64,000 nt of DNA, taken from the NCBI GenBank assembly GCA_947443745.1, contig CANEXL010000002.1, positions 1 to 64,000 on the forward strand, given 5' to 3'. This DNA is from Microbacteriaceae bacterium (GTDB lineage: Bacteria; Actinomycetota; Actinomycetes; Actinomycetales; Microbacteriaceae). Positions 1 to 64,000 of the stretch are shown in pieces. The notes beneath the pieces were generated by a model that was given only the letters and a program-made list of their open reading frames with translations, had not been told where the DNA came from and did not search any database. The translations under genes were made by a program, and so were the position numbers. Position 1 is the stretch's first letter. Every line of letters starts with the position of its first letter.

Positions 1-38
1 GCCGAAAGGCCCCAAGACTCCGCTTGATGGTTGACGAA

Positions 39-1880
39 CTACTTCTTGGGCTTGGCGGCCTTCGCGGCTTTCGCCGCAGCCTTGGCCTCATCACGATCGC
101 GGTGATCCTGGCGGGCAGCTTCACGCTCTTCCGCCTGAGCCAACGCAATCTGACCGGTCGCCGTTCCTGGCTCAATCATCGCGCCCATCATGTCGGCGGC
201 ACGCTCGGCGAGGAGAACAGCATCCTCATCGGCGGCTTCCTCCATGGCCGACTTCTGGCGAAGCGGCGTTGCCTTGAGGAACCAGCTGAGCACGAAGGCG
301 ATGGCCAGAACGTAGAACCCGATCCAGTAAATCGACACGGTGGCTTGCGCAAAGCCGACCAGGAACGGTTCGGCGAGGCGGGGATCAGCGTTATTCAAGA
401 ACGAGGTATCACCGTTGAGTGCCGTGCCAATGGCGGTCGGATCGTTGTAGAGAGCCAAGATCTGAGCGTTCTTGGGATCGGCGGCAACAGAGGGATCCTG
501 CATTGCGGCAGAGATTCCGGAGGTGATGGTGGGGTTCTTGAACGCAGCCGTCAACGTCTCGGGGATGCGGGCAAACAGTGCCGAGAACAAGATCGCCGTG
601 CCGGCCGTTCCACCCATCGAGCGGAAGAACGTGGACGAGCTTGTGGCCACACCCATGTCACGCGGGCCCACCGAGTTCTGGCTGGCAACGGTGAGGGTCT
701 GCATGAGCTGACCGAGGCCAAGGCCCATCAGGAACATGCCCAACATTGCGAGCGTGATGTCGCTGGTGGAGGTGAGGAACGTGAGGACGTAGAAGCCCAA
801 AACCATGAAGGCTGTTCCGACGCGGGGGAACCACTTGTAGCTTCCGGTGCGCGCCATGAGCTGACCGCTGACGATTGAGGCAATCATGAGGCCGAGAATC
901 ATCGGCAGCATTTGGAAGCCGCTCTCGGTGGGGGTCGAGCCCTTCACGAGCTGGAGGTAGAGGGGAATGGTCATCATTCCGCCGAACATTCCGAAACCGA
1001 CGAAGACACCGAGGATGGTCGCCATGGAGAAGGTCTGGGACTTGAAGAGCTTCATGGGGATGAGAGCGTCATCTCCCATGGCGCGCTCAATGAGAATGAA
1101 GGCAACCGCACTGAGGATTCCCAGGCCGTAGCAGAAGAAGGCAGCGGGCGAATCCCAGCCCCATTCGCGACCCTGTTCGGCAACGATGAGGAGAGGAACG
1201 GTGGCGGTGATGACGGTTGTCGCACCCCACCAGTCGATGCGCACGCGGCGGTGCGTCGAGGGGAGGTGGAGGAAGCGCAACACGATGCCCAGCGCGATGA
1301 CGCCGATAGGCAGGTTGATCAGGAAGACCCAACGCCATCCGGCAAGGAACAAAATTTCGTGGCTACCGGAGAGCACGCCACCAATCAGCGGGCCAATGAC
1401 GCTGGAAACACCGAAGACGGCAAGGAAGAAGCCCTGGTACTTGGCGCGCTCGCGGGGGGCGAGCATGTCACCCATGATCGCGAGTGGCAACGCCATCAAC
1501 CCACCGGCGCCGAGGCCCTGAATTGCCCGGAAGGAGGCGAGCTCGTACATGTTACCCGCGGTTCCGGCCAGCAGTGAGCCGAGCAAGAAGATAGAGATAG
1601 CAATAATGAACAGGATGCGGCGACCGAAGATGTCGCTGAGCTTGCCGTAGAGAGGAGTCGAGATGGTCGACATGATGAGGTAGGCGGTGGTGACCCAGGC
1701 CTGGAGAGACATGCCGTGCAAGTCGTCGGAGATGGTGCGCATCGACGTGGAGACGACAGTCTGGTCGAGGGCGGAGAGGAACATTCCCGCCATGAGGCCG
1801 ATCATGACCAGCAAAATCTGACGCTTGCTCATAATCGGGGAGTTGGCGGAGCTAACCGCAGCTTCATTCGTGCGTGACAT
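39..1880 (-). CDS. MFS multidrug transporter, DHA2 (EmrB/QacA, 14-TM) family
   Basis: 613 aa ORF with many TM segments; N-terminal 'SALDQTVVSTSMRTISDDL' and 'GRRILFIIAISIFLLGSLLAGTAGNM' are typical DHA2 motifs; K/A-rich C-tail. Confidence 0.9.
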   Translation of the reverse strand: MSRTNEAAVSSANSPIMSKRQILLVMIGLMAGMFLSALDQTVVSTSMRTISDDLHGMSLQAWVTTAYLIMSTISTPLYGKLSDIFGRRILFIIAISIFLLGSLLAGTAGNMYELASFRAIQGLGAGGLMALPLAIMGDMLAPRERAKYQGFFLAVFGVSSVIGPLIGGVLSGSHEILFLAGWRWVFLINLPIGVIALGIVLRFLHLPSTHRRVRIDWWGATTVITATVPLLIVAEQGREWGWDSPAAFFCYGLGILSAVAFILIERAMGDDALIPMKLFKSQTFSMATILGVFVGFGMFGGMMTIPLYLQLVKGSTPTESGFQMLPMILGLMIASIVSGQLMARTGSYKWFPRVGTAFMVLGFYVLTFLTSTSDITLAMLGMFLMGLGLGQLMQTLTVASQNSVGPRDMGVATSSSTFFRSMGGTAGTAILFSALFARIPETLTAAFKNPTITSGISAAMQDPSVAADPKNAQILALYNDPTAIGTALNGDTSFLNNADPRLAEPFLVGFAQATVSIYWIGFYVLAIAFVLSWFLKATPLRQKSAMEEAADEDAVLLAERAADMMGAMIEPGTATGQIALAQAEEREAARQDHRDRDEAKAAAKAAKAAKPKK

Positions 1881-2012
1881 GCGTCTTCTTATCTGTGTCG
1901 ACGAGAGAGAAAGGAAAGAAATCAGTTCAGGCGCGGCAGGGGGTAAACCCCTGTCTCGGCGACGGAACCGTTTACACGATATACGGAACTTGGGAGTCTA
2001 GCAAGTCGATTT

Positions 2013-3260
2013 CTAGCGGATGGTGACGAGAGGCCCCAATACGCTGGTCACATAGGCCTGCTGCTCGGCGACGGTGGTGTTAAAGAGTGAGCGCGAGAGG
2101 GCATCCGCGGCATTGGCCAACGGATACACGTGCAAGTTATGGCGGGCGAGTAAGTCGCCCGCGGCAGCCTGTTCGGCGGTCCACTCGTAGCTCATAAACG
2201 TGGGGATGAACGAGGGGGCCTCAATCGAGATAGCCCCCGCCGGTGTCTTCACGACGTCAAACTGCGCGACGCCACCGATGAGATCCGGAATCTCCAACTG
2301 CGTGGAGAGGAGGTTTCCAATCGACCACCAGACGAGGACCTGCTTGCCGTCGGGCCCGGGAACCCACTCGACGGGCTCCAAAACGTGGGGTCCCGTTCCG
2401 ATGATGACGTCGGCGCCGAGCTCAATCATGCGGGCGGCTTCGTTGCGCTGGGCATCATTGACGCCGTTGGAATATTCGGTTCCCCAGTGCAGGGAGACCA
2501 GCACGACATCTGCGTTGGCACGCGCCGTGGCCATCACCGACGTGAGAGCGGCGTCGTTACCAAGGACATTGAGACCGTAATCGGTGGCGGGAACGTTGCT
2601 GTATTCGGCAAACGAAACGAGGGCGAATTTAATGCCCTGAACCTCGGCAATCTTGACGGTTTGCTGTTCCTCGGGGGAACGATTGGCGCCGCTGATGAGA
2701 AGGGGGTTCAGGCTGTCCCAGACCGCGCGGGTGGCATTGATCGAGTCTTGGCCTTTGTCGGCCATGTGGTTATTGGCGATGTTGATGGCGTTGCAGCCGG
2801 CGCCACTGGCAATGTCGGCCGAGAACTTTTCGGGGGCGTTGAAGACCGGGTATCCGCTGATGCCAAACGCGGCGCCCGAAGAGGAGACCTCCTGGTTGCA
2901 GAACACGATTCCCGAGTTGGCGGTGAGCGGTTTCACGTCGGTGAGGAACTGGGCGTAGTCATAGGTTCCATCGGCCTGAAGCGCCGCCGCGTTGACCGTG
3001 TCATGAGGAAGCATGTCGCCCATGGCCGAAACGGTGACGCGGGTATCGGTCGGGGTGGGGGTCGGGGTTGCCGACGGGGTGGTGATCATGGGCGTTCCGG
3101 ATGCTGAACTCCCCGAACCCGATCCTTGCGAGTTTGCTCCCGCCACTGCCATGGAGAGGATGCCCCACCCGCCGAACGCCAGCACGCACACGGCCGCAAT
3201 CGCGATCACGATGCGACGCCTGCGCGCCACGGAAAAACTGCGCCATCCGCCCTTTGCCAT
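2013..3260 (-). CDS. CapA family protein (poly-gamma-glutamate biosynthesis/metallophosphatase-like), membrane anchored
   Basis: N-terminal TM segment, then PT-rich linker, 'VSAMGDMLPHDTV', 'NNHMADKGQDSINATRAVWDSL', 'VSLHWGTEY', 'IGTGPHVLEPVEW' typical of CapA/PGA_cap. Confidence 0.85.
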   Translation of the reverse strand: MAKGGWRSFSVARRRRIVIAIAAVCVLAFGGWGILSMAVAGANSQGSGSGSSASGTPMITTPSATPTPTPTDTRVTVSAMGDMLPHDTVNAAALQADGTYDYAQFLTDVKPLTANSGIVFCNQEVSSSGAAFGISGYPVFNAPEKFSADIASGAGCNAINIANNHMADKGQDSINATRAVWDSLNPLLISGANRSPEEQQTVKIAEVQGIKFALVSFAEYSNVPATDYGLNVLGNDAALTSVMATARANADVVLVSLHWGTEYSNGVNDAQRNEAARMIELGADVIIGTGPHVLEPVEWVPGPDGKQVLVWWSIGNLLSTQLEIPDLIGGVAQFDVVKTPAGAISIEAPSFIPTFMSYEWTAEQAAAGDLLARHNLHVYPLANAADALSRSLFNTTVAEQQAYVTSVLGPLVTIR

Positions 3261-3292
3261 GAGCCCATGCTAGCCGCGCTACGCTGAATATC

Positions 3293-4156
3293 GTGGACAC
3301 GCATGGGACTAATGGGGTATGTCTGGGGGCTCGTCGCCCCAGAAGTTCGGGCGTGCTCGCGGTTGCGTCGCACCGTTCACACAACTCCCTGGTTATGGTG
3401 GCATCGATGACGCTCACCGCCGTTGTCGGGCTGGTCCTTGTCGCCTGCTCGTCCTCGACGACCCCCGATTCCGCCTCCAATGCTTCCGTGAGGGCTTCGC
3501 CTAGTGCCTCGGCTCTGGCATCCGCCCCCCCGACACCGACCGCTCCCGCGTTCGACCGCACACTACTTTCTTTGGATGACCCCAATTCACTGTGGGTGAT
3601 CAGCAACAAGCACCGGCCCCTGAACCCGGTGGACTTCGCGCCGACTGACCTGTCGATGCCGGTTGGTGTGCCCAACGAGTTCACGCAGCCTCTGCGCGAG
3701 GCTGCTGCGCGGGCCGTCGAGACGATGTACACGGATGCCGTCGCTCAAGGAGTGAACTTCGGCATCATCAGCGCCTACCGCGACTACGGTACCCAGGTCT
3801 CGCTGTACAGCCGCTACGTCGCCCGCGATGGGCAAGAGGCCGCCGACACCTACTCTGCTCGCCCCGGCCATTCGGAACACCAGACCGGTCTCGCGGTCGA
3901 CTTCGATGATGGCGGTGCCTGCTACTTGAACGCGTGCTTCGAATCCACGGCCGCGGGCCAGTGGCTAGCCGCCAACGCAGCCGATTACGGTTTCGTGCTG
4001 CGCTATCCCAACGGGCAAGACGCCATCACCGGATTCACCTACGAGCCGTGGCACTTTCGCTACGTCGGCGTCGGAGCAGCCCAAGCCCTGCGCGACTCGG
4101 GCACCCTGACCCTCGAGCAGTTCTTCGGTCTCGAGCCCGCTCCCGGGTATCTCTAA
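3293..4156 (+). CDS. D-alanyl-D-alanine carboxypeptidase, VanY/M15B family lipoprotein (true start may be about 3395)
   Basis: 'SAYRDYGTQVSLYSRYVARDG...ARPGHSEHQTGLAVDF...EPWHFRYVG' M15B motifs; lipobox-like 'LVLVACSS'. Confidence 0.88.
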   Translation: MDTHGTNGVCLGARRPRSSGVLAVASHRSHNSLVMVASMTLTAVVGLVLVACSSSTTPDSASNASVRASPSASALASAPPTPTAPAFDRTLLSLDDPNSLWVISNKHRPLNPVDFAPTDLSMPVGVPNEFTQPLREAAARAVETMYTDAVAQGVNFGIISAYRDYGTQVSLYSRYVARDGQEAADTYSARPGHSEHQTGLAVDFDDGGACYLNACFESTAAGQWLAANAADYGFVLRYPNGQDAITGFTYEPWHFRYVGVGAAQALRDSGTLTLEQFFGLEPAPGYL

Positions 4157-4165
4157 CGCTCTTGA

Positions 4166-5404
4166 TCAATCCCTGTAGAAAATCGAGGGATTCAAGATGG
4201 CACCGCCACGCAACCTCGCACGGTCGAGATCATCGAGGCCGACGAGGGTGGCTGCGTCGTCCCAACCGGTTTCTACGACGGAGACGAGCTCGTCAATAAT
4301 GGTCCGGGCCTCCGTGGGCGTGAGGTGATAGACGTCGGCAGCGAGTTCGCAGACCTGGAGTCGGGAGCGACGGTCGCCCGCGCGATTAATGGCCATGGCT
4401 TGGTTGACTTCGCCGACAGATCGCGGTTGTGGGCAGATGTCGTAAGCCGGTGTGAGCGTGAGCAAAGAGCCATCCCAGAATGCCGCATGATTACGGGCGT
4501 GGTCGTCGATGTTGCCGACAATAACATTGAAAACGATTCGCGAAAAAAGTTCCCGAAGTGTGTGGTCCGGTTTCGTGAATCGAGCGCGAATAACGTCGGC
4601 AAAATCCGCGTAGCTGGCGTAATGGCCATTCATTGGAGTCAGCGCGAGCATCGTGAGGGCGGACACCATCATTTTGCGTGACCCCCCGTCACCGCGATCA
4701 AAGCGATCCACGAGGAGAACGTCACGTTCCCCAGCCGCGACCACTCTGGACGGAGCAACGTCTAACCCGGCCTGTGCCGCAAGATGCATCGCGATGCCTT
4801 CTGCCTTGACCACGGGGTAGGTGTCTGTCGTGCTGGAGAACTTGGCGATCTGGGTGTGACCATCATCGTCAATGAGCGCCTTGGGGCGGGCCCCGCCGAT
4901 CGAGGTACCGCGAAGCAGTGCGTCGGCGAGAACGGGGGTGAGAAGTTCGCCTGCCTGGAGGCGATCCGCGGCCGCGAGCAGTTCGCTCAAACTGGCGTGG
5001 TGCTCGAACGTTCGCGGCACGTATTCGTCGGGCGACGCTTGGAAGTCGAGGGCCCCAATGCGGTCTGACCCGGATTCCAGCAGATAGGTCAGAAGCCCTA
5101 AGTCGTCGGTGTCACTCTCACCCGTCAGGCGACCAAAATGCTGGGCGAGGATGACACGACGCCCCCAGTAGTCGGGCCCCGCATCGAGAATGCTGCCGTG
5201 AGCTTCCCACGTGGCATCGGGGCGAAGAACGCCGCGTATCAGGGGGAGTTCTGGCAGGTAAAGCGGGAAATGGGTCTCTCGTTCCAGATACGAAATCCCG
5301 TACGTGAAGGAGTGGGTGTTTCCATCTTTGCGAAGGCGACCTGCAACGACGGGTTCGCTTTCACCCGGTAGCCATACCCAGACGTAGGCGGTGTCAGAAG
5401 TCAT
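4166..5404 (-). CDS. hipA: HipA-like serine/threonine kinase toxin (type II TA)
   Basis: 'GTSIGGARPKALIDDDGHTQIAKFSS', 'VVAAGERDVLLVDRFDR', 'IVGNIDDHARNHAAFWDG' HipA motifs; start chosen at MTSDTAYVW, overlapping the upstream hipB stop. Confidence 0.85.
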   Translation of the reverse strand: MTSDTAYVWVWLPGESEPVVAGRLRKDGNTHSFTYGISYLERETHFPLYLPELPLIRGVLRPDATWEAHGSILDAGPDYWGRRVILAQHFGRLTGESDTDDLGLLTYLLESGSDRIGALDFQASPDEYVPRTFEHHASLSELLAAADRLQAGELLTPVLADALLRGTSIGGARPKALIDDDGHTQIAKFSSTTDTYPVVKAEGIAMHLAAQAGLDVAPSRVVAAGERDVLLVDRFDRGDGGSRKMMVSALTMLALTPMNGHYASYADFADVIRARFTKPDHTLRELFSRIVFNVIVGNIDDHARNHAAFWDGSLLTLTPAYDICPQPRSVGEVNQAMAINRAGDRRSRLQVCELAADVYHLTPTEARTIIDELVSVVETGWDDAATLVGLDDLDRARLRGGAILNPSIFYRD

Positions 5405-5720
5405 CGTCGTTGCTCTCATTGATTCGCGCGACCCGCGAGGGAAGCAGCGCGATTCGAGCGTTGACGAGTTCCCGCTCTGCAGGCTCACGGGCACCGACCA
5501 GAGGAATGCCCAGCATGGCGGCAACCTCAAAGACAGTACCGATGGATGTTGTGGCCGCGCCCTTCTCAACCGCCATCAGCGTACGTACGGCAATCCCCGC
5601 ACGCTCGGCGAGATCAGCTTGAGTCCAGCGCTGCAAACGGCGCTCCGCCGTTATCTGGCGACCGAGGACCGACAGAGCATCCATTGTCCACGGTGAGTAC
5701 GAGTGAGCTTTGCGTGACAT
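5394..5720 (-). CDS. hipB: HipB-like XRE-family HTH antitoxin
   Basis: HTH 'WTQADLAERAGIAVRTLMAVEKGAATTSIGTVFEVAAMLGI'; ggagg RBS 5 nt before ATG; overlaps hipA start. Confidence 0.82.
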   Translation of the reverse strand: MSRKAHSYSPWTMDALSVLGRQITAERRLQRWTQADLAERAGIAVRTLMAVEKGAATTSIGTVFEVAAMLGIPLVGAREPAERELVNARIALLPSRVARINESNDDDF

Positions 5721-5824
5721 GATGACCTCCTTAATATGCAGTTTATGCATGTTATTTAGTTTTTACAAGCAATACACTGCACTTTTAGAGCTGCGAGGCA
5801 CAGCCAAGGGTCCCGGCGAACGTC

Positions 5825-7477
5825 CTAGCTACTGAGGGCGCGATCCACGATGGCGCGGGCCTCGGCCTGCACCAGAGCGAGGTGCTCGGCCCCCTTGAAG
5901 GACTCGGCGTAGATCTTGTAGACGTCTTCGGTGCCGGAGGGACGAGCGGCGAACCACGCGAATTCCGTGACGACTTTAACACCTCCGATGGCAGCGTCGT
6001 TTCCGGGAGCGTGCGAGAGCTTGGCGATGATGGGGTCACCCGCGAGATCGGTGGCCGCGATGTCGTCGCCGCTGAGTTTGCCCAGGCGCGCCTTCTGCTC
6101 GCGGTTGGCGGGCGCATCCACGCGCTCATAGACGGGGTCGCCGAAGCGCTCGGTGAGTTCGCGATACAAGACGGACGGCGTCTTGCCCGTGACGGCAATA
6201 ATCTCAGCGGCCAACAGGGCCAAGATGAGGCCGTCTTTATCGGTGGTCCACACGGTTCCGTCATGGCGCAAGAAGGAGGCGCCGGCGCTTTCCTCACCGC
6301 CGAAACCCACGGAGCCATCGACGAGTCCGGGCACGAACCACTTGAACCCAACGGGAACTTCCCACAGCTCGCGACCGAGGGAATCGGCGACGAAGTCGAT
6401 GATGGAGGAGGAGACGAGGGTCTTGCCAATGCGGGCATCCGGACGCCATCCGGGGCGATTGGCGAACAGGTACTCGATAGCCACGGCCAAGAAGTGGTTC
6501 GGGTTCATGAGTCCGGCGTCGGGGGTGACGATGCCGTGGCGGTCGGCATCCGCATCGTTACCGGACAGCACATCGAACTCGTCCTTGCGCGTGATGAGCG
6601 AGGCCATGGCGTTGGGGCTCGAGGGATCCATGCGAATCTTCTCGTCCCAGTCCAGCGTCATGAACGCCCACGCGGGGTCGACCTCGGGGTTCACGACCGT
6701 GAGGTTCAGGCCGTAGCGCTCGCCGATTTCGGCCCAATAGGCAACGGATGCTCCCCCCAGCGGATCGGCCCCGATGCGCACGCCGGCCGTCTTGATGGCA
6801 TCCATGTTCAGGATGTTGCCCAAATCGGCAACGTAGTGCTCCAAGAAGTCATACGTCTCAACGAGACCCTCGGGGTCGGTGCGCTGCACGTCGACCAGGC
6901 CTGCCGCAATGATCTCGTTGGCGCGGGCGGCAATCCAGTTCGTGGCGTCGCTGTCGGCGGGGCCACCGTGCGGCGGGTTGTACTTGAAGCCGCCATCGCC
7001 GGGTGGGTTGTGGCTGGGGGTGACGACGATGCCGTCGGCCTGATCTGAATGGCCGGGGAGCGCGTGCCCGTCGGCATCATGACCGACCCGGTTGTAGGCC
7101 AGAATCGCGTGCGAAAGGGAAGGGGTGGGGGTGAAGCCGTCGCGGCTATCCATCATGACCCGCACGCCATTTGCGACCAGAACCTCCAGTGCGGTGGTCT
7201 GCGCGGGGCGGCTGAGGGCGTGCGTATCCATGCCGATGAACAGCGGCCCGGTGATGCCTTGCAGCGCGCGGTATTCGACGATGGCCTGCGTGGTGGCCAG
7301 AATGTGGTGCTCGTTGAACGCGGTGTTCAGGGAGGAGCCGCGATGGCCCGAGGTGCCGAAGACGACGCGCTGCTCGGGGATTGCGACATCCGGAACTAGC
7401 TCGTAATAGGCGTGAATCAGCGCCTTAACGTCAATGAGATCGGACGGGAGGGCGAGGGTTCCGGCGCGAGTGTTCAC
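5825..7477 (-). CDS. pgm: Phosphoglucomutase (alpha-D-glucose phosphate-specific)
   Basis: 550 aa; '[22 protein letters not shown]', '[23 protein letters not shown]', '[12 protein letters not shown]' motifs. Confidence 0.95.
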
Positions 7478-7511
7478 GTTTATAGTCTGGCACTGCCGGT
7501 AACATCGTGGA

Positions 7512-8429
7512 ATGGAAACGTACAGCTATTTGGGCCCCGCCGGCACCTTCACCGAGGCGGCCCTCAAGCAAGTACCCGAGGCCGAAGGCGCCGAATGGCG
7601 TTCGGTCAATAACGTGGGCGAGGCCTTCGCGGATGTCGTCTCCGGCCGCAGTGTTGCTGCCATGATTGCCATCGAGAATTCCATCGAGGGTGGCGTCACC
7701 GCCACGCAGGATGCCCTGGCCAACATCCCCAACCTCCGCATTACGGGTGAGTACTTGGTTCCCGTGCGCTTCGATCTCGTGGCCACGCCCGGAACGAAGC
7801 TGGAAGACGTGACAATCGTCAACGCGCATCCGGTGGCGTACGGCCAATGCCGCCAATGGTTGGATTTCACGTTGCCGCATCACGGCCACATCCCGTCATC
7901 GTCAAATGTGGCGGCCGCCGCGAGCCTGCTGGAGTCATCGACGGCCGACGCCGCCATTGCCCCCGCCGGCATCAGTGAGCACTACGCCGTCGAGGTCTTG
8001 GCCACCAACGTGGGCGATAATCCGAATGCTGTCACCCGCTTCGTTCTTGTGAGCCGCACCACCGATTTGCCGGATCCCACGGGCTACGACAAGACCAGCC
8101 TCATCATTGAGCTGCCCGAGGATCGCTCGGGAACCCTGCTGGAGATGCTCGAACAGTTCGCCACCCGTGGCGTGAACCTCAGCCTCATTCAGTCGCGCCC
8201 CATCGGCGACAGCATGGGCCGCTACCGTTTCGTCATCGATGCCGACGGGCACATTAAAGATGAACGCATGGCGGATGCCCTCCTCGGCCTTCGCCGCTTC
8301 AGCCCCGGCGTCATCTTCTTAGGTTCGTACCCGCGGGCTGACCGGGCGCTGAGTGCGCATCCGTCGCGGTATGCCGACGAAGTCTTCACGGATGCTCGCG
8401 CGTGGTTGGATAACCTGCTCGGCAACTAG
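7512..8429 (+). CDS. pheA: Prephenate dehydratase
   Basis: '[15 protein letters not shown]', '[18 protein letters not shown]', ACT domain '[24 protein letters not shown]'. Confidence 0.95.
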
Positions 8430-8441
8430 CTCGCGACTCTG

Positions 8442-9512
8442 TTAGTTCCCGTTCGGGAGCAACACGATTTTGCCGATGTGGCGTCTGGCTAGAAACTCGC
8501 TCTGCCCTTCGGCAATCTCGGCGAGCGGATAGGTGCCACTGATGACGGGATGCACGCTGCCGGCGCGGGCGAGTTCAACCAGTCGGGCAAAGTGCGCGCG
8601 GGTGTGCATCGAAGAACCGATGAGCTGCACGTTGTGCAGGTAGAGGCGCCGCAGATCGAACTCGATGACCGGGCCGGCGATGGCACCGGCGATCACCCAA
8701 CGACCATTATCTTTCAGGAGCGGCATCAGCGACGCGAGCCCATCTCCGCCCACAATGTCGGCGACAACGTCGATTCCGTCGGGGGCAGCCGTTCGGATCT
8801 GTTGAACGAGATCGGCAGAATCGCGGGTCACCGCGGCGGTCGCGCCGTTCGCGAGCACAACGTCACCCTTGGATCCGCTGGTGATGGCGACAACCCGGGC
8901 GCCGAGGGCTGCCCCGAGTTGCACCAGAGCTAACCCCACGCCACCGGATGCCCCGGTCACCAGCAGGGTTTCACCGGCAACAGCGTGGGCGCGATCCAGC
9001 ATGGCCATGGCGGTGCCAAAGGCCACGGGCAGGCACGCGAGTTCTTCATCCGACAGCGGAGAGTCATGCACGTCATAGGCGTGGGTCGCGTCGACGACGA
9101 CATAGTCGGCGAATCCGCCATCCGCTTCGCTGCCCAGATAGCCCACCGGTGACGCATTGACGTCGTCCGAGGGGTAGAGGGCGGGGTCGATCAGCACACG
9201 GCGACCGACAGTGGCCTTGTCCACGCCGGCGCCGACCTCGACCACAACACCCACGACATCCCCACCTTGAATTCGGGGGAAGTCAAAGGTTCCGAGCCAG
9301 GCTGCTTTGGCGGACGGATCCTCGGGCAGGCCATAGGCGCCCTCGCGCGTCCAGATGTCGGTGTTGTTGACGGCGGCGGCGGTCACCTTGACGAGAACCT
9401 GCCCAGCTAGAGGGGAGGGACGCGGCCAATCGCGGTGAAGCACCAGCGCATCCGGGCCACCAAAATGCGTCAGAACGGCGGCGGTCATCACGGGCTTTGA
9501 CGAGGGTGTCAT
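8442..9512 (-). CDS. Zinc-type alcohol dehydrogenase-like / quinone oxidoreductase (MDR superfamily)
   Basis: '[39 protein letters not shown]', '[27 protein letters not shown]'; start chosen at MTPSSKP. Confidence 0.85.
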
Positions 9513-9602
9513 CACCCCAGCCTGCCACTGACCGGGCGCAGGCCCCGCCACTTCGCCAGAAGTTGCCCCAACGCGCGGAACGAGAGCCGTAAACTTGAGA
9601 AC

Positions 9603-10898
9603 GTGATTGACCCCGTTGTTTTACGCGAAAACCCTGATGTCCTCCGACGTTCGCAGGAGGCTCGTGGCGCGGCCGTTTCGCTGGTAGATGATGCCATCGA
9701 GGCTGACCTCGCTCGCCGTGCTGCCCTCTCCACGTTCGAGGAGCTCCGCGCGGAACAGAACGTGTTCAGTAAGAAGGTCGGTCAAGCTGCCGGCGACGAG
9801 AAGAAGGCGTTGCTCGCCGAAGTTCAGCAGCTTTCAGCAAAAGTCAAAGATGCCAGTGCCGTGGTTGTCGAGGTCGAAGCGGCCTACGACATCGCCGTGC
9901 GCAAGATTGCCAACCCCGTTCTCGATGGCGTTCCCGCCGGTGGCGAGGAGAAATTCGTCACCCTGCGCGAGGTCGGAACCATCCCCACGTTCGACTTCGA
10001 ACCTCGGGATCACCTCGAGCTGGGCGAAATGCTCGGCGCCATCGACATTGCTCGTGGTACCAAGGTATCGGGTGCTCGTTTCTACTTCTTGAGGGGAATC
10101 GGAGCCCGTCTTGAGCTGGCCCTGATGAACATGGCCCTCGACCGCGCGCTCGAAGCCGGATTCATTCCCCTTATTACGCCCACGCTCGTGCGCCCCGAAA
10201 TCATGGAGGGCACCGGCTTCCTCGGCGAGCACGCCGATGAGATTTACTACCTGCCCGCCGATGACCTGTACCTCACCGGCACAAGCGAGGTCGCGCTCGC
10301 CGGCTACCACTCCGACGAGATTCTCGACATGACAGGCGGCCCCCTGCGCTACGCCGGCTGGTCGACCTGCTACCGCCGCGAAGCTGGCTCGGGGGGCAAG
10401 GACACCCGGGGCATCATCCGGGTACATCAATTCAACAAGCTCGAAATGTTTGTGTACACGACACCGGATGAGGCCGAAACCGAGCACCAGCGCCTCGTTG
10501 CCTGGCAGGAGGGCATGCTGCAGAGCCTGGGCCTCTCGTACCGTGTTATTGATGTTGCCGCCGGCGATCTGGGTTCCAGTGCCGCCCGCAAGTTCGACAT
10601 TGAAGCGTGGGTTCCGACTCAGGATGCGTTCCGCGAGCTCACCAGCACCTCCAACTGCACGACGTACCAGGCACGCCGCCTCGACACGCGTTACCGCGGA
10701 GAGAACGGCAAGACCACACCGGTCGCCACCCTCAACGGAACGCTGGCCACGACGCGCTGGCTTGTCGCCATTCTCGAAACCCACCAGCAAGCCGACGGAT
10801 CGGTCATCGTTCCCGAAGCGCTTCGCCCCTACCTGGGTGGCCTCGAGGTTATGACGCCGTTGGCCCCCCTGACACCATCGACCCCGGTCACCGCCTAA
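9603..10898 (+). CDS. serS: Serine--tRNA ligase (GTG start)
   Basis: N-terminal '[22 protein letters not shown]', class II motifs '[17 protein letters not shown]', '[28 protein letters not shown]'. Confidence 0.97.
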
Positions 10899-11710
10899 TG
10901 CGCGTTGCCGACGATCAGCGCCTGCTCATTGCGCTCGATATTGATGGCACGTTGCTGTCCGAGCGCGAGGACATCACCGAAGAGGTTCGCTTTCAGGTGA
11001 CGCGTGTTGCCAACCTGGGCCACGAAGTCATGCTGGCCACCGGGCGTTCCTCCCGGGAGACGTTGCCCGTTCTGAACCGCCTCGGCCTCACCCCCGAATG
11101 GGTGGTGTGTTCCAACGGCGCCATCACGCTGCGCAAAGATGCCATGGCATCGCAGGGATACCGGGTGGAGTACGTCGAAACATTTAACCCGGAGAACGTG
11201 CTGCGCACCATCCAGCCGCATCTTCCCGACGGTCGTTATGCCGTGGAAGACGACAAGGGCGACTATTACTACACGCAGGCTTTTCCGGGCGTTGACGTCA
11301 CCAATGCCACCCACAAGGTCCCCTTCGAAGAGTTGCTTCACCGCAATGCCACCCGCGTGGTCGTCGTCTCCCCTGATCACGAGACGGAGGACTTTCTCGC
11401 CGTCGTTGAGAGGATGGGCCTTCAGCGCGTCAGCTATTCCATTGGCTGGACCGCCTGGCTCGATATTTCACCGGATGGTGTCAACAAGGCAACAGCCTTG
11501 GAACGCGTTCGGCAACACCTTGACATCTCGCGTTCTCGCGTTGTTGCCGTTGGAGATGGGCGCAATGACATCGAAATGCTGGAGTGGGCGGCGAGTATGG
11601 GCCGCGCCGTCGCCATGGGGCAATCCCCCGAAGAGGTCATTGCGGTCGCGACAGAAACCTGTGGCACGGTCATCGAAAACGGTCTCGCCGACGCCCTGGC
11701 TCTGATCTAA
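10898..11710 (+). CDS. Cof-type HAD-superfamily hydrolase
   Basis: 'LIALDIDGTLLSEREDITEEV', 'VMLATGRSSRETLPVLNRLGL', 'VVAVGDGRNDIEMLEWAASMGRAVAMG'; start codon overlaps serS stop (taATG). Confidence 0.92.
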   Translation: MRVADDQRLLIALDIDGTLLSEREDITEEVRFQVTRVANLGHEVMLATGRSSRETLPVLNRLGLTPEWVVCSNGAITLRKDAMASQGYRVEYVETFNPENVLRTIQPHLPDGRYAVEDDKGDYYYTQAFPGVDVTNATHKVPFEELLHRNATRVVVVSPDHETEDFLAVVERMGLQRVSYSIGWTAWLDISPDGVNKATALERVRQHLDISRSRVVAVGDGRNDIEMLEWAASMGRAVAMGQSPEEVIAVATETCGTVIENGLADALALI

Positions 11711-11814
11711 AAAGGTCTTTCAGGTTTCATGCAGGATGCTCTGAAATCCTAAGAGCTGTCGTCGGGTAGAATCGAGCGGTCGTCTGAAGCACCTTTTTGG
11801 TGTGTCAGATAACG

Positions 11815-11902
11815 GGAGGGCTGTCCGAGCGGCCGATGGAGCTGGTCTTGAAAACCAGTGAACAGAAATGTTTCGTGGGTTCGAATCCCACGCCCTCCGC
11901 CA
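11815..11902 (+). tRNA. tRNA-Ser(TGA)
   Basis: Acceptor GGAGGGC/GCCCTCC, long variable arm, anticodon loop CTTGAAA, TTCGAATCCC T-arm, encoded CCA. Confidence 0.95.
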
Positions 11903-11946
11903 GCTTTACGGCATCACGACACAACTGAGACCGCAAGGGGATACAT

Positions 11947-13206
11947 ATGAGTGACGAGCCACGCACCCGCGCTCGGAGGGTTCACCGCGATTCCGGCGTT
12001 GTGCGCCATGGGCGCCAGCACACTCGCGGCCCCATCCGCACACTCCTCGGTCTTATTGGTGCCGGGCTCGTTGTAGTTTTGGTCAGCGGCGCATCCGTTG
12101 CTGCCGTCGCCGCGTGGGACGTCGCTCGTTCCATCCAACCTGGTGTTGCGCTGGCGAATGAAGCCAGCATTCCGTCCATCGGTGAAATTGAAGGCGGCGT
12201 TAACCTGCTCTTGGTGGGCAGCGATAGCCGTGTGGGAACCGATCCCAACATCTTCGACGTCGATCCCGGCAGCGTCCTCAACGACGTTAACATGCTGCTT
12301 CACATCTCTCAGGACCACAAGAGCGCGACTGTTGTCAGCATCCCGCGTGACATGGTCGTTCACTTTCCCAACTGCCCTGACGGCGGTGGCGGCTGGACAG
12401 GCCCCATTAATGCCACTCTGAACGAGGGCGGGCTGGCATGTGTTGTGCTGACGGTCGAGGCTCTCACTGGTCTCACGATTCCTTTCGCGGCAGAAATTCA
12501 GTTCAACGGCGTCATTGAGATGGCCAATGCCATTGGTGGTGTTGATGTCTGTGTGGCCGATCCCATTCAGGATGAGTACACCCAGACCTTCCTAGACCCC
12601 GGAATTCATACGCTCTCCGGCCTCCCCGCATTACAGTTCTTGCGCACCCGCCACGGCGTGGGCGATGGCAGCGACTTGGGACGCATTTCGAACCAGCAGG
12701 TCTTTCTCTCATCGTTGGTTCGCAAACTGAAGAGTGCGTCAACTCTGACGAACCCCGTCGCTCTTTATGGTCTGGCCAAGGCTGCGGCCAGCAACATGAC
12801 CCTGTCGAACAGTCTGAACAACGTTGACACCATGGTCTCCATCGCGATGGCACTCAAAGACATTCCCCTCGACAGCATCGTGTTCGTTCAGTACCCCGGA
12901 ACCACCGGTGGTGAGGGCGTTTACTCGGGCAAAGTTCAGCCCAACGTGACGGCAGCGGCAGCGTTGTTTGACGCTATTGCGGCCGATCAGCCTGTTGGCC
13001 TTTCGGGAACCACTGGTGTTGGGTCGGTGACGGATCCAAACGCTCCGGCTCCAGCACCCGTTGACCCGGCGGCAACCCCGTCAGCAACGGATGCGGCGAC
13101 TCCGGCGACCACAGCGGCACCGGTCACCGTCTTGCCCGATGCGATCACGGGCCAGACAGCAGGTTCGTTCACATGCTCCAAGGGTCGAACGCTCGACCAG
13201 CAGTAA
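11947..13206 (+). CDS. LCP (LytR-CpsA-Psr) family protein
   Basis: N-terminal TM, 'NLLLVGSDSRVGTD', 'VSIPRDMVVHFPNC', 'FLRTRHGVGDGSDLGRISNQQVFLSSLVRKL'. Confidence 0.9.
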   Translation: MSDEPRTRARRVHRDSGVVRHGRQHTRGPIRTLLGLIGAGLVVVLVSGASVAAVAAWDVARSIQPGVALANEASIPSIGEIEGGVNLLLVGSDSRVGTDPNIFDVDPGSVLNDVNMLLHISQDHKSATVVSIPRDMVVHFPNCPDGGGGWTGPINATLNEGGLACVVLTVEALTGLTIPFAAEIQFNGVIEMANAIGGVDVCVADPIQDEYTQTFLDPGIHTLSGLPALQFLRTRHGVGDGSDLGRISNQQVFLSSLVRKLKSASTLTNPVALYGLAKAAASNMTLSNSLNNVDTMVSIAMALKDIPLDSIVFVQYPGTTGGEGVYSGKVQPNVTAAAALFDAIAADQPVGLSGTTGVGSVTDPNAPAPAPVDPAATPSATDAATPATTAAPVTVLPDAITGQTAGSFTCSKGRTLDQQ

Positions 13207-13311
13207 GTTTCTGGGCGTCGGCCCTGCGGTCGTCGAAGTGACGGTCGTTTTCGGGCACGCCCACGGTGTCGGTATGATTGCACATGTGCATTCGCTTTGG
13301 CGTGTGCGCGA

Positions 13312-13403
13312 GGAGTCGTCGCATAGTTCGGCCTAGTGCACCACCCTGCTAAGGTGGAGAACTCGTAAGGGTTCCGAGGGTTCAAATCCCTCCGACTCCG
13401 CCA
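13312..13403 (+). tRNA. tRNA-Ser(GCT)
   Basis: Acceptor GGAGTCG/CGACTCC, anticodon stem CACC..GGTG with GCT, long variable arm, GGGTTCAAATCCC T-arm, encoded CCA. Confidence 0.93.
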
Positions 13404-13408
13404 ATGAG

Positions 13409-13436
13409 AAGACCGCCTGGAAGGGCGGTCTTTTTC
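13409..13436 (+). terminator. Rho-independent terminator downstream of tRNA-Ser(GCT)
   Basis: aaGACCGCC-tggaag-GGCGGTCtttttc: perfect 7-bp stem followed by a T-run. Confidence 0.8.
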
Positions 13437-13497
13437 GTTGGCGGAATGAATCGGGTGGGGATTTGGGAGGAGAGCATGCTGCGCATGTTCGACGGTT

Positions 13498-13511
13498 CCC
13501 TCCGACTCCGC
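13498..13511 (+). repeat. Duplicate of the tRNA-Ser(GCT) 3' end (ccctccgactccgc)
   Basis: 14-nt exact match to 13388-13401, within a longer partial T-arm-like match (ggttccctccgactccgc). Confidence 0.65.
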
Positions 13512-13819
13512 TCTGTGTCACCCCTCTACATCCCTTTATATAAGCGGAAGTAGGGGGTTTTTCTTTGCCCCGAAAAGGCAAACTGAACACGAAATGAACA
13601 CACTTTGTTTGGGGCGAGCAAGATTCAGGGCTGTTGAAAGGCCGTGTCGGGTGTCATTGAAGGCCGCGAGTGGTTTACTTCGCCACAGGTGGCCACATCG
13701 TTTTATTGTAAATTCATGGGCACTATCGATTGATTCCCGCGATGACGGTGACGCTGCCCTGCTGGTGGCTCAGCAGGAATAATTGCTTGGAAAGTTATAA
13801 CACTGTACACTTTACAAGT

Positions 13820-14587
13820 ATGAAGGCGGCGGAGATTGATGCAACCCTCGGGGAAATCTCCGCGGGTCAATGGGGCATGCTCACTGCACACCAAGCTCGC
13901 GCCCGCGGCATCAATCGTTCCAACCTCGCCCACCGAGAGGCGGACGGAAGGCTGGAACGGCTAACTCACGGGGTGTACCGGCAGGGTGGTTCTCCCTCCC
14001 TCCCCCTTGACGATCTCAGGGCTGCGTGGCTCTCCACGAACCCAGAGAAGCTCGCATACGAACGCACTGCAGACCCAGACGTCGTTATTGGTTCGGCTGC
14101 GGCAGCCCTCGTCCATGAAATAGGTGACATTGATCCACTTCCGTACCGACTGATTACGCGGGATCGCCGTCAGACGCAACGGCACGAGATTGCTTACAGT
14201 CAACGTTCACTTGATGCGCAGGACGTCACCGTTCGCGACGGTCTGCCGGTGACCACTGTGGAGCGCACGATTGCCGATCTCCTTCGAGACTATGGAGACA
14301 TCTCACTCGTGGCGGATGCCCTCCGTGAAGCAACACGCAAGGATCGGACGCTCAATGAAGCCCGCCTCGCCCAACTCCTCGCCCCGCTTGCCGAGCGTTA
14401 TGGGCACCCCGAAGGAAAAGGGGAGGCCTTGCTCAATCAGCTCCTCACGGCAGCAGGACTTGACGTCGTGTCGAGAGCGCGACGGGTTCTTCAAGATGCT
14501 GCATTAGCGGAGGCCGTTCAAGAGATTCTTGCGGAGGTAGCGCCACCTTCCCCGGGCAGAGTGAGAGCGAGAGAGGGTCACAAGTGA
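13820..14587 (+). CDS. AbiEi-like type IV TA antitoxin
   Basis: N-terminal wHTH 'GQWGMLTAHQARARGINRSNLAHREADGRLERLTHGVYR', 'SYA'-like core 'DVVIGSAAAALVHEIGD...ITRDRRQTQRHEIAY', 'VTTVERTIADLLRDYGDISLVADALREA'; overlaps downstream nucleotidyltransferase. Confidence 0.8.
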   Translation: MKAAEIDATLGEISAGQWGMLTAHQARARGINRSNLAHREADGRLERLTHGVYRQGGSPSLPLDDLRAAWLSTNPEKLAYERTADPDVVIGSAAAALVHEIGDIDPLPYRLITRDRRQTQRHEIAYSQRSLDAQDVTVRDGLPVTTVERTIADLLRDYGDISLVADALREATRKDRTLNEARLAQLLAPLAERYGHPEGKGEALLNQLLTAAGLDVVSRARRVLQDAALAEAVQEILAEVAPPSPGRVRAREGHK

Positions 14588-15501
14588 ATAACTTCGCTTC
14601 CGGCCGAGCAATGTCCGCCGCCGTCACGCTCGCTGCCCAAAAAGCAGCCGGAGGCAGAGGAAAGGTCGATGTAAAACGCAACGTCGACCAAGCCTTTTAC
14701 GACAGATTTCTGTGCCGCATCTTCTCCGAGAAGGATGGCCCCTTCCTGCTCAAGGGAGGTACCCGCATGCTCGCGGCCGTTCCGAACGGCCGGGCAACGA
14801 AGGACGTCGATCTGGAGGCACGAGAGCACACGCTTGAGGCCGCCATATCGAACCTGACGCGTTTGGCCGGAATCGATCTTGGAGACTTTCTCGTCTTCAC
14901 GTACACAGGGCACAAGGACGCGGGTGGGGAAAACCAGCCCAACGTTCAGGCTGCTGCGGTGAAGTTTGATGTCACAATCGTAGGCCTTGGAAGGCAAAGC
15001 CCCCTCAGAGTGGACCTTGCCATGCATCTGCGCCCTAACGCAATCGTGGTGAGAAGCGCTCCCGCGTTCCGACTCGAAATCCCTGAGTTCAAGACTTTCG
15101 ACTACGCCATGATCACCATTGAAGATCAGATTGCCGACAAGGTCTGCGCCATCATGTCTGAATACGGTGTCGGCGCGCAGGGCTCATCTCGCGCGAAGGA
15201 TCTCGTAGACATCGTCATCTTGGCCCTGAACCAAGAAATTGGTGCCACCAGCCTGCGCCAGGCTATTCGAGCCGAGGCCACGAATCGTGCCCTTCCACTC
15301 TTCGATTCAATTAGCGTTCCAGAAGCCATTCGCGACGGTTACGCGAAACTGGCGTCCACCGTCACGCCGATTGATGGCTTTCGAACATGGGCCGAGGCGG
15401 CCGCTCTGGTCAACCTGCTTATCGAGCCCATCTTGAGCGACCGCGTTGTCCATGGACTCTGGTCCCCCAATCATCGGGCGTGGCTACCCTCGTTGACGTA
15501 A
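14584..15501 (+). CDS. AbiEii-like nucleotidyltransferase toxin
   Basis: 'FYDRFLCRIFSEKDGPFLLKGGTRMLAAVPNGRATKDVDL' (KGG...DxD nucleotidyltransferase), 'EDQIADKVCAIM...SRAKDLVDIVIL'. Confidence 0.85.
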   Translation: MNNFASGRAMSAAVTLAAQKAAGGRGKVDVKRNVDQAFYDRFLCRIFSEKDGPFLLKGGTRMLAAVPNGRATKDVDLEAREHTLEAAISNLTRLAGIDLGDFLVFTYTGHKDAGGENQPNVQAAAVKFDVTIVGLGRQSPLRVDLAMHLRPNAIVVRSAPAFRLEIPEFKTFDYAMITIEDQIADKVCAIMSEYGVGAQGSSRAKDLVDIVILALNQEIGATSLRQAIRAEATNRALPLFDSISVPEAIRDGYAKLASTVTPIDGFRTWAEAAALVNLLIEPILSDRVVHGLWSPNHRAWLPSLT

Positions 15502-15647
15502 ACGCTACAGAACGTTTTCCGTTGCCAAAGGGGAAGCCGCACGATAGGCGGCATCTAGAGCAGTAGAGACGCTGTCGAGGTCATCGTCGAAGAGGTCAGA
15601 GTAGACATCGAGGGTCATTGCGGCAGAGGGTTTTCGCCTCAAAAAGC

Positions 15648-16118
15648 TCAGATGAGGTTCTTAAGCATCTTCACCGAAGTTGTTTCGTACCCAAGTGAGT
15701 CGTAGAGGCCCCGGGCGCGGGTGTTGAATCCGAAGACGCTCAGGCCGAGAGAATGCGCACCATGTGAGCGCGCGTATTCCTCACCGAGGAGCATGGCCGC
15801 TTTCCCAAATCCCTGACCACGCTCTTCAGGGTTGATGACAACGTCCCAGACCCACCACGCCCCCGGATCGGCGCTGACATCCTGTCCGATCCACAGGTAG
15901 CCCACGGCTGCACCCGCCTCGTTAATGATGTGAAAGACCTCATTGCCAGGGCTGCAAGCACCATCCGGGAACGAACGAGCCATGCTCTCGGCCGCGATGC
16001 GCTGAGCGTCCTCGACCGCTCGGCCCTGGGTAACTAAATCGCTGACGTATTCGGCGCAGCTGCGCTCCAGCCACGACAGGAATTCGCTAGTGAGGATTCG
16101 CTGAAGGGTCACAGTCAT
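15648..16118 (-). CDS. GNAT family N-acetyltransferase
   Basis: 'DVVINPEERGQGFGKAAMLLGEEYARSHGAHSLGLSVFGFNTRARGLYDSLGYETTSVKM' GNAT core. Confidence 0.9.
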   Translation of the reverse strand: MTVTLQRILTSEFLSWLERSCAEYVSDLVTQGRAVEDAQRIAAESMARSFPDGACSPGNEVFHIINEAGAAVGYLWIGQDVSADPGAWWVWDVVINPEERGQGFGKAAMLLGEEYARSHGAHSLGLSVFGFNTRARGLYDSLGYETTSVKMLKNLI

Positions 16119-16323
16119 TTCTCAATCCTTCCAGACACCAATCTCCACAAGTGCCAGCCGAAGATTGCCACACCGCCACTCCGCCACCCTGCTCTGGCCG
16201 AATTACATTCGGATTGCGTGCTGCCCCCTGTGGGGTCGTGCCTGAAGCCATGCCGCTCGACCAAATGAGTCATGTTCTGTAAGCTAATTGTAAACATGTC
16301 TTATTTGTGTCGAAAGGAACCAA

Positions 16324-16545
16324 ATGACGATCTCGATCCGACTCACCGACGACGAAGAAGAGCGCCTCGATCAGCTCGCACGTCGCACGGGCCGCTCGAA
16401 GAGTTTCTACGTTCGCGCAGCGCTTCATGAGCACTTGGCCGAAATGGAGGATGCCTTCACTGCCGACGAGTCACTCGACGCTTTCGAGGCCGCCGGACGA
16501 CGCACCCGCCCGCTTGCGGCACTCAAGGCCGAGACTAATCTGTGA
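16324..16545 (+). CDS. Ribbon-helix-helix antitoxin (RelB/CopG type)
   Basis: 'MTISIRLTDDEEERLDQLARRTGRSKSFYVRAALHEHLAEMEDAF'; GTGA overlap with downstream toxin. Confidence 0.85.
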   Translation: MTISIRLTDDEEERLDQLARRTGRSKSFYVRAALHEHLAEMEDAFTADESLDAFEAAGRRTRPLAALKAETNL

Positions 16546-16808
16546 CACCTCGGTGGCAGGTTGAAACCACCGAGCAGTTCGACCGTGACTTCAAAAAACT
16601 TGACCGGGCAATTCAACGACGAGTGATGGCCTACCTCGAAGAAGTAGAAAAACTAGATGATCCTCGCCAGCGCGGCAAGGGTCTCACGGCCAACCACACG
16701 GGAGTGTGGAGGTACCGAGTCGGAGATCACCGCATCCTCGCCCAGATCATCGACAACTCCTTGACCGTCCTCACCCTCACCGTTGACCATCGCAAAGATG
16801 TGTACTGA
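16542..16808 (+). CDS. RelE/ParE-family mRNA interferase toxin
   Basis: 'FDRDFKKLDRAIQRRVMAYLEEVEKLDDPRQRGKGLTANHTGVWRYRVGDHRILAQIIDNSLTVLTLTVDHRKDVY'. Confidence 0.9.
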   Translation: MTPRWQVETTEQFDRDFKKLDRAIQRRVMAYLEEVEKLDDPRQRGKGLTANHTGVWRYRVGDHRILAQIIDNSLTVLTLTVDHRKDVY

Positions 16809-16880
16809 GAACTAAGAAACCTTGAGCGCTTTTAGCGGGCTCTCGACCTGCGCGGGAGCCTTGCTCGCCGTTAGGCTGAA

Positions 16881-17807
16881 TTGATGACTCCCCCCACTGA
16901 GCATCCTGTCCATATCGAGAATTTCCGAATGGACTTCGGTGGAACGACCGTTGTCTCCGATCTTTCTTTCGATGTGCGCCGCGGAGAAACCTTTGGTTTC
17001 CTGGGCTCCAACGGGTCGGGGAAGACCACCACGCTGAGAGCGCTGCTGGGGATTTACACTCCCACCGGCGGAACGCTTCACATCGACGGCCGCCCGTTCA
17101 CACCGGAAACGGGACCCCGGCTGGGGTACCTTCCCGAGGAGCGTGGTCTTTACAAAAAGGAATCCGTCATCGATGTGATGACCTACTTTGGGCGGCTCAA
17201 GGGCGTGAGCAAAAAGGGGGCCGTCGTCTGGTCGCAGAACTATCTCGAGCGGGTTGGCCTGGCAGACAAAGCCAAGACCCGCGTCGAGAAGCTTTCCGGC
17301 GGAGAACAGCAGAAGGTGCAGCTGGGGGTCACGATCATGAATGAACCTGAGCTGCTCATCTTGGACGAGCCCACAAAGGGGTTCGACCCGGTTAATCGGC
17401 GACTGCTGATGGACATCATCGAAGAGCAGAAGGCCAACGGAGCCACGGTGCTCATGGTCACCCATCAGATGGAGGAGGTTGAACGCCTCTGTGACCGTGT
17501 CATTTTGCTGAAGGATGGGCGCGCTGAAGCGTATGGCACCATTCCAGAAGTTCAGAATCAGTATGGGGGCACGATGATTCGCCTGGGGTATTCGGGGGAG
17601 ATCCCGCCATCACCTCAGTATGAGATCAGCACTCGCTCTCGCAACTACGCCAAGCTGACGCTCGCGGAATCCTTTGATGAAGCCTTGATTCTCAAAGAAC
17701 TCGTGGACGCCGGAGTTCTTGTTCGGAGCTTTACGACGAGCAAGCTCTCGCTTGAAGAAATTTTCGTGCAGGTCTATGGCGAGCAGACCGAGAAAGTAAG
17801 TGCGTGA
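16881..17807 (+). CDS. ABC transporter ATP-binding protein (NatA-like)
   Basis: Walker A 'GSNGSGKTTTLRALLG', signature 'LSGGEQQKVQLG', Walker B 'LLILDEPTKGFDP', C-terminal extension as in NatA. Confidence 0.93.
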   Translation: MMTPPTEHPVHIENFRMDFGGTTVVSDLSFDVRRGETFGFLGSNGSGKTTTLRALLGIYTPTGGTLHIDGRPFTPETGPRLGYLPEERGLYKKESVIDVMTYFGRLKGVSKKGAVVWSQNYLERVGLADKAKTRVEKLSGGEQQKVQLGVTIMNEPELLILDEPTKGFDPVNRRLLMDIIEEQKANGATVLMVTHQMEEVERLCDRVILLKDGRAEAYGTIPEVQNQYGGTMIRLGYSGEIPPSPQYEISTRSRNYAKLTLAESFDEALILKELVDAGVLVRSFTTSKLSLEEIFVQVYGEQTEKVSA

Positions 17808-17808
17808 G

Positions 17809-19044
17809 ATGGCACAGCACAACCTGGCCACGGTCGTCGGTTTTGAAATTCGTCGCACTCTGGGGCGAAAAAAGTTCTGGCTGATGACGCTGTTCGTGCC
17901 AGTGGCCATTGCCATTGTCATTGGGCTCATCGTCTTCTCTAACTCCTCCGTTGAAGGCACGGGTGCGTCGTCGCCCGAGGCGGGCGGGTCCGCATCGGCA
18001 CTGACCTTCACCTATAGCGACGCGTCAGGCCTGGTCGACCCAGCAATCGCCACGACCTTTGGGGGAACTGCTGTAACCGACGATGCGACTTCCATTGCTG
18101 CCGTCAGGGCGGGCACCTCAGAAGCACACTTCGTTTTCGCCCCCGACCCCGCGACAACGGCGACTGCCGTCTATGGCGCCGATCTGGGACTCTTCGCCAA
18201 TTCAACGTATGCCAGCGTCGCCACCTCGCTACTGGTCGCCAGCAGCCAAGCTGAAATTGGAAATCCCACTCTCGCCACGCTTGCCCAAGGGAACGTGCCC
18301 GTCACCTCGACGACGTACGTAAACGGTGAGGTGAACGCTGGCTTTGGGGGAATTCTGCCCCCACTGCTCTTCCTCATTCTCTTCTTCCTCACCTTCGTTC
18401 TTCTGGCGAACCAAATGCTGACCGTCACGCTGGAGGAGAAGGAAAACCGAGTCACGGAGATGATTCTCACCACGCTGAATCCCACGGCTCTGATTGGGGG
18501 CAAAATCATCGCCTTGTTTGCCGTCGGATTCGTGCAGATCCTTGTCTTTGCGCTTCCGGTGCTCATTGGTTACCTCTTTTTCCGCACGTCACTGGGCATT
18601 CCCGAGATCGACCTCGCCTGGCTGAGTATTGATCCGGTGAGAATGATCATCGGAGCCCTTCTGGCCCTTGGCGGCTTCGCCCTCTTTACGGGGACACTCG
18701 TCGCGATTGGTGCCGTGATGCCCACCGCGAAAGACGCCGGAAACCTTTTTGCGGGCCTGATGATTCTCATGTTCGTTCCGCTGTACGCGGTGTCGCTCAT
18801 CATTTCGAGCCCCACCAGCCCGGTGGTGCAGCTCTTCACGTACTTCCCGTATTCGGCTCCAGTCACCGCGATGATTCGTAACGCGGTCGGAACGTTGTCG
18901 GTCGGGGAAGCCACGATTGTGATTGTGGTGCTCTTTGCCCTGAGTGCGGTCGTCCTCCGGCTGGCTGTTCGACTGTTTCGTTACGGATCGATTCAGTACA
19001 CGAGCAAGGTGTCCCTTAAAACAGTGTTCTCCACCGCGAAATAG
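17809..19044 (+). CDS. ABC transporter permease (NatB-like, ABC-2)
   Basis: Polytopic protein immediately downstream; 'LLANQMLTVTLEEKENRVTEMILTTLNPTALIGGKIIALFAVGFVQ' NatB-like motif. Confidence 0.9.
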   Translation: MAQHNLATVVGFEIRRTLGRKKFWLMTLFVPVAIAIVIGLIVFSNSSVEGTGASSPEAGGSASALTFTYSDASGLVDPAIATTFGGTAVTDDATSIAAVRAGTSEAHFVFAPDPATTATAVYGADLGLFANSTYASVATSLLVASSQAEIGNPTLATLAQGNVPVTSTTYVNGEVNAGFGGILPPLLFLILFFLTFVLLANQMLTVTLEEKENRVTEMILTTLNPTALIGGKIIALFAVGFVQILVFALPVLIGYLFFRTSLGIPEIDLAWLSIDPVRMIIGALLALGGFALFTGTLVAIGAVMPTAKDAGNLFAGLMILMFVPLYAVSLIISSPTSPVVQLFTYFPYSAPVTAMIRNAVGTLSVGEATIVIVVLFALSAVVLRLAVRLFRYGSIQYTSKVSLKTVFSTAK

Positions 19045-19156
19045 CACGAGGCATTCACCGCTCGTCGCGGGAGCTTATGCTTAGCGAGGCACTGGAGAAT
19101 CGCGACGAGGTGGGGCCGCCCCCTTCAGGCCCCTGATTGCTCCACAAAGGTTTCTT

Positions 19157-19948
19157 ATGCTTCGTACTGTCAGCTCCCACATTGTGCTGAACGCTCTTGC
19201 CCCCGCTCAGCTGGTGCTGTCGATTTCGGTTGCTGATACAGAGAATTCGAGCGAGAAACTCGCGGTTACGCAGGGCGAGAGCGAGTGTGCTGTTCGCGAG
19301 GTTCTCGATCAGCACGGCACACGATTGCATCTGGTGGATGTCGTGGCCGGCCCCATCGACGTGACCTACAGTGCGCAGATCACCGGTACGGCAGCGTCGG
19401 CGGCGCTGAGTGAGGTGGAAAACATCCGGTATCTGCGGCAGAGCCGTTATTGCGAGTCAGATGTGTTGGCGCCGACGGCCCGTTCGCTGTTCCGTGGCCT
19501 TTCGGGAGCCGAACTGGTGAGCGCCGTGCGCGAGTGGGTTGCGACCGAAGTGCGCTACGTTTCGGGGTCCAGCAATTCCACCGATGGCGCCCTGCGCACA
19601 CTTATCTCGCGCAAGGGCGTGTGCCGCGATTTCTCCCACCTCGTGGTGGCGCTGCTGCGCTCCCTCGATGTTCCGGCCCGCATGGTCTCGACCTATGCCC
19701 CCGGTCTCACGCCGATGGACTTCCATGCCGTTGCCGAGGCTTTCGTTGACGGAGCCTGGCATGTGCTGGATGCGACGGGAACGGCTCCGCGCCAATCGCT
19801 CGTGCGCATTGCCACCGGCCGCGACGCTGCCGATATTGCGTTCTTGACGGTCATCGGCGGTCAAGTGAATCTTCGCTCGTTAGTCGTTACGGCCACCAGT
19901 GACGAATTCGTTACCGACGATCACAGCGAGTTCATTCAGCTGCACTAA
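19157..19948 (+). CDS. Transglutaminase-like domain protein
   Basis: 'TLISRKGVCRDFSHLVVALLRSLDVPARMVSTYAPGLTPMDFHAVAEAFVDGAWHVLDATG' Cys-His-Asp triad context. Confidence 0.88.
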   Translation: MLRTVSSHIVLNALAPAQLVLSISVADTENSSEKLAVTQGESECAVREVLDQHGTRLHLVDVVAGPIDVTYSAQITGTAASAALSEVENIRYLRQSRYCESDVLAPTARSLFRGLSGAELVSAVREWVATEVRYVSGSSNSTDGALRTLISRKGVCRDFSHLVVALLRSLDVPARMVSTYAPGLTPMDFHAVAEAFVDGAWHVLDATGTAPRQSLVRIATGRDAADIAFLTVIGGQVNLRSLVVTATSDEFVTDDHSEFIQLH

Positions 19949-20065
19949 TTCTGCCGGCGTTTATTGCTCCAGAAGTCAGTGGATTCGATCGCATCGGGTG
20001 TCGGCGAGTAAATTTAGCGAGTGAGCGGTGAAGCCCACACAACCAGCACAGGAGATCACAGAATT

Positions 20066-20584
20066 ATGTCTCACACCGACGACTTCAAGGCCGCCTTTCG
20101 CAATCATCCTGGTGGCGTTGCCGTCATCACTGCTGATTCTGGTGATGGCCCCGTGGGGTTGACCGCTACCTCCGTCTCGTCCGTTTCTGCTGAACCTCCC
20201 ATGTTGATGTTCTCTGTGTCGGGACACTCCTCGACCGGCCCGGCGTTGAAAAAAGCCCAAACGGTTGTTGTGCACCTTCTCGGGGAACAGCACGTCGAGC
20301 TTGCCAAAACCTTTGCGACCAGTGGCATCAACCGTTTCGCTGACGCAACATCATGGTCTCGCCTGGAGACGGGTGAACCATACTTGTTGTCGGCCACAAC
20401 GTGGCTGCGGGGCAAAGTCGTTAACCAAATGGATGCCGGCGAATCGACCATCGTTGTCATCGAGATTCTCGACGTCAGATTGCCCACTGGTGCAGAAGGC
20501 GATGCCGCTGAGGATGTCCAGCGCCCGTTGGTGTATCACAATCGCACGTGGCACTCGTTGAGCGATTCCTCGACTCTGGACTAA
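20066..20584 (+). CDS. Flavin reductase family protein (FMN-binding)
   Basis: 'FKAAFRNHPGGVAVITADSGDGPVGLTATSVSSVSAEPPMLMFSV' flavin reductase-like core. Confidence 0.88.
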   Translation: MSHTDDFKAAFRNHPGGVAVITADSGDGPVGLTATSVSSVSAEPPMLMFSVSGHSSTGPALKKAQTVVVHLLGEQHVELAKTFATSGINRFADATSWSRLETGEPYLLSATTWLRGKVVNQMDAGESTIVVIEILDVRLPTGAEGDAAEDVQRPLVYHNRTWHSLSDSSTLD

Positions 20585-20588
20585 TGGC

Positions 20589-21728
20589 GTGAAGATCGTA
20601 ATTGCTCCGGACTCCTTCAAAGGCAGTTTGTCGGCCGCGCAGGCCGCCGAAGCAATGGCGGCTGGTGTTCGTGACGTTTGGGGCCCTTTGGCCGAGATTG
20701 TTCTGAAGCCCATGGCAGACGGTGGCGAGGGCACACTGGATGCGATTGCCTCCGCCTGGGGAGTGGCGCCGGAGATCATGACCACGGTGGACGCCATTGG
20801 CCGCCCCACGACGGCTCGCTTCGGCATATCGCGAGACGGACTCCAGGCCGTCATCGAGGCGGCTGAAGCCAACGGCCTTCCGGGAGTTTCTGACGTGCCC
20901 CTCCAACCGTTGAGGGCGGATACGTTCGGCGTTGGCCTGATCGCACGGGAGCTGCTCGATCGCGGGGTGAGCGACATTCTGCTGTGTGTCGGGGGATCGG
21001 CGACCACCGACGGAGGCACGGGAGTACTGAAGGCTCTGGGGGCACGTTTTCTGAATTCGGACGACGAAGAGGTCGCGGTCGGGGGCGTGGGACTGAAGGA
21101 CATTGTCTCCATCGACACGACCTCATTGCATGCGCAGGCGCGCAATGTTTCGTGGAACATTGCCGTTGACGTGGATAACCCGCTCTGCGGGGAGCGTGGC
21201 GCCGCCGCAACTTTTGGGCCACAGAAAGGTGCGACTTCTGCCGATGTGGCGCTGCTGGATGCCGGACTCGCCAACCTTGCCCGCGTGCTTCAGGGGGCAA
21301 CGGGCAGGGAAGACCTCACCGGCACCGGCACCGGAGCGGCCGGTGGAATTTCCCTGGGCATGAGGGCTCTCCTTGGTGCGCGCCTCGAGCCGGGCTCCGC
21401 CCTGGTCGCCCAGGCTATTGGGCTTGCGACGGCGATGGACGGCGCCACGTTGGTCTTGACGGGCGAAGGTTCCTTCGATTCGCAGTCCCTCGCCGGCAAA
21501 GTTGTGTCGGCGGTTGTCGCGGATTCCCCCGCGGGGTGCCCGATTGTGGTCATCGCCGGTCGCATCGGACTCACGCCAAACGAGACGCGAGTCGCGGGAA
21601 TAACGGCAGCCTTCTCGATAGCGAACGGCGCATCCGACCTTGCGACATTGATGACGGATGCGGAAGTCCGGGTTCGAGAAACGGCCGCGCACGTCTCCGC
21701 GCTGATGAATTCTGGAAGGCTCGATTAG
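20589..21728 (+). CDS. Glycerate kinase
   Basis: 'IVIAPDSFKGSLSAAQAAEAMAAGV', 'PMADGGEGTLDAI', 'CVGGSATTDGGTGVLKALGARF', 'VVIAGRI'. Confidence 0.93.
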   Translation: MKIVIAPDSFKGSLSAAQAAEAMAAGVRDVWGPLAEIVLKPMADGGEGTLDAIASAWGVAPEIMTTVDAIGRPTTARFGISRDGLQAVIEAAEANGLPGVSDVPLQPLRADTFGVGLIARELLDRGVSDILLCVGGSATTDGGTGVLKALGARFLNSDDEEVAVGGVGLKDIVSIDTTSLHAQARNVSWNIAVDVDNPLCGERGAAATFGPQKGATSADVALLDAGLANLARVLQGATGREDLTGTGTGAAGGISLGMRALLGARLEPGSALVAQAIGLATAMDGATLVLTGEGSFDSQSLAGKVVSAVVADSPAGCPIVVIAGRIGLTPNETRVAGITAAFSIANGASDLATLMTDAEVRVRETAAHVSALMNSGRLD

Positions 21729-21777
21729 CAGAGAGTGTCCCTCTCAAGATAAGCTCACATAGTTGGTTTCCAACACT

Positions 21778-21850
21778 GCGCCCGTAGCTCAACGGATAGA
21801 GCATCTGACTACGGATCAGAAGGTTGGGGGTTCGAATCCCTCCGGGCGCA
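21778..21850 (+). tRNA. tRNA-Arg(ACG)
   Basis: GCGCCCG/CGGGCGC acceptor, anticodon loop CTACGGA, GGGGTTCGAATCCCT T-arm; CCA not encoded. Confidence 0.94.
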
Positions 21851-21871
21851 CTCGTTGAGACAGCGAGATTT

Positions 21872-21908
21872 GAGGCGGTTTACCTTTTAGGTGAGCCGCT
21901 TCTTTCGT
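21872..21908 (+). terminator. Probable terminator downstream of tRNA-Arg
   Basis: gaggcggtttacct / aggtgagccgcttc stem with wobble pairs, followed by a T-rich tract. Confidence 0.5.
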
Positions 21909-21930
21909 TTCTCCCCAGCTACGGCCCGAC

Positions 21931-23283
21931 TCACAATGGCCTAGAATCTTTCCTCACCGCGACGTGGCGAAAGAGTAGGTAGAGCCCAGCCCCGGCAACG
22001 ACCCCGACAATGTAGCCAACTCCGGCACCTCCCATTGCGTTGCGTGAGACCCAGCCAATCCACGAGAGAGCGGGGATGCTTTCGGCAATCGAGTTGCCAA
22101 TGGGGGTTGCGGTAAAGGGGAGCAGCACGAGAAAAGCAATAATGAACGACCACGCCGCAGGCCAGATAAACGTCGGGGGCTTCTCGTACCCCTGTCGCGT
22201 TTGGCGTCGCAACAGCAGTTCGACGATGACGATGCCGAACCACGGGGTCGTGTAGTAGCCCGCCAACAGGACGACATCCTGAGTGGTGTCGCCGAGCGAG
22301 GAGTTACGAGCCGCGATTGCCAAGCTCAGTCCCACGGCCGCGACGAGAAGTGACGCAAATGGTCGAGAGAATTTGACTCCCATTTGAACGAGGCTGAGAC
22401 CAGCGCTGAAGTCATTCAGGCCGTTGGCAGTTCCGAGTGCGACGCCCATGGCGACCAGCGCAATTATCGCGGGAAGCCCGCCACCGAGAACGCTCTCAAC
22501 CCGGCTCATCGGGTCGGCAATAGCCGCTTTGGTTGAGAGCCAGGCGCCGATCCCACCGAGCACAATGAGTGGCAGGGAGCTGCCGAGGAGAACCCAGAGG
22601 AAAACCTTACGAGGGGAGGTCGTCACGGGCAGGGTTCGTGACAGGTCGGTGGCCTGCACAGTCCACGATATGGACGAGCTCAGCCCCAGAGCAATGGCGA
22701 GCCAGATGCCAGCGACAGGAACCCCCACTGAAGGATCTGGCATCGGTGCCGGAGCAATATCGCGCATGGCAACCATGAGCCAGACGGCGATCACGATCAT
22801 GACAGAACTAATCCCCAGGCCCAAAATGCGCATCGCGCGGATTCCGAGAAAGACAACGGTCACTTCCACGGCGAAAACGCAAGCGAGAGCCAAAAAGAAG
22901 GTGATGCCGAGGGAGGAGGCCAACGCATCAACCCCAAAGAGGTCATTCAATCCGTTGTAAGCGACGAGGCTAAAGATGAGGAAGATTCGCGGAAGAAGAA
23001 TCGCCGGCCCGAAAGCCAAGCGGCCCAGAGGCATCGCCGCGAGTCCGGTCGTGGGACCCCACATAGAAATCATCGCCAACGCGATCATCCCGAGCACCAC
23101 ACCAATGCTGAGGCCAATGAAACCGTAAAGGAAGCCGGGGCCAGATTCTCCGCCGCCGGCAACCATGCCTGTGATAATCGCTCCGGGAGCAAACATGACG
23201 CCAGCCCATGTCACAGCCAGGGATCGGGGGGTTCCCTCACGTTGATGTGTGGCCAACGTCGTTGTTTCAGTTTGGGGGTTCAT
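21931..23283 (-). CDS. NCS1 / purine-cytosine permease-like transporter
   Basis: 12-TM-like protein; 'RSLAVTWAGVMFAPGAIITGMVAGGG', 'LAYNGLNDLFGVDAL'-like region, 'GLNDFSAGLSLVQMGVKFSRP'. Confidence 0.82.
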   Translation of the reverse strand: MNPQTETTTLATHQREGTPRSLAVTWAGVMFAPGAIITGMVAGGGESGPGFLYGFIGLSIGVVLGMIALAMISMWGPTTGLAAMPLGRLAFGPAILLPRIFLIFSLVAYNGLNDLFGVDALASSLGITFFLALACVFAVEVTVVFLGIRAMRILGLGISSVMIVIAVWLMVAMRDIAPAPMPDPSVGVPVAGIWLAIALGLSSSISWTVQATDLSRTLPVTTSPRKVFLWVLLGSSLPLIVLGGIGAWLSTKAAIADPMSRVESVLGGGLPAIIALVAMGVALGTANGLNDFSAGLSLVQMGVKFSRPFASLLVAAVGLSLAIAARNSSLGDTTQDVVLLAGYYTTPWFGIVIVELLLRRQTRQGYEKPPTFIWPAAWSFIIAFLVLLPFTATPIGNSIAESIPALSWIGWVSRNAMGGAGVGYIVGVVAGAGLYLLFRHVAVRKDSRPL

Positions 23284-23420
23284 GAGATAAATATATGCCC
23301 GCTGAAACTATTATCGGAAGGGAGACGTGAGCGAGCAATAGCCGGAAAGTGGCAAGAAAGAAGTAAAATCGTTACAGGAGATTCCCAAGGGTGGGGATCG
23401 GGCGAGGTAAACGAGAAATC

Positions 23421-24524
23421 ATGAAGAAGATTGTTATCTGGACAATGGCCATTGCGGTGGCAGCACTCGCAACGGTCGGGCTCGCAACTCCTGCATTCGC
23501 CGCTCCGGTCACGTCCTCCAACGTTGCAACCATCGGCGGAGCCAACTTCGTGTCCACCTCTGCCGATGGAACGATTACGGCTGCGTACTCGGCTGATACG
23601 GGACTTTCGGTTTATAACAGCACGACGGACCAGGTGAGCTCCTACACCGCAATCTTTCTTGGCATGACGCATGTCGGTGAAGCGGTCGTTTCGCCCGATG
23701 GCACCGAAATCTATATTCTCGGAGACAATCCTCAGGCCGTCGCCGTCTTCAATGTCTCCAGCGAGACGGTGACCAGAACCATAGCCTTGCCGTTCTCGGC
23801 ATGGATGGGGGCCATTACCCCCGACGGGTCTACGCTGCTTGTCTACGCCAAAACGACCCAGGAGATTCTCAAAATCGATCTGGGGTCGGACACGGTGAGC
23901 ACCCCACTCAACCTGGGGCTTGATTACCCCTATCAGCTCTGTGTTACCTCCAACGGGTCGACGGTTTATGTTCCCGGCTACGACGCTGGCTATACCTCGA
24001 TTGTTGACATCGGCTCGCTGACGCAGACGGGCACGTTGCCCGACACCGACCAGCCCCTCAACTGTGTGCTCGGTGCCGACGACACATTGTTCATTGGCGA
24101 CTATGCCACGGGTGCCGTTCGCAAGTATGCCGCCGATGGGTCGAACATCGTAAGTGCCGCGGGCTTGGCCGAAGAGATGTATGGAATGGGCCTTACCTGT
24201 AACAGTGTGATCGTCGGGGACTACCAGAACACGGGCTACGCCGTCTTAGACCGCACGACGCTGGAGCAAACGGGATCCATTGCGTCTGAGGTGTACACCT
24301 ACATGATGACGGTAACGGCCGACGCGAAGACCACATGGGTTGGCGGTTATTACGCCGCTCAGGGCCTGCAGTCCATCACCGAGGACAACTGCCCTGTCGC
24401 AGCACCGACACTTCCAAATACGGGGATTAGCTCGCAGGGCGCATTCATGATGACAGGGATTGCCAGCCTTGCGTTAGCTCTTGGGGCTGGCCTGATCATG
24501 CACCGACGCCGAAAGAACTCTTAG
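23421..24524 (+). CDS. Secreted beta-propeller (YncE-like) cell-wall protein with LPNTG sorting signal
   Basis: Signal peptide 'MKKIVIWTMAIAVAALATVGLATPAFA', YVTN-type repeats ('SPDGTEIYILGDNPQAVAVFNVSSETV'), C-terminal 'LPNTG' (24411-24425) + TM + 'HRRRKNS'. Confidence 0.85.
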   Translation: MKKIVIWTMAIAVAALATVGLATPAFAAPVTSSNVATIGGANFVSTSADGTITAAYSADTGLSVYNSTTDQVSSYTAIFLGMTHVGEAVVSPDGTEIYILGDNPQAVAVFNVSSETVTRTIALPFSAWMGAITPDGSTLLVYAKTTQEILKIDLGSDTVSTPLNLGLDYPYQLCVTSNGSTVYVPGYDAGYTSIVDIGSLTQTGTLPDTDQPLNCVLGADDTLFIGDYATGAVRKYAADGSNIVSAAGLAEEMYGMGLTCNSVIVGDYQNTGYAVLDRTTLEQTGSIASEVYTYMMTVTADAKTTWVGGYYAAQGLQSITEDNCPVAAPTLPNTGISSQGAFMMTGIASLALALGAGLIMHRRRKNS

Positions 24525-24533
24525 GAGCCCGAT

Positions 24534-26606
24534 CTAGTTTTTAGTGCCTGTGACGGACTGGTAGAGCACGTTTGCAAGGAGACGTGAGTACTGATCTGAG
24601 AGGTGGTTATCGCCCCGCCCTCCGGTGACGAACGTTCCGGCAATGGCCTCCGGACAGATGTTGTGGTCAGAGGTGCAGAACCAGTCCCGCGTGTCGACGT
24701 GCGTTGCCCCTGCCGCAAGAGCCGCTTGCCTCTCCCCGTCGAGAAAGCCCCAGGAGAATCCTGTCGAATTCTTGCATGACGACAGCGGGGTCGGAATATG
24801 ACAATTGGGCCCGCCTCCGGGCGATTCTGCGAGGACAACGACAGAGGGCGAGAGCGCTGTAACCTGGTCGAGATAACGCGTGAGACCGGCGTTCCACGTT
24901 GTTCCCCGATCATGTGAATCGGTGGGCAACATCAGGAGCCCCTGTTCCCAGGCCGTCGCATTTGAGGCCACCACGATATCCGGATGCAATTCCTTGAGTT
25001 CCTGAAGCACCCACTCTCTGTGTTGAGCGCACTGCATATATTCGGTCGACACCTTGTCGAGGTGCAGAGCAAAGTCGACTGTTGGGCACTGAGAGTGAGT
25101 CAGGCTGATAACTTTCCATCCCCGCGGCGCGAAGCCGTCGACGAGTCCCGAAATATATTCATTCGCAAATGAATCGCCAATGACGGCCAACACGTGGGTG
25201 CCGCGGGGGTCCCCAAAGGTGCAGGAGGCAACCTTGTCAGCGGAATCAACGTCGAGACACCCCAGGTCCCAATTACTCGGGCGCGTGCGGGGCGCGGATT
25301 TCGGCGGAACATCCCACGTATTTGTGATGACCTGGTGCGCGATGGCAGCCTGCACGGCGCTGACGTTTGCAAACGGCACCCCCAAGGCGGGCGCGTTCGC
25401 CCCCTGCAGCTGCGTGTTGATTCCGACTCCCGTGGCACCAGCTACAAGGACCAGACTCCCGACAGCGGCAAAAATGAGAGCCCGCCGCGTCGTTCGCAGC
25501 TTTGTGCCAAAGCGAAGAGGGTTCTCCACCAGATACTTTGTGGCCACTGCCGCTGCGAGAGTCAGGGCGATGATGACCAGAGCAATTTTCCAGCCCGAGC
25601 TCCGCCCGCGGACAAGCTCAAAAGTGACAATAATCGGCCAATGCCAGAGGTAGATGACGTAGGACAGGCCGCCGATGAACAAGACGGGCCGGAACCGGGC
25701 TAACCGTGCGGGCTCCCAAGGGGTACCGAGATCGCCGACATACAGGAGAACTGCCGTTGCGAGCACGGGCCACAAAGCGGCATATCCAGGAAAGGGTGTG
25801 GCGTCGTTGAAAACCCAGGCTGCCGCGAAGAGGGCGGAGCCCGCACTCCATGCCGAGAAGATGAGAATCACTTTTCGTGCGCGTGAGCGGGCGTGGCTCA
25901 GCACGGGGGGCACGAAGACAATCAGGCCTCCGAGAGCGAACTCCCAGACTCTCGTAAACGTCGAGAAGAATGCCTGCTCCGGATTCGCATCCGTGAACCA
26001 GATAGATGCCACCAGCGATGCGATGAAGATGAAGCCGAGGACGGCCGGAAATAGCCACTGTTGGCCGCGGCCCCTTTTGAGTACCTTCCGGAGGACGAAC
26101 AGTGCCGCTAAGAAGAGCAGCGGCCATAAGAAATAGAACTGTTCCTCTACCGACAATGTCCAGTACTGCTGAATGATCGACGCGGAGTCGCCAGCGTGAA
26201 CATAGCCTGAGCTGAAAAACACGAGGAACCAGTTGGTGACATACAGGGCGCTGGCACCGACGCCCGCCGCAAAGCGAATGACGTCATTGACGGGCACCAC
26301 GACAGCGGTGACGACGAGGGAAAATGCGAGAACAAGAAAACTTGCGGGGAGAAGCCGCCGGATTCGTCGCGCGTAGAACGCCAAGGGTCGAAGGCGATCT
26401 GTCGCGCGAAACTCCCGGTACAGATGGTCGGTGATGAGAAATCCCGAAATGACGAAGAACACGTCCACGCCAATGAATCCGCCGGGCACTTGGGCGGGAT
26501 AGAGGTGATAGCCAAAAACAAAAATTATGGCGAGAGCGCGGAGCCCCTCAATGTCTGTGCGTTTCTTCCCGAGAGGGCGGTCAACGGCGTTGGGCGTGAC
26601 GTTCAC
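24534..26606 (-). CDS. OafA/YrhL-type membrane acyltransferase (acyltransferase 3) with C-terminal SGNH domain
   Basis: 'DIEGLRALAIIFVFGYHLYPAQVPGGFIGVDVFFVISGFLITDHLYRE', 'QQYWTLSVEEQFYFLWPLL', 'LAVIGDSFANEY', C-terminal 'DNHLSDQYSRLLA'. Confidence 0.93.
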   Translation of the reverse strand: MNVTPNAVDRPLGKKRTDIEGLRALAIIFVFGYHLYPAQVPGGFIGVDVFFVISGFLITDHLYREFRATDRLRPLAFYARRIRRLLPASFLVLAFSLVVTAVVVPVNDVIRFAAGVGASALYVTNWFLVFFSSGYVHAGDSASIIQQYWTLSVEEQFYFLWPLLFLAALFVLRKVLKRGRGQQWLFPAVLGFIFIASLVASIWFTDANPEQAFFSTFTRVWEFALGGLIVFVPPVLSHARSRARKVILIFSAWSAGSALFAAAWVFNDATPFPGYAALWPVLATAVLLYVGDLGTPWEPARLARFRPVLFIGGLSYVIYLWHWPIIVTFELVRGRSSGWKIALVIIALTLAAAVATKYLVENPLRFGTKLRTTRRALIFAAVGSLVLVAGATGVGINTQLQGANAPALGVPFANVSAVQAAIAHQVITNTWDVPPKSAPRTRPSNWDLGCLDVDSADKVASCTFGDPRGTHVLAVIGDSFANEYISGLVDGFAPRGWKVISLTHSQCPTVDFALHLDKVSTEYMQCAQHREWVLQELKELHPDIVVASNATAWEQGLLMLPTDSHDRGTTWNAGLTRYLDQVTALSPSVVVLAESPGGGPNCHIPTPLSSCKNSTGFSWGFLDGERQAALAAGATHVDTRDWFCTSDHNICPEAIAGTFVTGGRGDNHLSDQYSRLLANVLYQSVTGTKN

Positions 26607-26770
26607 CGTGAAAACCTCTTCTCATCAACTCGGCATGGTGAACTCTTAGTATTTGAGCCCAGACGGATTTGATATTAGTAGATTCCGAACCCACACGGGC
26701 ACCCGGGGAGATTCCTCGCCTCAACTATGGAACTGTCCGGGTGGGTTCACCTCACTTACGCACGCCTCAT

Positions 26771-28699
26771 TCAGGTAACGTCGGTGACCTCGCGAAGGCC
26801 GGTGCCCAAACCGTGCGGAGTTTTCTCCCACGAGAAGGGCTTCAGAATGAGCAGGATGAGAGCCCTCCATGCAGCAAAACCGTGCAGGAACCAGTAAATC
26901 GGGTTGAAAATGGCGTAGCTGGCAAGCCTCCAGCCTTGACGACGCCATCCGGCCCACGCTGCCAACACAATGACAATGATGTTGCCGGCGAGGGAATTCC
27001 AGACGGCTGCCTGCGCAAACAACGGCGGCAGATCCAGTGCGGTAAATCTCACGCCGACATAGGTCAAGATCGTGAAGCCCCAGACAATGGGGTATGACAA
27101 GAAGAGCAGCGGAGTCGACGCGATCAGGGCAAAGGTGGAGATGACACTGCGAAACCCCGCCGATCGCGCAAAGCGAAGGGGATAACGAGCGTCGACGAGC
27201 GCGGTCACCATGTAGCCCTTAATCCAGCGCGTTCGCTGCCGAATCCAGGCGGGAATTTCCGAGCAGGCCTCCTCCCACGTGGTGGATTCAATTGTGCTGA
27301 TTCTGAACCCGGCGGTCGCCGCTCGCATGCCAAGGTCAGCATCCTCGGTCACGTTATAAGGATCCCAGCCACCGAGCTCGCGCAGAAGCGACGTGCGAAA
27401 GTGATTGGACGTGCCCCCGAGGGGGATGGGCAAACGAAAGACCTCCATACCGCGCAGCATGCCGTCAAACCACGTCGAGTACTCCAACGTAAACATGCGG
27501 GTCAAAACGTTCTGGCGAGAATTGAAATAGTTGAGCGCCGCCTGAACGCAGACCAGTCGCTTGTCTGACTTGACGTGGGCCGGGTGGTGAATTTTCTGCG
27601 CCCGCAAAAAGGCGTGATGAGCCTTGCGCAACTGATCGACCTCTGGTTTGTCCTCGACGTCAAAGACAACAAGGTACTCGCCGCGAGCAAACATGAGGCC
27701 AAAATTGCACGCTCGAGGTTTCGTCATCGGGGTGCCTGCCGGAACGATCAAGAGCTGCACGTACGCGGGAGGGGCAGCATCTTTGCACGCCTGAATGGTG
27801 AGAGTGTCCTCTTCTTCCAGCAGAATAAGAACTTGCAATTGAGCGGTCGGCCAATCAAGTTCGCCTATGTTGCGGATGACATTGGCAATGACATGTGCTT
27901 CGTGAAAGACCGGCACCAAGATTGTGTAGAGGGGCAATTGCGCATCCGAAGGGGGCTCCTCGGGTAAAGCCGCCGAAGCTAGTCGGGCTCTTTGGGTGGC
28001 AACGGCCGCCGCCACGATCCGGTCATCATGACGGCCGAATGCCCCCACGATGGACGCGAGGGTTCGAAAGCTCACCGCCACGAGAAAGAACACATTTGCC
28101 ATAACGAGGAGGGAAATAATAGTCGCGGACGTCGCCCAGATCATTCCCCCGATCGTCGCCGCCACCAGAATCCAACTGAGAATTTTTTGCCACAGCGCTA
28201 GGCCGGCTTTTGCGGACTTGTCGGGGGCCGTTGTGGCGAGCTCTTCGGCTGCATTGAACAGGAGGCGACTTCGGCAGTTGCGCAGCACGGCTTGGGTGAT
28301 GTCCCAGTCGGTTGTGACGTTGAGCACCACATTTTGCACTGCAAAGGAGGCGCGAACCTGATCCATCATTTTCGGCGTGAACGGAACCGACGTTGCCACG
28401 GTCAGCGTGTCTCCCCGTTGGTGGAGGGGGAGCCATTCGGCCTGAATCAGGTCCTCGGGCTCCCGAGCGTCGAGGATTCCGGCGTCGGGGGCCTCCGTGA
28501 GAAGGTTGACGAAGGGCACACCCAGCTGTTCCGCTAAACAGCCGTACAACGTCAGGCGCGTGACGGCTCCGGCCAAGATGAGGTTCTGCCCGACCCGCCC
28601 GCCTGAGTTTTTTTGCATTTCTAGCGCGAGATCGAGTTGTTCCTGGCTAATCACATTGGCGTCGAGCAAGATCTGACCGAGCTGCCGTGTTTCGGTCAC
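26771..28699 (-). CDS. GT2 polysaccharide synthase with N-terminal GspE_N/MshEN-like domain (XagB/NfrB-like)
   Basis: N-term 'QLGQILLDANVISQEQLDLALEMQKNSGGRVGQNLILAGAVTRLTLYGCLAEQLGVPFV' (GspE_N/MshEN); GT2 core 'VFDVEDKPEVDQLRKA', 'VTEDADLGMRA', 'QRTRWIKGYMV', TM segments. Confidence 0.88.
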   Translation of the reverse strand: MTETRQLGQILLDANVISQEQLDLALEMQKNSGGRVGQNLILAGAVTRLTLYGCLAEQLGVPFVNLLTEAPDAGILDAREPEDLIQAEWLPLHQRGDTLTVATSVPFTPKMMDQVRASFAVQNVVLNVTTDWDITQAVLRNCRSRLLFNAAEELATTAPDKSAKAGLALWQKILSWILVAATIGGMIWATSATIISLLVMANVFFLVAVSFRTLASIVGAFGRHDDRIVAAAVATQRARLASAALPEEPPSDAQLPLYTILVPVFHEAHVIANVIRNIGELDWPTAQLQVLILLEEEDTLTIQACKDAAPPAYVQLLIVPAGTPMTKPRACNFGLMFARGEYLVVFDVEDKPEVDQLRKAHHAFLRAQKIHHPAHVKSDKRLVCVQAALNYFNSRQNVLTRMFTLEYSTWFDGMLRGMEVFRLPIPLGGTSNHFRTSLLRELGGWDPYNVTEDADLGMRAATAGFRISTIESTTWEEACSEIPAWIRQRTRWIKGYMVTALVDARYPLRFARSAGFRSVISTFALIASTPLLFLSYPIVWGFTILTYVGVRFTALDLPPLFAQAAVWNSLAGNIIVIVLAAWAGWRRQGWRLASYAIFNPIYWFLHGFAAWRALILLILKPFSWEKTPHGLGTGLREVTDVT

Positions 28700-30327
28700 G
28701 GGGTCACCCCGCCGCCATTGACGAGTTCATAAATGCGCACGTTCCCCGAGTGAAAAACAACAGCAAATCGAGACACAAAGCTCGCATCATCTTTCAGTTC
28801 GGCCCACACCACGTCGGAAGGGTTTGCGGTGTCCACATAGACCCACGTCGCATAGCTCGACGGTTGGGCAAGCGCCTCGGTAAAACGCGCGCCGGCAAAG
28901 CGTGCGTAGATGCGCTCGAGGGGCACATCGAATTGCATGAGAACCGGATTCGCGCCTTCATCAATGAGGATGTGCCCGGTGCCAATATGGGCGGCGAGCC
29001 AGGTGGCGGCTGCGGTGGAGTCTGCACCCGACAGTGTTGTGGAATATCCCTCACGAATGACATCCACTCGCTGCGTCGCGTCGGAGTAGGTCCAGGCCGT
29101 GAAGCCCACGGCGATCGCAGCAACGACAGCCGCGACCAGGGAGCCAAGAACTCTCCATCGAGTTTCGAAAACGTTGACCAGCACGCCAATGAGAAGAGCA
29201 GCTAACGGAACAAGCCCGGCGGCAAAACGAAGATTGAAGAGACCGGTCGGCAGGGAATGGTCATTGCGTATCGCTGTCTGGCCTAAAAAGAGGCTAAGAA
29301 TCGCAAAAGGATAGAAGAATCCGGGAATCCAAATGAGGAGGGCTGTTGTGGTGAACCCTCTCGTCCACATCGTTGCGATTGCTCCGAGACCGGCAAGAAG
29401 CACAATCGGAACCCCGATAAGCCCCACCACCGTCCAATCGAAGGTATCAAACGAAAGCCACAGGTTTCCTTGCGTCGGTAGCAGCCCTTGAGCGGCCAAA
29501 GCCTGCTGCTGAGCGGCGGCCGAATATTGCCCTTGGGCAAAATCTAGCGGGTGGCCAAAGACGACCCAGTTGAAAGAAATCCACCAGCCCACGGCAACCA
29601 ACGGCACGCTGACAAAAGCAGCGGCGGAGGTGAGGGTCTGCGACACGGAGCGCCAACGACGCCACGACGCGACCATGACGAAGGCTGTTGCCACCGCGAC
29701 AAAGGCCCACCCCTCATACCGGGTGAGAACCGCTGCTGCTGCGGGAGCCCCCGCAAAAATGGCGAGCTGCCCGGGAGAGTGCGGAGGCCTGCCAAAAATC
29801 CACCCCGAAAGTCCTGCCAACGAAGCCAAAATCGCGGCAATCAAGACCGGTTCGGTGAGAGCAACAGTGTGCAGGTACAGCAGGGACGGGTTGAGCACAA
29901 ACACAGCGAGTGTTATCCATTGGGCGAGAGGCCCAAAGCCGATTCGTGCCGTGATGCGCCACAGCGACGCTGCCGAAACTCCGAGGCATCCCGTTCCGAC
30001 AATGGCGGCGGCAAGGCCCGTGTGCCACAACGTGTACGACGTCACCCACGGCAGAAGGAGGAGGTGGGGAAAGGGCAACCAAACGGTGCCGATCTGGGCA
30101 AATCCTGGTTCTTGCGAATCAAAAATTCTGCGCGCAATCGTGAGATGCGACTGGGCGTCGGCATACAGGAGAAGCCAGTTGTTGTGCCACATCACTAGAG
30201 AGAAAGCTGCTCCCACTGCGACCGCCAGAAATGTAGCGAGCAACGTTCCCGCAATTCGTTGACCCTGAAGTGGCGCGGAATCTTCAATAACCTCGCCGCC
30301 GGCAACCCCGTCTTTAGAGGTTGTCAT
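28696..30327 (-). CDS. Polytopic glycosyltransferase, GT39/GT-C-like
   Basis: About 10-12 hydrophobic segments; N-terminal loop 'LLYADAQSHLTIARRIFDSQEPGFAQIGTVWLPFPHLLLLP' typical of GT-C; 4-nt overlap with downstream GT2. Confidence 0.75.
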   Translation of the reverse strand: MTTSKDGVAGGEVIEDSAPLQGQRIAGTLLATFLAVAVGAAFSLVMWHNNWLLLYADAQSHLTIARRIFDSQEPGFAQIGTVWLPFPHLLLLPWVTSYTLWHTGLAAAIVGTGCLGVSAASLWRITARIGFGPLAQWITLAVFVLNPSLLYLHTVALTEPVLIAAILASLAGLSGWIFGRPPHSPGQLAIFAGAPAAAAVLTRYEGWAFVAVATAFVMVASWRRWRSVSQTLTSAAAFVSVPLVAVGWWISFNWVVFGHPLDFAQGQYSAAAQQQALAAQGLLPTQGNLWLSFDTFDWTVVGLIGVPIVLLAGLGAIATMWTRGFTTTALLIWIPGFFYPFAILSLFLGQTAIRNDHSLPTGLFNLRFAAGLVPLAALLIGVLVNVFETRWRVLGSLVAAVVAAIAVGFTAWTYSDATQRVDVIREGYSTTLSGADSTAAATWLAAHIGTGHILIDEGANPVLMQFDVPLERIYARFAGARFTEALAQPSSYATWVYVDTANPSDVVWAELKDDASFVSRFAVVFHSGNVRIYELVNGGGVTP

Positions 30328-32293
30328 CGTTCACGATGCGTCGTTTGCGGGCCCTCACGGCAATCAACCGCGCGACGATGACGAGCAGGAGAACCGCGAC
30401 GGCAATGATGAGCCACAAGGGAATAGTGAACTCGTTGGCGACCGAGGCCTGCGGCACAATCGTGGCCGTGCTCAATGCCAGGGGCGGAAGACCGGGTTGG
30501 GCCACCAGTAGGTCACCGGTGAGCACGAACCATCCGAAGGGATTAGCATCCGCTTGTGTGGCCAGCGAATCTGATAACGCCACACTCTGTGCAACCGGTG
30601 CCGTCCCACCGAGAAGCAGAAGATCGCGCCCGCCAGCGTCGAATGCCTCGAGGGCAGCAAAGGGTCCATCCACCGTGACGGTAAATTTTTTACCGGATGC
30701 GTCAACGGCGCGCCACGCCTCAAATCGCAAGGGGGCCTTGAGGGCAGCAGCATCTTCGGGAGCCGCGCCTATGACAACGCCGGGGTAGCTGGCCTTCGTG
30801 AAGTCGGCAATCGGCACAAGTTTCACGGCCAAGGGCGTCGCCGACGCGCGCTGCAGTGTTGAGATAACGTGCGCGGCCTCACTGAGGGTGTTCTCGCTGG
30901 CTCCTTCCGTGCCAAAGGCAATGCGCACGGTGTTTCCCAGAACCTGCGGGAAGCGTTGCAACCCCACCGCGAGGGATTGGCCAGGGTGGCCGGTAATCGT
31001 GCTCCCCGTGCCGTTGATGTCGAGTTCGGCGGGAAGTGGTGTGGTCGTGCAATAGCCCCCCGGGGGGATTGCCTCCAGCCGAATGGTGAGGGTGTTGTCC
31101 CGCTTGACAAGCGTGGAGTCGATGGTGGCATCCACCGCATACGTATCGGTGTCGGCAATGGATTGGGAGTTGACGATGAGGTCGTTCCAGAGAACGGTGG
31201 CCGTGACGATTCCGCCCGGTGGTGTTGGAGTATTGCCCCCCTCAAGGTGGAGTGTGAATGACGATATCGGGCCACCAAAACGCGACTGGCTCACGGTCGT
31301 GGAATACGTGAGGCGGCCAACTCCCACGAGTGTCGGTTGGGCAGTCCCGAAGTCGGCCAGAGTGAAGATTGAGCCGGGGGTGGCCGTGTTGTTTTCCGCC
31401 AGGGCGGTTACGGTTGGCGCTCCGGCCAGACCCAGAGTCACCCCGCCTAATGCGGCAGCGGCGGCGCTCAGTTCTGTGGCGGGACCGGTCAGCGTGAGCG
31501 TGGGAATGCCAGGATCAGAGAGGGTCAGAGATGTCGTGGCGTCAAAGTTTGCGGCGATGGAGACGACGCGAGCCCCCGGTGCTGGGGGTTGGATTGCTCC
31601 GGAGGAGACGGCCGCCGTGATCACCGTGTCACGCCCGTATTTTGCGGAGAGCGCGGCAACGGCAGCGAGAGCAGCCTCGTTGACAGAAAAGTTTTGCGCG
31701 TCTGGGGTGACGACAGTGATGGTGCGAACGGCGGGGGAGAAGAAATCCGCGACGGTCGTGGGTGGTGTCTCGACACCCGTTGCCTCAATCTGAATGTTTG
31801 AGAGTGTCACCGATGTCGTGGTGTCGTAGCTGCACACATCGTTGAGTTTGGGGTTGAGGCGGTTGAGAACAGTGAGCACCACGGCGGAGTTCACCTCGGT
31901 TCCGGCAGGCAGAGGGAGTTCAAAGGTGCCACCAACGCGAACAGAAACCTCCGCCTGGGTCGTGCCGACACTGATGACCGCCACGCCGTCGCTCGCCGCC
32001 GTCGCGGTGAGAGTGCCACGCAGAGTGACAGGGCTGAGTCCAGTGGGGACGGGCAGCGCCGTGCTCGCCTGGCCCCCTTCTCCGATGGCCGTCAACGACG
32101 TACTGTACGCAAGGGTCTGAGTGAAAGTCGTTGCCACGGCAGGATCAGTTTCTGCACTCACAAGAGCGCGCGCTTCCGGTTGAACGGCCGTCACTCCGAG
32201 AAGTCCGACAAGGAGGGCGACACTGACCCATCCCCCAAGAGACGGCCTTGCCCTAAAAGTCCTCATTCTGCGCTTTTCCTTCCCCAAGGGCAC
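30314..32293 (-). CDS. Cellulose synthase BcsB-like periplasmic/membrane subunit
   Basis: Signal/TM at N-terminus; carbohydrate-binding-like beta-rich halves; 'VVTATVLWNDLIVNSQSIADTDTYAVDATIDSTLVKRDNTLTIRLEAIPPGGYC'; 'SYPGVVIGAAPEDAAALKAPL'; C-terminal TM. Confidence 0.75.
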   Translation of the reverse strand: MPLGKEKRRMRTFRARPSLGGWVSVALLVGLLGVTAVQPEARALVSAETDPAVATTFTQTLAYSTSLTAIGEGGQASTALPVPTGLSPVTLRGTLTATAASDGVAVISVGTTQAEVSVRVGGTFELPLPAGTEVNSAVVLTVLNRLNPKLNDVCSYDTTTSVTLSNIQIEATGVETPPTTVADFFSPAVRTITVVTPDAQNFSVNEAALAAVAALSAKYGRDTVITAAVSSGAIQPPAPGARVVSIAANFDATTSLTLSDPGIPTLTLTGPATELSAAAAALGGVTLGLAGAPTVTALAENNTATPGSIFTLADFGTAQPTLVGVGRLTYSTTVSQSRFGGPISSFTLHLEGGNTPTPPGGIVTATVLWNDLIVNSQSIADTDTYAVDATIDSTLVKRDNTLTIRLEAIPPGGYCTTTPLPAELDINGTGSTITGHPGQSLAVGLQRFPQVLGNTVRIAFGTEGASENTLSEAAHVISTLQRASATPLAVKLVPIADFTKASYPGVVIGAAPEDAAALKAPLRFEAWRAVDASGKKFTVTVDGPFAALEAFDAGGRDLLLLGGTAPVAQSVALSDSLATQADANPFGWFVLTGDLLVAQPGLPPLALSTATIVPQASVANEFTIPLWLIIAVAVLLLVIVARLIAVRARKRRIVNDDNL

Positions 32294-32389
32294 GTATCAC
32301 AACAATAGATGCGACAAGTGTGGTACTAGAAGTATCCTAGAGGGCAAGAATCAGATTTGTCATAAATCTGCTGAAGTGAGGGGGAACTC

Positions 32390-32977
32390 ATGAACGAGGA
32401 AAGTATCGCACCATCACTCGAGGCCATCACGGAATCCTCGGTCGCGACACCGCCAACGCAGCCACCCGTCCCACCCGCGAACACCGACGGGGGTCAACCG
32501 TCGACGAGAAAAGTGCAGATCATCGCATGGGTTGCTTTGGGAATCGGCATTTTTGCGCTCGTGTTAGCCGTCATTCCGTTTGTCACCTTCGGATCCGGGC
32601 TCTTCATTTTGGCTGGACTCATCGTGAGCATCATTGCCCTCGCCAAGGCCCGCGGGCCCAAAGGTGCGGCGATCACCGGGCTTATTCTGAGCCTCGTCGC
32701 CGTGCCGGCCGCCATTGTCATGACGATTGTGTCGATCGGGCTCATTGGGGCCGCCGCGACCACCACCTTGCAGAGCACTCTCATCGAACAACAGATTGCG
32801 AGCGGCATCAGCGATCAGCTGGGAATTGATGCGACCGTCGCGTGCCCGGACTCAATGACGGGCTCGAAGGGGTCGACATTCGAGTGTGTGGCCACGGACC
32901 CGAATGGAGATTCGGTGATTGTGGACATCACGGTGATCGACAGCGTGGGGGGCGTTACGTGGAAGGTGCGCACCTAG
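32390..32977 (+). CDS. DUF4190/DUF4333-type membrane protein
   Basis: Two TM segments with 'IALAKARGPKGAAITGLILSLVA' (DUF4190-like) and C-terminal 'ATVACPDSMTGSKGSTFECVATDPNGDSVIVDITVIDSVGGVTWKV' (DUF4333-like). Confidence 0.75.
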   Translation: MNEESIAPSLEAITESSVATPPTQPPVPPANTDGGQPSTRKVQIIAWVALGIGIFALVLAVIPFVTFGSGLFILAGLIVSIIALAKARGPKGAAITGLILSLVAVPAAIVMTIVSIGLIGAAATTTLQSTLIEQQIASGISDQLGIDATVACPDSMTGSKGSTFECVATDPNGDSVIVDITVIDSVGGVTWKVRT

Positions 32978-32978
32978 C

Positions 32979-34895
32979 TCAGGGACGGCGCGAGATTGCC
33001 GCCAGGAGTGCATCGACGGAATCACGGATAGGAGCACGACCGTCGAGGTGGATGTCCGGTTCGAGAGGAGGCTCGTAGCCCTGACCAACCCCGGTCATTT
33101 GCGTCTGTGATGATGACGCCGCTGCCCGGGCGTACAAGCCCTTGGGGTCACGTTCAATGCACGTCTCAAGTGGAGTGTCGACGAAGACTTCGAGAAAGTC
33201 ACTGTCGGCGAACATCTCCCGCGCCAAATCTCGATCGGCGCGGAAGGGGGACACCAGCGAGACAATCACAATCAGGCCGGCATCCATCATGAGTTGCGCG
33301 GTTCGAGCAACGCGACGAACATTCTCTGCTCGGTCTGCAGGCGTGAAACCGAGATCTTCGCTGAGCGTCTGGCGCACAGCATCACCGTCGAGCACGTAGC
33401 AACGAATTCCCCGCTCGAAGAGGCGCCTCTCCAACTCATCGGCAATGGTGCTCTTGCCACTTCCGGGGAGGCCGGTCAGCCACATCACCCCCGAGCGAAT
33501 GCCATTGAGTCGCTCGCGGGCCTCGCGATCGATCGTGAAGGTGTGACGCGTGACATCCGATTCGCGCTGAAGGGGGCGCAGGCTCATTCCTGCCGCCACA
33601 GTGCGACCCGTCAGCCGATTGACGAGAACGAAGCCACCGGTGTCGTGGCCCGTTGTGTAGGAATCCAGCAGGATAGGGCGATCGCAGGTCACCTCGACGA
33701 GTCCGATGTCATTTACGGTCAAGGGGTGACCAGATAGTTGATCCCCCGTGAGCAGATCCAGCACGAACCGAACATTTTCTACTCGCGCGGGAACCTCGAG
33801 GGGACCCACACGGAGCACATAGGAGTTGGCTGTGTCGAGAGGATCAGGATCCAACCACACGAGCGTTGCGAGGTGGGCGAGCGAAACGGGCAGGTCGGTG
33901 TCAGTCGCGGCGATGATGATGTCACCTCGGCCCACATCGATCTCGCGATCTAGTTCGACAGAAACGGAGGAGCCCGCCATCGCCCACGTGGCGTCCTCCG
34001 GGGACCCCAAGGCGATGACCGTGGCGTTGGTGCCCGACGGCCACACGCTTATGCTCTCGCCCACAGCAATACTGCCGCGCGCAATGTGGCCAGCGAGGCG
34101 CCGGGTTTGCCCCGATCGGATGACCGTCTGTACGGGCAGTCGCAGTGTGGGCAGGTCGACGGCGCCCGCCGGCCGCGCCTGACGGGCTTCGTGCTCTGCG
34201 GCGTGAGCGGCCTCTTGCGCGAGCGCAGCGGATTCGAGGGCGGCGAGAAGCGTCGGGGCATCACCGGCAGGGAGCGCATCAGAGGGGGACACAACGTTGT
34301 CGCCGCGCAAACCACTGAGGGCGATAAAGGTGATTGTCGCCGGTGGCAGTGCGGCGCCCCCGGGATTTGCGAGCGACTGAAGGCGGCCGAAGAGTTCGTT
34401 CCTAATATCTGCAAAGACGCGACTCGGATCCGCAACGGCATCCAGTTTGTTGACCGCAACGATGAGGGAGGAGACGCCCATCAACGTGCAGACGGTGGCG
34501 TGTCGAAGAGTTTGTTCCCGCACTCCCCGCGACGCGTCGACAACGAGAACAGCAACGTTTGCCGTGGAGGAAGCCACCGCCATGTTGCGGGTGTATTGCT
34601 CGTGGCCGGGACTGTCCGCCAAGATTGCGCGCCTCCCCGAGGGAAGCCAGAGGTGCCGGTGGGCGACATCGATGGTGATGCCCTGCTCGCGCTCGGATTC
34701 GAGGCCATCGACCAAGAGTGAGAAATCGAGTGTTCCGGGTTCGGCCCGCGAGCCTGAGGTGGCACTAGCCCGCAGGGAAGCGACAACCTCATCACTGGCA
34801 ACGCTGTCGGTCTCGAAGAGGAGACGACCCAACAATGTGGATTTTCCATCATCGACGGCACCACACAGCACAACACGCAAAAGAAGGGAGGACAT
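32979..34895 (-). CDS. cysNC: Bifunctional sulfate adenylyltransferase subunit 1 / adenylylsulfate kinase (CysN-CysC fusion, NodQ-like)
   Basis: N-terminal GTPase 'GAVDDGKSTLLGRLLFETDSV', 'DSPGHEQYTRNMAVASS'; C-terminal APS kinase 'LTGLPGSGKSTIADELERRLFERGIRCYVLDGDAVRQTLSEDLGFTPADRAENVRR'. Confidence 0.95.
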   Translation of the reverse strand: MSSLLLRVVLCGAVDDGKSTLLGRLLFETDSVASDEVVASLRASATSGSRAEPGTLDFSLLVDGLESEREQGITIDVAHRHLWLPSGRRAILADSPGHEQYTRNMAVASSTANVAVLVVDASRGVREQTLRHATVCTLMGVSSLIVAVNKLDAVADPSRVFADIRNELFGRLQSLANPGGAALPPATITFIALSGLRGDNVVSPSDALPAGDAPTLLAALESAALAQEAAHAAEHEARQARPAGAVDLPTLRLPVQTVIRSGQTRRLAGHIARGSIAVGESISVWPSGTNATVIALGSPEDATWAMAGSSVSVELDREIDVGRGDIIIAATDTDLPVSLAHLATLVWLDPDPLDTANSYVLRVGPLEVPARVENVRFVLDLLTGDQLSGHPLTVNDIGLVEVTCDRPILLDSYTTGHDTGGFVLVNRLTGRTVAAGMSLRPLQRESDVTRHTFTIDREARERLNGIRSGVMWLTGLPGSGKSTIADELERRLFERGIRCYVLDGDAVRQTLSEDLGFTPADRAENVRRVARTAQLMMDAGLIVIVSLVSPFRADRDLAREMFADSDFLEVFVDTPLETCIERDPKGLYARAAASSSQTQMTGVGQGYEPPLEPDIHLDGRAPIRDSVDALLAAISRRP

Positions 34896-35821
34896 TAGAA
34901 GTACCCCTCCAGCTTCTTTCGTTCCATCGAGGAGGCACCTTCGCCGTCGATGAGGCGGCCCGCCCGCTCCGACGTCGTCGAGGTTGCGAGCTCGGCGATG
35001 ATGTCATCGACAGTGAGGGCTTCGCTCTCTTCCGCGGCGCTGAGGGGATAACAGCCGAGGGTGCGAAAACGAACGCGGCGCATCACGGCTTTTTCACCCG
35101 GCTCAAAAATGAAGCGTTCGTCATCGACGACGACAGGCTTGCCCTGTCGCAGCACGGTGGGCCGTTCATCCGTGAAATAAAGGGGCACGACATCGAGATT
35201 TTCACGCCGGATGTAGCGCCAGACATCCAGTTCGGTCCAGTTAGAAAGGGGGAATGCTCGCATGGTCTGACCCGGCGTCAAAACGGTATTGACGGTCGTC
35301 CAAAACTCTGGTCGCTGCCCGCTGGGATCCCACACGTGGCCGGGCCCCCGAAGAGAGAACATTCGTTCCTTGGCCCGGGATCTCTCCTCATCGCGCCGAG
35401 CCCCGCCCAGAGCGATGTCGTAACCGCCCTCATCGAGAGCCTGACGCAGGGCCATGGTTTTCATAATGCGTGTGTACTCATCGGAACCATGATCGAAGGG
35501 ATTGACGCCTGCCGCAAGTCCGGCGGGGTTGGTGTGCACCCGCAAATCAAGCTGGAGCCTGGCCGCCGTTTTTTCGCGAAAATCAATCATTTCGCGAAAC
35601 TTCCACGTGGTGTCAATGTGGAGAACGGGGAGAGGAATGGGCGAGGGCTGAAATGCCTTGGCGGCGAGGTGCAGAAGTACCGTGGAGTCTTTTCCGATGG
35701 AATACAAGATGACCGGACGGTTGAATCCGGCGACCGCTTCACGAATGGCCCAGATGGCTTCGGCTTCGAGTGCGTCGAGCACGCCATCGGCTGCCCGTCC
35801 CGTCTTCGGCACAGAAATCAT
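34895..35821 (-). CDS. cysD: Sulfate adenylyltransferase subunit 2
   Basis: 'VILYSIGKDSTVLLHLAAKAFQPSPIPLPVLHIDTTWKFREMIDFRE', 'DIALGGARRDEERSRAKERMFS'; single-base overlap with cysNC. Confidence 0.96.
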   Translation of the reverse strand: MISVPKTGRAADGVLDALEAEAIWAIREAVAGFNRPVILYSIGKDSTVLLHLAAKAFQPSPIPLPVLHIDTTWKFREMIDFREKTAARLQLDLRVHTNPAGLAAGVNPFDHGSDEYTRIMKTMALRQALDEGGYDIALGGARRDEERSRAKERMFSLRGPGHVWDPSGQRPEFWTTVNTVLTPGQTMRAFPLSNWTELDVWRYIRRENLDVVPLYFTDERPTVLRQGKPVVVDDERFIFEPGEKAVMRRVRFRTLGCYPLSAAEESEALTVDDIIAELATSTTSERAGRLIDGEGASSMERKKLEGYF

Positions 35822-35973
35822 GAAAGGAGCCTATCGCGACTGAAGTCGTTTTGCGGCCCCGGTGAAGCTTGACACGTAAACGTGAGAAAATCGTGAGGAA
35901 GGTTTTGGGCGGAAAATGCGCCTGACGTAGGTTCGGTAACATTCTTGTAATCCCCCACAGGCAGGATGGCAGC

Positions 35974-37734
35974 ATGGCAACCCTGTTCGACGGCTATGGC
36001 ACCGCACATCAGACCCCCCGCTCCCGCAAGGGTTCGCCGCCGTGGGACGAAATGTTCCCCTCGTTTGGTGACCTCTCGGCTCCGCGCGGAGCCTACAAAG
36101 ACATCTATGGCGCTCTCGCGCAGATGTCCCAAGAAGAGTTGCGCGGCCGCACTGAAGCGCTCGCCAGTAGTTATCTAGCGCAGGGGGTCACATTCGACTT
36201 TGCCGGCGAAGAGCGCCCTTTTCCTCTCGATGCCGTTCCTCGGGTGATCGAGGTCGATGACTGGGCAAATGTGGAAAAAGGCGTCACCCAGCGCGTTCAC
36301 GCTCTCGAGCGTTTTCTCGCGGATGTCTACGGTCCCCAGTTGGCCGTTCGTGACGGGGTCATTCCCGCGGCCCTCATCAGCACCTCCAAGCACTTTCACC
36401 GCCAAGCGGCCGGAATCGTGAGCGCCAATGGTGTGCGCATTCACGTGGCCGGCATCGACCTCATCCGTGATGAAAAGGGTGATTGGCGTGTTCTCGAAGA
36501 CAACGTTCGCGTGCCCAGCGGTGTCAGTTATGTCATTTCCAATCGTCGCGTCATGGCGCAGACTCTTCCCGAGCTGTTTGTCTCGATGAGCGTTCGCCCC
36601 GTGGGCGACTACCCTTATCGCCTCCTCAACGCGCTGCGTGCCTCTGCTCCGGATGGCGTCGATGATCCGACCGTGGTCGTTCTTACCCCCGGTGTCTACA
36701 ACTCGGCCTACTTCGAGCACACACTGCTGGCGCGGCTCATGGGTGTCGAGCTTGTGGAAGGCCGTGACCTGTTTTGCTCCGGTGGTCGCGTGTGGATGCG
36801 AACGACTGCCGGCCCGACCCGCGTCGACGTCATCTATCGCCGCGTCGACGATGAATTTCTCGACCCACTGCAGTTTCGCCCCGACTCCGTTTTGGGTTCG
36901 CCCGGCATGCTTCTCGCCGCGCGCCTTGGCCACGTCACCATTGCCAATGCGGTGGGGAATGGCGTCGCCGACGACAAACTCGTCTACACCTACCTCCCGG
37001 CCCTCATCGAGTATTACCTGGGCGAAAAGCCCATTCTTCCCAATGTCGATACCTGGCGCCTTGAGGAACCGGATGCGTTGGAAGAGGTGCTTGATCGCCT
37101 CGACGAACTCGTGGTCAAGCCTGTTGACGGCTCCGGCGGCAAGGGTCTCGTTGTGGGCCCCGATGCGTCAAAAGACGAGCTCGAAGCGCTTCGCCAGCGC
37201 CTTATCGCAGACCCCCGCGGGTGGATCGCCCAACCTCTCGTTCAGCTTTCGACTATTCCCACGCTCGTTGACGATGGAATGCGCCCTCGCCATGCCGACC
37301 TCAGGCCGTTTGCGGTGAACAGCGGCGACGACGTCTTTGTCCTGCCCGGTGGACTGACCCGCGTTGCGCTTCCCGAAGGCGAATTGGTGGTGAACTCCAG
37401 CCAGGGCGGCGGGTCTAAAGACACGTGGGTGCTTGGCCATAAAGATCGCGATCTCCGCTCTGCGGGCTCTCGTGGTGTCGCCAACATTGTGGCTGATCAA
37501 GCGACGGTGGAGCAGGCGGCCATCGATGAGGCCGAAGCTGAACAGCTGGCCATGGAAGAGGAACTCAACCCCGCAACAGGGGTACTCCATGCCATTCGCG
37601 CCATGCCGGAGTCATCGCCGCAAGACGGGGATGCCGGCAAACGGATGCAGCAACAGGAACAGCAACAGCAGCAGTCGCAGCAGGACCAGCAGGACCAGCA
37701 GGAATGTCAACACGGAGAGGGGTCATCATGCTGA
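35974..37734 (+). CDS. Circularly permuted ATP-grasp protein (DUF404/DUF407 type 2)
   Basis: 'GVTFDFAGEERPFPLDAVPRVIEVDDWANVEKGVTQRVHALERFLADVYG', 'RVLEDNVRVPSGVSYVISNRRVM', 'VVKPVDGSGGKGLVVGPDAS'; Q-rich C-terminus. Confidence 0.93.
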   Translation: MATLFDGYGTAHQTPRSRKGSPPWDEMFPSFGDLSAPRGAYKDIYGALAQMSQEELRGRTEALASSYLAQGVTFDFAGEERPFPLDAVPRVIEVDDWANVEKGVTQRVHALERFLADVYGPQLAVRDGVIPAALISTSKHFHRQAAGIVSANGVRIHVAGIDLIRDEKGDWRVLEDNVRVPSGVSYVISNRRVMAQTLPELFVSMSVRPVGDYPYRLLNALRASAPDGVDDPTVVVLTPGVYNSAYFEHTLLARLMGVELVEGRDLFCSGGRVWMRTTAGPTRVDVIYRRVDDEFLDPLQFRPDSVLGSPGMLLAARLGHVTIANAVGNGVADDKLVYTYLPALIEYYLGEKPILPNVDTWRLEEPDALEEVLDRLDELVVKPVDGSGGKGLVVGPDASKDELEALRQRLIADPRGWIAQPLVQLSTIPTLVDDGMRPRHADLRPFAVNSGDDVFVLPGGLTRVALPEGELVVNSSQGGGSKDTWVLGHKDRDLRSAGSRGVANIVADQATVEQAAIDEAEAEQLAMEEELNPATGVLHAIRAMPESSPQDGDAGKRMQQQEQQQQQSQQDQQDQQECQHGEGSSC

Positions 37735-38657
37735 GTCGCATTGCCGAATCGTTGTTCTGGATCGGCCGTTACGTTGAACGCAGCGACGGAACCTCCCGCA
37801 TCCTTGATGTTCACCTTCAGCTTCTGCTCGAGGACCCTTGGATTGACGAAGACACCGCGTGCCGATCGTTGCTCTCGGTGATGGGGACCGAATTGCCTGA
37901 GGATGAGCTCGTCACCCGAGAGCAGGTCATCGCCATTTTGGCTGTCGACCGTACCCACCCCGCCTCCATCGCCTATGCCATCGATGCCGCGCGCGAAAAT
38001 GCTCGCCGCGCCCGCGAGATTATTTCGACGGAATTGTGGGAGTGCCTCAACTCGACCAACGCGCGCATGCCCAAGAAGGTCGCGATCGACAAGACCCACG
38101 AATTCTTTCGCTACGTTCGCGAGCGTGCGGCGCTCTCGATCGGCATTGTTGACTCGGCGACCAGTCACGACGAAGCCTGGCAGTTCTTCTCCCTGGGCCG
38201 GGCGATGGAGCGTGCGGATATGACCGCCCGCCTGCTGGCAACGCGTCAGTTGACCGAAGCGAGTGGCCCATCCTGGACCACAATCTTGCGCAGCTGCGGA
38301 GCCTTCGAGGCCTACCTTCGCACCTATCGGGGAGTTCCCTCGGCGCGGAACGCCGCAGAGTTCTTGCTCACCGACCGCCTCTTTCCGCGCTCTATTCTCT
38401 ACTCGGTGACCCGGGCAGAGGAATGCCTGCGAGAGATCGATCCCCGCAGCGGCCGTGCCGGGGTGGCCGACCAGGCGCAGCGTCTCCTCGGGCAAATTCG
38501 TAGCGAGTTGGAATATCGCCCCATCATTGAATTGATGGACGACCTCCCGGGCCACATGGAAAACGTGCAGTTGGTCACCAGCGCGGTCAGTGATGCCATT
38601 CGGCTGCGCTATTTTCCCACCAGTGCCGTTCCGGTATGGATCGGAGAAAACTCATGA
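37728..38657 (+). CDS. Alpha-E domain-containing protein (DUF403)
   Basis: 'MLSRIAESLFWIGRYVERSDGTSRILDVHLQLLLED', 'NARRAREIISTELWECLN', 'FFSLGRAMERADMTARLL'; overlaps both neighbours. Confidence 0.93.
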   Translation: MLSRIAESLFWIGRYVERSDGTSRILDVHLQLLLEDPWIDEDTACRSLLSVMGTELPEDELVTREQVIAILAVDRTHPASIAYAIDAARENARRAREIISTELWECLNSTNARMPKKVAIDKTHEFFRYVRERAALSIGIVDSATSHDEAWQFFSLGRAMERADMTARLLATRQLTEASGPSWTTILRSCGAFEAYLRTYRGVPSARNAAEFLLTDRLFPRSILYSVTRAEECLREIDPRSGRAGVADQAQRLLGQIRSELEYRPIIELMDDLPGHMENVQLVTSAVSDAIRLRYFPTSAVPVWIGENS

Positions 38658-39499
38658 GCCGCTTGCGTATCGTGCACCGCACCGGGTTCTCTTACAAGAG
38701 CCCCGCTACCGCGTCCTACAACGAAGCCCGCATGCTTCCCTTCTCTGGCGGCGACCAGTTTGTCTTCTCAGCAAGCCTGGACATTCATCCGTCGTCCACG
38801 CAGAACAGTTACGTCGACTACTGGGGAACGCGCGTCTCCACGTTCGAGGTGCTCACGCCCCACATGGAGCTTTCGGTCACGGCGACCAGTGTTATCGAGG
38901 TGCGACCCGTGCTGCGGGAAACCCCTGATATCTCCTGGGAAGATCTGAAGAACACGGCGCAAGCGACGACACAATTTGTGGAGTTTCTTCTTTTTACGCG
39001 CATGACGGAGCCGCCCGCCGAGGTTGTGGCGCTCGCCGAAGCAATCGTCGCGACGGGACTTTCCCCTGCCGACACTGCGCTGGCAATCTGCCAGGCCGTC
39101 TATGACCACATCACCTACATGCGCGGCGTGACCGGTGTTCACTCCACTGGAGCCGATGCGTGGGCTGCGGGTCAGGGAGTCTGTCAAGATATCGCTCACG
39201 TCACGTTGGGAGCCTTGCGATCCGTGGGGATCCCCGCACGCTATGTTTCGGGTTATTTGCACCCCAAGCCGGATGCGCCTCTCGGGGAAACCATCGTGGG
39301 GGAGTCGCACGCCTGGGTCGAATGGTTCACGGGCGACTGGTTCGGCTACGACCCCACGAACATGATCAATATTGGGGAGCGCCACGTTCTCATTGCTCAT
39401 GGCCGTGACTATCGCGATGTCTCGCCTTTGCGCGGAGTGTACGCCGGGGCCAGCGCTTCCGGTGTTTTCGTTCGGGTAGAGATTACTCGCGAGGCCTAA
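38654..39499 (+). CDS. Transglutaminase family protein (bacterial TGase-like, N-terminal domain + core)
   Basis: 'RIVHRTGFSYKSPATASYNEARMLP', 'GVCQDIAHVTLGALRSVGIPARYVSGYLH', 'GESHAWVEWFTGDWFGYDPTN'; ATGA overlap with alpha-E gene. Confidence 0.93.
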   Translation: MSRLRIVHRTGFSYKSPATASYNEARMLPFSGGDQFVFSASLDIHPSSTQNSYVDYWGTRVSTFEVLTPHMELSVTATSVIEVRPVLRETPDISWEDLKNTAQATTQFVEFLLFTRMTEPPAEVVALAEAIVATGLSPADTALAICQAVYDHITYMRGVTGVHSTGADAWAAGQGVCQDIAHVTLGALRSVGIPARYVSGYLHPKPDAPLGETIVGESHAWVEWFTGDWFGYDPTNMINIGERHVLIAHGRDYRDVSPLRGVYAGASASGVFVRVEITREA

Positions 39500-41018
39500 A
39501 AAAAACTTCCGTCGTCGAGGCGCGAGCTGCGTTCTGCGCCGTCTGATGTTTTTCGCTGGCGGGATTCCCGAGGAAACCGACGGCATCGCTCGCCGCCGGC
39601 AGCCACACAGGCCACGACGCGGAATTCTTGTGGGTGGTCGTGACTTTTGCTTCAGAGAGGGTGTTTTCGTACACAGAGCGAAGCGCCTGAAGCCCCGCTT
39701 GAGGAAGCACAAATCGCAGGCGCCATAGCCGCTTTCGGGACGTGTTAAAGAGCCTCCGGAGGGCGATGCGTGCCTTCCCTCGAACGCCGTGTTCACGTCG
39801 AAAAACGAGACTTTTCTCTTTAGCAATAATGCGGTACTGCTCAGTTCGAGCGTCGAAAATAACGTAGTGGCACTGCGTGAGGGTGCTCAGGCCGTGCGTC
39901 TCAGCGATGCTCAGTGCCGATCGCATCGACAGATACGTTGTTTCGGGGAGCCCTGTGACGTCGAGGTACAGTTTTGTCGGCCCTTGTTGTTCATCGTTTT
40001 GCGCAGCGAGGGAGAGCGGCTGCACGGAGCCTTCCCACGTGTTCCATTCGGCGGCAAACGCGGTTCGGTCAATCGTTCCGAGAAAAGCCGTATTGGATTG
40101 CTGATATGCCGCCAGAATTTTTGCTCGTTCGGCCGACTCAAGAACCCATGGGTTATCAAAAGAGCTACTTCCGCGCCCCTCGGCGACGGCCATGAATTCA
40201 AAACGTCGCAACACATCCCAAAACTGACTCTTGAGCCGGGAGAGAGTCGGGTCGCCCGGCTCCAAAAGGTCGCGCCTCGCCTTGATTTCACAGAGGACGT
40301 CGAGACATTCCCGCGAGAGTGCGCGGTTGGCTCTGTTAGGGCGCACTGAAGCTGTGCTGGGGACCGCCCCCAGCGAGGCCGCATCGAAGAAGCGCTCGAG
40401 AATGGCAAGAGTCCCTTCCTCACCTTCGAGGTAGGGAATGAATTTCACGGTGGTCCGTGCCGACGCGTCGGACCACTTTGTGAGGGATCGGAGATAGTCG
40501 AAGTCTTCAGGAAAGTAAAGACCGTCCGTCAGGTAGTCGTCGACGCGCGTGCTCTTCGCTGCCTTCTGCCAGTTTTTGACGCCCTGCGAAATCATCGAGG
40601 AAACAGCAGAATCCTGTTTGCGGCAAAACACGATCAGGGTAATTTCGTCAAAATATTGGCTCAGGAACTCTTCGAGTGTCTGGGGGTCACCGCGGTCATT
40701 GAGGGATTCGGATATGAGAATGGTCGTCATTTTTTCAACGCCTCGTCGCTGTGCCGCCTCCCGCAGCTCCGCGAAGGTAGTTTCGAGAGTTGACCGCGAA
40801 ACACGTTCTTCGCCATCCCCCTCCGCTGGAAACAGGACCGCTTCCAGCTCGTGATGCTTGACGATTTTTCTCGTTGAGTTAAACCACTGCGTCCCGGTGG
40901 GATACAAAAGGGATGGGTCCAAGGATCCCTCTTGTGTTGCCTCACTCAGATATTGGGCAATGGCTGTCGACCCGGTCTTGTGCGGCCCCATGTTGATGAC
41001 GACCGAGTGAATTGTCAT
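39483..41018 (-). CDS. Sulfotransferase-like P-loop protein
   Basis: 'VVINMGPHKTGSTAIAQYL' (5'-PSB-like P-loop), 'LIVFCRKQDSAVSSMISQ' (3'-PB-like R...S); start at MTIHSVV gives ATGA overlap with the upstream methyltransferase stop. Confidence 0.72.
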   Translation of the reverse strand: MTIHSVVINMGPHKTGSTAIAQYLSEATQEGSLDPSLLYPTGTQWFNSTRKIVKHHELEAVLFPAEGDGEERVSRSTLETTFAELREAAQRRGVEKMTTILISESLNDRGDPQTLEEFLSQYFDEITLIVFCRKQDSAVSSMISQGVKNWQKAAKSTRVDDYLTDGLYFPEDFDYLRSLTKWSDASARTTVKFIPYLEGEEGTLAILERFFDAASLGAVPSTASVRPNRANRALSRECLDVLCEIKARRDLLEPGDPTLSRLKSQFWDVLRRFEFMAVAEGRGSSSFDNPWVLESAERAKILAAYQQSNTAFLGTIDRTAFAAEWNTWEGSVQPLSLAAQNDEQQGPTKLYLDVTGLPETTYLSMRSALSIAETHGLSTLTQCHYVIFDARTEQYRIIAKEKSLVFRREHGVRGKARIALRRLFNTSRKRLWRLRFVLPQAGLQALRSVYENTLSEAKVTTTHKNSASWPVWLPAASDAVGFLGNPASEKHQTAQNAARASTTEVFFRPRE

Positions 41019-41809
41019 TTTTCCTGAACCAATCCTGATGCCGTGGTGAGGCGGTGAAGAGTGGGAAGAGTGCGGCGCGCGATAATCTGGTGGCCCGCCG
41101 AAAGCAGTTCCAGCTCTCCGGCTTTGAGCCGAAAGAAGGCGTTGAGGGCCGCTGCCGGGTTTGCCTGACGACCCTCGTAAGAACGCCATTGGTAGTCGTC
41201 AAAAATGATAATCCCCCCGACGCTCAGGTGTTGAAAACTGCTCAGGGCATCGAGCAGGACGTCATCGACAAAATGCGATCCATCGACGTACATAATGTCG
41301 AACCGCTCATCGCTTGCGAGGGCCGCAAAATAGGACGCTGAACTGCCATGCCATTTTGTAATGCGATCGGAATGGTCAGCGGTGTTTGAGTCGAAGCGCA
41401 CTTCAACATGGTCCAGCGCAGGCAGAAGCGCGTGTTCTCCTCCCCCTAACCAGGTGTCGACGCAGGTCAGCTGTAAGCCGGGAAAACGACCAAGAAGGAA
41501 CAGGCTCGACATCCCCTCCCAGCTTCCAATCTCCAATCCGCGAAGAGGACCGCCGTGATTCTGGAGAACGCCGGCGCGACTAAATACCTCTAGCCACGAC
41601 GTGATCTGAGGGGTAAACCAGTCGGTGGTGAAATCTTTTGTGGCGCAGAAGTCCTCGAACGTTCGTCGTTCGTCTCGCCAGAGACGATAGCGACGTGAAG
41701 CCCAAGAAGACCGAACGTAGGCGAGGAAGACGGCCACGGGAGCCCGCATTTCGACGATGTAGAAGAGCCACTGCGCAAGACGTTGCGCCCGAATAAAAAA
41801 CATTCTCAT
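41015..41809 (-). CDS. Class I SAM-dependent methyltransferase (CmcI/TylF-like)
   Basis: 'LRGLEIGSWEGMSSLFLLGRFPGLQLTCVDTWLGG', 'FDIMYVDGSHFVDDVLLDALSSFQHLSVGGIIIFDDYQW'. Confidence 0.82.
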   Translation of the reverse strand: MRMFFIRAQRLAQWLFYIVEMRAPVAVFLAYVRSSWASRRYRLWRDERRTFEDFCATKDFTTDWFTPQITSWLEVFSRAGVLQNHGGPLRGLEIGSWEGMSSLFLLGRFPGLQLTCVDTWLGGGEHALLPALDHVEVRFDSNTADHSDRITKWHGSSASYFAALASDERFDIMYVDGSHFVDDVLLDALSSFQHLSVGGIIIFDDYQWRSYEGRQANPAAALNAFFRLKAGELELLSAGHQIIARRTLPTLHRLTTASGLVQEK

Positions 41810-41812
41810 GGC

Positions 41813-42745
41813 TTAGATCCCTCTTTCCCGAAAGTACGCCAGGGTCCGGGTGAGGCCGTCCTCAATGGAGACGGTCGGCTGCCAGCTAAGAGCCTGTCGC
41901 GCACGATCGATCGCGGGCCGCCGTTGGCGAGGATCATCCGAGGGAAGCGGAAGATTATGGAGGGCTGATTCGGAGCCGGACAGCCCCACGATCATCTCGG
42001 CGAGTTCGGCAATCGTCGTCTCGTGAGGATTGCCGACGTTGAGGGGGCCCGTCACCTCCCTAGGCGTCGCCATGAACCGCACCATTGCCTCGATGAGGTC
42101 GCTGACGAAGCAAAAGCTTCGTGTTTGCGAGCCGTCGCCAAAGATGGTGAGGGGTTCATCGCGAAGGGCCTGACACATCAAGTTACTAATCACGCGACCA
42201 TCGTTGGGCGCCATCCGAGGGCCGTAGGTGTTGAAAATGCGCATCACTTTGATGTCCACGCCGTATTGCCGGTGGTAATCAAAAAACAGAGTTTCAGCGC
42301 ACCGTTTGCCCTCGTCATAACAGCTACGAACACCAATGGGATTTACATTCCCCCAGTAATCCTCCGTCTGGGGGTGAACGATTGGATCACCATAAACCTC
42401 CGACGTTGAGGCCTGAAGAATGGGGATGTTGAGGCGTCGTGCCAGGTTCAACATGTTAATTGCCCCGATGACAATCGTTTGCGTTGTTCGAACCGGATCC
42501 TGTTGGTAGCTGACAGGGGAGGCCGGACAAGCCAGGTTGTAAATTTGATCGACGTCAATCTCAAGGGGCACCGTTACGTCATGGTCGAGAATGTCGAGTC
42601 TCGGGTTGTCGCGATGGTGATCGAGGTTGATTCTTCGGCCCGTTGAGAAATCGTCAATGCACACCACGCTATCGCCGTTGGCGAGGAGGACATCAATCAA
42701 GTGCGAGCCCAGAAAACCGGCCCCACCCGTAACAAGAATTCTCAT
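41813..42745 (-). CDS. NAD-dependent epimerase/dehydratase, UDP-glucuronate decarboxylase (UDP-xylose synthase)-like
   Basis: '[36 protein letters not shown]', '[35 protein letters not shown]', '[10 protein letters not shown]', '[38 protein letters not shown]'. Confidence 0.88.
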
Positions 42746-42829
42746 CGTGATCCAAAATCTAACGTGGTCCTATTGCTCACCGCAGAAACTAGTATTGTTT
42801 AGCCTACTTGACACCATGAAAGGGTTTTT

Positions 42830-43798
42830 GTGACTTCCCCGCTGGTCAGTGTCTTGATTGCGTGCCATAACCACGAGGCGTTCATTGAGCAAGCGTTGGA
42901 TTCTATTGCGGCTCAAGATTTCACCGACTTTGAGCTGATTATCACGGATGATGCCTCGACAGATGCAACCGTGTCGGTTATCCAACAGTGGCTTCAGCGA
43001 ACCGGTTTTCCTGCGGAACTGATCGCCCATCAGACGAACGTGGGAACGTGTGGAACCAGAAATGAAGCGCTCCAGAAGGCTCGCGGAACCTTCGTGTGCT
43101 TCTTGGATGCCGACGACTGGAGCGAACCCCACCGCCTCCGACTTCATACTGAGGCATTCGATTCTTTTCCCGATGACGTTGCCATGATTGTGGGCGAGAT
43201 TCGGGAGGTTACTGAATCGGGTGAACCCCTTCGTAGGCCGACCATTCGCAAGGGCCCCGTGAGCGCATCCACCTTTCTCGACGATGCCTTCCGAGAATTG
43301 TTGGATTCAAATTTTGTCCCCTTCACTGGCGTCATGTTGAGACGACGTTGCGTAAATGACGTTGGTGGTTTTGACGAAGACCTATTCTTGGACGACCATG
43401 ACCTCTGGCTGCGGCTTTCACACAAATTTCGCCTTGCTCGGGTCGGTGGCGTCGTCGCCAGCTACCGAGTTCTGACCAATAGCGTTTCCCACTCCCCCAA
43501 ACTCTTTAAAAAAATTTGGATCTCCAACGTGGGCTCGCTTCGCAAGTGGGTCGGATATTCACCGCTGACAGACGAGATTATTGCTCGGAGGCTCCGAATT
43601 CTGGCGCTGAATATTCGCACGGAAGGCGAGCGCAGTTTTGTGAACGACGTATTCTCTCTCGCACATAAAATCCGTCCCAGCCCTTTCTGGTCTCTCGTGC
43701 GGCAGTTTTCACGGCTGTCGATTGCGGGCGCAGTTTTTAGATTCGCACGGTCACTCAAAAGGCGAGGAATGATGACAGGGTTGGTGGTTAGCGCATGA
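42830..43798 (+). CDS. Glycosyltransferase family 2
   Basis: 'VSVLIACHNHEAFIEQALDSIAAQDFTDFELIITDDASTDATVSVI', 'FVCFLDADDWSEPHRLRLH'; GTG start. Confidence 0.88.
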   Translation: MTSPLVSVLIACHNHEAFIEQALDSIAAQDFTDFELIITDDASTDATVSVIQQWLQRTGFPAELIAHQTNVGTCGTRNEALQKARGTFVCFLDADDWSEPHRLRLHTEAFDSFPDDVAMIVGEIREVTESGEPLRRPTIRKGPVSASTFLDDAFRELLDSNFVPFTGVMLRRRCVNDVGGFDEDLFLDDHDLWLRLSHKFRLARVGGVVASYRVLTNSVSHSPKLFKKIWISNVGSLRKWVGYSPLTDEIIARRLRILALNIRTEGERSFVNDVFSLAHKIRPSPFWSLVRQFSRLSIAGAVFRFARSLKRRGMMTGLVVSA

Positions 43799-45066
43799 GG
43801 ACGAGTCACAGGTGGCGTGTTGAGAATGTTGCCACATATGCATTCCAAGCGCTCTTTATCCTTGGGCTCTACTACACCTGGTATCGCTACCCCTTTAAAA
43901 TCAACGCGAAGAATACGAGCCCGACATATGCAGACACGCCAGCGTGGCTGCAAGGGGGTAAATACATCCTCATCATCGGGGTGCTCCTCGCCGTGGGCGT
44001 GATCGTTGCTGTCGTTGTCTTCAGGTCTCGAGCGCGGATTAATCTGCGTGACCGTGACATCCTGTTTGTGTTCGTTGCGGGAGGTCTTTTCTCTGGGATG
44101 TCCTTGTTTGCGATCATCAAAGGGGTGGTGATTGGTGACACTGATTCGCTGAAGTTAGGGGTCATTCTCGGGGTAGGAATCGTGCTCAGCGCGCTCAGCG
44201 TGGGATGGAAACTCGTCGGACGTCGACTCGTCAAAATCCTTTCGATTTTTGCCATTGTGGTTATCCTTGTCGATGCCGTGCAGATCCTTCTGTACGTGAC
44301 AACTGGTCGCCTTCCCGCATTGGCTTATGCGCATTCCGTGTCTATCCGATTCGGATCGATTCTCGACGATCCCAATGGCCTCGCTTTCCTGATGCCGTTG
44401 CTCCTAGGAGCAGTTTTATTCACATGGAAGCACGCGTTCTGGCGCATCGTGGCCGCGAGTAGCCTCGTGATTGCACTCGTCTTGACACAGTCACTGACGG
44501 GAATCGCGTCGTGTCTTCTTGCGGCTCTCATTGGCACCTTTACGCTCGGCCGGGGCCGCCGCCGCCGCCGTTTCTGGGCTGTTCTTGGTGTCTCGCTGGG
44601 GTTCATGGCAATTCTGTTGGCCGTGTTGCTGCTCTCTGGTATCGGCCAGAAGTTCCTGCAGGCAAAGGCGGGCAGTTTCTTTGCGCACTCGACAGTTCTG
44701 AGTGCCTGGCCACGCCTAGACGTGATGACCCTGCTCGGCCTCAATGGCAGCGTCGTGTCGTCAGAATCGAGCTATCTGAGTCTCGTTCTTCAGTTCGGGT
44801 TGCCCTTTACGTTGGCATACTGTTTTCTCGGTGTTGCAGCGGTGGTCATCTTGCGAAGAGTCATTCGAGCGGACTCGCCGCGCAGGCCACCCATGATCTA
44901 TGTGCTGTTTTACTACTTCCTCATTGCTTTTCTGATCGGCTCGATTAATTTGCGACTGAGCGATGTCTTTCCGGTAAACCTGTTTTACGTGATGGGAATT
45001 GCGGTGAGCGTCTTCGCTGTCGTGGCGAGTCGCAGAAAAGAGCGAGACGTTGCTGTTATCGATTAG
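43795..45066 (+). CDS. O-antigen polymerase/ligase-like (Wzy-like) polytopic membrane protein
   Basis: 10+ TM segments with a loop 'SVSIRFGSILDDPNGLAFLMPLL' typical of Wzy/WaaL; ATGA overlap with upstream GT2. Confidence 0.75.
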   Translation: MRTSHRWRVENVATYAFQALFILGLYYTWYRYPFKINAKNTSPTYADTPAWLQGGKYILIIGVLLAVGVIVAVVVFRSRARINLRDRDILFVFVAGGLFSGMSLFAIIKGVVIGDTDSLKLGVILGVGIVLSALSVGWKLVGRRLVKILSIFAIVVILVDAVQILLYVTTGRLPALAYAHSVSIRFGSILDDPNGLAFLMPLLLGAVLFTWKHAFWRIVAASSLVIALVLTQSLTGIASCLLAALIGTFTLGRGRRRRRFWAVLGVSLGFMAILLAVLLLSGIGQKFLQAKAGSFFAHSTVLSAWPRLDVMTLLGLNGSVVSSESSYLSLVLQFGLPFTLAYCFLGVAAVVILRRVIRADSPRRPPMIYVLFYYFLIAFLIGSINLRLSDVFPVNLFYVMGIAVSVFAVVASRRKERDVAVID

Positions 45067-46882
45067 AGCATCGCTAGCGCTCCTGAGCCGACGCGAGAGG
45101 GCGACTTATTATTTCCTCATCGCGTGCAAGGTTTTGTCGAGCCTTCTCGATCTCTTGGGCATCGCCTCCATTGGGGTTCTGGTGGGGTTGGCATCAACAA
45201 CCTTGGCTTCGGAGCGCTCGTTGGTCGTTCTGGGCCTGACATTCCCGACTCCGACGAGTGGCATGATCGTCGGTTTGGCCGTCGTCGTTCTCGGCCTCTT
45301 CATCGCTAAAGGCGTTCTCGCCATCCTGTTGTCGCGGCGCCTGTCACGTTTTCTTGCGCATCTCGACGGCGTAAACGCCCAGCGCATCACGGACTCTTTT
45401 CTGAACGGTGACTTGAACGACCTTCAGAAGCACACCCGAGAGGGCCTGAACTGGACCGTTCTGGAGTCGACAACGAGCGCATTTTCATCGACGCTCCTTA
45501 ACTTCGCCACCGTGATCTCTGAGACGTCACTCCTGATCTTCATTGGTGCGATGTTCTTTTTTGTCAACCCGATTGCGACGGCTTTTACACTCGCTTATTT
45601 CGCGCTTCTCATTGGCCTGATGGAGGCCATCATCGGTCGAATGAGTGCCCGAGCGGGCCGAAACTATAGCCAAGGGGTGCAGCGGACAGCGGGCTCCCTC
45701 AACGACATTCAGAACACCTTTCGCGAAATTTCGGTCCTTCAGCGCCAGGCGTACTTTAGTGACCGCGTGGCTCAGGAACGTACCCGTGTGGCAGACGGTT
45801 TCGGCATGATGAAGCTCCTGCAAACAATGCCGCGCTACATCGTGGAGACTGCTCTGATGGTGGGCGTTGTGGGATTTGTAGGGTGGCAGTTTCTCTCGGG
45901 TGGTCTTCAAGATGGAGGCGCCATCATTGGTATCTTCCTCGCTGGTGGCGTCAGAATCATGGGCTCTGCATTGCCACTTCAAAACGCTCTGGCTTCCCTC
46001 AAGAATCAAGTTGGTCAGTCACGTCAGGCTCAGGACATTCTCAAGACCCTTGCTGACTCTCGGCACGACGGTCAGGACAGCCCAGTGGGGCACGCGGTCG
46101 TCGGGGAGGATGCGACACTGTCTTCACCCCCCTCATCTTCTGCGTTGGAGGTGTCGCTGGAGAAAGTGAATTTTTCTTACCCCGGTTCGAACACCCCAAC
46201 GCTTCGTAATGTTTCGCTCGTGGTTAAACCAGGGCAGCACGTCGCCATCATTGGGCCGTCGGGGGCGGGAAAGACAACCCTTGTCGACCTGATTCTTGGG
46301 CTTCTTCCGGTGGAGAGCGGCAGTATTTTCCTCGACGGAGTGCCTCCCAGAGTGCTGAGCCAGGCACGGCCGGGCATCATTTCTTATGTGCCACAGCGGC
46401 CGGGAATCGTTGCCGGTACGATCGCCGAAAACATCGCCTTGGGCGTTGCCCCGCACGACATTGATTTCGATCGAATCAATGAGGTCGTGTCCATGGCATT
46501 CCTTGACGACTTCGTCAAGGGGGCTTCAGAGGGCGTGAACTCTCCCGTGGGTGCGCAGCTGTCTGCTCTCAGCGGCGGGCAGATTCAGCGCCTGGGCTTG
46601 GCAAGGGCGCTATACCCGAGACCAAAACTCCTCATTCTGGATGAGGCCACCAGCGCCTTGGATGCCGGCTCTGAGTCCGTCGTCGCCCAGAGCCTCAAAG
46701 ACCTCGGTGCCGATGTCACCGTCATCGTTGTTGCTCATCGCCTCTCTACTGTGCAGCATTCTGACACGGTATTTCTTCTCGACGCCGGCGAAATTGTTTC
46801 CTCCGGAACCTTTCAACACCTGCGAAAGACGGTGCCCCTCATTGAGGAGTACGTCTCGTTGATGTCGTTCGATGACGAGTAG
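45050..46882 (+). CDS. ABC transporter, fused permease/ATPase (PglK/MsbA-like polysaccharide flippase candidate)
   Basis: N-terminal TM domain; 'GPSGAGKTTLVDLILGLLPVESGSIFLDG', 'LSGGQIQRLGLARALYPRPKLLILDEATSALD'. Confidence 0.9.
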   Translation: MLLSIRASLALLSRRERATYYFLIACKVLSSLLDLLGIASIGVLVGLASTTLASERSLVVLGLTFPTPTSGMIVGLAVVVLGLFIAKGVLAILLSRRLSRFLAHLDGVNAQRITDSFLNGDLNDLQKHTREGLNWTVLESTTSAFSSTLLNFATVISETSLLIFIGAMFFFVNPIATAFTLAYFALLIGLMEAIIGRMSARAGRNYSQGVQRTAGSLNDIQNTFREISVLQRQAYFSDRVAQERTRVADGFGMMKLLQTMPRYIVETALMVGVVGFVGWQFLSGGLQDGGAIIGIFLAGGVRIMGSALPLQNALASLKNQVGQSRQAQDILKTLADSRHDGQDSPVGHAVVGEDATLSSPPSSSALEVSLEKVNFSYPGSNTPTLRNVSLVVKPGQHVAIIGPSGAGKTTLVDLILGLLPVESGSIFLDGVPPRVLSQARPGIISYVPQRPGIVAGTIAENIALGVAPHDIDFDRINEVVSMAFLDDFVKGASEGVNSPVGAQLSALSGGQIQRLGLARALYPRPKLLILDEATSALDAGSESVVAQSLKDLGADVTVIVVAHRLSTVQHSDTVFLLDAGEIVSSGTFQHLRKTVPLIEEYVSLMSFDDE

Positions 46883-47840
46883 TGCGCCCTCGGTTGAGCC
46901 GGATTCTCAAGAGAAATGACTGAAGGAGGGTGACCCTCGTGTCAATTGAGGGTGACGTCAGCGGGCCAGCAGGACGTGCGCTGGCCTGAGCGCCGACCTT
47001 CCATCCCCGAATTCTCTCGGTCAGCGCTATCGTGTCGCGGTACTTCGCGAGACTTCCGATGCATCGGAGGATCTCAATTGTGATGACCCGAGCAGCAACT
47101 CGGCCGTTGAGAAGGCGATAGGCGCGAATGATGTAGCCGCGGCTAAAAGATGTGTAACGGCGTTGGCGGGCGGAGTGCAGCTCGACGGTTGCGCCTGAGG
47201 CATGGGTGACCCGCGACTGTGGTGCGGCCACAATCTTCCATCGCGCGCTGGTGAGGCGAAGTGCGAGGTCGAGTTCTTCTTGATACATGAAGATGTTCTC
47301 ATCGAACAGTCCCACATCGTCGAGAGCTATTCGACGGAATCCAGCGGCGGCGCCGTAGGCTCCGCAGAGAAGAAACGACTCATCATCGAGGTTCTCAAGG
47401 GGCTCGTTCTTGAGACGATGGTGCCCCGAAAGAGTGCGATCGATGGTGAATCCCAGCGCTTCGATTCGGCCATCTAATGTGAGCACAAGGGGGGCAACAG
47501 AGCCAATGCTCTCATCTTGGTCAAAGGCTGCCGCAATTTCTTCGAGGAAGGCGGGTTCTGCCGTGGTGTCGTTGTTGAGAAGGACAACGATTGGAGCAGT
47601 ACCAGCACGAATCCCGGCATTGCAGGCGGTTCCGAAGCCGCTGTTGTGCGCCAGCGTGACAACGGTCACGTCAGGAAAATAACGCGCGATCTCCTGCCCC
47701 GTTTCGTCCCCTCCGGCATCGTCAACGACAATTACGTTGTGGCGAACCGACTGTTGCCGGAGTGATAACAGGCACTCGCGTGTCAGATTCCACTTGCCGT
47801 GCACGGGGATGATGACATCAATCGAAGCGTCGTGTCTCAT
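46839..47840 (-). CDS. Glycosyltransferase family 2 (rhamnosyltransferase-like)
   Basis: 'IDVIIPVHGKWNLTRECLLSLRQQSVRHNVIVVDDAGGDETGQEIARYFPDVTVVTLAHNSGFGTACNAGI'; start MRHDAS, 4-nt overlap with upstream gene stop. Confidence 0.88.
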   Translation of the reverse strand: MRHDASIDVIIPVHGKWNLTRECLLSLRQQSVRHNVIVVDDAGGDETGQEIARYFPDVTVVTLAHNSGFGTACNAGIRAGTAPIVVLLNNDTTAEPAFLEEIAAAFDQDESIGSVAPLVLTLDGRIEALGFTIDRTLSGHHRLKNEPLENLDDESFLLCGAYGAAAGFRRIALDDVGLFDENIFMYQEELDLALRLTSARWKIVAAPQSRVTHASGATVELHSARQRRYTSFSRGYIIRAYRLLNGRVAARVITIEILRCIGSLAKYRDTIALTERIRGWKVGAQASARPAGPLTSPSIDTRVTLLQSFLLRIRLNRGRTTRHRTTSTRRTPQ

Positions 47841-49057
47841 GACGGTGTGACCTCTTTCGCCACCCATGCTGCGATTCGGGCGTGAAAAATCTCCATGGAG
47901 AAATCGCGAGCACGCTGGTGACAGGCCGCCGCCGTGATCCGAGGAATGGTCGCCCAGGCGCGGCGCATTTCGGTGGGCGTGAAGTCGCCGAGGAGAATCC
48001 CCGTGACGCCGTCAACAACGGTTTCCGCTGCGCCGCCCCGACGCAGAGCAACGACGGGCGTTCCTGTGGCCATTGCCTCGACGGGCATAATGCCGAAGTC
48101 TTCCACGGCAGGAAAAATGTAGGCCTCGGCTCGGCGATACAGCTCCCGAAGAAGTGAGCGGCTCGGGGTGTCGACGAAATGAACTCTGCCGGCATGGCGT
48201 AGCGCACGTTTTTCTAGGTGAGCACGCTCGGGGCCGCTGCCGGCCAGGACGACATCCGTATTTGTAGCGATCCCGAAGTCAATTACGAGGTCGAGCCTTT
48301 TGTAGGAAATGAAACGGGATGCTCCTAAGACGAACTGCCCAGGGAGGCCGCTAAGGGTGAGACGGTCGGCCCGTGTGAGAGGGGAAGGCGACCCCGAATC
48401 TTGAGCGGAACCGGAACCGGAACCGGAACCGGAACCGGAACCGGAACCGGAACCGGAACCCGAACCGGTATCGGAGTCGGTGACCGCGCTGCTGCCGGCG
48501 AAGTAGTCGACGTCGACGGGAGGGTAGATCACGACAGAGTCCCGCCCCCAGTAAGCGCGAACACGCTCCGCGACGGCCTTACTGTTGACCGCAATGCTGG
48601 TCAGTTCCTGGGCGCGGCGGCGGTCAAGGGCTCTTAGCGGCAGAGCGACCAATCGGGCCACAAACGATGACCCGCGTTCGTCGAGCTCAGGCGACCAGAC
48701 ATAGCGGGCTGGTGTGTGAACATAGGCCAGCCGGGGAACATTTCTGGCAGCACCGCGAAATCGAACGTGGTGAGCAAAGAGGTGAGTGCTGGCGAGACTC
48801 CATGTGGGAGGTGCGGGGAGTGGGTTCCTCACGCTGCGCCAGACGGCCGGCATCAGAAGCAGTGCCAGTGCCTTTGCCCCTCGTAATGGTGTTCGAGCGA
48901 GCCAGGTTTCGTGAACGCGCCCGGCGGCAAATCGTTGGGGAGCGTCATCCCACAAGCAGACGATGGGGGCATCAGGAAAGATGCGGCTCAGTTGCTCCAG
49001 AACGTTCTCCGAGCCGCCCGTCTTCGCGAGCCACTCGTGCACCAAAATCCCGGTCAC
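47837..49057 (-). CDS. Glycosyltransferase family 4 (GT-B) with internal (SG)n linker
   Basis: 'ILVHEWLAKTGGSENVLEQLSRIFPDAPIVCLWDD', 'VYIFPAVEDFGIMPVEAMATGTPVVALRRGGAAETVVDGVTGIL'-type GT4 motifs; GTG start overlapping upstream stop. Confidence 0.87.
   Translation of the reverse strand: MTGILVHEWLAKTGGSENVLEQLSRIFPDAPIVCLWDDAPQRFAAGRVHETWLARTPLRGAKALALLLMPAVWRSVRNPLPAPPTWSLASTHLFAHHVRFRGAARNVPRLAYVHTPARYVWSPELDERGSSFVARLVALPLRALDRRRAQELTSIAVNSKAVAERVRAYWGRDSVVIYPPVDVDYFAGSSAVTDSDTGSGSGSGSGSGSGSGSGSGSAQDSGSPSPLTRADRLTLSGLPGQFVLGASRFISYKRLDLVIDFGIATNTDVVLAGSGPERAHLEKRALRHAGRVHFVDTPSRSLLRELYRRAEAYIFPAVEDFGIMPVEAMATGTPVVALRRGGAAETVVDGVTGILLGDFTPTEMRRAWATIPRITAAACHQRARDFSMEIFHARIAAWVAKEVTPS
48407..48460. 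repeat. Perfect tandem hexanucleotide repeat (GGAACC)x9
   Basis: 54 nt of uninterrupted GGAACC read directly from the sequence, followed by degenerate copies; encodes (Ser-Gly)n on the minus strand. Confidence 0.97.
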
Positions 49058-50073
49058 ACCGAAACCGAATTCGTCGCCAGAACGCGCAAAAGAGTCTCGT
49101 TCACGATGGCCGCCACGCGATCCCACGAGTATTTCTCCCACCAATCGTGAGAGAGCTCGCTGGGGGCCAGGGGTCCGAGCTCCACGAGATGATCGAGAGC
49201 GTTGGCCCAGGATGATCCGCGTGTCGCATCCGCTACGACAACCGACGTTGAGTCACAGATCTCGGCCACACTTTCGCACTCTTTCCAGTGTGCAACGCGA
49301 GTTCCGCAGGACATAGCCTCCAGGGCGGGAAGGCCGAATCCTTCCACCAGAGAAGGCACCACGGTGCCGACCGATCCCCGATAAAGAGCTGCGAGCTCCT
49401 CGTCGGTCACGCCGGATTCCACACTCACGCGCTCTTCCAAGCCACGTTCACGGATCAGGGATGCCGCCCGAGCAGTATCGGGTGTGACAATAACGAGATC
49501 GTATTCGGGCCGCAGCACGCACGCATCGAGCAATGTTGCGAGGTTCTTGTGGGGTCGGATGCCGCTCACGAACACAAACGTGGGGCGCGTGAACGACCGT
49601 CGAGCACCCTCTCTGGTGAAAGCTGCCGAACGACCGCATCCGGTAATGACAATCTCCACGTTCGCGGAACCGACCCATTCCCTCATTTCGTTCGCCGATG
49701 CCTGGGAGACAGTCAGCACGACACCGCTGCGCTTCACGACCATCGGTAACAAGAAGCGAAAGTACAGGGCGCGAAGGGGGGAAATCCGCGAGGAATGATG
49801 GAGGTGAATGAGGTCGTGCATGGTGATGACCTGGCGAGCTCGTGTGATGCTCAGGTTGAAGCCGGGGGAGTAGAGGACATCTTGCGGCGAAAGAGCCAGG
49901 CGCTTTCGGGAGAGGACTCCACTCATGCTCATGGGTTTACCCGCCACCGCAAGGGGTTCGGCGGCAAGGCTCAATCGAGAAAGAACCTCGGTCGCATAAC
50001 GACCGATACCGTGGGCCCCCGACCAGCGGTCATCGACAATCACACGGCCAGGGCGACGCTCGAGCGCTGGCAT
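49054..50073 (-). CDS. Glycosyltransferase family 4/1 (GT-B, mannosyltransferase-like)
   Basis: 'DDRWSGAHGIGRYATEVLSRL', 'FVFVSGIRPHKNLATLLDACVL', 'VPSLVEGFGLPALEAMSCGTRVAHWKECESVAEICDSTSVVV'; start at MPALERRP. Confidence 0.87.
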   Translation of the reverse strand: MPALERRPGRVIVDDRWSGAHGIGRYATEVLSRLSLAAEPLAVAGKPMSMSGVLSRKRLALSPQDVLYSPGFNLSITRARQVITMHDLIHLHHSSRISPLRALYFRFLLPMVVKRSGVVLTVSQASANEMREWVGSANVEIVITGCGRSAAFTREGARRSFTRPTFVFVSGIRPHKNLATLLDACVLRPEYDLVIVTPDTARAASLIRERGLEERVSVESGVTDEELAALYRGSVGTVVPSLVEGFGLPALEAMSCGTRVAHWKECESVAEICDSTSVVVADATRGSSWANALDHLVELGPLAPSELSHDWWEKYSWDRVAAIVNETLLRVLATNSVSV

Positions 50074-50075
50074 CG

Positions 50076-51539
50076 TCAGATTGCCCCGGTGTGCAGCACA
50101 ACGGATCGCAAGGTGCGCCACATCAAAATGATGTCGCCCGTGATCGACCAGTTTTCGACGTAGTACAGATCCAACCGGATGGATTCCTCCCACGAGAGAT
50201 TTGACCGACCGCTGACTTGCCAGAGGCCCGTCATTCCGGGCTGCACGAGGAGTCTGCGCCGGGCAGAGTCGTCGTAGAGTGCGACTTCCATCTCTCGCTG
50301 CGGACGAGGGCCAACCAGGCTCATGTTGCCGATCAGCACGTTGAAGAGTTGGGGGAGTTCGTCGAGGGAATACTTTCGCAAGAAGCCACCGGCGGGGATA
50401 ATTCGCGGGTCAGCGGTGACCTTGAAAAAGGGAACGCTCCCGTTGTTCTGAGCGTGCAAGAGATCGGCGAGCTGGGCATCCGCGTTCACAATCATGGTGC
50501 GAAATTTCCACACCGTGAACGGGCGTTGGTTGAGCCCAATTCGTTCTTGACCGTACAAGACGGGCCCCGGGCTCGTGAGCATCACAATGGCACTCACCAC
50601 AAGCATCACGGGAGATAACAGAACGATCAAAACACTTGCCACAACGATGTCGAAGAATCGCTTGGCGAATTTTGGGCGGCCTTCAAAGATGGGGGAGTCA
50701 ATGTGCAGGAGGGGAAGTCCGGCGACAGGGCGAACGTGAATGCGCGGCCCGCCAACATCCATCAGGCTGGGCGCCACGATGAGGTTGTGGTGAAAGGGTT
50801 CGAGGTTCCAGCTCAGACGTCTCACTTCCTCTGGCGTCAGTAAGTCGGCGCTCGTCACGATGAGGGTGTCTGCTCCTACCGCCTCCATGGCCGACTGCGC
50901 ATCGTGGATGCCACCAAGAATGGGGATATCGGTTTCGGGTAGTCGGGTCAACATGTCGTTGGCTCGCGCCTCGGCGCCACTGACGCACGCCCCCATGATG
51001 ACGTAGCCAAAATCAGTGTTCTTCAGGAGCACTTGAGCGACCGTGCTGCTGGATGCGACAGAGCCGACGAGGAGAACTTTGGAGCAGTACAGACCGCGCG
51101 CACGCTGTTGGCGCAGCCACTGGCGTGACATCCAGCGAACAAAAAGGAGCGTCACCAAGCCCGCTGGCAGGGCGATCAAGATATAACCGCGAGCGAGTTG
51201 AATTTGAAGCAGGTAAGACACGATTGCGACCAGCCCGAATAGCCACATGGTCGATGTCGCAACGAGACGATATTCCTGGCTGCCAGCGCCGACAACTTTT
51301 GCCGTTCGACTTCCAAAGACGGTCAGAACAGTCACCCAGGCGATGATGATGATGGCCGAAACCGTGAAATAGCTTCCGATGATGTTCGGCGCGGAGCCTC
51401 GGAAAGAGACTTCTCGAGCGCTGAAACCGAGCCATGCCAGTTGGACAGCAAAAACAACCCACACCAAGGCCAAGATGTCGATGACGAGGAGGCGACGAGC
51501 GTAGCTCTTCTGCCACATACTGACGGACTCCATCGACAA
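50076..51539 (-). CDS. Polyprenyl glycosylphosphotransferase / undecaprenyl-phosphate sugar transferase (WbaP/ExoY-like)
   Basis: Four N-terminal TMs + CoA-binding-like domain + C-terminal 'KRFFDIVVASVLIVLLSPVMLVVSAIVMLTSPGPVLYGQERIGLNQRPFTVWKFRTMIVNAD...SLDELPQLFNVLIGNMSLVGPRPQRE'. Confidence 0.96.
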   Translation of the reverse strand: MSMESVSMWQKSYARRLLVIDILALVWVVFAVQLAWLGFSAREVSFRGSAPNIIGSYFTVSAIIIIAWVTVLTVFGSRTAKVVGAGSQEYRLVATSTMWLFGLVAIVSYLLQIQLARGYILIALPAGLVTLLFVRWMSRQWLRQQRARGLYCSKVLLVGSVASSSTVAQVLLKNTDFGYVIMGACVSGAEARANDMLTRLPETDIPILGGIHDAQSAMEAVGADTLIVTSADLLTPEEVRRLSWNLEPFHHNLIVAPSLMDVGGPRIHVRPVAGLPLLHIDSPIFEGRPKFAKRFFDIVVASVLIVLLSPVMLVVSAIVMLTSPGPVLYGQERIGLNQRPFTVWKFRTMIVNADAQLADLLHAQNNGSVPFFKVTADPRIIPAGGFLRKYSLDELPQLFNVLIGNMSLVGPRPQREMEVALYDDSARRRLLVQPGMTGLWQVSGRSNLSWEESIRLDLYYVENWSITGDIILMWRTLRSVVLHTGAI

Positions 51540-51683
51540 GGCGCCCTCACTGAGTCGAAATTGGTTAACTTAAATGATTACCTGATTCTACATAGAGGAT
51601 TCCGCCCTTCGGAGAGTTGCTTCAGAGTTCTGGGCGAGCCGAGGAAGTGTGCATTCTGCGGCCTGCGGTAAGTTTGCGAGGTG

Positions 51684-52403
51684 ATGAGCAAAATCAGTTT
51701 TGGCAGCAGGAGAGCGGGTTGGCTGACGGCAGCCGCCGCTGGCCTTTTTGTCTCGATGGCACTGGTTGCGCTGCTTGATTTTTCCCCTCCACTGGCCGTA
51801 CCTCCGGCCCTTGCTGAGGCGATCGGGTATCTCGTCGTCTTCATTCCGTTGGTGGCCGCCATCACCTTTGCCACTCTTTTTCGAGGACAGCGGTCGCTGG
51901 CCCGGGATTTCGGGTTTTCGGCTACGTGGACAGATGTTGTGCTCGGCGTTGCGCTCGGACTCGCTTTGCGGGTTGCTGGAATGTGGTTCGAAGTTGCGAT
52001 GTATGGCATTCGCCTCAACGGAGGCTCGACGGGGATTCCACGAGCCCAGTGGCTCGCGTGGGTGCTTTTGGCGGTCATTGCGCCCATCATTCTGGCGCCC
52101 CTTATTGAAGAACTCTTCTTTCGCGGTCTTGTCCTTCGCGGCCTCCTGAGGTGGGGCACGCGCAGAACTCTCTCCCCGCGGCTTTCGGCGGTGGTGGCCA
52201 TCGTGGTGAGTTCGCTGATTTTCATGCTGGTGCACCTGATTGGCGTTCATTCCCCGCGACAGGTCATTCTCATTGGCGTGATGACATTCGTCGTGGGATG
52301 CACGGCAGCGGTCATGGCCGTGAAAACCGGGCGCCTGGGGGCAAGCTTCGCCTTGCACATGACCTACAACGCCACCATTCTGATTCCCGCCCTTCTCGCC
52401 TAA
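51684..52403 (+). CDS. CPBP family intramembrane metalloprotease (Abi/CAAX-like)
   Basis: 'APLIEELFFRGLVLRGLLRWG' (EExxxR) and 'FMLVHLIG' plus multiple TMs. Confidence 0.9.
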   Translation: MSKISFGSRRAGWLTAAAAGLFVSMALVALLDFSPPLAVPPALAEAIGYLVVFIPLVAAITFATLFRGQRSLARDFGFSATWTDVVLGVALGLALRVAGMWFEVAMYGIRLNGGSTGIPRAQWLAWVLLAVIAPIILAPLIEELFFRGLVLRGLLRWGTRRTLSPRLSAVVAIVVSSLIFMLVHLIGVHSPRQVILIGVMTFVVGCTAAVMAVKTGRLGASFALHMTYNATILIPALLA

Positions 52404-52413
52404 GGTAATCCAC

Positions 52414-54276
52414 GTGAGTTCTGAACACCCCGACTCCCCGCCCCGTCAGCGCGACAGCGGAGCCCGTCATCGCTCTGGTAAAAATCCGGGGATGCGCCAC
52501 GGCCGACGTCGTTCGCGCAGGATCTGGGTTCCCATCGTTGTCAGCGTGGGCGCTCTTCTCCTTGCGGCGATGGCGTGGATGGGCGTTCGGGGCTACCTGG
52601 CTTACACAGAGCTCTCGCAACTCCAGCCGCTGGCCGCCACACTAAAAGATGGGCTGACGGCGGGCAACGTTCAGGATTCCGGACCCCAGGTTGATGCTCT
52701 CGTTCGGCACGCCGTCTCGGCTCAGGAACTGACGGGAGATCCTCTGTGGGGAGCCGCCGAACTCATTCCCTATCTGGGCCCGAATCTCGCGGCGGTGCGC
52801 ACCATTTCTGCCGCCGCGGCGGACCTCGCCACGCAGGTGGTGGAACCTCTGATGACCGTGTCACAGACCACAAAGCTTGCTGATCTGAAACCCGTGAATG
52901 GGCACATCAACACGGATGCTTTGGCGGCCGCACAGCCCCAGTTGGCGGCGGCGGCGACGGTGGCCGCGCAGGTCGATGGCGCTGTAGCCGCTATCGATGA
53001 ATCACAACTGCTGGGCCCATTGGCAACGCAAGTGCAGTCGGCATCCGACCTTCTCCACACGGTGAGCAGTGGCGTGACCGCTTTGAGCAATGCGGCGACA
53101 CTCGTGCCGAACATGCTCGGCGCCTCGGGTGAACGCAACTACGTCGTCATTGTTCAAAATAATGCCGAGCTCCGAGCAACGGGAGGTGTTCCCGGTGCCC
53201 TCGCGATGCTCCACACAGACCACGGCGTGGTGACGTTGACGCGACAGTCCTCCACGACGGCCATTCAAGAGTTCGCGAAACCGGTCATTTCTCTCCCGCA
53301 GGGCACGATCAATGTGTTCGGGCCCAATCCGGCAAAGGTCTTGCAGGACACGACCATGACGCCAGATTTTTCGGTCACGGCTCAAAGCGTGAGCGCCATG
53401 TGGCAGAAGACCTACGGGCTGGTTCCCGACGGCGTGCTCTCCCTTGATCCGGTGACGCTCAGCTACCTTTTGGCGGCGACGGGACCGGTGACGTTGCCAA
53501 CGGGGGAAAAGCTTTCAGCAGGCGACGCAGCAGAACTACTGCTACACGACGTCTACATTAATTACCCTGACCCCCGGACACAGGATTCATTTTTCGCAGG
53601 AACGGCCGAGGCCGTCTTCGCGAAGATTGCGAAGGGCGGCAGTAATTCCAATGCCCTTCTCTCCGCGCTGACGCGCGCAGGTTCAGAAAATAGGGTTTTC
53701 ATCTGGAGTGCCCAGCAAACTGAGCAATCCCTCCTTGCGGGCTCAACGCTTGAGGGAATTCTTCCCCAGCCTCGCATCGGGGCGTTCGGGGTGTATCTCA
53801 ATGACGAGACCGCCGCCAAGATGGATTACTACCTCACGACTCAGATTCAGTCTGGTGCCGTCGGATGTCGCGCAGATGGCAAGCAAACCTCTGTTGTGAG
53901 CGTCACACTCACAAATGGAGCCCCAGCCGATGCGGCGACGAGCCTTCCCGGCTACGTGACGGGGGCGGGCATTCACGGCACACCGCCGGGTAATATTCGA
54001 ACCTCTATTGTGGTGTACGGAGCGTCCGCGGAGCAGGGCGTGTGGGGCGAAGTTCTCGAGAACGGTCAACACCGTGACTCCTTTGTCACCACCGATGGAG
54101 AGCACAGCGTCATTCAGTCCACGGTCGAATTGACGCCCGGGCAATCCCGAACAATAACGTTCAGGATGCTGAGCAACGCTGTCGGTTCCCACAGCCTGTC
54201 ACTGCTGACGACTCCTCTGCTAACTAAAGTCACCCCCACCACTCTTGCGGAATCGTGTTCGTTGGCTCTAAAATAA
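52414..54276 (+). CDS. DUF4012 domain-containing membrane-anchored protein
   Basis: N-terminal TM, 'GERNYVVIVQNNAELRATGGVPGALAMLHTDHGVVTL', 'DPVTLSYLLAATGPVTLPTGEKLSAGDAAELLLHDVYINYPD' DUF4012 hallmarks. Confidence 0.9.
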   Translation: MSSEHPDSPPRQRDSGARHRSGKNPGMRHGRRRSRRIWVPIVVSVGALLLAAMAWMGVRGYLAYTELSQLQPLAATLKDGLTAGNVQDSGPQVDALVRHAVSAQELTGDPLWGAAELIPYLGPNLAAVRTISAAAADLATQVVEPLMTVSQTTKLADLKPVNGHINTDALAAAQPQLAAAATVAAQVDGAVAAIDESQLLGPLATQVQSASDLLHTVSSGVTALSNAATLVPNMLGASGERNYVVIVQNNAELRATGGVPGALAMLHTDHGVVTLTRQSSTTAIQEFAKPVISLPQGTINVFGPNPAKVLQDTTMTPDFSVTAQSVSAMWQKTYGLVPDGVLSLDPVTLSYLLAATGPVTLPTGEKLSAGDAAELLLHDVYINYPDPRTQDSFFAGTAEAVFAKIAKGGSNSNALLSALTRAGSENRVFIWSAQQTEQSLLAGSTLEGILPQPRIGAFGVYLNDETAAKMDYYLTTQIQSGAVGCRADGKQTSVVSVTLTNGAPADAATSLPGYVTGAGIHGTPPGNIRTSIVVYGASAEQGVWGEVLENGQHRDSFVTTDGEHSVIQSTVELTPGQSRTITFRMLSNAVGSHSLSLLTTPLLTKVTPTTLAESCSLALK

Positions 54277-54328
54277 TCTCTGTACCATAAGTGTGCCTAT
54301 CACGCACGAACACCTTGGAGGGATTGTA

Positions 54329-54862
54329 ATGAAGAAAATTATCTTGGCGGGAGTCATCGCAGCGCTCGCGCTGGTATCCCTCCCGGCGGCGAGTTTTGCG
54401 TACGGTGGAGGAAGTCCCGTCGTCACGGGAACTGTTGCGCCCACCGAAACCGTCACTGTCGACTGGCCCGCGGGCTTTTTTGAAGGTGGTGAACTGGTGA
54501 CCGTTGAGGTTACCTGCACAGCGGGCTCGCCGACGATCAACAACGAATTGGCTCCGCCCGTCATCTTCCGGGCCGTATCGAGCGGCACGTATGAGACCAC
54601 AGGGGCCGGTGCCTTTAGCCTGAACCTCACGTTGCCCGCCGGAGACTTCGGAACGTGTAGCTGCCAGGTCCTCGGATTGCGATCGGACACCACGGGAACG
54701 ACAGATTTGGCCTATGTGCCAGGTGCGGCCATTCCCTACACCGGCTTTGATACCGGCCTGTATGTCTGGACGGGAGCGGGAGTCCTCGTTCTGGGCGTTG
54801 CCCTCGTCACGATTGTGATGGCCCGCCGCAGATCTCAGTCCAAGGAACAAGCGAAGACCTAG
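54329..54862 (+). CDS. Small secreted surface protein, tandem paralogue 1, C-terminal IPYTG sorting-like signal
   Basis: Signal peptide 'MKKIILAGVIAALALVSLPAASFAYGGGSPVVTGTVAPTETV'; C-terminal 'IPYTGFDTGLYVWTGAGVLVLGVALVTIVMARRRSQSKEQAKT'; ggagg RBS. Confidence 0.85.
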   Translation: MKKIILAGVIAALALVSLPAASFAYGGGSPVVTGTVAPTETVTVDWPAGFFEGGELVTVEVTCTAGSPTINNELAPPVIFRAVSSGTYETTGAGAFSLNLTLPAGDFGTCSCQVLGLRSDTTGTTDLAYVPGAAIPYTGFDTGLYVWTGAGVLVLGVALVTIVMARRRSQSKEQAKT

Positions 54863-54918
54863 GTCTCAGTCTCGGTCTCAGCCTCGGTTTCATGGCTGTG
54901 ATGTAGACGCTTCATGAC

Positions 54919-54952
54919 GAACGCCCCGAGGCAACTCGGGGCGTTCTCTTTT
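54919..54952 (+). terminator. Rho-independent terminator of paralogue 1
   Basis: GAACGCCCCGAG-gcaa-CTCGGGGCGTTC-tctttt, 12-bp perfect stem. Confidence 0.9.
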
Positions 54953-55111
54953 CCACCGCTGAAAACTGAGCCAGGCCCTCGGGGGCGTCCTGGAGCCATT
55001 TTTGTTTGGCCGGGAATTGGGCTTGATGAAACCTGTCAAACTACCCTAAAATAAAAACTGCCCGACCTGTTGAGTCCCAATGCTTTTCCCCCTCCCCCTA
55101 AAGGAAACGTC

Positions 55112-55654
55112 ATGAAGAAATTGATTTTGGCTGGAGTTCTCGCCGCCGTCGCGCTTGTCTCCCTGCCCGCCGCAAGTTTCGCCTACGGCAGCGGAAGCCC
55201 CGTCGTCAACGGCACTGTTGGCCCCTCGAAGACGGTGAGCGTGGATTTTCCCGCTGGATACTTTTCTGACACCGACACTCTTACGACGGTCATCACCTGC
55301 ACCGCAGGCGAAGTGACCATCTTGAACACCGAGTTTGTTCCGGTCGGAATATTTCACGCACCTCGACTCTTCCCCGATCCTCCCTATTACCAGGCCACCG
55401 CTTCGGGGGCATTCAGTCTTCAGCTGACGCTTCCCGCGAGTGACTTTGGCACGTGCAGCGTCACTGTTTCTGGATACAACTCCGGGATTTCGGGTTCGGC
55501 AGACATCGCGTATGTTCCAGCCGAAGCCGTGGCGTACACGGGCTTCGATGCCGGACTGTACATCTGGACGGCATCCGGCGTTATCGTTCTGGGAGGCGCC
55601 TTGATCTCGGTTATGGTAACTCGCCGCAAGGCCCACGCGAAGGCTTCTGCCTAG
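55112..55654 (+). CDS. Small secreted surface protein, tandem paralogue 2, C-terminal VAYTG sorting-like signal
   Basis: 'MKKLILAGVLAAVALVSLPAASFAYGSGSPVVNGTVGPSKTVSVDFPAGYF...VAYTGFDAGLYIWTASGVIVLGGALISVMVTRRKAHAKASA'. Confidence 0.87.
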   Translation: MKKLILAGVLAAVALVSLPAASFAYGSGSPVVNGTVGPSKTVSVDFPAGYFSDTDTLTTVITCTAGEVTILNTEFVPVGIFHAPRLFPDPPYYQATASGAFSLQLTLPASDFGTCSVTVSGYNSGISGSADIAYVPAEAVAYTGFDAGLYIWTASGVIVLGGALISVMVTRRKAHAKASA

Positions 55655-55670
55655 CCTTGAGAAATCATTG

Positions 55671-55709
55671 AATAGTTCGCCCCGAGGAGACTCGGGGCGA
55701 ACTATTTCG
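55671..55709 (+). terminator. Rho-independent terminator of paralogue 2
   Basis: AATAGTTCGCCCCGAG-gaga-CTCGGGGCGAACTATT, 16-bp perfect stem. Confidence 0.85.
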
Positions 55710-55822
55710 TTATCCGGGGAATGGGACTTGATGAAACCTGAGAAATTACCCTAAAATCAAATATGTAGGGGCTAAACCAGCCCCAAAGGTTTATCCCCCC
55801 TCTCTCCCCCGAAGGAAACATC

Positions 55823-56350
55823 ATGAAAAAATTAGTCCTGGCAGGAGTCTTGGCCGCCATCGCGCTGGTCTCTCTCCCCGCCGCAAGTTTCGCCTACGGC
55901 AGCGGTAGCCCCGTTGTTACCGGTACGGTTGCCCCCACGAAGACGGTCAGCGTTGATTTTCCCGTCGGATTCTTTGCGAATTCCGAAATCGTCGCGATGA
56001 CGGTCTCCTGCACCAGTGGGGACGCAGAGGTTTTGAACACCCCTGCACTCGCGATCGTTCGCGCTTTTCCTGGCGGCCCTTACTACGAGGCATCAGGGGA
56101 CGGCTCGTTCAGCCTTCAACTGACATTGCCCTCCGCTGACTTCGGAACCTGCACCGTCACCTACGACGCCGAGACGTTGATCGCCACGGGCACCGTTGAC
56201 CTGGCCTACGTTCCGGCTGCGGCCGTGGCCTACACGGGCTTTGATGCCGGACTGTACATCTGGACTGCTGCGGGCGTCATCGTCCTGGGTGGGGCCTTGA
56301 TCTCGGTCATGGTTGCTCGTCGCAAAGCGCAGACGAAGGCTTCCGCCTAG
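55823..56350 (+). CDS. Small secreted surface protein, tandem paralogue 3, C-terminal VAYTG sorting-like signal
   Basis: 'MKKLVLAGVLAAIALVSLPAASFAYGSGSPVVTGTVAPTKTVSVDFPVGFF...VAYTGFDAGLYIWTAAGVIVLGGALISVMVARRKAQTKASA'. Confidence 0.87.
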   Translation: MKKLVLAGVLAAIALVSLPAASFAYGSGSPVVTGTVAPTKTVSVDFPVGFFANSEIVAMTVSCTSGDAEVLNTPALAIVRAFPGGPYYEASGDGSFSLQLTLPSADFGTCTVTYDAETLIATGTVDLAYVPAAAVAYTGFDAGLYIWTAAGVIVLGGALISVMVARRKAQTKASA

Positions 56351-56364
56351 TCTTCACGAATTGT

Positions 56365-56406
56365 AAAAGAGCACGCCCCGAGGTCAACTCGGGGCGTGCT
56401 CTTTTT
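56365..56406 (+). terminator. Rho-independent terminator of paralogue 3 (possibly bidirectional with phrB)
   Basis: AAAAGAGCACGCCCCGAG-gtcaa-CTCGGGGCGTGCTCTTTTT, 18-bp perfect stem. Confidence 0.92.
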
Positions 56407-56462
56407 GTCGGTCACGCAGAGGGCATGCGGGCCATGGCCATCCATGGTGTCGAGCCGGTCCT

Positions 56463-57899
56463 TTACGCGGCGGGCGGCCGGATTGCTCGGGGAACTCCCT
56501 GAAGCTCGGCGAATGCCGCCAGCGCGCGGTTACGTGACTCGAGAAGGTTGATGATCGGCTCGGGGTAATCGCTGAGCTTCGGGTGTTCGTACTCGCCCAG
56601 GTAGCGATGAAGGTATTCGTGTGTGGGGTCGAACTTTTCGGCCTGCAGCACGGGGTTGAAGACGCGAAAGTAGGGCGCGGCATCGGCGCCGCTGCCGGCA
56701 ACCCACTGCCAGCTGGCGGCGTTGCTGGCGGGATCCGCATCCACCAGGGTGTCCCAGAACCATTGCTCGCCGAGCCGCCAGTCGATGAGCAGGTTCTTAA
56801 TGAGGAACGAGGCGGTGACCATGCGAACGCGGTTATGCATGGTGCCGCTTTGCCAGAGTTCGCGCATACCGGCATCCACCAGCGGGATGCCCGTGCGCCC
56901 CTGTTGCCACGCGGCGAGAACCTCGGGGTCGGCTTCGCCCCAAGGGAATGCGTCAAAGCGCGAATCGAAGTTGACGGCGGCCAAGTCAGGCCAGTGATAC
57001 AGCAGGTGGTAGCTGAACTCTCGCCATCCGACTTCTGCCATGAATTTGAGGGAATTCTTCAGCACGTCGGCGCCACCATGCGCCTTGGCAACTTCTACCC
57101 GATGCCAAATCTGAAACGGGCTGATTTCGCCAAACCGTAGATGCGGGGAGAGCTCGCTCGTCACCAAACGTGAGGGCACATCGCGTCCCTCGGCATACTG
57201 TGTGAGGCGCGTGTCAATGAAGTCCTCGAGGCGCTCGTGAGCGGCATTCTCACCGATCGTCCAGCGGTGGGCCAAACCGGCAGACCAGTCCGGTGATGTG
57301 GGAAGGAGGCCCCACGAGGCGAGGTCGTCGCTGGCCAGAGGCTCCCCGGTTGTCGCGAGGGCTGCAGAAGGAAGGGCGTGCGGCGCGTCCAGCGGCAGAC
57401 GAGGAATGTCGTGGCTGTTGATGCAGGACTTCCAGAATGGGGTGAAAACCGTGTAAGGAGTGTCAGAACCGGTGCGCACGGTCCAGGGCTCAAAGAGGAG
57501 ACTCGCCTGAAAACTCTTCGCCACGAGACCGGTCGCCTTGGCGTAACTCTTGATGCTCGCATCGAGGTCGCGCTCGGCGCCCCCATATCGACGGTTCCAA
57601 AAAATACCATCCGCGTTGGTCTCCGCAATGAGCTGACGGATGACGTCGTGCGCCGGTCCCTGTCGCAAGACGAGGCGCCCACCAAGACGGTTGATCTTAT
57701 CGGCGAGAGCTTCGAGACTGTGATGGAGCCACCACTTGGTCGCACCGCCAAGAGGCCGGATGCCGGGGCTCTCTTGATCGAGAACGTACACGACGACGAG
57801 ACTGTCGGCTGGTTCGGCCGCCGCCTCGATGCCGGCGATGAGAGCGGGATTATCGGACACCCGAAGATCATCGCGCAGCCAAACAATGTGCGTACTCAC
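56463..57899 (-). CDS. phrB: Deoxyribodipyrimidine photo-lyase
   Basis: 'IVWLRDDLRVSDNPALIAG', 'SPHLRFGEISPFQIWHRVE', 'EVGWREFSYHLLYHWPDL', 'TGIPLVDAGMRELWQSGTMHNRVRMVTASFLIKNLLIDWRLGEQWFWDTLVDADPASNAASWQWVAG'. Confidence 0.97.
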   Translation of the reverse strand: MSTHIVWLRDDLRVSDNPALIAGIEAAAEPADSLVVVYVLDQESPGIRPLGGATKWWLHHSLEALADKINRLGGRLVLRQGPAHDVIRQLIAETNADGIFWNRRYGGAERDLDASIKSYAKATGLVAKSFQASLLFEPWTVRTGSDTPYTVFTPFWKSCINSHDIPRLPLDAPHALPSAALATTGEPLASDDLASWGLLPTSPDWSAGLAHRWTIGENAAHERLEDFIDTRLTQYAEGRDVPSRLVTSELSPHLRFGEISPFQIWHRVEVAKAHGGADVLKNSLKFMAEVGWREFSYHLLYHWPDLAAVNFDSRFDAFPWGEADPEVLAAWQQGRTGIPLVDAGMRELWQSGTMHNRVRMVTASFLIKNLLIDWRLGEQWFWDTLVDADPASNAASWQWVAGSGADAAPYFRVFNPVLQAEKFDPTHEYLHRYLGEYEHPKLSDYPEPIINLLESRNRALAAFAELQGVPRAIRPPAA

Positions 57900-57931
57900 G
57901 GGCGTCTCTCCAGAAGGCTAAGAAAAAGGCA

Positions 57932-57977
57932 AAGATAAAGGGCCAACCAGTGAGGCAACCGGTTAGCCCTTTATCTT
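57932..57977. promoter_or_regulatory. Long inverted repeat upstream of phrB
   Basis: AAGATAAAGGGCCAACC (57932-57948) pairs with GGTTAGCCCTTTATCTT (57961-57977), 17 bp with one mismatch and a 12-nt loop. Confidence 0.6.
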
Positions 57978-58140
57978 ATTCACCAAGAGTGTTTTGCAAT
58001 CACATTCAACAGTCGATCACCACAGCAAATGATCGGTGCAGAATTAGAATATAACGAAGAGGTAACGGAAAGCTAGTCTTTTTCGTTACCAATTTGAGAT
58101 AAAAGCATTTTTCTTTTGTGAGCCTATTTTTGCGGACCAT

Positions 58141-58226
58141 TCTGCCGGGGTCTGCCGGGGTCTGCCGGGGTCTGCCGGGGGCCTGTCGGGGGTTTGTCGG
58201 TGTCTGTTGGGGGCTGCCGGGGTCCG
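58141..58226. repeat. Tandem decamer repeat (TCTGCCGGGG)x4 plus degenerate copies
   Basis: Four perfect copies at 58141-58180, then gcctgtcggg/ggtttgtcgg/tgtctgttgg/gggctgccgg variants. Confidence 0.92.
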
Positions 58227-58318
58227 AAGCGGCTGGCAGGACTACCCTCGCCGGAAATCCGCGAGGAAAAGATAGCACTATGATATCATTCTGGTTACAC
58301 ACAACGGAAGGCCGTCTC

Positions 58319-58600
58319 GTGACATCAATCCTGGTGCGCAACCTAGAAGAAGACGTGAAGCTGGGGATCAAAGAACGCGCCCGTCGCAATGGGCGCTCCA
58401 TGGAGGCAGAGGTTCGCGCCATTTTGGCGGCTGCTGTCCTGAGCTCTCAGACTTCTCCGCAGTCAGAAGACGACCTCGCAATGCTTGGCGCTCGAATCCG
58501 CGCGCGTTTCGCCCACATTGACACGGAGGGTTTAGTTTTCCCCAGATCAACAGAACTCGTCAGTGGCGCGTCGATCTTCGAGGAAGACTCGCCTGAGTGA
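58319..58600 (+). CDS. FitA/VapB-like Arc-type ribbon-helix-helix antitoxin (GTG start)
   Basis: 'MTSILVRNLEEDVKLGIKERARRNGRSMEAEVRAILAAAV' typical FitA N-terminus; GTGA overlap with PIN toxin. Confidence 0.83.
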   Translation: MTSILVRNLEEDVKLGIKERARRNGRSMEAEVRAILAAAVLSSQTSPQSEDDLAMLGARIRARFAHIDTEGLVFPRSTELVSGASIFEEDSPE

Positions 58601-59013
58601 TCATTATCGATACAAACGTGGTGTCAGAGCTCGCTCGCAAGAGCCAGCATCCGCGATTCGTGTCATGGTTTGACCGCCATGTTGGCCGCGACCTTTTCCT
58701 GACCGCCACCATTGTTGGTGAACTCATTCGGGGAGTGGCAGCTCTTCCTCTGGGAAGGCGCAAACTGGAATTGACGGCATCGGTCATGGATGTGGTTCTG
58801 CAAGATTTTGCCCACTTTGTGTTGCCATTCGACCGCCTCGCCGCCTATGAGTGGGGTCATCTTGTTGTGCGGGAGCAGTTGCGGGGGCGAACGCTGAGTT
58901 TTGCGGACAGTCAAATTGCAGCGGTCTGCCTCGCCCAGGGTGCTTCGTTGGCCACGCGGAACACCAAAGACTTCGAGGGACTCGGTATCGATCTCATCGA
59001 TCCGTGGGTCTGA
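58597..59013 (+). CDS. PIN-domain ribonuclease toxin (VapC/FitB family)
   Basis: 'IIIDTNVVSELARKSQHPRFVSWFDRH', 'TLSFADSQIAAVCLAQGASLATRNTKDFEGLGIDLIDPW'. Confidence 0.92.
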   Translation: MIIIDTNVVSELARKSQHPRFVSWFDRHVGRDLFLTATIVGELIRGVAALPLGRRKLELTASVMDVVLQDFAHFVLPFDRLAAYEWGHLVVREQLRGRTLSFADSQIAAVCLAQGASLATRNTKDFEGLGIDLIDPWV

Positions 59014-59054
59014 AGCGGGAAGCGCAAGACCGTGGAAGAAAAGCGACGAGCGAG

Positions 59055-59720
59055 CTAGAACATATCCGGGCTGGGCGCGCTCGCGTGCAAGACAGTCACA
59101 TCGGCGTGCGTGTCATAGCGGTAGCCGATGCCTCGAACGGTGCGCACAATGTCTTCGAAGCGGCCCAGCTTCGACCGCAGCCTCCGAACGTGAACGTCGA
59201 TGGTGCGCTCGTTGGGAATGTCGACATCGTCGGCCCGCCACAGCGCCGCAATCAGCTCGTTGCGGCTGACCGTGATTCCCTTGTGCACGACCAAGAACTG
59301 CAATAGTTCGAATTCCTTGAAAGTCAGTGCGGCGGTGACGTCGTCGATGAGGATGCGCTTGCGAGAGATATCAATCGTGACGCCACTGCCCTCTTTTTCG
59401 GAGGCGGTTTCGTCGCCACGGTGCCGCGCGACGGCCGAGGGCTCCTGGAGTGCCAGACGCACAACATCCACGTCACGACCACCGGCTTGCTCGGGGGCAA
59501 GCGCCACAGCGGCATAGGTTTGCGCATCGGGGACCAGTTGGTTCGTGAGGTTCTTGAGGGCCTCGACAATTTTGGCAAGGTCGATGCCGTTGGCGGCGGC
59601 AGTGGCTTCATCGATGCCCACATAGAGGGCGAAGCCACGCGCGAGGTTCTTGCCCGAGGGCGCGACGTTGCTCGCAGGGGGAGGTGTCGCGGGGGGTGTG
59701 GAGTCAGTGGCGGTTGCCAT
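59055..59720 (-). CDS. Winged-helix (OmpR/PhoB-type DNA-binding) transcriptional regulator lacking a receiver domain
   Basis: C-terminal 'LTFKEFELLQFLVVHKGITVSRNELIAALWRADDVDIPNERTIDVHVRRLRSKLGRFEDIVRTVRGIGYRY'; N-terminus not receiver-like. Confidence 0.87.
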   Translation of the reverse strand: MATATDSTPPATPPPASNVAPSGKNLARGFALYVGIDEATAAANGIDLAKIVEALKNLTNQLVPDAQTYAAVALAPEQAGGRDVDVVRLALQEPSAVARHRGDETASEKEGSGVTIDISRKRILIDDVTAALTFKEFELLQFLVVHKGITVSRNELIAALWRADDVDIPNERTIDVHVRRLRSKLGRFEDIVRTVRGIGYRYDTHADVTVLHASAPSPDMF

Positions 59721-60067
59721 TTTTTCTCATCCTTATGATGATGCTCGAACGTGGTGCGGCGGAGCCGGCGAAACCAGTGTTCGGGTGTTACTGAAAACGT
59801 GTCGTGACCCATTGGGCCGGGCGTGCACCGCAGTGCAGAGCGTTCTCATCAACCAGATACTGCAAACAAAGTGCAATCGGCGACGTGAGAGAACTGGGGC
59901 GAAAAGTGCCTAGTTACAGCAACACATTCGAGCGCACGCAGCGTCGTTTCCGGGCATCATCATGCCGGATGCTCCCATGACTCCCAAGGAGGTCACGGAA
60001 TAAACGCTTTTTGTCATGAGTCCAGTAAACCGGAGGCCATGGGGGGTGTCAAATAGGTGGAGGCGAA

Positions 60068-60700
60068 CTAAACCGTTCCGTAGAGGCGATCGCCCGCGTC
60101 ACCGAGGCCCGGCACGATGTAACCATTCTCGTTAAGACGCTCATCTTGAGCCCCAAGAACGAGGGTGACGTTGGCGCCAACCGTGGCGGCCTCGACCGCG
60201 GCGATACCCTCGGGGGAACCCAAGAGGCAGACGCACGTGATGTCGGTGGCACCACGCTTGAACAAGAAGTCGATGGCCGCAATGAGCGATCCACCGGTAG
60301 CCAGCATGGGGTCGAGCACGAAGCACTGACGGCCGCTCAGGTCGTCGGGGAGGCGCTCGGCGTACGTGCTGGGTTGAAGGGTTTCTTCATCGCGAACCAT
60401 GCCCAAAAAGCCAACCTCGGCTGACGGAACAAGCTTGACCATGCCCTCGAGCATGCCCAGACCGGCGCGCAAAATCGGCACCACGAGAGGCCGTGGCTGG
60501 CTCAGCATGACGCCGACCGTCGTGGTCACAGGTGTCTCGATGGTGACAGGCTCCACGCGCACCTCGCGCGTGGCCTCGTAGGCCAGCAGTGTCACCAGCT
60601 CTTCGGTCAATGAACGGAACACCGATGAAGGCGTGTTCTTGTCACGCAATACCGTGAGCTTGTGGGTGATCAGAGGATGATTGGCTACGTGCAGTCGCAT
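60068..60700 (-). CDS. upp: Uracil phosphoribosyltransferase
   Basis: '[41 protein letters not shown]', '[37 protein letters not shown]', '[19 protein letters not shown]'. Confidence 0.97.
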
Positions 60701-60768
60701 AGGCTCAATCTACCGAAAGAAGCTGAGCTGAAACCTGTTCGCCTTAAAGTTGCGCCGAAGGAAGGGTG

Positions 60769-61242
60769 ATGAGAGTGACGTTGCCCGTGCCCGATGAGTA
60801 CCGCGCCCTGATGAAAATTGCCTTAGCGGATGCGCAACTCGCGCTTGAGACCAACGACGTGCCCGTGGCGGCCCTCGCGGTGACCTCGGACGGACGCATT
60901 ATCGGGCGGGGCCGTAACGAGCGTGAGCGGGATAATGATCCCACCGCTCACGCCGAGATTCTGGCCATTCGGGCCGCCGCCAAAGAGCTCGGCTCCTGGC
61001 GCCTCACCGATGTCACTCTCGTGGTCACTCTGGAACCGTGCGTGATGTGTGCCGGCGCGATTCTCGCCGCGCGCATTCCTCGTGTTGTCTTTGGGGCGTG
61101 GGACGCGAAGGCGGGGGCGGCCGGGTCGATTCACGACCTGCTGCGCGATCGTCGCCTGAATCACCAGGTCGAAGTCATTGCGGGTGTCGAAGAAGAAGCC
61201 TGCGGCAAAATTCTCACCGACTTCTTTCGCGACAAGCCCTAG
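60769..61242 (+). CDS. tadA: tRNA-specific adenosine deaminase
   Basis: 'DPTAHAEILAIRAAAKELGSWRLTDVTLVVTLEPCVMCAGAILAARIPRVVFGAWDAKAGAAGS'. Confidence 0.95.
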   Translation: MRVTLPVPDEYRALMKIALADAQLALETNDVPVAALAVTSDGRIIGRGRNERERDNDPTAHAEILAIRAAAKELGSWRLTDVTLVVTLEPCVMCAGAILAARIPRVVFGAWDAKAGAAGSIHDLLRDRRLNHQVEVIAGVEEEACGKILTDFFRDKP

Positions 61243-61254
61243 CGCTCGAGCGAG

Positions 61255-61956
61255 CTAGGCCTGCTCGAGCCCGTCAAGAAAGTCGTTCAGCATGGCCTGC
61301 GACGCGACTTCCATCGCGGCGGAGTGGGCATCGCGTTCGGTCACCAACGTTTGTGGGTCGATGCCGTGGCTCGCCACAGATTCGCGGCCGGTAACCAGCC
61401 ACTCCTCGTGCATCGCCTCCGTGGTCTCGGGGTGGAACTGCACCGCGAGTCCCCACGAGCCCAGCGCAAAGGCTTCGTTGGCGTAGTCGCTCGACCCGGC
61501 CAACAGTGTCGCTCCAGCGGGAAGGTCAAAGGTGTCGCCGTGCCACTCCATCACGGGCACTCCGGCAAAGTGGCGCACGGGAGAGTTCTCGCCCGCCACT
61601 GTCGGCACGACCTCGCGAAAACCGATCTGCGTGCTGTCGCCCTTGTAGACGCGCTCCCCGAGGGCACTGGCCATGATCTGCGCGCCAAAGCACACGCCCA
61701 GGGTCGGCTGTTGGGCGGCCAACCGTGACGCCAGCCACGCCTCTTCGGCCGCGATGTACGGCAGCACATCCTTTTCGTAGACGCCGTTGTCGTTACCGAG
61801 AACCACGACCAGAGCGGGTTCAACGGTGAGGGTGGCGAAGTCGGCGGTGCGCGCATCCAGAATCTGAATGTCATACCCCCGAGCAGTGAGAACGGGCTCC
61901 AGATTGCCGAGGTGGATGGTGGAATCGTGCTGCAGCACGAGAGCAATCTTGGTCAT
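61255..61956 (-). CDS. Class I glutamine amidotransferase-like protein (GMP synthase-like)
   Basis: 'PTLGVCFGAQIMASALG', 'WGLAVQFHPETTEAMHEEWL' GATase triad contexts. Confidence 0.9.
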   Translation of the reverse strand: MTKIALVLQHDSTIHLGNLEPVLTARGYDIQILDARTADFATLTVEPALVVVLGNDNGVYEKDVLPYIAAEEAWLASRLAAQQPTLGVCFGAQIMASALGERVYKGDSTQIGFREVVPTVAGENSPVRHFAGVPVMEWHGDTFDLPAGATLLAGSSDYANEAFALGSWGLAVQFHPETTEAMHEEWLVTGRESVASHGIDPQTLVTERDAHSAAMEVASQAMLNDFLDGLEQA

Positions 61957-62984
61957 TAGTCGATTCCCTTGATGAAGATGGCGTCGGTGTTCAATGAGGC
62001 GCCTTGCTCGACGCGCTCAACATCAGGTTCGATGTAGATGACCCGAGCGGCCGGCACGGCGGCGCGAACGCGCACCTCAATTCTGTCGATGGCGGCAGCG
62101 ACCTCCGAGAACCGCATCTCTGCGGGGAACGCCAGCTTGGCGCCGACCAAGAGCTCATCCGGGCCAAGGTACAGGGTCTTCAGGTGAATGATCGAGCCAT
62201 ATTCTCCGGACAAGATAGCCGCTTCGATAGCCTGCACGTCCTCGAGCGTTGCGCCTTCGCCCACCAGCAGGCTCTTGGTTTCGATGCCCAGGATAATAGC
62301 TACCACGACCAGCAAGAGACCGATTCCGATGGTGCCGGCAGCATCAAACACACTGTTGCCGGTGAGCGCCGTGAGTCCCACCCCAAAGAATGCCATCACC
62401 AGACCGAGCAGCGCCGCGGTGTCTTCGAGCAACAAGACGGGGAGCTCGGGAGCCTTGGAGTGGCGGATGAACTGAATCCACGAAGCATCCCCGCGCAGAG
62501 GGTTCGATTCCCGAACGGCGGTGCGCAGCGACAGGCTCTCGAGCACGATGGCGATCACCAGTACCGCCATCGGCAACCACCAGTTTTCGAGGGGCTCCGG
62601 GTTTTGCAGTTTGTGAACCCCCTCGTACAGGGCGAAAACGCCACCGACGCTGAAGAGCACAATGGAGACGACAAAAGCGTAGACAAAGCGCTCGCGGCCA
62701 TAACCGAAAGGGTGCTTGTTATCGGCGCGCTGACGGGCCTTACGGCCGCCGAGCAGAAGAAGCAACTGGTTGCCGGAGTCGGCAATGGAGTGAATACCCT
62801 CCGCGAGCATCGAGGTCGCCCCGGAGAATGCGAAGGCAATCAGCTTGGTCGCGGCAATGCCGAGGTTGGCCAGAAGCGCCGCAATGATGGCCTTGTTACC
62901 GCCGGATGCACTCATAGATCCTGTCCCATTCGCTGGTCTTCCCACGCTGTTCTCCGCGATGCTCTCGCGTGTCAACTTCTCCAA
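61956..62984 (-). CDS. Cation diffusion facilitator (CDF) family transporter (start possibly 62915)
   Basis: 'NLGIAATKLIAFAFSGATSMLAEGIHSIADSGNQLLLLLGGRKARQRADNKHPFGYGRERFVYAF' CDF signature. Confidence 0.92.
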   Translation of the reverse strand: MEKLTRESIAENSVGRPANGTGSMSASGGNKAIIAALLANLGIAATKLIAFAFSGATSMLAEGIHSIADSGNQLLLLLGGRKARQRADNKHPFGYGRERFVYAFVVSIVLFSVGGVFALYEGVHKLQNPEPLENWWLPMAVLVIAIVLESLSLRTAVRESNPLRGDASWIQFIRHSKAPELPVLLLEDTAALLGLVMAFFGVGLTALTGNSVFDAAGTIGIGLLLVVVAIILGIETKSLLVGEGATLEDVQAIEAAILSGEYGSIIHLKTLYLGPDELLVGAKLAFPAEMRFSEVAAAIDRIEVRVRAAVPAARVIYIEPDVERVEQGASLNTDAIFIKGID

Positions 62985-62999
62985 TCCTAGAATGGGCGA

Positions 63000-63893
63000 G
63001 TGAATACGACGACGCCTCTCCCAACGCCTGCCTCAGCGCCTGCGTCTGCGAACAAGTCCGTGACCCTTCCGAGCATTGCGATTTTGGGTGCCGGATCCAT
63101 GGGGCGCGCCATTCTTTCGGGGCTTCTGTCACCGAATGTGCACGTGGAGGGCGGTATCCGGGTCACCAACCGTAGCGCCGAACAGGCCGCCACTTTTGAT
63201 AACGAACCGCGCGTAACGGCTCTGGCTACCAGCGAAAATGCGGAGGCCAACCGCCTCGCCGTTCGTGGCGCCACCATCGTGATTATTGGCGTCAAGCCGT
63301 ATATGGTTCCTGACCTGCTGGACGAGATTTCGGATGCGTTAGAGCTGGGCGCCATCATCATCAGCGTCGCCGGCGGTGTCACCACGGCCACTCTCGAGGC
63401 GCACCTTCCCGAGAGAATCTCGGTCATTCGCAGCATGCCCAACACTCCGTCCAAGGTGGGCCTTGGGGTCACCGGAGTGTGTGCCGGCTCACGCTCCAGC
63501 GATGCGGACCTCGACCTCGCGACGCGCCTGTTCGACACCGTCGGTGACGTGCTCGTCGTTCCCGAATCGCAGATGGATGCCGTGGGCGCCATTTCCGGCT
63601 CCGGCCCCGCCTACGTGTACTACTTCATCGAGGCCCTCACGAAGGCCGGTATTGCGCACGGGCTCACTCCCGAGCAGGCAGACCTGGCCGTGCGGGGAAC
63701 GTTCCGTGGCGCCGTCGAACTCCTCGCGGAATCGGGCGAGACCCCGGCCGAACTTCGTCGCCAGGTAACCAGCCCCAAGGGCAGCACCGAACGCGTCATC
63801 GCCGTGTTCGACGAGGCAGACCTGCCCGGCCTTTTCGTGCGCGCGACGGCTGCCTCTATTGCTCGCTCCCAAGAAATGGCCGCCGGTAACTAG
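63000..63893 (+). CDS. proC: Pyrroline-5-carboxylate reductase (GTG start)
   Basis: 'IAILGAGSMGRAILSGLLSP', 'SVIRSMPNTPSKVGLGVTGVC', 'VGAISGSGPAYVYYFIEALTKAGIAHGL'. Confidence 0.95.
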   Translation: MNTTTPLPTPASAPASANKSVTLPSIAILGAGSMGRAILSGLLSPNVHVEGGIRVTNRSAEQAATFDNEPRVTALATSENAEANRLAVRGATIVIIGVKPYMVPDLLDEISDALELGAIIISVAGGVTTATLEAHLPERISVIRSMPNTPSKVGLGVTGVCAGSRSSDADLDLATRLFDTVGDVLVVPESQMDAVGAISGSGPAYVYYFIEALTKAGIAHGLTPEQADLAVRGTFRGAVELLAESGETPAELRRQVTSPKGSTERVIAVFDEADLPGLFVRATAASIARSQEMAAGN

Positions 63894-63906
63894 CCCCTCC
63901 GCGGGT

Positions 63907-64000
63907 CTATTTCTCGAGCGCGGCGAACTTCTCCAGGGCGCTGGGGTGGCCGGAGACCAGAATCTCATCACCGGCATCGATGAGCGTTTCTGCGGTCGCA
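63907..64000 (-). CDS. C-terminal fragment of a gene truncated by the window edge; TrkA-C-like tail
   Basis: Reverse-strand translation '...ATAETLIDAGDEILVSGHPSALEKFAALEK*'. Confidence 0.5.
   Translation of the reverse strand, partial: ATAETLIDAGDEILVSGHPSALEKFAALEK

Follow-up and report, generated by a model that had tools for sequence, protein, structure and literature searches.

A conserved BcsB–GT-C–MshEN-GT2 gene triad of actinobacteria as a candidate c-di-GMP-controlled exopolysaccharide synthase

Three adjacent genes of a Microbacteriaceae bacterium, coding for a BcsB-like protein, a GT-C type glycosyltransferase, and a GT2 glycosyltransferase with an N-terminal MshEN domain, form a triad that we interpret as a c-di-GMP-gated, synthase-dependent exopolysaccharide machine with an extracytoplasmic decorating GT-C. 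We estimate the probability of this reading, with its predicted c-di-GMP binding, polymer synthesis, and BcsB–GT2 contact, at about three in four. The GT2 would polymerise sugar from a nucleotide-sugar at the cytoplasmic side and pass the chain through its own transmembrane (TM) channel; the membrane-anchored BcsB homolog would take the chain and guide it outside; the N-terminal MshEN would act in the role played by PilZ in BcsA, so that c-di-GMP binding should turn polymerisation on; and the outward-facing GT-C would transfer sugars from a polyprenyl-phosphate donor to the emerging chain or to a primer, as side residues. Compared with BcsAB-type synthases, the GT-C partner would thus add an extracytoplasmic decorating step.

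The triad is located in the window (the whole 64-kb stretch of DNA that was analysed) and consists of three intact ORFs at 26771–32293 of the minus strand. ORF coordinates agree with an earlier sequence-only reading in the positions, common direction, and both overlaps of the three genes (Table 1); the overlaps, 14 nt and 4 nt long, are predicted to couple the translation of the triad genes. The host assembly (2.0 Mb, 166 contigs, about 88% complete) contains a second, paralogous triad on contig C26. The nearest relative among the genomes compared is Alpinimonas psychrophila DSM 23737; a counterpart of the window copy was not detected there, its two triads being the ortholog of the C26 triad and another copy.

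Table 1. Features of the triad locus, with coordinates in the window and the basis of each assignment.
Feature	Position	Strand	Basis
BcsB-like protein	30314..32293	(-)	Foldseek on AlphaFold model; PF03170 matches in homologs
GT-C type polytopic glycosyltransferase	28696..30327	(-)	AlphaFold/Foldseek; PMT_2 in homologs; invariant columns
MshEN-GT2	26771..28699	(-)	Pfam, NCBIfam, PDB profile matches, BcsA hhalign, motifs
Predicted MshEN c-di-GMP-binding domain, coding region inside the GT2 gene	28271..28684	(-)	PF05157 28271-28525; NF053729 aa 6-58
BcsB/GT-C reading-frame overlap, 14 nt	30314..30327	(-)	ORF coordinates
GT-C stop/GT2 start overlap, 4-nt GTGA	28696..28699	(-)	ORF coordinates
AT3-SGNH acyltransferase, co-directional, 164 nt downstream of the triad	24534..26606	(-)	Pfam

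The product of the third gene matches the Pfam families Glyco_trans_2_3 (E 1e-18) and MshEN (E 2.5e-10) and has a TM pair at about 173–211, a BcsA-like GT2 domain at about 250–500, and more TM helices in the C-terminal part. PDB profile searches match the GT domain to BcsA structures and the N-terminus to MshE, PilB, and PilF; the hhalign comparison with BcsA gives a probability of 97.7. TED and QRTRW are conserved in 37 of 37 aligned family members, and DxD is likewise conserved in the relatives. The protein is a BcsA-like GT2, and the QRTRW noted earlier is confirmed. At the site of the BcsA motif FFCGS, the family has an invariant PLGGTSNHF, common to MshEN-GT2s of other phyla. While compiling the family, we discarded an ORF in locus L011 and several antisense ORFs as high-GC shadow frames; the true GT2 frame of L011 is 7165–9108 (-).

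The N-terminus of the GT2 scores above the cut-off of the NCBIfam c-di-GMP_motif model (NF053729). Here, residues 6–58 comprise two 24-residue motifs and a 5-residue spacer, an arrangement that is the published definition of MshEN (PMC5013675). Motif 2 agrees with the consensus at 11 of 11 positions; motif 1 agrees at nine of 11, the departures being R1 and G10, where Arg and Gly are missing. Both of these motif 1 positions also depart from the consensus in the MshEN domain of Escherichia coli NfrB, a protein that binds c-di-GMP with Kd near 1 µM (PMC8669469); hence, these changes are not a strong argument against binding. PilZ domains were seen neither in the GT2 nor elsewhere in the host genome by domain scan, nor in eight triad genomes, which bears out the earlier suggestion that MshEN stands in place of PilZ.

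The BcsB-like protein consists of a signal/TM helix, two repeats of CBD and ferredoxin-like domains, and a C-terminal membrane anchor at residues about 626–658; judging by the start context, ATG at codon 10 (about 32266) is the preferable start. Searched directly against Pfam and PDB sequences, the window protein returns no family, and hhalign against the single E. coli BcsB gives no significant match; however, this is resolved by the homologs and the structure. Pfam BcsB (PF03170) is matched by 13 of 33 homologs (best E 1.9e-7), and the top 22 Foldseek matches of the AlphaFold model (pLDDT 77) against PDB are all BcsB, with E from 9e-26 to 6e-17 and TM about 0.57 for E. coli BcsB chains. The modelled fold thus identifies the first gene product as BcsB, as had been guessed from its letters.

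Similarly, the second gene product has no direct Pfam match in the window copy, and PMT_2 is matched by seven of 31 homologs (best 2.4e-8). Confident Foldseek matches of its AlphaFold model (pLDDT 84) are restricted to GT-C enzymes (ALG12, DPY19, OST, ArnT, PMT, AftB). The homolog alignment reveals two invariant elements, YxDxQSHL in the first outer loop (D57) and TEP (E159). The GT-C fold, together with the conserved acidic residue of the first loop (D57), places the protein in the GT-C superfamily; by its modelled fold it is a GT-C glycosyltransferase, in line with the sequence-only reading.

To survey the triad, we searched GTDB genomes with the GT-C alignment, yielding 34 loci (the two A. 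psychrophila copies included) from Alpinimonas, Subtercola, Rathayibacter, Paenarthrobacter, Pseudarthrobacter, Arthrobacter, one MAG, and Propionibacterium. At all 34 loci the next gene after GT-C belongs to the MshEN-GT2 family, and at 32 the gene before GT-C is BcsB-like, one of the exceptions being a truncated contig; at the Propionibacterium locus, BcsB was not detected and MshEN is reduced to a remnant. The distance matrices of the three proteins correlate pairwise with r 0.92–0.99. Since gene order is kept across genomes and the distance matrices correlate, the triad is not a chance arrangement, and comparative sequence data identify it as a real module. The neighbourhood search thus finds the three genes together across genera, so that the combination noticed earlier is real; it is, however, not unique to the host organism, and the pairing of BcsB with MshEN-GT2 had been published before (PMC4643136, PMC8250860). 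The BcsB-like gene is unevenly distributed within Microbacteriaceae, with 13 carriers among 300 genomes, including one weak fragment. More distant members of the class include two loci with GT2, BcsB, and GT-C lacking MshEN (L097, L098), hence c-di-GMP control is not universal, and one with the three enzymes in split orientation (L099). Dozens of actinobacteria from soil and plants carry the triad.

At 25 of 34 loci, the examined flank contains a GGDEF or GGDEF-EAL gene, upstream in Rathayibacter and some Subtercola, and downstream in Paenarthrobacter and Alpinimonas. Among 11 triad genomes with 1–5 GGDEF genes each, ten have a GGDEF gene less than 10 kb from a triad, where random placement would give 0.29, some of the triad spans in this count being estimated from domain positions; the exception is a triad at a contig start, with the upstream side outside the sequence. 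With one genome per genus, the probability of such proximity is about 2e-6. These neighbours, invisible to the sequence-only reading because the window contains none of them, strengthen the suggested, still predicted, link to c-di-GMP. The host assembly, 88% complete, yielded only two GGDEF genes, one of which, a GAF-GGDEF-EAL gene, lies directly downstream of the C26 triad. No GGDEF/EAL gene was found in the 64 kb around the window copy, hence its c-di-GMP signal would come in trans. Nearly all triad genomes counted have one MshEN for each triad; G043, a small genome, retains the triad with its MshEN-GT2 and has no GGDEF gene. Since, in the genomes counted, GGDEF adjoins the triad almost always and each triad comes with a single MshEN, this one module may be a main output of the whole c-di-GMP signalling network in triad-bearing genomes. 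Actinobacterial c-di-GMP outputs are known mainly from Streptomyces development, and the literature searched holds no dedicated c-di-GMP polysaccharide effector for Micrococcales. The latter order includes Arthrobacter-type soil bacteria and plant-associated Microbacteriaceae.

Two alternatives concern the signal. The family may be regulated by c-di-GMP while the window copy has lost this control, so that its polymer is made constitutively or under transcriptional control and the C26 paralog carries the signalled function. Such a loss would agree with the missing Arg and Gly of motif 1, with a GGDEF/EAL gene at the paralog and none in the window, and with the failure to detect a counterpart of the window copy in A. 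psychrophila; however, the c-di-GMP_motif model still scores above its cut-off, motif 2 is fully intact, and NfrB, deviating at the same positions, does bind the ligand (PMC8669469), which makes loss of control rather unlikely. It is improbable that the role of MshEN here lies in assembly or localisation, like that in pilus ATPases, with no sensing of c-di-GMP and an incidental proximity of GGDEF genes: the imperfect motif 1 and the retention of MshEN-GT2 in G043, with no GGDEF gene at all, would fit, but GGDEF clusters with the triad in ten of 11 genomes, far above the random expectation, and does so in several independent arrangements.

The other two alternatives concern the product. GT2 and GT-C might build a glycolipid anchored in the membrane or a glycan of the cell wall (lipoglycan, teichoic-like), none of it secreted, with the BcsB-like protein only as a scaffold. 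GT-C enzymes often make wall glycans, as the AftB-type matches recall, and the DprE/UbiA neighbours of some triads (see below) are known from arabinan synthesis; on the other hand, BcsB with a QxxRW GT2 is the hallmark of processive secreted polymers, and control by c-di-GMP is typical of a biofilm matrix, hence we consider a wall glycan clearly unlikely. The BcsB fold and the BcsA-like GT domain would also suit a true cellulose (beta-1,4-glucan) synthase BcsAB in which MshEN merely replaces PilZ. Against cellulose stand the invariant PLGGTSNHF where BcsA has FFCGS, the lack of PilZ, BcsZ, and BcsC in the locus, and the conserved GT-C partner, which suggests a substituted or hetero-polymer; the odds of this explanation are low. 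The reading of the triad as a signalled, decorated exopolysaccharide synthase is thus retained, and the interpretation given in the sequence-only reading is supported, with c-di-GMP binding and polymer synthesis as its predicted parts.

Among known systems, the triad is nearest to the xag-like/sfz clusters, then to NfrB, and then to BcsAB. We regard it as a new variant, found in actinobacteria, of the synthase-dependent exopolysaccharide systems under c-di-GMP control, because the hallmarks of BcsAB (PilZ, FFCGS) and those of NfrB (C-terminal MshEN, NfrA) are not found. In the xag-like/sfz/sfb stalk clusters of Ferriphaselus and Mariprofundus (PMC4643136, PMC8250860) and in Xanthomonas xagABCD (PMC3609779), compared here by published description, a BcsB-like gene adjoins a GT2 with an N-terminal T2SS-E/MshEN-type domain, as in the triad; a third conserved protein of about 500 aa is present, and a biofilm/stalk polymer and a c-di-GMP link were proposed there. 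The differences are GH10-like XagD/Sfz4 and outer-membrane hosts in these clusters, and GT-C between BcsB and GT2 in the triad; among the window neighbours scanned for a GH10-like protein, no glycoside hydrolase family was found. NfrB-NfrA-YbcH of E. coli (PMC8669469, PMC8669472), a c-di-GMP-activated exopolysaccharide system, resembles the triad in combining GT2 with MshEN; however, the MshEN of NfrB is C-terminal while that of the triad is N-terminal, and NfrB acts with the outer-membrane NfrA and YbcH, with neither BcsB nor GT-C. In direct comparison the similarity to NfrB is restricted to MshEN, and none of the triad neighbours examined is NfrA-like. BcsA-BcsB shares with the triad the BcsB fold with a C-terminal anchor and the BcsA-like GT core with TED and QxxRW, and differs in the absent, replaced, and additional elements named above for cellulose. 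The triad GT-C has the overall fold and the first-loop acidic residue of the polyprenyl-phosphate enzymes ArnT, AftB, ALG12, and PMT, but, unlike them, is a constant operon partner of BcsB and MshEN-GT2. Outside actinobacteria, an operon of the Geobacillus (Bacillota) plasmid pEF60063-1 (CP128455, L065) has the same components, i.e., an NTP-transferase, an annotated BcsB, an MshEN-like GT2 (38% identity), and a GT39/GT-C; its order is, however, BcsB-GT2-GTC, and the actinobacterial GT-C profile does not detect its GT-C. In the literature searched, subscription journals being outside its coverage, the actinobacterial triad is not described.

Relatives give hints to the donor of the GT-C. In two of them (L092, L094), a DPM-synthase-type GT2 is joined to the N-terminus of GT-C, and this fusion suggests that the GT-C family uses polyprenyl-phosphate sugars. 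Subtercola and Rathayibacter triads have beside them a DPPR synthase (UbiA-type) above the NCBIfam cut-off and DprE1-like and DprE2-like genes, highly significant although below the model cut-offs; in Subtercola, a PAP2 phosphatase gene is also adjacent. In 300 Microbacteriaceae genomes, DprE1-like genes occur in seven of 12 triad genomes and in three of 288 others (p 2e-9; p 0.04 by genus). Together with the fusion, these polyprenyl-P-arabinose genes lend support to the early guess that the GT-C handles lipid-linked sugars. Since DprE1 and the UbiA-type DPPR synthase are absent from the Alpinimonas genomes, this clue applies to the family only, not to the window copy. We tentatively propose, at somewhat less than even odds, a c-di-GMP-gated synthase with the nascent chain decorated outside by a polyprenyl-phosphate-dependent GT-C held together with GT2 and BcsB, the donated sugar being arabinofuranose (via DprE1/DprE2/UbiA) in Subtercola and Rathayibacter; if so, in these two genera a wall donor of mycobacterial type serves a signalled biofilm polymer. 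Possible exopolysaccharide genes at 47–54 kb of the window were considered as DprE1/DprE2 and rejected, as they are not those genes.

Likewise rejected as members of the module were the upstream CysD-CysNC genes and the downstream AT3-SGNH acyltransferase, because both are missing next to the other triads tested. O-acylation of a glycan is a possible function of the acyltransferase. The host is a cold-loving actinobacterium.

The genome carries a second BcsB-like/GT-C/MshEN-GT2 triad on its contig C26 (L008:8472-15915), a paralog of the window copy; the GT2 proteins of the two triads are 65% identical, and a GAF-GGDEF-EAL gene lies directly downstream of the C26 triad. The C6 locus of Alpinimonas psychrophila is orthologous to this C26 locus.

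The triads of Subtercola and Rathayibacter are adjoined by genes for DPPR synthase (UbiA), DprE1-like and DprE2-like proteins, accompanied in Subtercola by a PAP2 gene. This set is a polyprenyl-phospho-arabinose pathway; to our knowledge, mycobacterial-type wall arabinan is not to be expected in these genera.

Among relatives, two loci encode the GT-C and a DPM-synthase-like GT2 domain as one fused protein, and the GT2 adjoining it lacks MshEN. At L099, BcsB and GT-C share a strand, with MshEN-GT2 on the opposite one; no GGDEF genes were found in the reduced 1.4 Mb genome holding this locus (G043), which has the MshEN receptor and no visible cyclase. Next to an actinobacterial exosortase gene of the EpsH type (L096:9330-11099) are genes for a GT2 and for a distantly related GT-C. 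The conjugative Geobacillus plasmid CP128455 bears a mobile exopolysaccharide operon (NTP-transferase, BcsB, MshEN-like GT2, GT39).

Coordinates of triad-associated features
Feature	Location	Remarks
GT-C/DPM-synthase-like GT2 fusion	L092:7228-9528; L094:7377-9551	
DPPR synthase/DprE-like gene group	L011:3328-4831; L027:12783-16410; L034:12246-15742	beside triad (Subtercola, Rathayibacter)
CysD and CysN-CysC (APS kinase fusion)	window 32979-35821	co-directional with triad, directly upstream

The CysD/CysN-CysC pair is not conserved at other triads. Elsewhere in the window, consecutive genes encode a circularly permuted ATP-grasp, an Alpha-E and a transglutaminase protein (35974-39499), and genes for GT4, an EPS sugar-phosphate transferase (WbaP/WcaJ type) and a DUF4012 protein (47837-54276) likely form a second exopolysaccharide locus.

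Follow-up and report, generated by a model that had tools for sequence, protein, structure and literature searches.

A tandem array of small proteins with sortase-type tails behind a DUF4012 gene in a Microbacteriaceae exopolysaccharide cluster

The window, the whole stretch of 64,000 nucleotides that was analysed, carries three tandem genes which are best explained as lineage-specific duplicates of a protein that exopolysaccharide clusters normally encode once, after their DUF4012 gene. On balance, their products are probably class-E-sortase-anchored Ig-like surface proteins, associated with matrix or exopolysaccharide and partnered with DUF4012 at the interface between cell wall and exopolysaccharide. 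An earlier sequence-only reading had recognised the paralogues but had missed both the linkage to DUF4012 and exopolysaccharide genes and how widely the family occurs. The retention of exopolysaccharide on the wall of the Microbacteriaceae and the function of DUF4012 appear to be undescribed, and a literature search recovered no paper on the pairing of DUF4012 with a small protein; the conserved pair would give DUF4012 a concrete partner and offers an addressable family of surface proteins.

The tandem genes and the layout of the array

The array borders an exopolysaccharide cluster, immediately following its DUF4012 gene (Table 1). The extent of the array and the motif positions (54731, 55529 and 56225) given in the sequence-only reading proved exact, and all three paralogues are intact, each with a signal peptide, a single domain, an [IV][AP]YTG motif, a transmembrane (TM) helix and a terminal RRK or RRR. 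A Sec-type N terminus (MKK...AASFA) can be read in the sequence of all three copies, and a helix precedes the ordered domain in the predicted structure. The signal peptide, as had been claimed, and the tail are near-identical among the three copies, while copies 2 and 3 each share approximately 59% identity with copy 1 and 67% with one another. The cysteine pair (CTxG...FGTC) described as conserved is kept in the trio but is missing from its relatives, some of which contain a different cysteine pair. The three proteins form a single clade with a support of 1.0, and YTGFD occurs at a fourth genomic position, which falls within an unrelated ORF and does not represent a further copy.

Table 1. 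Features of the array and its surroundings in the window
Feature	Position	Strand	Remarks
Glycan/exopolysaccharide cluster	41813..51539		epimerase, glycosyltransferases, ABC transporter ATPase, priming sugar transferase
CPBP/Rce1-like membrane protease	51681..52403	+	occasional neighbour only (11/80 loci)
DUF4012 protein	52414..54276	+	conserved partner; predicted LCP-like fold
Copy 1 ORF	54329..54862	+	177 aa; signal peptide, predicted Ig-like domain, IPYTG tail, TM, RRR
IPYTG sorting-signal-like motif, copy 1	54731..54745	+	
Terminator-like hairpin after copy 1	54919..54946	+	repeat D4
Promoter-like site before copy 2	55023..55052	+	TTGATG-18-TAAAAT; repeat D5; consensus match only
Copy 2 ORF	55112..55654	+	180 aa; VAYTG tail
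VAYTG motif, copy 2	55529..55543	+	
Hairpin after copy 2	55671..55706	+	I4
Promoter-like site before copy 3	55728..55757	+	consensus match only
Copy 3 ORF	55823..56350	+	175 aa; VAYTG tail
VAYTG motif, copy 3	56225..56239	+	
Hairpin after copy 3	56365..56405	+	I3

A near-identical strong hairpin (CGCCCCGAGG..CTCGGGGCG) follows each of the three copies, and the same promoter-like block (TTGATG-18 nt-TAAAAT) precedes copies 2 and 3. Copy 1 starts 52 bp past the DUF4012 stop codon and is probably co-transcribed with the DUF4012 gene. Given the shared hairpins, the block common to copies 2 and 3 and the position of copy 1 close behind DUF4012, the array looks like a duplicated unit with its own terminator, to which a promoter may have been added later.

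The ectodomains had been reported to diverge more than the ends, and substitution rates bear this out: between copies 2 and 3, dN reaches 0.455 in the ectodomain against 0.05 at either end, with dS at 0.84-1.53 throughout, indicating that selection, and not recent gene conversion, keeps the ends alike. The ectodomain of these two copies is relaxed, without overall positive selection (dN/dS ~0.3). The structure predicted for copy 3 (pLDDT 84.6) comprises one seven-stranded Ig-like sandwich (residues 31-128) and a C-terminal helix (residues 142-174), which supports the Ig-like half of the suggestion that an Ig-like or pilin fold might be present; a fold search with the small protein returned weak, generic beta-sandwich matches, none at E <= 0.001, and no pilin-like fold. 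By sequence, the PDB yielded a match to Fc receptor-like protein 5, which was set aside as a generic Ig-repeat hit, of which only insignificant single stretches are left with a wider profile. The tandem paralogues and their divergent ectodomains had also invited comparison with pilins assembled by a sortase or with a surface array that varies antigenically. This is now very improbable, as each protein consists of a single predicted Ig-like domain, no pilin-associated (class C) sortase was found at the locus, one copy per locus is the usual state of the family, and the ectodomain dN/dS does not exceed 1 as antigen-like diversification would predict.

Distribution of the family and its linkage to DUF4012

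The sequence-only reading had proposed searching other genomes with a profile of the trio, and such a profile recovers relatives from 35 of the 200 genomes of the family that were searched; with one built from 28 relatives, 79 members are strong and full-length, and these come from 55 Microbacteriaceae genomes. The trio alone retrieved no relatives in a profile search of a contig collection, where a DUF4012 query succeeded. Named loci occur in Agreia, Leifsonia, Curtobacterium, Cryobacterium, Clavibacter, Plantibacter, Herbiconiux, Agromyces and others, and also in Sinomonas, a member of the Micrococcaceae; Okibacterium fritillariae, a relative that can be cultured, has a single copy at the locus. 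Members outside the Microbacteriaceae are few in a class-wide sample, in which 12 of 198 genomes contain members (E <= 1e-12) and most of the strong ones are Microbacteriaceae. The one other genome of the genus that was searched (G083) encodes neither DUF4012 nor the small proteins, a point against the favoured reading; it has sortase matches and almost no sortase substrates. Tandem sets of two to four copies are present at ten DUF4012 loci of the sample, the window included, so that the trio is one case of a recurrent trend that extends to other genera.

The earlier statement that the proteins belong to no known family holds at the curated cut-offs of Pfam and NCBIfam, where the trio produced only sub-threshold matches to tail models and, for copy 1, to a phage tail tube model (PF18906, E 1e-3), which was rejected as a match under the cut-off in a single member. 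Similarly, no ectodomain family reaches its cut-off in searches of the relatives against Pfam and NCBIfam. The family is unnamed and uncharacterised.

Its genomic setting is near-constant. Of the 79 strong members, 69 are encoded less than 6 kb downstream of a DUF4012 gene on the same strand, mostly adjacent to it, and DUF4012 is present in all 55 genomes with strong members as compared to 101 of the 200 overall (Fisher p 2e-21, a value that ignores shared ancestry). The linkage persists through many genera and is also evident in the reverse direction: among 80 loci of the closest DUF4012 relatives, fetched independently with a DUF4012 profile, 78 carry the small family gene, nearly always just downstream, and 61 have polysaccharide genes within approximately 6 kb. 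More distant DUF4012 genes, such as those of Streptomyces and on Rhodococcus plasmids, are likewise found in polysaccharide clusters, where the annotations list no small protein of this type adjoining them. The near-constant gene order in these soil- and plant-associated actinobacteria (Microbacteriaceae and Sinomonas) suggests that DUF4012 and the small protein work together at the cell surface.

The CPBP protease gene adjacent to DUF4012 in the window resembles those of myxosortase-type proteases, with NCBIfam matches to MrtJ and Mrt_core, and its product might accordingly have been supposed to process the tails. These scores lie under the cut-offs, however, direct reading of the tails reveals no Cys-containing MYXO-CTERM-like signal, and a CPBP gene occurs at only 11 of the 80 loci, a linkage too rare for a processing enzyme, so that this role is rejected as scarcely credible.

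Sorting tails and sortases

At the C terminus of the trio, motif, hydrophobic helix and positively charged tail follow one another in the order of a sorting signal, and the relatives (160-200 aa) share this layout. Across 59 diverse members the motif reads L (51 members), A (38) or P (20), a variable X, T (53) and G (58), and its information content exceeds that of the ectodomain; the TM helix then opens with a Trp that is almost invariant (52/59). Architecture thus supports the trio as sortase substrates. In two of the three copies the second motif position (P3) is Ala and in one Pro, and neither is an obstacle, since the recognition motif of class E sortases is LAXTG in Streptomyces, where the chaplins ChpA-C are substrates (PMC5148588), and apparently LPVTG in the Actinoplanes proteins CwpA, CwpB and SspA (PMC13251363). 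The Ile or Val at the first position (P4), where 51 of the 59 relatives have Leu, is unusual, and sortase cleavage of these variants is accordingly putative. The tails of several relatives weakly match NF058582 (Microco_LAVTG tail domain) and TIGR01167 (LPXTG anchor); the former is a mere 34-aa tail model whose cut-off is reached by no member checked, while for the latter copy 1 scores 16.9 bits against a cut-off of 15.9, and copies 2 and 3 fall under it.

Like class E substrates, the trio has a Sec signal peptide and, at the C terminus, an L[AP]xTG-like motif ahead of a TM helix and a basic tail, and its genome encodes a class E sortase. It differs from those of Streptomyces and Actinoplanes in that its ectodomain is predicted to be a single Ig-like sandwich of ~100 aa, its genes follow DUF4012 in exopolysaccharide clusters and P4 is Ile or Val. 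As had been observed, no sortase is encoded in the window, and both PF04203 matches of the genome are on other contigs. The class E enzyme that the sequence-only reading had proposed to look for was found (NF033747, 206.6 bits against a cut-off of 160), its gene adjoining a pabA/trpG-type gene and a PASTA-domain gene. The second match, a 442-aa protein (contig C82, locus L002, 1123-2448, minus strand) encoded behind a secreted-type membrane protein, has extra C-terminal TM segments, no catalytic TLxTC motif and no evident catalytic Cys, and is possibly a sortase-derived non-enzyme. At least seven other proteins of the genome carry C-terminal tails of the typical LPxTG/LAxTG type (LPNTG, LATTG, LSSTG, LANTG), with Leu as the first motif residue in all seven of those read. 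Within the window, a 377-aa secreted protein (23391-24524, plus strand) with an LPNTG-TM-RRRK tail and repeats resembling a beta-propeller is probably another sortase substrate. The earlier proposal of a sortase-type tail is therefore largely upheld by the class E sortase, the other substrates and the L[AP]xTG motif of the family, and qualified by the atypical Ile/Val of the trio itself.

Sortases are present in 185 of 200 family genomes, and their co-occurrence with the family by itself says little. The most direct sortase link is found in Curtobacterium ammoniigenes, where a class E sortase gene directly follows the DUF4012 and small-protein pair. In several Cryobacterium loci (L097, L098, L106, L107, L110 and L132, at ~7700-8370), the copy adjacent to DUF4012 has Ala in place of the motif Thr, e.g. 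LASAG, while a second family copy ~5 kb upstream retains an intact motif. Anchoring may possibly have been lost in one paralogue, and would then not be kept everywhere.

The small proteins could alternatively be membrane-retained accessory subunits of a DUF4012 complex, held non-covalently by an uncleaved TM helix that pairs with the membrane helix of DUF4012, the TG motif being vestigial. The well-conserved TM segment (W147, G151, G156), the very tight gene linkage, the persistence of the Thr-to-Ala variants in Cryobacterium and the atypical P4 of the trio are all compatible with such subunits. The motif Thr and Gly are, however, among the most conserved positions, with a variable X as a sorting signal predicts, and a sortase gene adjoins the pair in one relative; we regard membrane retention as unlikely, though deserving of some weight.

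Predicted fold of DUF4012 and the proposed role of the pair

The DUF4012 protein was modelled with a pLDDT of 89.5 and a pTM of 0.85, and LytR-CpsA-Psr (LCP) structures dominate its best Foldseek matches in the PDB (2xxq, 3tep, 6uf3 (TagV) and 6mpt (TagT)), with probabilities of 0.96-1.0 and TM-scores to the target of 0.33-0.48. An LCP-like fold is thus probable on the basis of this model. Aside from the predicted fold, DUF4012 shares with the LCP glycopolymer transferases a single N-terminal TM helix, an extracytoplasmic domain and a polysaccharide cluster setting, but it has an additional N-terminal helical region and a C-terminal beta-rich region. Profile-profile comparison with PF03816 (hhalign) yielded a local alignment in the expected register with a best E of 0.07, which is not significant, and homology to LCP proteins by this criterion was rejected; a Pfam scan detected DUF4012 in all members and the LCP model in none. 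When the conservation lines are compared by eye, the matching places of DUF4012 show no evident counterpart of the arginines that never vary in LCP domains. DUF4012 may thus be an LCP-fold protein with different or lost chemistry.

In the favoured reading of sortase-anchored proteins partnered with DUF4012, the class E sortase would attach the trio proteins to peptidoglycan through the [IV][AP]YTG-TM-RRK tail, DUF4012, as a membrane-anchored extracytoplasmic protein, would handle lipid-linked polysaccharide, which the anchored Ig-like protein would retain, organise or present. A bolder and rather doubtful extension is that DUF4012 is a divergent LCP-type ligase for which the sortase-anchored protein is the acceptor of exopolysaccharide, or a helper in anchoring it. 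If true, the pair would constitute a dedicated two-part capsule-retention system in which a protein, rather than only peptidoglycan, serves as the attachment site. In the portion of the published description that was consulted, the EPS/CPS cluster of Bifidobacterium longum does not list a small sortase-type protein beside its DUF4012 gene (BL105A_0406), unlike the window; as in the window, however, DUF4012 is part of an exopolysaccharide cluster there, beside a priming sugar transferase (PMC5412050).

Two further loci were observed in the window. An ordinary LCP (PF03816) protein is encoded at 11947-13206 on the plus strand, between two tRNA-Ser genes. At 58118-59013, also on the plus strand, two overlapping small ORFs resemble by eye a VapBC/FitAB-type toxin-antitoxin pair, the second being PIN-domain-like.
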